Origin: a virus
Virus record (IMG/VR): IMGVR_UViG_3300032286_001364
Location: 1-21,330 of that record
Strand: one strand, 5' to 3'
Length of the DNA stretch: 21,330 nucleotides
Part shown: one piece after another, positions 1 through 21,330 of the stretch
How positions within the stretch are numbered: position 1 is the first letter of the stretch
Layout: the number at the start of each line of letters is the position of its first letter
Notes under the pieces: model-generated
Told to the model about the DNA's origin: nothing
The model's database searches: none
What the model saw: the letters and a program-made list of their open reading frames with translations, nothing else
Program-made: the position numbers and the translations under genes

Positions 1-1
1 A

Positions 2-886
2 AATTATCCACAGAGATACACACTACCACAGGACCAAAGAACATTAAATCCTTTTGAGGGCGGTGAAGACGCTTATGCTACTGCTGCGAACCCAATGCGG
101 TATTCATCCCAGCCAAGTCAACGTCAACAAACACGACCACTGGTCAATAGCGGCTTAACCGCTCGGGACATGGATTTCTATGTAAATAAGATTGGAGATG
201 TTAATGCCGGTTTGGTCCTGTCTAATAGCAAAAAGGGGACAGACATTTTTTCGATGGAGCAGCCGTTTGAATACACATCTGGATACGACATCAAAACAAA
301 AACCTCAACAAAAAGCAGATTCCACGTTGTTCCTGCTGGTTTTTCCAGCGTTCCTATGCCAGATGGAACCAACAAAAGCTTAAGTAACTACGAATTATCT
401 AAGATGTTTAAGGTAAAAACCGTTCCATTTAAGGGCGGTGAAAAAGAGGCAGGAGAATTTAGGGCCGTCCTGCAGAAGTATCAGCAATTTACTGACCAAG
501 CGGAACGCCTTCGGGCAATATACGACAGTAATATTTATCTTGGACCAATGGACCCAGATGAGGACTCGGCTTTAGCTGATTCTCTACAAGAACAGATGAC
601 TCAAACCTTTGTGTTCATAATGAATGGTGCAAAAATGTCCGGTTCTGGTACTTCAAACATGGATATGGCTAAAGCAGAATCAATGCTTCCAAGAAGGTCT
701 GCATTCACATTTACCCACCTAGGTGGAAATGAAATGGCAAAACTTAATATGGCATTAGAAATGGCTAGGGGCAAAATTGATTCTATGGCAGAAAGTAACG
801 GAATGTATTTGCTACAACCAACAGGTGAAGCTAAACCCGGTGCAGGTAAAAAACCACCCGGAACCCAAAAAATTAGAAACCATTAA
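2..886 (+). CDS. 3' part of an unrecognised gene (likely virion-associated), cut by the left edge
   Basis: The reading frame is open from the first complete codon at position 2 to the TAA at 884-886, giving 294 residues of a longer protein. The first in-frame ATG is at 95, but the frame continues cleanly upstream of it and no ribosome binding site precedes it, so it is probably internal. No named domain is recognised. The N-terminal part is rich in Gln, Pro and Asn. The middle (about residues 150-200 of this fragment) is helical and charged. Near the end, an Ala-Glu-x-Met-Leu-Pro segment is followed by a helix, and the tail (last 25 residues) is Gly/Pro/Lys-rich and looks disordered. The stop overlaps the start of the giant gene (TAATG), so the two are probably translationally coupled. 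A virion or DNA-ejection role is inferred only from this position. Confidence 0.75.
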   Translation, partial: NYPQRYTLPQDQRTLNPFEGGEDAYATAANPMRYSSQPSQRQQTRPLVNSGLTARDMDFYVNKIGDVNAGLVLSNSKKGTDIFSMEQPFEYTSGYDIKTKTSTKSRFHVVPAGFSSVPMPDGTNKSLSNYELSKMFKVKTVPFKGGEKEAGEFRAVLQKYQQFTDQAERLRAIYDSNIYLGPMDPDEDSALADSLQEQMTQTFVFIMNGAKMSGSGTSNMDMAKAESMLPRRSAFTFTHLGGNEMAKLNMALEMARGKIDSMAESNGMYLLQPTGEAKPGAGKKPPGTQKIRNH

Positions 887-3800
887 TGGAAAACTCTGAA
901 CAAACCCCCGATTATAATCCAGTAGCTTTAAGAGCTAAACAGATTACTGAAATGGGGCAGTCACTTGACCCCACATACCAAGATTTAAACTTGGTTGCAG
1001 AAGCTCCAAAGCAGCAAACTTACTTAGATTATTTTGCAGCTAATAAAGCAGAACGCCTTGACCTAAATGACCCAAATACAAAAGCAACTTGGGAACAAAT
1101 GATTAAAGAGAGCGAGGAAAGAGTAACAGATTGGAATGAAGTTGCCAGAGAATCTATAAAAATGATTGCCGGTGTTCCTGTTGATTTAATTAAAGGAATA
1201 GCAGAGAATCCAAATCCTTTGGTTGTTGCTGGTTCAACGGCACAAGGTGTAGTAAAGGGTCTTGCGGATTTATGGAACATGGTTACTCAATCTGAAGACC
1301 CATTATCTCCAATATTTCACGTAAGGGCAGCAGCTACAGCTTTAATGACAGGCAAATCTCGTGATTGGAGAGCAGAAGTTGCCCAATGGAACGCAGCAAG
1401 AGAAACAAATTATAATACCCACTTAATGGAAGAAGGTAAAGAGTCCATGGTGGATAGGGTTATGAATTTATCTCCAGAGGAAAGAGCTAGAGTAAATTCG
1501 TACATAAATCCAAAAGTAGCACACGCCATGAGCTTTGTCGGGTTAGAACTTCCTGCAATTGGACGTGCTTTACTTACTTCGGGTGCAAAGAGTGCTGTTG
1601 CAGCTGCAACCGCAAGAACAACATTGAATGTAGAAAAAACTGCTGGACTTGGTGCTGCAATGGCGGCTGGAGCAAAAAGATTTGAAAAGTGGTCGTTGTA
1701 TTCAACTCAAACGATAGCAAGTAAAACGTTATCAGCCACAGGCAAAGTATTGGAATATCCTGCCGCAGCAATTCAGGGTCTTGTTGGAAGAAATATTGAA
1801 AGAGCTGCTGGCTACGCAGGAGTTTCTGATTCTGTAGTTAGAAATGCTGCAGAAACAGCAGTAGCGTTTGGTGGTGAGGTAGATGCCGCTGCGGGTGTTC
1901 AAAGAACTGTTGGCATACTAGGTTCGCTTGGCGTAAGAACCGGCTCTGAACTTGCTGGTGCTTACGGCACAGAATTAGCAAATGCGGCAAAGGGATTAAT
2001 ACCTAATAGCCAATTTGGTTTAACCACCCTTGAAAGAGTTGCCGCAAATCCACTTTTATCACCTACGGCCAAAGCAGCAGCAAAATTTATCAACGTCACC
2101 ATTGACCCAATTTTACAACTTTCAACTGCAACATTAAAGCACTCATATAAAGGGGCATTAGAGTTTGGTATTTTGGGATATTTAAATGACAGAGATAGGG
2201 GTGCAGTAGGAGGTGCCGCCATGGGAATGGTTTGGTCCGGTTATTCTGGTGCACTTAGACATTCATGGTCCGTAATTAATGGAGGTTTTTCACATAGACT
2301 TATTATAGACTCTTTTGATGGTAGTTTTTACAAAAAATTTGGAAGCGTGAATCAAGAAGCAACAGCAGCTTTTAAAACCGTTATTGAAGCAATAGACAAT
2401 CAACACAAAAATGAAAAAATTTCCGCAAACACAAGACAAACAGTTAGGCAAGCCGTTGATATGTTGGGCGATAAACGAAAAAATTTAATTGTAGAGATAA
2501 GTGGAGATTCAAAAACATTACAAGATAAACTTCAAAATAAAGGAGTAAAAGACTATGGTAGATTTGAAGCTGTAGGAAAGGGAAGTTTTCAAGTTGCCGT
2601 TGGTGGTGAAGGCCAAATAATTCCAATTATAACATTAAACCCGAAAAACTTTAGAGCCGCAGACGTCGGACACGAAATATTGGGGCACGTGGCTTCATTT
2701 GTATTAGAAGAATCCGGAAAAATAGGAATATACCATGCTGAATTGTTCGGATATGGTAAAAACAAAGGAATACTTCCTGATTCCGTGATGGCTGATAAAT
2801 TGGCAAAGCGTCATTTGGCTGAAATGTATACAAGTGACGTCAAAATGGCTGAGTATGAAAATGTTTCAGGAAAAAAAGCTTATGACAACAAGGGTAATTT
2901 AAATCCAGAATTTAGGTCTTGGGTAGAGACTAAATCCGCTTCAGAGCTGTCATATTACCGAAAATTATATCAAGATAGAATTGAAGAGTTTAGAAAAGAT
3001 TTTCCAAACAAGCAGGATTATTACACAGCCGGCCAGAACAGTGAGCCAATATTATACGAAAAACATAAACGAGATGAAACATTTCCGGGTGCTAGATGGA
3101 TGTTTGAAGAGCTTGTATCCGGGCATCAAGAGGGCTTGTTTACCTTTACCAACCTTGCGGACAATTTAATTCCAGAAGCAGAAAAGCCAATCAGATATTA
3201 TTTTGAAAGCGTAAGAAACGATTTGTTTGCCAAAAAACTTAGTCAGGTTGAATTATCCGGTACAAGGGTTAATAGAGTGTTCGGTCCGGACGGAACCCCA
3301 CAAGTTCAATTAGAAGTTTTTGATGACGGCAAGTGGCACAAACATGAAGGCATGGATGGATTTGCACAGAAACTTGTAAGAGACGCTATGAATTTAGATA
3401 GCAACAGCATCTACAGAATGTCCCCAGAAAAAATGGCCGTAGAAGCAAAGAAACACGGCAAGGAGTACATGTTTAATCCTGCCGGCAAGGGTGTTACAAT
3501 GAAGGGTGAAAAGGAAAGAAACGAAATTTCTGACGCCATGTCTAAGAAATCAATGGAGATAATTAAAAATCTTCCTGATAATTTAAAAGTAGAAATAGAA
3601 TTAGACGAATTTGAAAACGAAACCGTAGATTTAACAAAGTTAAGCGATGGTGCTTTTAATGCTATTGTTCAGGGCGGTGGAATGGATGCCACGACAGCAG
3701 CAAACGCAAGAGCAATTAGAGACGTAATTAGGTCTTATCACGATAGTGGATTTGCTGCACCAAACGTAATGATTAGTGACTATTGGGGTGCCTCAAAGGA

Positions 3801-6800
3801 AATTGTTAAAGGTGGTTGGCTTGGAAGATTAACAGGTAAAGACGTTCCTGTTACAAGCAGAATGTTCGTTCCGTATGAATTGAAAATTCACAATAAAGTA
3901 AGAGATGCCAACGGAAATCTACTAGCAAAACCAAAAACAACTATGACCGTTACTGCGGTTGATTATTTGGCTATTCACAATAACAAAATTTCAAATTGGA
4001 GCAGACCGGAGGTTAGAAGATTGTTTACCAGCATCGACGAGATGAATGAACAATTCAATAAATACATTATCAACATGATGCAGGACCCATCGGTTCGTGT
4101 GACATCAGAACAATTATTTAAAGCTAAGTACGGTGCAAATGCATCTAAAGTAAGAGACGTCATGTACAACATCTTTGGTGCCGTTATGCGTAAAGATGAA
4201 AGCTACATTAATACTCCGGGCGAAGGAGCTAGAACAAACAAAAGAGGTCCGAACTATCCATATCACTCATTGAGTTTAGATAAATTAGTTAACCTTGAAT
4301 TAACAAGCTCTAAGCCGTTTGGATATCACCACGGTAATTCCTATGAAGGACTTAGAAGAAACCTGTCGACGGAAGGTTTTGAAAGAATGACAAATACCAG
4401 ATACAGAGACATGCAAGGTTACGAAATCTTTGTAAAGGGTAAGAACTTCAAAGTATTTAATCCGTTTGGTCAAGAAATTGGCGTAGTAGATAGCTTTAAA
4501 AGGGCTGCTAAATTAGCCGGAAAACACTTAAAAAAATCAGAAGATGCAGACAGGCTACCAACTCCAGATGATTTTAATGCTAATGCTTTTTTTGGAGGAG
4601 CTGAAGATGTTGTAGAACAAAAGAGAGTTCGTGATAGGTTAAATGAACATTTATCCAAATTTGACTCGAGGGGAATAATGCTGCAAAGCTACGGTCTTGA
4701 TAGAAACGGAAATGTAAGAGAATTCAATTATGAATTAGTAGAACCAAAACTTTTTAGAAGTATTGCCAGAGTTCAGGCAGACGAATTAGACAAACTTCAG
4801 CAAGTTACAGGCAAAAACATGGTCAAAGATGTAAGGTTAAGAAATATACTTAGCACAAAATCACAAAATGAACTATACATGAGCTTCGAATCTGGTGGTG
4901 TTCGTTTAAATTACAACATTGGTAATATTCCTGTAATTTTTGTATCTAAAGGAGTTCACGAAGACAAAAAGTTAAGATTTATAACAGGAAATAATAAAAA
5001 TGACCCGACAATTGCATCATTTACAGAGGCACAATACGTAGATGAAATGCGTCGTGAGGGTAAATTATGGAAACTGCATGTAACAAAAAATGGACCAGCA
5101 TTAATTTTTGATACACATGCCATGAAATCAATGAGCTTAACCGCAGAAGATAAGCATTGGATTGTACAAACACAATTTGCGGCAGAACTTGATTCTATTT
5201 ACAATGGTTCACGAACGGATTCTTTTAGAGGTCCGGTTGCAAGAGATGCAATTACAGCTTCAACTGGAACCTACGGAAGAACGATTTTTAATCACAAATT
5301 ATTTAATGCACTTAAAGATACGGATTTAACCGATTTACAGGGCCACCCACAAGCACTTGAGTTAATAAGAGGTCCAGCAAAACGCGAGGCCATTAAGAAA
5401 GTAAAAGCATGGGCTGCACTTGGAACGACAGAAGATTTATTATTTTTACAATGTTTAGAAGAAAGAACTAAGCTGCTCCAAAAATACGGTGAATACAAAA
5501 TACACAGAGACGCTGAAGGAAAGCCATCAACAATACTTTTACTTCCAGAAAAACATTTTCCAGAGTTACTTCTCAAGAACGATGCCATTTGGAAAGCCTC
5601 AAGAGCTGTCCGCAACTCAAACATTAGCTATCAGATTTTGGAGTTGTGGTCTAGTCACGTAGACCACTTCCAAACACAGACACTATACCAACAAAAGGGG
5701 CTTATTGAATTTGGAAATGTAACCGTAGCTATATCTGGAAAAAATGCCATATCAGGAAAACCACGAACAACATTGATGGTAAATCCGGATTTATTTACTG
5801 ACGGAGCAAATAATGTTTGGTTTGTTCAACATTCAAACACAGCGGTAATTGCTCACGGCTCTTCTGGGACATCTTTAATAGCCTCTTCCAATGGAGCTTT
5901 TGACAAAAATGCAGTAGGCGGATATCTTGGAGACGTACCAAAGGTATTTGGTAAAATAGTTGGAGCCGATGATTACGAAAATGGCGTATACCAATCTGTA
6001 ACGATAAGAGATTTTTTCCGTATGTCTCCAGACAGGTCATTGGATGAACAAATTAAATATTTTGAAAGACCAATTTCAGACGCAATAAGAGAAATAAACC
6101 CACATGCTGGATTCTTTTCAACAAAAGCACACTTGGCTTATTGCGAAATTTTATACAAAAAGTTTTCTGAAACTGATACATTAAAAGGCCAAGACATTCT
6201 TGCGATGAGAGAAAAGGCTTATGCATTTAAATCTGTTGAAACAGAGTTAGCTTGGCTTGAAAAAATTAAATCAGCTTCAATAGAATCTAGAAACGCACAA
6301 GCATATAACGCAAGCAGAGCGGCAATAGCTATGTTAAGAGCTAGAGAAAATTTAACAACAAAGTCTGATTTACCTAAATTCAAACTTAATATTTCAATAG
6401 ATGATTACGTTGAATCTAACTATAATTTAAAATTGTCTGAATTTAATGACACATTCTTTAATTACGTTGGTGTAAGTAGAGAGGGTGAGCTGCCAATGAT
6501 TTATGATTTAATTAATTCTGCCAACGAAGACCCTAGTTTTATGTACGACCCTGCTGCATTAAAGCAATTAAGGTCATACGCAGATAAAGCATCACCATAC
6601 GGAAAACTTGGAACCGAAAGAGCAATGCAATCTGTCATTGGTCTTGAAAAACCACTTGAGGAATCTGGGGATAATTTTGTTAGAAGAATGGCCGAGACTG
6701 GACTTGTTCGTGTTTTAGGAAATGGAAAACATCGTCAAGGTTATGTATTGTTTGAATTATCAGATAAAGATGCATCGTTTACTACAAAGAATAATGGAAG

Positions 6801-9800
6801 ACTTGAATTAACTCCATTTATTAAGTCCGATGACCCACAGAAGGCACTTGATGAATACATGGCTCAATATGGAAATAAGCCATCAACCGGTAAGTATGTT
6901 GGTCCAAAGAATGTCACCCTTGGAGACATATTTAACCACAGTGAGGTTTACAAACACTTCCCAGAGATAAAAGATATTCCAATATTATTTACAGACGGTC
7001 TTGGTGCTTTGGCAGCAAGATATGCAGACCCTGTTACAGGAGAATTAAAATACCACATTGAGTTTGGAATTAGAAACCTTTTGCCGGAAGAAGCGTATAA
7101 GAATGCAACACCTTATGCTGATAAAAAACTTTACCCAAGTTATTTGTACAGAAACCAATTTATTAAAGAACACCCAGCAACAAGCATGATGTTGCATGAG
7201 GTGCAGCATATATTACAATACAAATTTGAACATAAGGCAGAGTTCACATTTATGGGAGCAAAGGAAAAGACTATGCTCCAAAAGAATTTCTTAAGGTATT
7301 TAGGTGCAAGAAATGAAGACTTAAATCTTGATAAACTTGAAAGCGACAACGACGCTCACCAAGTCATTCAAGGTATGATTGAAGACATCAATCAATCTCC
7401 TGTTTACAAAAATTTAGATGCTCACGTTAAACCATTACTCAAAACCTACATTGGTAGAATTGCTGGTGAATTAGCTGAACTTGCGGATGCTGGACTTGTT
7501 TCCGGTGAGCATGCAAAAACTTCATTAGAGTTAATGAAAGAAGTAGATTTAATTAACAGCCCTGAAGATGCACACCGGGTTTACAAATCATTTGAATCCA
7601 TTGTAGGCTTTATTGGCACTCAGCCAGAAGTACAATTGAAAATGGCCCAAATGTATGATGATTTCCACGCAGCAAACAGTGCGTTGGAAATGCACACGGT
7701 ATTAGACCCTGCAAACTTTGGAGCAGACCAACCAACTGTTCACAAGATAGTTTCACTTAGGAGAGCAATAGATTCTTTTGCCAGAGCAAATTATTTTGCT
7801 AAATCGATTGAAGTCCAAGCTAGAGTAACAGAAAAAAGAAGGGGACTAAACAAGAGGGAGTTGTTTGAGCAACCCAGAGTAGATATTCCAGCAGAAGGAA
7901 GCACCTTAGAACTAATTACAAGGATATCAAATTCTTCAGACATAATGAAGATTAAAGATTTTGACGGCAAGGTTGATTCCTTCCCACGAACTACAATGTT
8001 CTCAGTCGGTGATTTAATGGGCGGAGAAGATGCTTCTGATGTAACAAAAAGACTTGGTAAACTTGCATTGGTTAGCTACGTTGCATTAAAAGGCTCAAAA
8101 GAATTTCAAAAACTAGGAAGATTTTTAATTACTCAAAATGGTTGGGAAGTTGATAAAGATGGTAAATTGGTTTTAACAAAGAAAAACTACACAGTTAAGG
8201 GTGATTTTGATAAATTTTACCAAACTCAAAAGGAAGCTGAAGCCGCAGGTATATATGACCCAACTAGCGACACCGGAAACCCCGGACACTCATCATACTC
8301 ATACGGTCAGTACTCAGTAGTAAGAGGAAGCACAGATGGTCTACAATCCACTTACACAATCGATGATATTCTGGCTTTAAGTAACGCAACTATTGAAGCC
8401 GAAATTGGTTTATCAGTCGGCAATAGCGTCGTAGATAATGTATTGCACCATACATTCCCACCAATGATTAAGGGTGATAAGATAATGGAGGCATTAAATA
8501 ACAATGCTTTTAGCCATAGTGCAGAAGCTTATGACTTATCTGGAATTGACCATATTGCCATGGCTATTGGAGATAGGCATGTAACAAAGACAGATTTAGC
8601 TAACCTGATTATGTACTACCACAACAGCTTGGATATTTCCGCTGTTAATGCAGGAGAGTCTGGAGTTGTTCCATCTAAAAGGTCGCTTGGAAGTATTGAT
8701 TTTGATACTATTCCAAGAGAAAGGCTTATTGCAGCGGCAAAAGATACTGTGTTTCCTGACGTGGCAAGCAGACTTAACATAGACACATTTTATCAGACTG
8801 AAAGAGCGGAAATAGGTTTTGGCGTTTATAATTTAGACGGAAGAACTCTTAGTTTTGAATTTAGAAGACCAAGTTGGGTTCCAGAAGAGGTTTACCAAAA
8901 AGTTATTGCAAAGCATTTAGAATCAGAAAATTACAAAAATTTACAAAAAACATTTTTGGGCAGTGATAATTCTAGTAATTCAACCGCTATTAGTCTTGCA
9001 AACAGTTTAAATGAAAGACTAACCAGAAAGCTACTTTTAATAGAACCTGTTGTTAAACAAATGCTCGAAGAGATTAAATCTCAGAGAGAAAATAATTCAA
9101 TTAACAATGATGCTTACAATGCATTCATTGTTGGTCTTTTTGATAAGATGGTTACGGATGCATTGGTTATTCACCCAAGCCAATTCCATGAAACCGGAAA
9201 TAAGCCTAGGGGTCCATTCCAAGAGTCATTTTCATCCGGAAGGGATAATCAAACCATCCCTCCTAGTATGATTCAAAATGTTATCAAGAGAAAGGGCTTG
9301 TCTGGAACCGTTCAAGGAATTGGAGCTACGTATTCCGGTCTTACTATAAAAGGTTCAGAATATGCTGGTATGGGATTCCATACACCTGTACCAATGATTG
9401 GAACTGCTTGGCACGGAACTCCTTTTGATTTCAACGAAGTTTCTAACATTCAAACCTCTTGGTTTGGAACAAGAATTCATCCACAAGGTGACACCGTTCC
9501 GCTTGGTCCATCAGTAGAGTCTGTACCCGAAAGCTTTAGGATGGCAAATCCAGAAAGAGCCGGACAAGTAGAATCACCATTTAGAAAATATTACAATTCC
9601 TTAGATTCAGTAAATAACGGTTTGGTAAAATACGAAACACTGACTCAGTGTGCTTTAAATTTATTACAGGAATACAATGAAAGAATGGAACAAACAAAAG
9701 ATAAGCTTGCAGGCCTAGAAAGAACCCTGTCGTTATACGACACAAATCCAGAAGTATATGCTAATGCCGTTGGAATTAAGATGTCCGAAGTTGATGCAAA

Positions 9801-12800
9801 AAGGCAGTTCCATCTTGATAAAATAGAATCACTTAAACGCAGTTTAATAAGCGACAATTATGAACATAACATGGCTGCTATTATTAGAGATTTGTTTTCT
9901 TTAGGAAACCAAAGATTCCTTTCTGGTTTATCTGGAGATGTTGGACCATCACATGGCAAAATGTTAAGAATGCATGCGGTTGGAGGCTCTAGACTGAATC
10001 AAATAGCTTTTGCACCGCAATACGGTGTACAAACTTACCAGATTGGCGGTAAAACCATTTTTGATTTAGACCACATTTTCTGCAGCTTAGAAGATGTAAG
10101 CACATTAGATACAAGAACTGGATTTGGTAGTGGAATACCTTTAAAAATTAGAAAAGTACAGGCCGATAGCTCCATGTTGTTTGACGCACAAATAAGAACG
10201 ATGATGTTCGCAACACATGATTACATTAACAGAACCGGTGAGGAAATGACTCCTGAGTTGCTTTCAATTACTCCAACACAAAGGCATTTACCTTTCTTTG
10301 AATTACTAAGCTCAATTACACCAGAAACAGGCGGTCAGACTGTAACTTTTGCAACTCCAAAAAACATGTCGATAGCCAGCGGAAAAGCATTAGTTGAAAT
10401 TGGTTTATTGGCACATGCTGTAAGACTAGGAAAATCTAAAGGCGTAAGATATTCGGAGCTTATTACGTCTATGGTTCAAAGCCAAAGCTTGAACTTCATG
10501 CAAGGAGCTGATGGTTATTTAAATAATACGGCTAACTGGGCCGGACTTGGAACAAATTTTGCTGGTGAGGCTCGTTTTATTACATCAGAAATGAACAGGG
10601 ATTTTAGTTTAAATGTTCAACACCAATCTATTGGCGTAGCTTCTTCAGTTGTATTGAGACACCTTTTGGCAAGAAATTCAATATTCTCACACAAAGAAAA
10701 ATTATTGTACGGCACACTTCCCGGCATTGATACACCGGCATATTTGACGGCTGATATCATGGGTAAAACCGGGGAGTTTAATAAACCATTTGCAAAATTA
10801 GCACCAATAGAACTTGGAATTATTAAAGATTTTATCGACCAGTTACCTGAGAAAACAAAAGCTTACATTGCTTCTGAACTTGGTTCTTCCAATAATGCAG
10901 TAACAATAATTTCATCTCTTGGAGTAATAAACTCACTTAAGTTAATTAAGAGACAACAAGAAAACCCTGCAGCGTTTGAAGGAACAATAAGACACCAAAT
11001 TCATATAGATTATGCAAATGCCAGAAACGGATTAAGTCTTCAAGACTCTGTTGATTATGCTGCATCACATTCATTACACACTAAAATTGCTACCGTAAAA
11101 GAAGGCGAAAGAGGAAATCTTGGATTAGCTGAAGGCCATGAAATTGTTGATATAATGAAAAGCGTCGTAGAAAGTCCTGAATTTTGGCATGGTTATTTTG
11201 CTTCACTGTCTACACACAAACAGATTGAGATTCCTAATTTACCATCACCTTATTCTTTCTTAGACAGAAGGCATAGAAGTAATTTGATGGCAAAAACATC
11301 ATATTCCGATTTAGGAAAACATGATTTTAATATTTTTGATAATGGACCAAATACTGTAGCAAGACAAGAAACATATAAGGGATTGGTTGAGTCGAATAGT
11401 TCGATTTTACGATTTGGTGCTGATTTAGAAAGCCATAGATATTACGATACTATTCATGGATTTAGCCAAAAATCTAGCATTGGTTTGGCTAATACCGGTT
11501 TAAGAATTGAAGATAGTATAAATTTCCCAAATAGACGTGCGTTTTCAAATGAAGACCCGACAACACACATAGGCTCTATTGAACATGGCGTAATATTTCA
11601 TGATGCAACACAGACACCAGAACCTGTTTCACTTGAGGATTATTTTTACAATGTAGATAGTAACATTAACTCATCTTCTGAGTCTTCTAATCACGTTGAT
11701 TATGGAGACATGGTTCAAATTGAGGATGGAAGCAAGAAAAGATTAATGGTAGATGACAACGAAGGAAGAATAGTTTTAAACGAAACTGGCTCTGAGAAAA
11801 CTCCCGTACAAATTCCAATTCTTAAAACAAACATTGGTAAATCATTAAGAGATGAAATTATTAGACATCAATTAGCTTTATCGGCCAGAGCTTATGGAGC
11901 TACAGAAATTTCTTCTATTGCTGCGAGACACCCACTTTCAATAAGCGTACCAACATTATTACCGGGTCTTACTGAGTCTGCAAAAATTGATTATTTAAGA
12001 CAAAGCCACGTAAACTCAGCGTTTCAGGGGTATACTACATATACCGCTGATATGATGGGACGAAATGACATTCCAAGAGGCGGCTTGAGCTGGACTAGAT
12101 TAGATGACGGAAGGTTAATGATTAATTACACTCCAACAATCGATTTAAATCAGTTGTTTAAAACAATTAACAAAGAACAGCAAATGGGCCTGCCATTTAA
12201 ATCTGGTCTTGGTTACGACACTGCGACTGGAACATTAATTCCGCAATCATCAGCAAGAATGCTTTGGTTTTCAAAAGAATTAAGCACAGTTCTTAAAAAT
12301 GGAAATTATGCAGATGTAGCTAGGGTTTTAAATGGAAGCATTCATTTTGACCAACAAGTTACCGGTCAACACGCAAAAGCTTTTAGAGTAATGGCACGTG
12401 ACATGTCTGAAGGTGACCCATTATCAGCACAAGTAGCAAAATACAGACTAGAAGAGGGCAACCCATTATCGGCAGATGGATTAGACAAAGGAAGAAACAA
12501 CTTAGCTAATCTTTTAAATCCAAATAACCCTGTTATGTTTGGATTAACACGTGAATCCATTGAGTTAATTGATGAACCGTTCCACCAGCAGTTCTTAATG
12601 GACGCAATGAGCCAACATAATAACCACACGTTTAGTTATTTTACACACATTCTTCCAAAGGAATGCACCAAAGAAGATATTCATGAAGTAATTTTAGCAT
12701 TACACACAGCCCACATGGAATTAAATCCAGCAAATATGGCATATAATGAAGCCGGATTCACTTCATCAATTCATTCAACCGGCTTCAATAGTTTTACTCA

Positions 12801-15800
12801 TCAAAGTTCAGCAAATCATGCTTCAATGTACAGAACCTCACTTGCACAATGGGAAAAAAGGCAAGTGGTTGAAAGAAGCAAGAAAGCTCCATTGCCTCAC
12901 CCGGAACTAGATAGTAGCGAGAACACATCAAGACAAGGTACACTTAGCCATTCAAATTTAAGAAAGCTTGCATCAACAAACCCAGACTTTGCGGCACACG
13001 TTGAAGAAATGGCATCAAGGGCTGTTGCTGAACCAACTGGTTATTCTGTACCGGCAGCAGAAAGAAAATTAAAATTAAACGGAGATAAAACAGAAGCAAT
13101 TAAACTTTTGTTCCCCGGTAGAGATGATTTGCTAAAGTATGCTTGGGATGCCGGAAAGTCTTCAAAAATAGACATATTCGAAAAGAGTGACAAATCTGGA
13201 TTTATCCTGAGTCATAATTCTATTACCGGAATGAATGCAGACGGAACTCCGGAAACAGGAAGAGTAACTAAAACTTTCAGAACGAGAAAAGAAGCAGATG
13301 CCTATGCAACTTCACTTCAAAGCCAAGGTGGTGTAGCAGGCATACCCAACGCATTGTTTGGACAAAAGGGATACAGAATGGAGAAACTTAATGTTCCTGA
13401 AGCCAAAGGAGAGTCTGCTGTTAATGTAGATATTACTCCTGTTGTTTCTTTAATTTCACATGGTGAGGGAAATGCCAGAACAACAATTAGCAAAAACTTA
13501 TTTAAGGTTGGTAATTTAGATGGCATATACACCAAAAAACAAGCCACAGAAATAGCCAAAATGCTTAAATCTCAGGATGTGATTACCGCACCGGCACCGG
13601 AAGTAAGACGCAACATTATGTTGTCATCCGAAGGACTTGAAAATGCTAAAGAATTAGAACGTGTTGTTCGAGCCAGAAGTAATTTTGGTGTAGCCGGTTC
13701 ACCATTTAGTTTTTCATCTAATTTAATGAAAGCTATTGCCACCGGTGCATTAGGCAGAGACACATCTGTTGTAGCTTATACAGGCACAGAATGGTTCAAA
13801 ATTTTAAAGGCAAAGGGCGTAAGTAAGGGCGAAATGAGAGTTACAGGTGTTGCCGCAATGCTTCACAACATTAAAGACCATCACTTAACAAGAGATGAAT
13901 TTGCACAATTTGCTGCAGCGATGTATCCGACATTTTATCAAACAATCGACAGAAGAGATATTCAGCAAACAAACACAGCTCGAGTTGCAAGAAGAATTAC
14001 AGACCCACAAGCTGCAATTAACAGAATTGTACACGAACACGCCAGAGACGTCGGCTTGATTGAGCAAAATCTAAGAACAAAAATTAGCTCAGAAAACAAC
14101 CCACTAGCTAAACAGGCTTATACAACCATTTTAGATAATATCAGAAGCGTGATGATTAGTTCTTTGGCAGAAATATATGGCTACGAAGCTACATCAAAGT
14201 TGTTTGAAGACAAAAGTATCTCGGTTGGAGAAATTATTTCTAAGCTAAAATGGGAACCTGCTGTTAAAAATGAGGGCACTCCTCCAATAACCGCTGGGTC
14301 ATTTTGGCTTTTCCGACATAATTTAGCAAAATCATATTCAGATGTAATGCTTTCAAATTTGGCAAACTCAGTGGGTATTGATTTAAAAGAGTTTGAATTA
14401 ACGGTAGATGACTTTAACCATAGCAGAACGGACAACGCAATGGAGCCGATTGTTGGACAAGATGGATATGTAGACAGACTGGGAGTAGGAGATGCTGCCA
14501 GAGTTGGTGAATTTGGTTATGGTGTAGTCAAAAGAACGGTTTTCAGAGACTATGCATCTGGATACGGTGACCCATCGGTTACAATATTAAATGCAGGATT
14601 TAACGATGCTACTGAAATAACAAGAATAGATAATCTTATTACGAAACTCAAATCTCAGTTAAAAGAAACAACTGATGGACCAACTCAAGAAAAATTGGCA
14701 AAAATGATTGAGTCTGCAAGCAACGTTAAGGCCGTAAGAAAAAGTTTTAGCATTAAAGACATTGAAGGTAATCTTCCAAACCACCAACACTTTGCATGGA
14801 TGAGAAGAGGAATATGGGAAATTGGACACCTTAGATATACCTCTGGCGTGGCAACGTTGCACACTCAAATGGGAGATGGACCCCTTGCGTTAGCAGATGC
14901 ATTTAGCAAAAATATGGCAGAACAAGAAATTGTTCCTACAATGATAATGGAAGAAACCCAATCCGACAAATATCAAAAAAGAGTTTTTGGTAAAAGAAAT
15001 GCCAAAGAGGTACTTCCTTCCACTGCCGAAGAATCTGCTGCGGTTGCAAGATTGCCTGAAATAACAAGATTACAAAGAGACATTGAATTTGCTCAAAACA
15101 AACGTTCTGATTTAATTAGAGAAACAAGAACTTTAAATAAACCGGGAATATGGAATGATGCGTTAATTAGTGCTGCAATGATGAAAGCAAGAATGCAAGG
15201 TGCACACATCACAACTAAATATGCATTGTTGAAGAGCTACGAAAAAATTATATCAGGCCAAGAATGGGGTAATAATAGTTACAAAGGACCTGAAAAATTA
15301 CTTGAGGGCCTGATAGTAAAAACCGGAGAAAAAATTAAAATACCAAAAGAAGTACAAGAAAGGTTTGGTTTACCAGCAGAAATTGAAGATTTCAATATTG
15401 ATGAAAATCATATGTATGCCGGTTGGCTTTACAAAGAGCTTGCTGAGGGATATTTGCACGATGGCGTTGGAACTTATTTTGGAGCCAATCCGCAAGTCCA
15501 ATTAGTTACACAATTATTTGGAGATAAACTTCCTTTTGTTGAACTGCCTCTGGGTACTGAAGATTATTATGGCTCTACAAGGTCTTTTAGAATGGATTCA
15601 CAGGGTCTAATGACACTAAAATTGTTAAAAACAGCTTCAATGTTTGACGAAAATCTTGCTGCTGTAATTCCTAGAATACTTTCAGATGTAGAAGCAAAGG
15701 AATCTTTATTTGGTATAAATTATGATTTTGATGCACTTGGTAAACGCTCAATTCAAATTCTTGAAACGAAGTTAGCTATGATAGATAGCGGACAAGCTAG

Positions 15801-18234
15801 GGTTTCAAATCCCAAAGCAAGAGCTTTTCTAGGAAGGGTTATTGCAGATTTGAAAGCCATGGACCAAATGGACGGAAGAAAACTCGTATACCCAGAAAGA
15901 AGTATGCACATTATTAGTGAGCAAACAGAAGGATGGTGGGGCGGAGACAACAGATATTCTGAACCAACTGCACTTGCAGAATTAAAAACTATGGAAGGTT
16001 TAACAAAACAAAGAATATTTGTTATTGGTGACGTTTCTGAATGCTACGATAGAAGTATTGATACTAGGGCAGCCGATAACACAATAAGAACACCAGAAAA
16101 ATACCAAGTTTTCTTAGCAAGATTAATGAGCAATAAGAAAATCGCACATGCTTTTGGAAACTCAAACTCACCGTTATCGACTCAAGGAACTGTTAGAATG
16201 AGCTACATAGATGCATTAAAAATGCAGACAGAAATTTACGCAGCACTTCATGATATGAGCGTTGACGATTATTTAGCTCAATCAACGCACCCACTTAACG
16301 AAGCCATAAAAGATGGATTGGGGTTAAACGGTGCAGACAAAATCTTAGGTGGTTGGGATAAGATTTTAGGAACAGAAGAAGTAAGAGAAGGAAACACACC
16401 ATTCCCGGCATTACAAGCACCAACAGACTTTAATGATGCTAGTTTTGGCAGCAGCAGAATAGCTCCTCCGGCAGCACAGTTAAATTCAAAAACTGTTCTT
16501 GGAAGATATTTGGAAATAACATTCCCATCGGTTATAAATATGTACAAGTCTAAGAAATTTATTTCCGAACAAAATGCCAATGTAGATAAATTAGCAATTT
16601 TACAAAAAGAACTTAACATTGAATTAGCTACGCCTGACGAACTTCATAATACAATGCCGGACGTTTTACCTCTAGGCGAAGAAGGTGCCTACAGAGGCGT
16701 TCAATCTTCGTTTGCGATTATGAAAGCAATTCAAGAAAGACAAACTGCTGTTTCATACATTGATGGTAGATATCACATAAACAGATACAACAACACGGAT
16801 GATATCAAAATCATGTACAACGTTGGACCCGGACGAGGTGGATTTGTGGGCAGTCGTGCTTCAATGAACGAAGTAGTTGCCACATATATTATTAGTGAGG
16901 CACAGAAAAACATGAACCACGGAGATTTTTTTGGAAGAATGATGCGTGGCGAGTTAAGGGATAACGATATACATAATGGTAAATTTACGCACAACGGCAT
17001 AGAAGCAGATTTACAAACACATTATGAAGCAGCCGTTGAACCAATATTAAGCAGTTTCCTAATTTTTAATAACGATAGTCACCTTGCAACTAAGAGAGCT
17101 GGGTTTGAAATTATTAGAACAATTTTATTACGTTCTAAAACCGAGCGAAATATTGAAACCGAAATTCATGACAACCTGTCTATGGCAGAAGTCGCAAGAG
17201 TTTCAAAAATACATAAAGGTGCCGTTTCTTTGGTTGTAAATGTTCCGTATGGAAGAGCCAATGGATATGCTGCAAACTATGGATTACCTAGCTGGTCAGC
17301 AGATATTAGTTTAGCCGGACAAAGTGTTGCGGCAAGAAACCGCATGAAGCATGACCTTTATACAAGACCTGTTGTTGAGCATTCTAATGGTGTGTTTAAC
17401 ATTTTAGACCCTAAAACAGGAAAATTACTTGTTGGTGATTTAACAGACCCGGCTATGATTAAAGAAAGGGTTGCACAATTATCTAAATACGAAGGTGCCG
17501 TTCCTGTAGTTAGTAGCTGGCTTGGCACGTTTAAACCAGCTGGAATGTACTTTGTAAATTCACACCTGTTTAATAATAAGGACATAACAACAGGAAAAAA
17601 TCTCGGCATGGGTTCATCGCTTGACGCTCTTTTAAGCGAGCCCGGTGCAGACCCAATTTCAAGTACATACAATAGAATGGTTCAAAACCTTGGACAAACC
17701 GTTTTGACTGCAGACTTGTATCGTCAAACAGAAACATCCATACAACGTAATCCGCAAATTACTCCAGAAGGACAAGCAACAGGAACTGCAGACATAGATA
17801 TGGCAGACAGCGAACAGAGCCACAGCAGACGTGAAGGGTTTTATGGCCCAGCAGTAACAGGAAGACTAACAAACAATCCCGGAAGCAGAGAAAGAAACAG
17901 TGCTGATACAGACCTTAAACCGGATATGGCAGCTACGCTTTATGCAATGGGCGTTACTAAACGTTCTAGTTCAACAGAAATTGCAGCTGCCATTGTGCAA
18001 TCAACTGGATTTATTGCTCCATCGTTTATCGTAAAACCAAAGTTCCCAACAGAAGCACACAAATTTGAAATGCGTAAAAAGATTATTGAAGGCATTCCTT
18101 TAATGTCGGTTGGAGATTTTAAAAACCCTAATATTAAAACTAAAAGGGCCATGAGCGATTACAAGTGGCTAACAAACAGACTTAACACCAGACCAATGCA
18201 AAGAAACAATGACGATGAAACCACCAACAGATGA
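886..18234 (+). CDS. giant large polyvalent protein, 5,782 aa, probably virion-packaged and ejected
   Basis: A single uninterrupted frame starts with the ATG that overlaps the upstream TAA by one base and ends with TGA inside the start of the holin-like gene. Recognisable parts in order are: an Ala/Gly-rich, partly hydrophobic region (about residues 195-465); an HEILGH metallopeptidase-like motif at 596-601 with a Glu-Glu pair at 741-742; a zincin domain with HEVQH at 2104-2108 and Ala-Gly-Glu at 2193-2195; an HGTPxDF motif at 2843 recalling polyvalent-protein ADP-ribosyltransferases; and a polyvalent module at about 4268-4800 with the EExQSD signature at 4689-4694. No helicase Walker A, methyltransferase or RNA-polymerase motif was seen. 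Known large polyvalent proteins of phages and conjugative elements are delivered with DNA and act in the recipient; delivery here is inferred. The protein is much longer than well-known examples such as N4 virion RNA polymerase (about 3,500 aa). Arginine codons are mainly AGA. Most of the chain has no recognised fold. Confidence 0.93.
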   Translation: MENSEQTPDYNPVALRAKQITEMGQSLDPTYQDLNLVAEAPKQQTYLDYFAANKAERLDLNDPNTKATWEQMIKESEERVTDWNEVARESIKMIAGVPVDLIKGIAENPNPLVVAGSTAQGVVKGLADLWNMVTQSEDPLSPIFHVRAAATALMTGKSRDWRAEVAQWNAARETNYNTHLMEEGKESMVDRVMNLSPEERARVNSYINPKVAHAMSFVGLELPAIGRALLTSGAKSAVAAATARTTLNVEKTAGLGAAMAAGAKRFEKWSLYSTQTIASKTLSATGKVLEYPAAAIQGLVGRNIERAAGYAGVSDSVVRNAAETAVAFGGEVDAAAGVQRTVGILGSLGVRTGSELAGAYGTELANAAKGLIPNSQFGLTTLERVAANPLLSPTAKAAAKFINVTIDPILQLSTATLKHSYKGALEFGILGYLNDRDRGAVGGAAMGMVWSGYSGALRHSWSVINGGFSHRLIIDSFDGSFYKKFGSVNQEATAAFKTVIEAIDNQHKNEKISANTRQTVRQAVDMLGDKRKNLIVEISGDSKTLQDKLQNKGVKDYGRFEAVGKGSFQVAVGGEGQIIPIITLNPKNFRAADVGHEILGHVASFVLEESGKIGIYHAELFGYGKNKGILPDSVMADKLAKRHLAEMYTSDVKMAEYENVSGKKAYDNKGNLNPEFRSWVETKSASELSYYRKLYQDRIEEFRKDFPNKQDYYTAGQNSEPILYEKHKRDETFPGARWMFEELVSGHQEGLFTFTNLADNLIPEAEKPIRYYFESVRNDLFAKKLSQVELSGTRVNRVFGPDGTPQVQLEVFDDGKWHKHEGMDGFAQKLVRDAMNLDSNSIYRMSPEKMAVEAKKHGKEYMFNPAGKGVTMKGEKERNEISDAMSKKSMEIIKNLPDNLKVEIELDEFENETVDLTKLSDGAFNAIVQGGGMDATTAANARAIRDVIRSYHDSGFAAPNVMISDYWGASKEIVKGGWLGRLTGKDVPVTSRMFVPYELKIHNKVRDANGNLLAKPKTTMTVTAVDYLAIHNNKISNWSRPEVRRLFTSIDEMNEQFNKYIINMMQDPSVRVTSEQLFKAKYGANASKVRDVMYNIFGAVMRKDESYINTPGEGARTNKRGPNYPYHSLSLDKLVNLELTSSKPFGYHHGNSYEGLRRNLSTEGFERMTNTRYRDMQGYEIFVKGKNFKVFNPFGQEIGVVDSFKRAAKLAGKHLKKSEDADRLPTPDDFNANAFFGGAEDVVEQKRVRDRLNEHLSKFDSRGIMLQSYGLDRNGNVREFNYELVEPKLFRSIARVQADELDKLQQVTGKNMVKDVRLRNILSTKSQNELYMSFESGGVRLNYNIGNIPVIFVSKGVHEDKKLRFITGNNKNDPTIASFTEAQYVDEMRREGKLWKLHVTKNGPALIFDTHAMKSMSLTAEDKHWIVQTQFAAELDSIYNGSRTDSFRGPVARDAITASTGTYGRTIFNHKLFNALKDTDLTDLQGHPQALELIRGPAKREAIKKVKAWAALGTTEDLLFLQCLEERTKLLQKYGEYKIHRDAEGKPSTILLLPEKHFPELLLKNDAIWKASRAVRNSNISYQILELWSSHVDHFQTQTLYQQKGLIEFGNVTVAISGKNAISGKPRTTLMVNPDLFTDGANNVWFVQHSNTAVIAHGSSGTSLIASSNGAFDKNAVGGYLGDVPKVFGKIVGADDYENGVYQSVTIRDFFRMSPDRSLDEQIKYFERPISDAIREINPHAGFFSTKAHLAYCEILYKKFSETDTLKGQDILAMREKAYAFKSVETELAWLEKIKSASIESRNAQAYNASRAAIAMLRARENLTTKSDLPKFKLNISIDDYVESNYNLKLSEFNDTFFNYVGVSREGELPMIYDLINSANEDPSFMYDPAALKQLRSYADKASPYGKLGTERAMQSVIGLEKPLEESGDNFVRRMAETGLVRVLGNGKHRQGYVLFELSDKDASFTTKNNGRLELTPFIKSDDPQKALDEYMAQYGNKPSTGKYVGPKNVTLGDIFNHSEVYKHFPEIKDIPILFTDGLGALAARYADPVTGELKYHIEFGIRNLLPEEAYKNATPYADKKLYPSYLYRNQFIKEHPATSMMLHEVQHILQYKFEHKAEFTFMGAKEKTMLQKNFLRYLGARNEDLNLDKLESDNDAHQVIQGMIEDINQSPVYKNLDAHVKPLLKTYIGRIAGELAELADAGLVSGEHAKTSLELMKEVDLINSPEDAHRVYKSFESIVGFIGTQPEVQLKMAQMYDDFHAANSALEMHTVLDPANFGADQPTVHKIVSLRRAIDSFARANYFAKSIEVQARVTEKRRGLNKRELFEQPRVDIPAEGSTLELITRISNSSDIMKIKDFDGKVDSFPRTTMFSVGDLMGGEDASDVTKRLGKLALVSYVALKGSKEFQKLGRFLITQNGWEVDKDGKLVLTKKNYTVKGDFDKFYQTQKEAEAAGIYDPTSDTGNPGHSSYSYGQYSVVRGSTDGLQSTYTIDDILALSNATIEAEIGLSVGNSVVDNVLHHTFPPMIKGDKIMEALNNNAFSHSAEAYDLSGIDHIAMAIGDRHVTKTDLANLIMYYHNSLDISAVNAGESGVVPSKRSLGSIDFDTIPRERLIAAAKDTVFPDVASRLNIDTFYQTERAEIGFGVYNLDGRTLSFEFRRPSWVPEEVYQKVIAKHLESENYKNLQKTFLGSDNSSNSTAISLANSLNERLTRKLLLIEPVVKQMLEEIKSQRENNSINNDAYNAFIVGLFDKMVTDALVIHPSQFHETGNKPRGPFQESFSSGRDNQTIPPSMIQNVIKRKGLSGTVQGIGATYSGLTIKGSEYAGMGFHTPVPMIGTAWHGTPFDFNEVSNIQTSWFGTRIHPQGDTVPLGPSVESVPESFRMANPERAGQVESPFRKYYNSLDSVNNGLVKYETLTQCALNLLQEYNERMEQTKDKLAGLERTLSLYDTNPEVYANAVGIKMSEVDAKRQFHLDKIESLKRSLISDNYEHNMAAIIRDLFSLGNQRFLSGLSGDVGPSHGKMLRMHAVGGSRLNQIAFAPQYGVQTYQIGGKTIFDLDHIFCSLEDVSTLDTRTGFGSGIPLKIRKVQADSSMLFDAQIRTMMFATHDYINRTGEEMTPELLSITPTQRHLPFFELLSSITPETGGQTVTFATPKNMSIASGKALVEIGLLAHAVRLGKSKGVRYSELITSMVQSQSLNFMQGADGYLNNTANWAGLGTNFAGEARFITSEMNRDFSLNVQHQSIGVASSVVLRHLLARNSIFSHKEKLLYGTLPGIDTPAYLTADIMGKTGEFNKPFAKLAPIELGIIKDFIDQLPEKTKAYIASELGSSNNAVTIISSLGVINSLKLIKRQQENPAAFEGTIRHQIHIDYANARNGLSLQDSVDYAASHSLHTKIATVKEGERGNLGLAEGHEIVDIMKSVVESPEFWHGYFASLSTHKQIEIPNLPSPYSFLDRRHRSNLMAKTSYSDLGKHDFNIFDNGPNTVARQETYKGLVESNSSILRFGADLESHRYYDTIHGFSQKSSIGLANTGLRIEDSINFPNRRAFSNEDPTTHIGSIEHGVIFHDATQTPEPVSLEDYFYNVDSNINSSSESSNHVDYGDMVQIEDGSKKRLMVDDNEGRIVLNETGSEKTPVQIPILKTNIGKSLRDEIIRHQLALSARAYGATEISSIAARHPLSISVPTLLPGLTESAKIDYLRQSHVNSAFQGYTTYTADMMGRNDIPRGGLSWTRLDDGRLMINYTPTIDLNQLFKTINKEQQMGLPFKSGLGYDTATGTLIPQSSARMLWFSKELSTVLKNGNYADVARVLNGSIHFDQQVTGQHAKAFRVMARDMSEGDPLSAQVAKYRLEEGNPLSADGLDKGRNNLANLLNPNNPVMFGLTRESIELIDEPFHQQFLMDAMSQHNNHTFSYFTHILPKECTKEDIHEVILALHTAHMELNPANMAYNEAGFTSSIHSTGFNSFTHQSSANHASMYRTSLAQWEKRQVVERSKKAPLPHPELDSSENTSRQGTLSHSNLRKLASTNPDFAAHVEEMASRAVAEPTGYSVPAAERKLKLNGDKTEAIKLLFPGRDDLLKYAWDAGKSSKIDIFEKSDKSGFILSHNSITGMNADGTPETGRVTKTFRTRKEADAYATSLQSQGGVAGIPNALFGQKGYRMEKLNVPEAKGESAVNVDITPVVSLISHGEGNARTTISKNLFKVGNLDGIYTKKQATEIAKMLKSQDVITAPAPEVRRNIMLSSEGLENAKELERVVRARSNFGVAGSPFSFSSNLMKAIATGALGRDTSVVAYTGTEWFKILKAKGVSKGEMRVTGVAAMLHNIKDHHLTRDEFAQFAAAMYPTFYQTIDRRDIQQTNTARVARRITDPQAAINRIVHEHARDVGLIEQNLRTKISSENNPLAKQAYTTILDNIRSVMISSLAEIYGYEATSKLFEDKSISVGEIISKLKWEPAVKNEGTPPITAGSFWLFRHNLAKSYSDVMLSNLANSVGIDLKEFELTVDDFNHSRTDNAMEPIVGQDGYVDRLGVGDAARVGEFGYGVVKRTVFRDYASGYGDPSVTILNAGFNDATEITRIDNLITKLKSQLKETTDGPTQEKLAKMIESASNVKAVRKSFSIKDIEGNLPNHQHFAWMRRGIWEIGHLRYTSGVATLHTQMGDGPLALADAFSKNMAEQEIVPTMIMEETQSDKYQKRVFGKRNAKEVLPSTAEESAAVARLPEITRLQRDIEFAQNKRSDLIRETRTLNKPGIWNDALISAAMMKARMQGAHITTKYALLKSYEKIISGQEWGNNSYKGPEKLLEGLIVKTGEKIKIPKEVQERFGLPAEIEDFNIDENHMYAGWLYKELAEGYLHDGVGTYFGANPQVQLVTQLFGDKLPFVELPLGTEDYYGSTRSFRMDSQGLMTLKLLKTASMFDENLAAVIPRILSDVEAKESLFGINYDFDALGKRSIQILETKLAMIDSGQARVSNPKARAFLGRVIADLKAMDQMDGRKLVYPERSMHIISEQTEGWWGGDNRYSEPTALAELKTMEGLTKQRIFVIGDVSECYDRSIDTRAADNTIRTPEKYQVFLARLMSNKKIAHAFGNSNSPLSTQGTVRMSYIDALKMQTEIYAALHDMSVDDYLAQSTHPLNEAIKDGLGLNGADKILGGWDKILGTEEVREGNTPFPALQAPTDFNDASFGSSRIAPPAAQLNSKTVLGRYLEITFPSVINMYKSKKFISEQNANVDKLAILQKELNIELATPDELHNTMPDVLPLGEEGAYRGVQSSFAIMKAIQERQTAVSYIDGRYHINRYNNTDDIKIMYNVGPGRGGFVGSRASMNEVVATYIISEAQKNMNHGDFFGRMMRGELRDNDIHNGKFTHNGIEADLQTHYEAAVEPILSSFLIFNNDSHLATKRAGFEIIRTILLRSKTERNIETEIHDNLSMAEVARVSKIHKGAVSLVVNVPYGRANGYAANYGLPSWSADISLAGQSVAARNRMKHDLYTRPVVEHSNGVFNILDPKTGKLLVGDLTDPAMIKERVAQLSKYEGAVPVVSSWLGTFKPAGMYFVNSHLFNNKDITTGKNLGMGSSLDALLSEPGADPISSTYNRMVQNLGQTVLTADLYRQTETSIQRNPQITPEGQATGTADIDMADSEQSHSRREGFYGPAVTGRLTNNPGSRERNSADTDLKPDMAATLYAMGVTKRSSSTEIAAAIVQSTGFIAPSFIVKPKFPTEAHKFEMRKKIIEGIPLMSVGDFKNPNIKTKRAMSDYKWLTNRLNTRPMQRNNDDETTNR
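1468..2280 (+). other. Ala/Gly-rich, partly hydrophobic N-terminal region of the giant protein
   Basis: This covers about residues 195-465 of the giant protein. Long stretches of Ala, Gly, Val and Ser with few charges alternate with short charged helices. The region ends in a glycine-zipper-like segment (about residues 430-463) that begins Gly-Tyr-Leu-Asn-Asp-Arg and carries Gly-Gly-Ala-Ala-Met-Gly. Similar segments occur in phage internal virion and ejection proteins and are thought to insert into or form channels in the host envelope. That function is inferred here from composition only. Confidence 0.5.
2479..3129 (+). other. HEILGH metallopeptidase-like domain of the giant protein
   Basis: Residues about 532-748 contain a predicted edge strand (Ile-Ile-Pro-Ile-Ile-Thr-Leu-Asn-Pro) followed by a helix with His596-Glu597-Ile-Leu-Gly-His601. 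This layout is typical of zincin peptidases, but the spacing is HExxxH rather than the usual HExxH. The exact HExxGH form is known in the dipeptidyl peptidase III (M49) family, whose third ligand lies in a Glu-Glu motif downstream. Here Glu741-Glu742 in a Phe-Glu-Glu-Leu-Val-Ser context could serve, although 140 residues away. Zinc binding and activity are inference; the motif could also be a degenerate zincin. Confidence 0.5.
6898..7485 (+). other. HEVQH zincin domain (polyvalent-protein type) of the giant protein
   Basis: Residues about 2005-2200 follow the layout of the metallopeptidase domain often found in phage large polyvalent proteins, the LPD23-type domain as I recall it. It opens with Thr2011-Leu-Gly-Asp-Ile-Phe-Asn-His, followed by Tyr-Lys-His-Phe-Pro-Glu-Ile-Lys-Asp-Ile-Pro, and then a strand-rich section. 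The active-site helix carries His2104-Glu2105-Val-Gln-His2108. A second helix with Tyr2188 and Ala2193-Gly2194-Glu2195 matches the family's third-ligand pattern (Tyr-x4-Ala-Gly-Glu). All expected catalytic residues are therefore present, so an active zinc peptidase is plausible. Its substrate, which could be host proteins or the giant protein itself, is unknown. Confidence 0.72.
9391..9510 (+). other. possible ADP-ribosyltransferase-like HGTPxDF motif of the giant protein
   Basis: Residues about 2836-2875 contain Ala-Trp-His2843-Gly-Thr-Pro-Phe-Asp-Phe-Asn, close to the first NAD-binding strand (Y/W-H-G-[ST]-P-x-D-F) of the ADP-ribosyltransferase domains seen in phage polyvalent proteins. A Trp-Phe-Gly-Thr follows about 17 residues later, but the long Gly-rich Tyr-Phe segment and the catalytic Glu of active enzymes cannot be placed. 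It may be a truncated or diverged domain, or a chance match. Confidence 0.3.
13687..15285 (+). other. polyvalent-protein module with EExQSD signature in the giant protein
   Basis: Residues about 4268-4800 show, in the usual order, four landmarks of a module common in giant phage proteins. First comes a helical segment Thr-Glu-Trp4303-Phe-Lys followed by Gly-Val-Ser-Lys-Gly-Glu-Met and a Leu-Thr-Arg-Asp-Glu helix. Next is an Arg-Asp-Tyr-Ala-Ser-Gly strand region. Then comes Gly4647-His-Leu-Arg-Tyr-Thr leading to Met-Glu4689-Glu-Thr-Gln4692-Ser-Asp4694. Last is a Trp4756-Asn-Asp-Ala-Leu helix. The corresponding canonical strings are HVRF, EEIQSD and WHELALK. The conserved acidic and Gln residues suggest an enzyme, but its reaction is not known to me. 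A long insertion separates the His strand from the EExQSD strand. Confidence 0.7.
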
Positions 18235-18535
18235 TTTAAGTAACATCGTACAAAGCATGGAAGACTTCCGCAAAGGGGGTTGGCTTGTAGCTTTGCTTGG
18301 TGGTGCCGGTGTAATAGCACGTATGCTTCTGACCGACAGAAACAGTCCATTAAGCGTTTGGATTAGAAAAACCATTGCCGGCTCTATTATTGGAGTTCTG
18401 GCATACTTTGCATTATGGGGTCAGCCGATTGACGGAATTTACAAAGCTGTTATCTTTTCAGTATCCGGTGCAATCGCACCAGAGGTTTTTGAAATGATTT
18501 TAAACAAATTTAGAAAGAAGATAGAAGGTGAATAA
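18209..18535 (+). CDS. putative phage holin, three membrane segments
   Basis: This 108-residue protein has three hydrophobic segments: about 25-44 (Trp-Leu-Val-Ala-Leu-Leu-Gly-Gly-Ala-Gly), 50-71 and 77-98. A short charged N-terminus and a Lys/Arg-rich C-terminal end flank them. Size and layout fit small three-segment holins, which sit in the inner membrane and open it to release or activate the endolysin at lysis. The start is either ATG 18209 or ATG 18215; both lie inside the end of the giant gene (26- or 20-base overlap), and neither has a strong ribosome binding site, so translation may depend on the upstream gene. It overlaps the following gene by eight bases. No endolysin is visible in this window. 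The family assignment rests on topology and position rather than a diagnostic motif. Confidence 0.65.
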   Translation: MTMKPPTDDLSNIVQSMEDFRKGGWLVALLGGAGVIARMLLTDRNSPLSVWIRKTIAGSIIGVLAYFALWGQPIDGIYKAVIFSVSGAIAPEVFEMILNKFRKKIEGE

Positions 18536-18959
18536 ACTAATATTACTTTTGGCTATTATGCTATCCGGTTGTGTGGCTACAACAGACCTACCGCCAATAC
18601 CCGACTACGATTACTTTGAAGCACTTGACCTTACACCAGCCGAAAGTGCTAAAATTGGAGCTTTAGAATCTGCATGTTTCACAATGATGACTGTTTTTGC
18701 GGCACTAGGTGCATTATTTCTTGTGGTGTCCACATTCATTGGTGGCGTAGGCAGAAACGCTGGCTTTGTTATGATTGTTTTGGCTGCTGGTGCCGGCTGT
18801 GCACCTTTTGTGATAGTCGACCTAGTTACTAATGTATGGTTTAAGGCATTCATTTACCTGCTGGTCACATCAGCCATCCTTTATGCGGTTTGGCAGGGTT
18901 TCCACACACACAAACAATACAAAGACGCCTTGCCACAACCGGATAAGCCCATTGAGTGA
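18528..18959 (+). CDS. putative lipoprotein with three further membrane segments, lysis-cassette neighbour
   Basis: The start is GTG, overlapping the end of the holin-like gene by eight bases, with a purine-rich stretch (AGAAAGAAG) ahead of it. The 143-residue product opens with a short lipoprotein signal ending in the lipobox Leu-Ser-Gly-Cys15. About 30 polar residues rich in Pro, Asp and Tyr follow, then three hydrophobic segments (about 50-76, 80-104 and 108-128) and a charged tail. Position after a holin suggests a lysis or envelope role such as a spanin or superinfection-exclusion protein. However, the stretch between the lipid anchor and the first membrane segment is too short for a typical spanin that crosses the periplasm. 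The function is therefore unknown. Confidence 0.6.
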   Translation: MNKLILLLAIMLSGCVATTDLPPIPDYDYFEALDLTPAESAKIGALESACFTMMTVFAALGALFLVVSTFIGGVGRNAGFVMIVLAAGAGCAPFVIVDLVTNVWFKAFIYLLVTSAILYAVWQGFHTHKQYKDALPQPDKPIE

Positions 18960-19040
18960 TACGTGCCGCAGCGATGCGGTTTGTATGTGTCGTGGGGTCC
19001 GCAAGGTTAAATGGGAGTTTTTCATTTCTCCCAGCCCTGA
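18960..19040. other. convergent intergenic region with two small hairpins
   Basis: The gap between the rightward lysis genes and the leftward tRNA terminator holds two inverted repeats. The first, at 18965-18980, pairs CCGCA with TGCGG around a GCGA tetraloop (GNRA type), plus an outer G-U. It is followed by TTTGTATGT, so it could be a weak rightward terminator. The second, at 19012-19033, pairs TGGGAG with CTCCCA around a ten-base T-rich loop and has no U-tract on either side. No convincing gene lies here. Confidence 0.45.
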
Positions 19041-19070
19041 TACAAAATAAGCCACCCTTTCGGATGGCTT
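19041..19070 (-). terminator. intrinsic terminator of the leftward operon, GAAA tetraloop
   Basis: Read on the minus strand, AAGCCA-T-CC pairs with GG-G-TGGCTT around a GAAA loop, giving a nine-pair stem (19049-19070) followed by TATTTTG. The one non-Watson-Crick position is a G-U wobble on the minus strand but a C-A mismatch on the plus strand, and the GNRA loop also exists only on the minus strand. This terminator therefore serves leftward transcripts. It lies two bases beyond the tRNA 3' end. Confidence 0.85.
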
Positions 19071-19072
19071 AG

Positions 19073-19147
19073 TGGTGAACCTGCTAGGAATCGAACCTAG
19101 ATTCTCTGCTTAGAAGGCAGATGTTCTATCCGTTGAACTACAAGTCC
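19073..19147 (-). tRNA. tRNA-Arg (anticodon UCU)
   Basis: The minus strand folds into a complete 75-base cloverleaf. The acceptor stem is GGACTTG/CAGGTTC with two G-U pairs, the D arm GTTC/GAAC, the anticodon stem TCTGC/GCAGA with loop CTTCTAA, the variable loop four bases, and the T arm CTAGG/CCTAG with loop TTCGATT. A discriminator A and an encoded CCA end it. Anticodon TCT reads AGA (and AGG by wobble). The 5' end lies only three bases past the ERF stop codon and the 3' end two bases before the terminator hairpin. The tRNA must therefore be cut out of the operon transcript. Its specificity matches the codon that dominates the giant gene. Confidence 0.95.
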
Positions 19148-19150
19148 AAC

Positions 19151-19891
19151 TTAGAACGGAACGTTATCTTCTGGCTCTTCTTGTACTTCTGGTGCTGAAC
19201 CGGAGCGTGAGTCACGGATTAAATCTAACGCATTTCTAAATGCGGTATCTTTCTCCGAGATTTTGCCCATGTAAGGTTTTGGCTGATACTCTTTAATGTA
19301 CCAATCAAGTGACTTCTCTTGGAGTTCTCCAAGCGTCAAACCCTTGTTCTTACCGAACGGCACGATGAAACCTAAAGCTTCTGCTAAGTCTGGATTGCTA
19401 TTGGTTGTAGCAACAGGTTTAGAGATTGGCTTTGGTGCCGGTGCTGGTGTTGGCTTGAAGTTTTCGTTAGGAATAAACTTAGCGGTTTGAACCACTCTGT
19501 TAATTTCTCCGTCATCGTCATTTGTAGCCACGCCTGCCACTGCGGCCAAAGCGTAACGTCTTAAGTACGAGAAAATTGAACCGGCTTCCTGTGCTTTAAG
19601 TCCCTCGGTTGCAGGGATTGTGCACACACGGTTAATCTCTCCACCATCTTTGTGTAAGATGATTGTGTTAATTCCAATGACATCTCCGCTTCCGATAGGG
19701 AATTGAAGAATTGCGAGTCCGTGCTTGGCAAATATTGGTTTTATTTGGTCAAGGTGGGCTCCCAATGTGGCATAGGAGTTTTTATGAAACGGATTTTGAG
19801 CGTCCGCCATAACGTTTTGCGTTTCTGCAATGGCTTTAACTAAAGCACTGCATAATGCTGGGTCTTGTTGGTTGTATGGTTGTTCTTCCAT
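19151..19891 (-). CDS. erf: ERF-family single-strand annealing protein with ExoX-C-like domain and SSB-like tip
   Basis: This 246-residue protein is an ERF-type recombinase, which anneals complementary single strands in phage recombination and replication. The ERF core spans about residues 10-132, with Asn-Pro-Phe-His-Lys-Asn-Ser-Tyr-Ala-Thr-Leu at 33-43, His-Gly-Leu at 57-59, and Gly-Ser-Ile-Phe-Ser-Tyr-Leu-Arg-Arg-Tyr-Ala-Leu at 104-115 followed by an acidic Asp-Asp-Asp-Gly-Glu. A Pro/Ala/Lys linker (about 141-165) leads to a second small domain (about 172-226) containing Val-Pro-Phe-Gly-Lys-Asn-Lys-Gly-Leu-Thr-Leu-Gly-Glu, the pattern of the exodeoxyribonuclease X C-terminal-like domain. 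The tail is acidic and ends Asp-Asn-Val-Pro-Phe, like the SSB tip that recruits repair proteins. The ATG lies 12 bases after the stop of the ribbon-helix-helix gene, in an A-rich leader without a Shine-Dalgarno sequence. Confidence 0.9.
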   Translation of the reverse strand: MEEQPYNQQDPALCSALVKAIAETQNVMADAQNPFHKNSYATLGAHLDQIKPIFAKHGLAILQFPIGSGDVIGINTIILHKDGGEINRVCTIPATEGLKAQEAGSIFSYLRRYALAAVAGVATNDDDGEINRVVQTAKFIPNENFKPTPAPAPKPISKPVATTNSNPDLAEALGFIVPFGKNKGLTLGELQEKSLDWYIKEYQPKPYMGKISEKDTAFRNALDLIRDSRSGSAPEVQEEPEDNVPF

Positions 19892-19903
19892 GATGTTTTT
19901 TGG

Positions 19904-20077
19904 TTATTTGGTTTGGGTGAAAAAGGATTTACGAATATCTTGACGAATGAATTTCATGATTATGATACGCATTAAAGCGGCACGTGAAATGCCTTCTGCT
20001 CTAGCGTATTTAGTAAGCAATTTAATATCCGGTTCTTCAAGCTTAATCCAAAGTTGTCTGGTTTTAATTAACGGCAT
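19904..20077 (-). CDS. 57-aa ribbon-helix-helix DNA-binding protein
   Basis: This short gene starts with ATG at 20077, overlapping the end of the 99-aa gene by 14 bases, and stops with TAA 12 bases before the ERF start. The product opens Met-Pro-Leu-Ile-Lys-Thr-Arg-Gln-Leu-Trp-Ile-Lys-Leu, the alternating strand expected for DNA contact in Arc/CopG/MetJ-type proteins. A first helix (about 14-28, Asp-Ile-Lys-Leu-Leu-Thr-Lys-Tyr-Ala), a turn with Glu-Gly-Ile-Ser-Arg, and a second helix (about 31-46, Ala-Ala-Leu-Met-Arg-Ile) follow, with a basic tail. Such small proteins usually dimerise and repress promoters, often their own. Tight packing on both sides supports a real gene. Which operator it binds is unknown; the repeats at 20743-20772 are a candidate. 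Confidence 0.78.
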   Translation of the reverse strand: MPLIKTRQLWIKLEEPDIKLLTKYARAEGISRAALMRIIIMKFIRQDIRKSFFTQTK

Positions 20078-20363
20078 TTTTCTTTTTCATTGTAGGTTTA
20101 ATTTTGTTAGGACTAAACAAACATTCAATTAGTTTTGTGATTTCTTTAGCACGTACATTGTCGTTACGGAAATCAATTTCTAATTGACCCTTGGGGAGTG
20201 TACGTGACCAGTCACGCAGTACGCAAAGCATTGTACCATATGCCTTGTAGCCATTGTTATAGCATTCTTGTACCTTGTCGTGGAGTGCCTTGTTGTTGGC
20301 AATCTGTGTAGCCATAACCCACGTTTCGTGGTTGGAATAGCCGTTGTATTGTTCTGTGCTCAT
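20064..20363 (-). CDS. small conserved phage protein with NGYxNxETW motif (99 aa)
   Basis: The protein carries Tyr-Asn-Gly-Tyr-Ser-Asn-His-Glu-Thr-Trp at residues 6-15. This resembles the Asn-Gly-Trp-x-Asn-x-Glu-Thr-Trp opening of a widespread family of small phage proteins (annotated as DUF7249, as I recall). The family's function is not known to me. A helical middle part and a Lys-rich C-terminus (about residues 86-99) follow. The start at 20363 lies 15 bases downstream of the large inverted repeat in its leader, and CTTTCCACACAC precedes the ATG with no Shine-Dalgarno sequence. The 3' end overlaps the ribbon-helix-helix gene by 14 bases. Confidence 0.8.
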   Translation of the reverse strand: MSTEQYNGYSNHETWVMATQIANNKALHDKVQECYNNGYKAYGTMLCVLRDWSRTLPKGQLEIDFRNDNVRAKEITKLIECLFSPNKIKPTMKKKNAVN

Positions 20364-20378
20364 GTGTGTGGAAAGGGA

Positions 20379-20451
20379 TATTGCCCACAGACCCTAAAAC
20401 CCATGAAAGGGGTAGTTATGCGTCACCGTCATAACAAGTCTGTGGACAATA
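20379..20451 (-). promoter_or_regulatory. long inverted repeat with nested hairpins in the leader of the 99-aa gene
   Basis: Arms at 20379-20392 and 20438-20451 pair over 14 positions. The single imperfect pair is C-A on the plus strand but G-U on the minus strand, which suggests selection on the leftward RNA. Inside, GTTATG (20415-20420) pairs with CATAAC (20430-20435), and ACCC (20399-20402) pairs weakly with GGGT (20410-20413), giving a possible three-way junction. The element fills the 97-base gap between the stop of the 79-aa gene and the start of the 99-aa gene and has no U-tract after it. It may be a leader regulatory RNA or small RNA. Alternatively, the arms contain TTGTCCACA and TTGCCCACA, each close to the DnaA box TTATCCACA, so an origin is also possible. 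Confidence 0.6.
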
Positions 20452-20458
20452 AAATGAA

Positions 20459-20698
20459 TTAGTTGTTTTGGTCTTCTAATTCTGCGATACGTTCTTCAAG
20501 TTCATCAATCTTATCAACCATTGCGTTGTGAAGTTTGATTAATTGTTTTTGTGCATCGCCACGATTTTGCAATTCTTCGAGAGAGACATCGAGCCCTTTA
20601 ATAATAAGCTTATTGTCTTTTTCGGTTTCTTGTTGTTCGTGTTTTGAGATTGCTGCGATTAACGCTGCAATCAGTTGGTTTATTTCTTGGTTACTCAT
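20459..20698 (-). CDS. 79-aa coiled-coil protein of unknown function
   Basis: The product is small and acidic, and almost entirely helical by composition. Residues 5-20 form an amphipathic helix (Ile-Asn-Gln-Leu-Ile-Ala-Ala-Leu-Ile). Residues about 50-77 have leucine and isoleucine heptads (Ile-Asp-Glu-Leu-Glu-Glu-Arg-Ile-Ala-Glu-Leu-Glu), a likely dimerising coiled coil. No family is recognised. It sits in the leftward operon between the helicase loader and the 99-aa gene. The ATG at 20698 has an A-rich leader (ACCAAAAACAAA) and no Shine-Dalgarno sequence. The 86-base gap upstream holds the AACTACA repeats, which may regulate this gene. A short scaffolding or regulatory role would fit, but nothing here proves it. 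Confidence 0.7.
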   Translation of the reverse strand: MSNQEINQLIAALIAAISKHEQQETEKDNKLIIKGLDVSLEELQNRGDAQKQLIKLHNAMVDKIDELEERIAELEDQNN

Positions 20699-20742
20699 TT
20701 TGTTTTTGGTTTGTATACGCTGAATTGCGTAGAGTGAATAGA

Positions 20743-20772
20743 AACTACATTTTGTAGTTCCGCAACTACAAA
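20743..20772. repeat. three-copy AACTACA/TGTAGTT inverted repeat upstream of the 79-aa gene
   Basis: The seven-base unit occurs as AACTACA (20743-20749), TGTAGTT (20753-20759) and AACTACA (20764-20770). The middle copy can pair with either neighbour. The right-hand pairing extends to nine perfect base pairs, TTTGTAGTT/AACTACAAA (20751-20772) with loop CCGC. Only one hairpin can form at a time. The element lies between the stop of the helicase loader and the start of the next gene. It could be a repressor operator, an attenuator-like switch, or an mRNA processing or termination site. Confidence 0.7.
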
Positions 20773-20784
20773 GTGCATTTTCTT

Positions 20785-21330
20785 TTATAAATTTTCGGAG
20801 GCCGAAATAACGTCAAATAAGTCCTTATCTTTAAGGCGGGCTACTAGGGCTACCCCCACCTCTTTGTCATGGAAACGCCCCAAAAGCGTCTCTCCGGTCA
20901 AATTTGTGGTGATTATGGTGGGTTTTTGGCTCATTGTACGCTCGTCAATAAGGGCAAATAAGACGCTAGCCATACGGTCAGTCATCTTTTCCTTACCCAT
21001 GTCATCTAGATACAATAAAGGTATTTGGGTCATACGACGCATTTCGGCATCCCAAGACTCTTTACCCCAAGACGCTATCAATCTAGCTTCAAGTTCAAAC
21101 ATGGTTAGGAACAAGCATTTGTGCTTAACAGAGTCTTTCATGTTAAGACGTTGTGCAATGTACCATGCTGCACGTGTCTTGCCCTTACGTGTTGAGCCGT
21201 GAATTAATAATCCTTTTTTGTTCGGCTCCCATGTACGTGCAATTTCTCCTAAGCAAATTGGTAAACGCCCAGGGTCTGTATCACGGAATAGTTCCGGTAC
21301 TTTAAGGATACTAAATCTTTTTGTTGTGCT
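20785..21330 (-). CDS. DnaC/IstB-like helicase loader (AAA+ ATPase), 5' end cut by the right edge
   Basis: The frame is open through the right edge, giving the last 181 residues. An internal ATG at 21141 is not the start, because the Walker A motif lies upstream of it: Gly-Ser-Thr-Arg-Lys-Gly-Lys-Thr at about 21220-21180. Walker B is Leu-Leu-Tyr-Leu-Asp-Asp-Met-Gly, sensor 1 is Ile-Ile-Thr-Thr-Asn, and Val-Ala-Arg-Leu-Lys-Asp near the end fits the arginine-finger helix. This is the AAA+ core of DnaC/IstB-type proteins, which load the replicative helicase onto DNA using ATP. The N-terminal helicase-binding part lies outside the window. Of the 14 arginine codons in the fragment, 11 are CGT, one CGC and two AGA, unlike the giant gene. 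It appears to be the first gene of the leftward operon seen here. Confidence 0.88.
   Translation of the reverse strand, partial: STTKRFSILKVPELFRDTDPGRLPICLGEIARTWEPNKKGLLIHGSTRKGKTRAAWYIAQRLNMKDSVKHKCLFLTMFELEARLIASWGKESWDAEMRRMTQIPLLYLDDMGKEKMTDRMASVLFALIDERTMSQKPTIITTNLTGETLLGRFHDKEVGVALVARLKDKDLFDVISASENL

What the first reader, a model, noticed from the sequence alone, without database searches (positions are those of the whole stretch)
886..18234. One uninterrupted 17.3-kb gene encoding a 5,782-aa polyvalent phage protein
A single frame without stop occupies most of the window. It carries several enzyme-like modules known from phage large polyvalent proteins, while thousands of residues match nothing I recognise. 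The length is extreme for a bacteriophage protein. Coupling to an upstream gene of likely virion type and a following lysis cassette suggests it is made late and packaged. The unrecognised regions between about residues 750-2000 and 2900-4260 are the best places to look for new effector domains.
Basis: partly seen in the sequence, partly recalled or inferred. Interest (0 to 1): 0.8.

Follow-up and report, generated by a model that had tools for sequence, protein, structure and literature searches.

The report
Giant, probably injected phage protein
An uncultured phage, probably short-tailed, spends 17.3 kb on a single 5,782-residue protein that matches no described family and that, judging by its place among the virion genes and its near-absence of cysteine, is probably packed in the particle and injected into the host at infection.

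Summary
One frame, 886-18234, is open for 5,782 aa. A second uncultured-phage contig carries the same gene complete: 5,748 aa, 60% identical end to end, with the same start and stop overlaps. Assembly error is excluded in practice.

No piece of either copy matches Pfam, PHROGs, NCBIfam, PDB sequences or 50,697 phage genomes. The "enzyme modules" are conserved motifs only: HEILGH (596), HEVQH (2104), EETQSD (4689). Their kinship to large polyvalent proteins (LPPs) is not statistically settled. The ART-like "HGTP" is lost in the relative.

The best evidence for injection comes from composition. The giant has 6 cysteines against about 58 expected. LPPs show 0.15 per 1,000 residues against 10.0 in other proteins of the same contigs. 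Established ejected proteins of T7, P22 and N4 have none or one. The gene follows tail genes and Cys-free genes and precedes a holin-like gene.

Length is not unprecedented: LPPs of 6,028 and 6,102 aa turned up.

Verdict: real; a new variant of the ejected giant phage protein; activities unknown.

The parts
886..18234 (+). Giant gene, 5,782 aa, 643 kDa, pI 6.6, 6 Cys
   Evidence: complete 60%-identical relative
2..886 (+). Upstream gene (5' end cut by the contig end), 0 Cys in 294 aa; stop overlaps the giant's ATG (TAATG). No family match; 67% identical relative is 328 aa
2671..2688 (+). HEILGH motif (residues 596-601), HEXXXH zincin type, HEIFSH in the relative; candidate third ligand in a conserved ARWMFEE stretch near residue 739
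   Evidence: HEXXXH is a described LPP metallopeptidase variant, PMC5512222
7195..7209 (+). HEVQH motif (residues 2104-2108), HEXXH zincin type, inside the 18-residue invariant block PATSMMLHEVQHILQYKF
14950..14967 (+). EETQSD motif (residues 4689-4694), aligns with the EEIQSDW domain of LPPs
   Evidence: scan-wide E about 0.01, equal to reversed/shuffled controls
9409..9426 (+). ART-like look-alike WHGTPF (residues 2842-2847); His not conserved (WFGTPF in the relative)
18209..18535 (+). Holin-like gene, 108 aa, hydrophobic segments; 96% identical in the relative
18528..18959 (+). Lipoprotein with several hydrophobic segments (LSGC lipobox), lysis-associated by position
19073..19147 (-). tRNA-Arg(TCT), matching the AGA/AGG preference of the giant gene (253 of 300 Arg codons)

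Best explanation
The gene encodes a giant internal virion (ejection) protein, probably of a short-tailed phage, of the polyvalent-protein kind. It is made late with the tail and internal proteins, packed in the head, and passed through the tail into the host with or ahead of the DNA. Passing through the tail extended would favour loss of cysteine. In or after transit, one or both zincin-like sites may cut the chain into working pieces. SHOWN: the gene, its conservation, its late-gene context, the cysteine depletion, the conserved motifs. INFERRED: packaging, ejection, self-cleavage, and any effector activity.
For: Context: the relative has an SU10-adaptor-like gene (PF24175 E 2e-4, below the curated cut-off), a homologue of the head-closure gene of phage C75C1 (E 1e-9), then five consecutive Cys-free genes (g to k), then the giant, then a holin-like gene. 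C75C1 carries a Cys-free 2,769-aa gene two genes after its head-closure gene. Composition: 6 Cys in 5,782 aa against ~58 expected at the density of other ORFs (Poisson 4e-18; 2e-9 at a stricter density of 6 per 1,000). Calibration: 35 non-redundant LPPs have 20 Cys in 108,685 aa, lower than other ORFs of the same contig in 32 of 33 contigs; T7 gp15/gp16, P22 gp7/gp16/gp20 and N4 gp50 have 0. The lack of Cys in N4-type virion RNA polymerases and its suggested link to injection are published (PMC2784036, PMC3715699, PMC3915230). Motifs: HEXXXH, HEVQH and EETQSD are conserved in the relative.
Against: Six cysteines is more than typical LPPs or ejected proteins have, and four are conserved in the relative. 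About 25% of non-LPP ORFs of 500 aa or more in the control contigs are as Cys-poor, so the signature is not specific, though length makes it stronger. No LPP domain is detected, whereas two of three control LPPs matched several Pfam families. No significant sequence similarity to known ejection proteins. Tail type is inferred: portal and terminase were seen on neither contig.
Confidence: 0.72

Rival explanations
1. A giant exterior or structural virion protein (fibre, adhesin or scaffold-like) that stays on or in the particle and is not ejected.
For: Late position beside tail genes; no recognisable enzyme; Cys-poor composition is also found in some capsid and needle proteins, e.g. N4 gp56 and P22 gp26.
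Against: No repeats or duplication, no fibre or adhesin family match; the relative has a separate gene (b) whose end matches a tail protein of another phage. The long exterior protein of N4 (gp65, 1,382 aa) has 11 Cys.
Confidence: 0.15
2. An N4-like virion RNA polymerase relative: ejected and used to transcribe early genes.
For: Same scale (N4 gp50 is 3,500 aa), late-region position, Cys-poor.
Against: No T7-type motif B found, no similarity to N4 gp50, no RNA-polymerase family match.
Confidence: 0.04
3. A host-takeover protein made inside the cell after infection and never packaged.
For: Large size, unknown domains.
Against: Lies in the late strand-coherent operon with tail and holin-like genes, overlapping both neighbours; replication genes are on the other strand.
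Confidence: 0.07

Closest known systems
Phage large polyvalent proteins (Iyer et al. 2017, PMC5512222)
   Same: Giant chain in a late-gene context; HEXXH and HEXXXH zincin-type motifs; EExQSD motif; strong cysteine depletion
   Different: No LPD, helicase, methylase, ART or other described LPP domain detected; sequence otherwise unmatched
N4 virion RNA polymerase gp50
   Same: Giant late-region protein near tail genes, Cys-free; packaged and injected in N4
   Different: No polymerase motifs and no similarity; the giant is 1.65 times longer
T7 gp14-gp16 and P22 gp7/gp16/gp20 ejection proteins
   Same: Encoded after adaptor/nozzle-type genes; Cys-free or nearly so
   Different: Four to about thirty times smaller; no significant sequence similarity
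Phage C75C1 (OQ984151) CDS0001, 2,769 aa
   Same: Two genes after a head-closure gene homologous to that of the relative; 0 Cys; Erf/SSB/DnaB genes on the opposite strand
   Different: Half the length; no significant similarity to the giant

Membership tests
Phage large polyvalent protein | Two or more recognisable domains of unrelated activity in one chain | tested here: inconclusive
   No domain by Pfam, PHROGs, NCBIfam; only motifs
Phage large polyvalent protein | Described LPP domain (LPD37, LPD38 and others) above threshold | tested here: not met
   None in either copy; two of three control LPPs matched; LPD38 absent from the relative's contig
Phage large polyvalent protein | Zincin-like metallopeptidase | tested here: inconclusive
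   HEXXXH and HEXXH conserved; about 0.24 of each expected by chance; profile comparison weak; fold not obtained
Phage large polyvalent protein | Gene among late virion genes | tested here: met
Ejected virion protein | Cysteine depletion (empirical, calibrated here) | tested here: met
   6 in 5,782 aa; weaker than in typical members
Ejected virion protein | Present in virions and transferred to the cell | not testable with these tools
   needs proteomics
N4-like virion RNA polymerase | T7-type polymerase motifs and similarity to gp50 | tested here: not met
   no motif B match; no similarity to gp50

The most novel reading that the evidence does not exclude
The giant is a new family of ejected phage protein whose ~5,800 residues consist almost wholly of undescribed domains. 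More generally, near-absence of cysteine marks proteins that phages inject, from N4, T7 and P22 to giant LPPs, and can help recognise injected effectors from sequence alone.
Probability: 0.45. Interest if true: 0.72.

Novelty: new variant of a known kind. Interest (0 to 1): 0.55.

Why it matters
If ejected, this is one of the largest proteins passed through a phage tail, and its sequence is new from end to end, so it is a concentrated source of undescribed domains acting at the start of infection. The cysteine signature, known for N4-type RNA polymerases, is here measured across LPPs (about 70-fold depletion against neighbouring genes) and gives a cheap sequence test for injection that proteomics can check.

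Tried and rejected
Family scans whole and in pieces: nothing above noise. tblastn against phages with both halves: nothing. PDB sequence searches: nothing. Three alignment-based viral scans found only the one relative; single-sequence queries from the giant missed even that one, so rarity is not proven. Genome scan: nothing. AlphaFold of residues 1881-3080 and 4001-5200 with two sequences: mean pLDDT about 32 both times, so no fold search was made. Profile search of giant windows against 2,832 LPP-contig ORFs put the EEIQSDW domain first (E ~0.01), but reversed and shuffled controls reached the same E: not counted as proof. hhalign with LPP motif profiles: right sites for the motifs, weak scores. 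ART reading of 'HGTP' rejected: histidine not conserved. N4-like polymerase rejected on motifs and similarity. Length as the novelty rejected: larger LPPs exist.

Full report
WHAT IS THERE. The window is a whole linear IMG/VR contig (G000). The frame 886-18234 is open for 5,782 aa. Two short ORFs follow on the same strand (18209-18535, 18528-18959), then a tRNA-Arg(TCT) and, on the other strand, an Erf-type annealing protein (Pfam ERF E 5e-18), small ORFs and a DnaC-type helicase loader. So late genes run on the + strand and replication genes on the - strand, meeting at the tRNA.

IS IT REAL. The upstream gene led to one relative, contig 3300010885_053937. The rest of that contig, fetched, holds the giant complete: 5,748 aa, 60% identical from first to last residue. 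Codon-position differences (0.296/0.215/0.497) show selection on the protein. Both phages keep the TAATG overlap with the upstream gene and the 26-nt overlap with the holin-like gene. A chimera or missed stop would not recur in a second, separately assembled contig with this pattern. Identity runs from about 33% (residues 601-700, 1301-1400) to 84% (2401-2500). The longest invariant blocks are 3040-3070, 2406-2433 and 5501-5522; these are natural targets for new domains.

WHAT DATABASES SAY. Nothing. Pfam, PHROGs and NCBIfam give no match above noise for the two overlapping halves, nor Pfam for 500-700-residue pieces of either copy, nor PHROGs for pieces of the relative. PDB sequences: nothing. 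tblastn against 50,697 phage records: nothing. By contrast, two of three control LPPs (4,046 and 4,643 aa) matched four and seven Pfam families, among them LPD38, LPD37 and helicase domains; the third, of 745 aa, matched none.

MOTIFS. HEILGH at 596 (HEIFSH in the relative), HEVQH at 2104 and EETQSD at 4689 are conserved. HEXXH-type zincins are the commonest domain of polyvalent proteins, and HEXXXH is a described variant (PMC5512222). LPPs fetched here show HEVLGH, HEMFGH and HEVVGH in comparable surroundings, and the giant has a conserved ARWMFEE stretch where those proteins have AAEEVLA; this last reading is by eye. By composition 0.24 HEXXH and 0.0037 EExQSD are expected in this chain. Profile comparisons find the motif sites but are weak, and the best window search (E ~0.01) is matched by reversed and shuffled controls. 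I treat kinship with LPP domains as plausible, not shown. The ART-like 'HGTP' is FGTP in the relative and is dropped. Two AlphaFold runs with two-sequence alignments failed (pLDDT about 32).

CONTEXT. In the relative the genes before the giant include an SU10-adaptor-like gene, gene b whose end matches a tail protein of a siphovirus contig (37%), gene e homologous to the head-closure gene of phage C75C1, and five Cys-free genes g to k. The genes after it are holin-like and a lipoprotein. The siphovirus contig L099 carries homologues of this pair after its tail gene; there the first matches a PHROG holin (E 2.5e-4) and the second weakly an endolysin profile (E 0.003). SU10 releases five kinds of ejection protein from its head (PMC9509320). 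C75C1 (39.5 kb) has a Cys-free 2,769-aa gene two genes after its head-closure gene. No portal or terminase was seen on either contig, so the short-tailed type is inferred.

CYSTEINE. The giant has 6 Cys, 1.04 per 1,000; its relative has 9. ORFs of 300 aa or more in 80 LPP contigs, LPPs aside, have 10.0 per 1,000; the LPPs have 0.145, and 87.5% have none. After redundancy removal, 35 LPPs carry 20 Cys in 108,685 aa and are lower than their contig's other ORFs in 32 of 33 cases; Trp, Phe and Tyr are not depleted, His is halved. Ejected proteins: T7 gp15 and gp16, P22 gp7, gp16 and gp20, and N4 gp50 have 0, as do N4 gp51 and gp52; T7 gp14 and gp6.7 have 1 each (which proteins are ejected is from the record notes and my own knowledge, and is least certain for N4 gp51/gp52). 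Most other virion proteins there have several, but P22 gp26 and the N4 capsid protein also have 0. Authors working on N4-like phages noted the lack of Cys in the virion RNA polymerase and linked it to passage into the cell. I found no paper extending this to LPPs, but the library is partial and few searches were made. For the giant, about 58 Cys would be expected (Poisson 4e-18; 2e-9 at 6 per 1,000). About a quarter of other ORFs of 500 aa or more are as poor, some perhaps also internal virion proteins. The signature supports ejection but is weaker than in typical LPPs, and four of the six Cys are conserved.

LENGTH. Two LPPs of 6,028 and 6,102 aa, and one of 5,357, were completed here from other contigs (lengths are stop to stop). 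The finding is among the largest but is not a record.

CONCLUSION. A real, conserved giant gene of a kind known in outline (ejected giant phage proteins), with sequence new throughout. Packaging and injection are likely; enzyme content is open.

Noticed in passing
L012-L091, L092-L094: Cysteine is depleted about 70-fold in large polyvalent proteins against other ORFs of the same phage contigs; ejected proteins of T7, P22 and N4 share this.
   Followed up: yes
18209-18959 against L003:1-895: The holin-like and lipoprotein genes are 96% and 92% identical between the two phages while the giant is 60%; fourfold sites differ 7/43 and 24/54 against 687/1320. The end of the operon looks exchanged or far more constrained.
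   Followed up: partly
L003, about 320-600 (minus strand): The relative has a ~90-residue acidic ORF inserted between the holin-like and lipoprotein genes that the window lacks.
   Followed up: no
19073-19147: tRNA-Arg(TCT); 253 of 300 Arg codons of the giant are AGA/AGG.
   Followed up: partly
19904-20077 (-): 57-aa ORF (MPLIKTRQLWIKLEEPDIKLLTKYARAEGISRAALMRIIIMKFIRQ...) that looks by eye like a ribbon-helix-helix regulator.
   Followed up: no
L095/L031, L096/L043: Other phage contigs carry LPPs of 6,028 and 6,102 aa with 1-2 Cys.
   Followed up: partly
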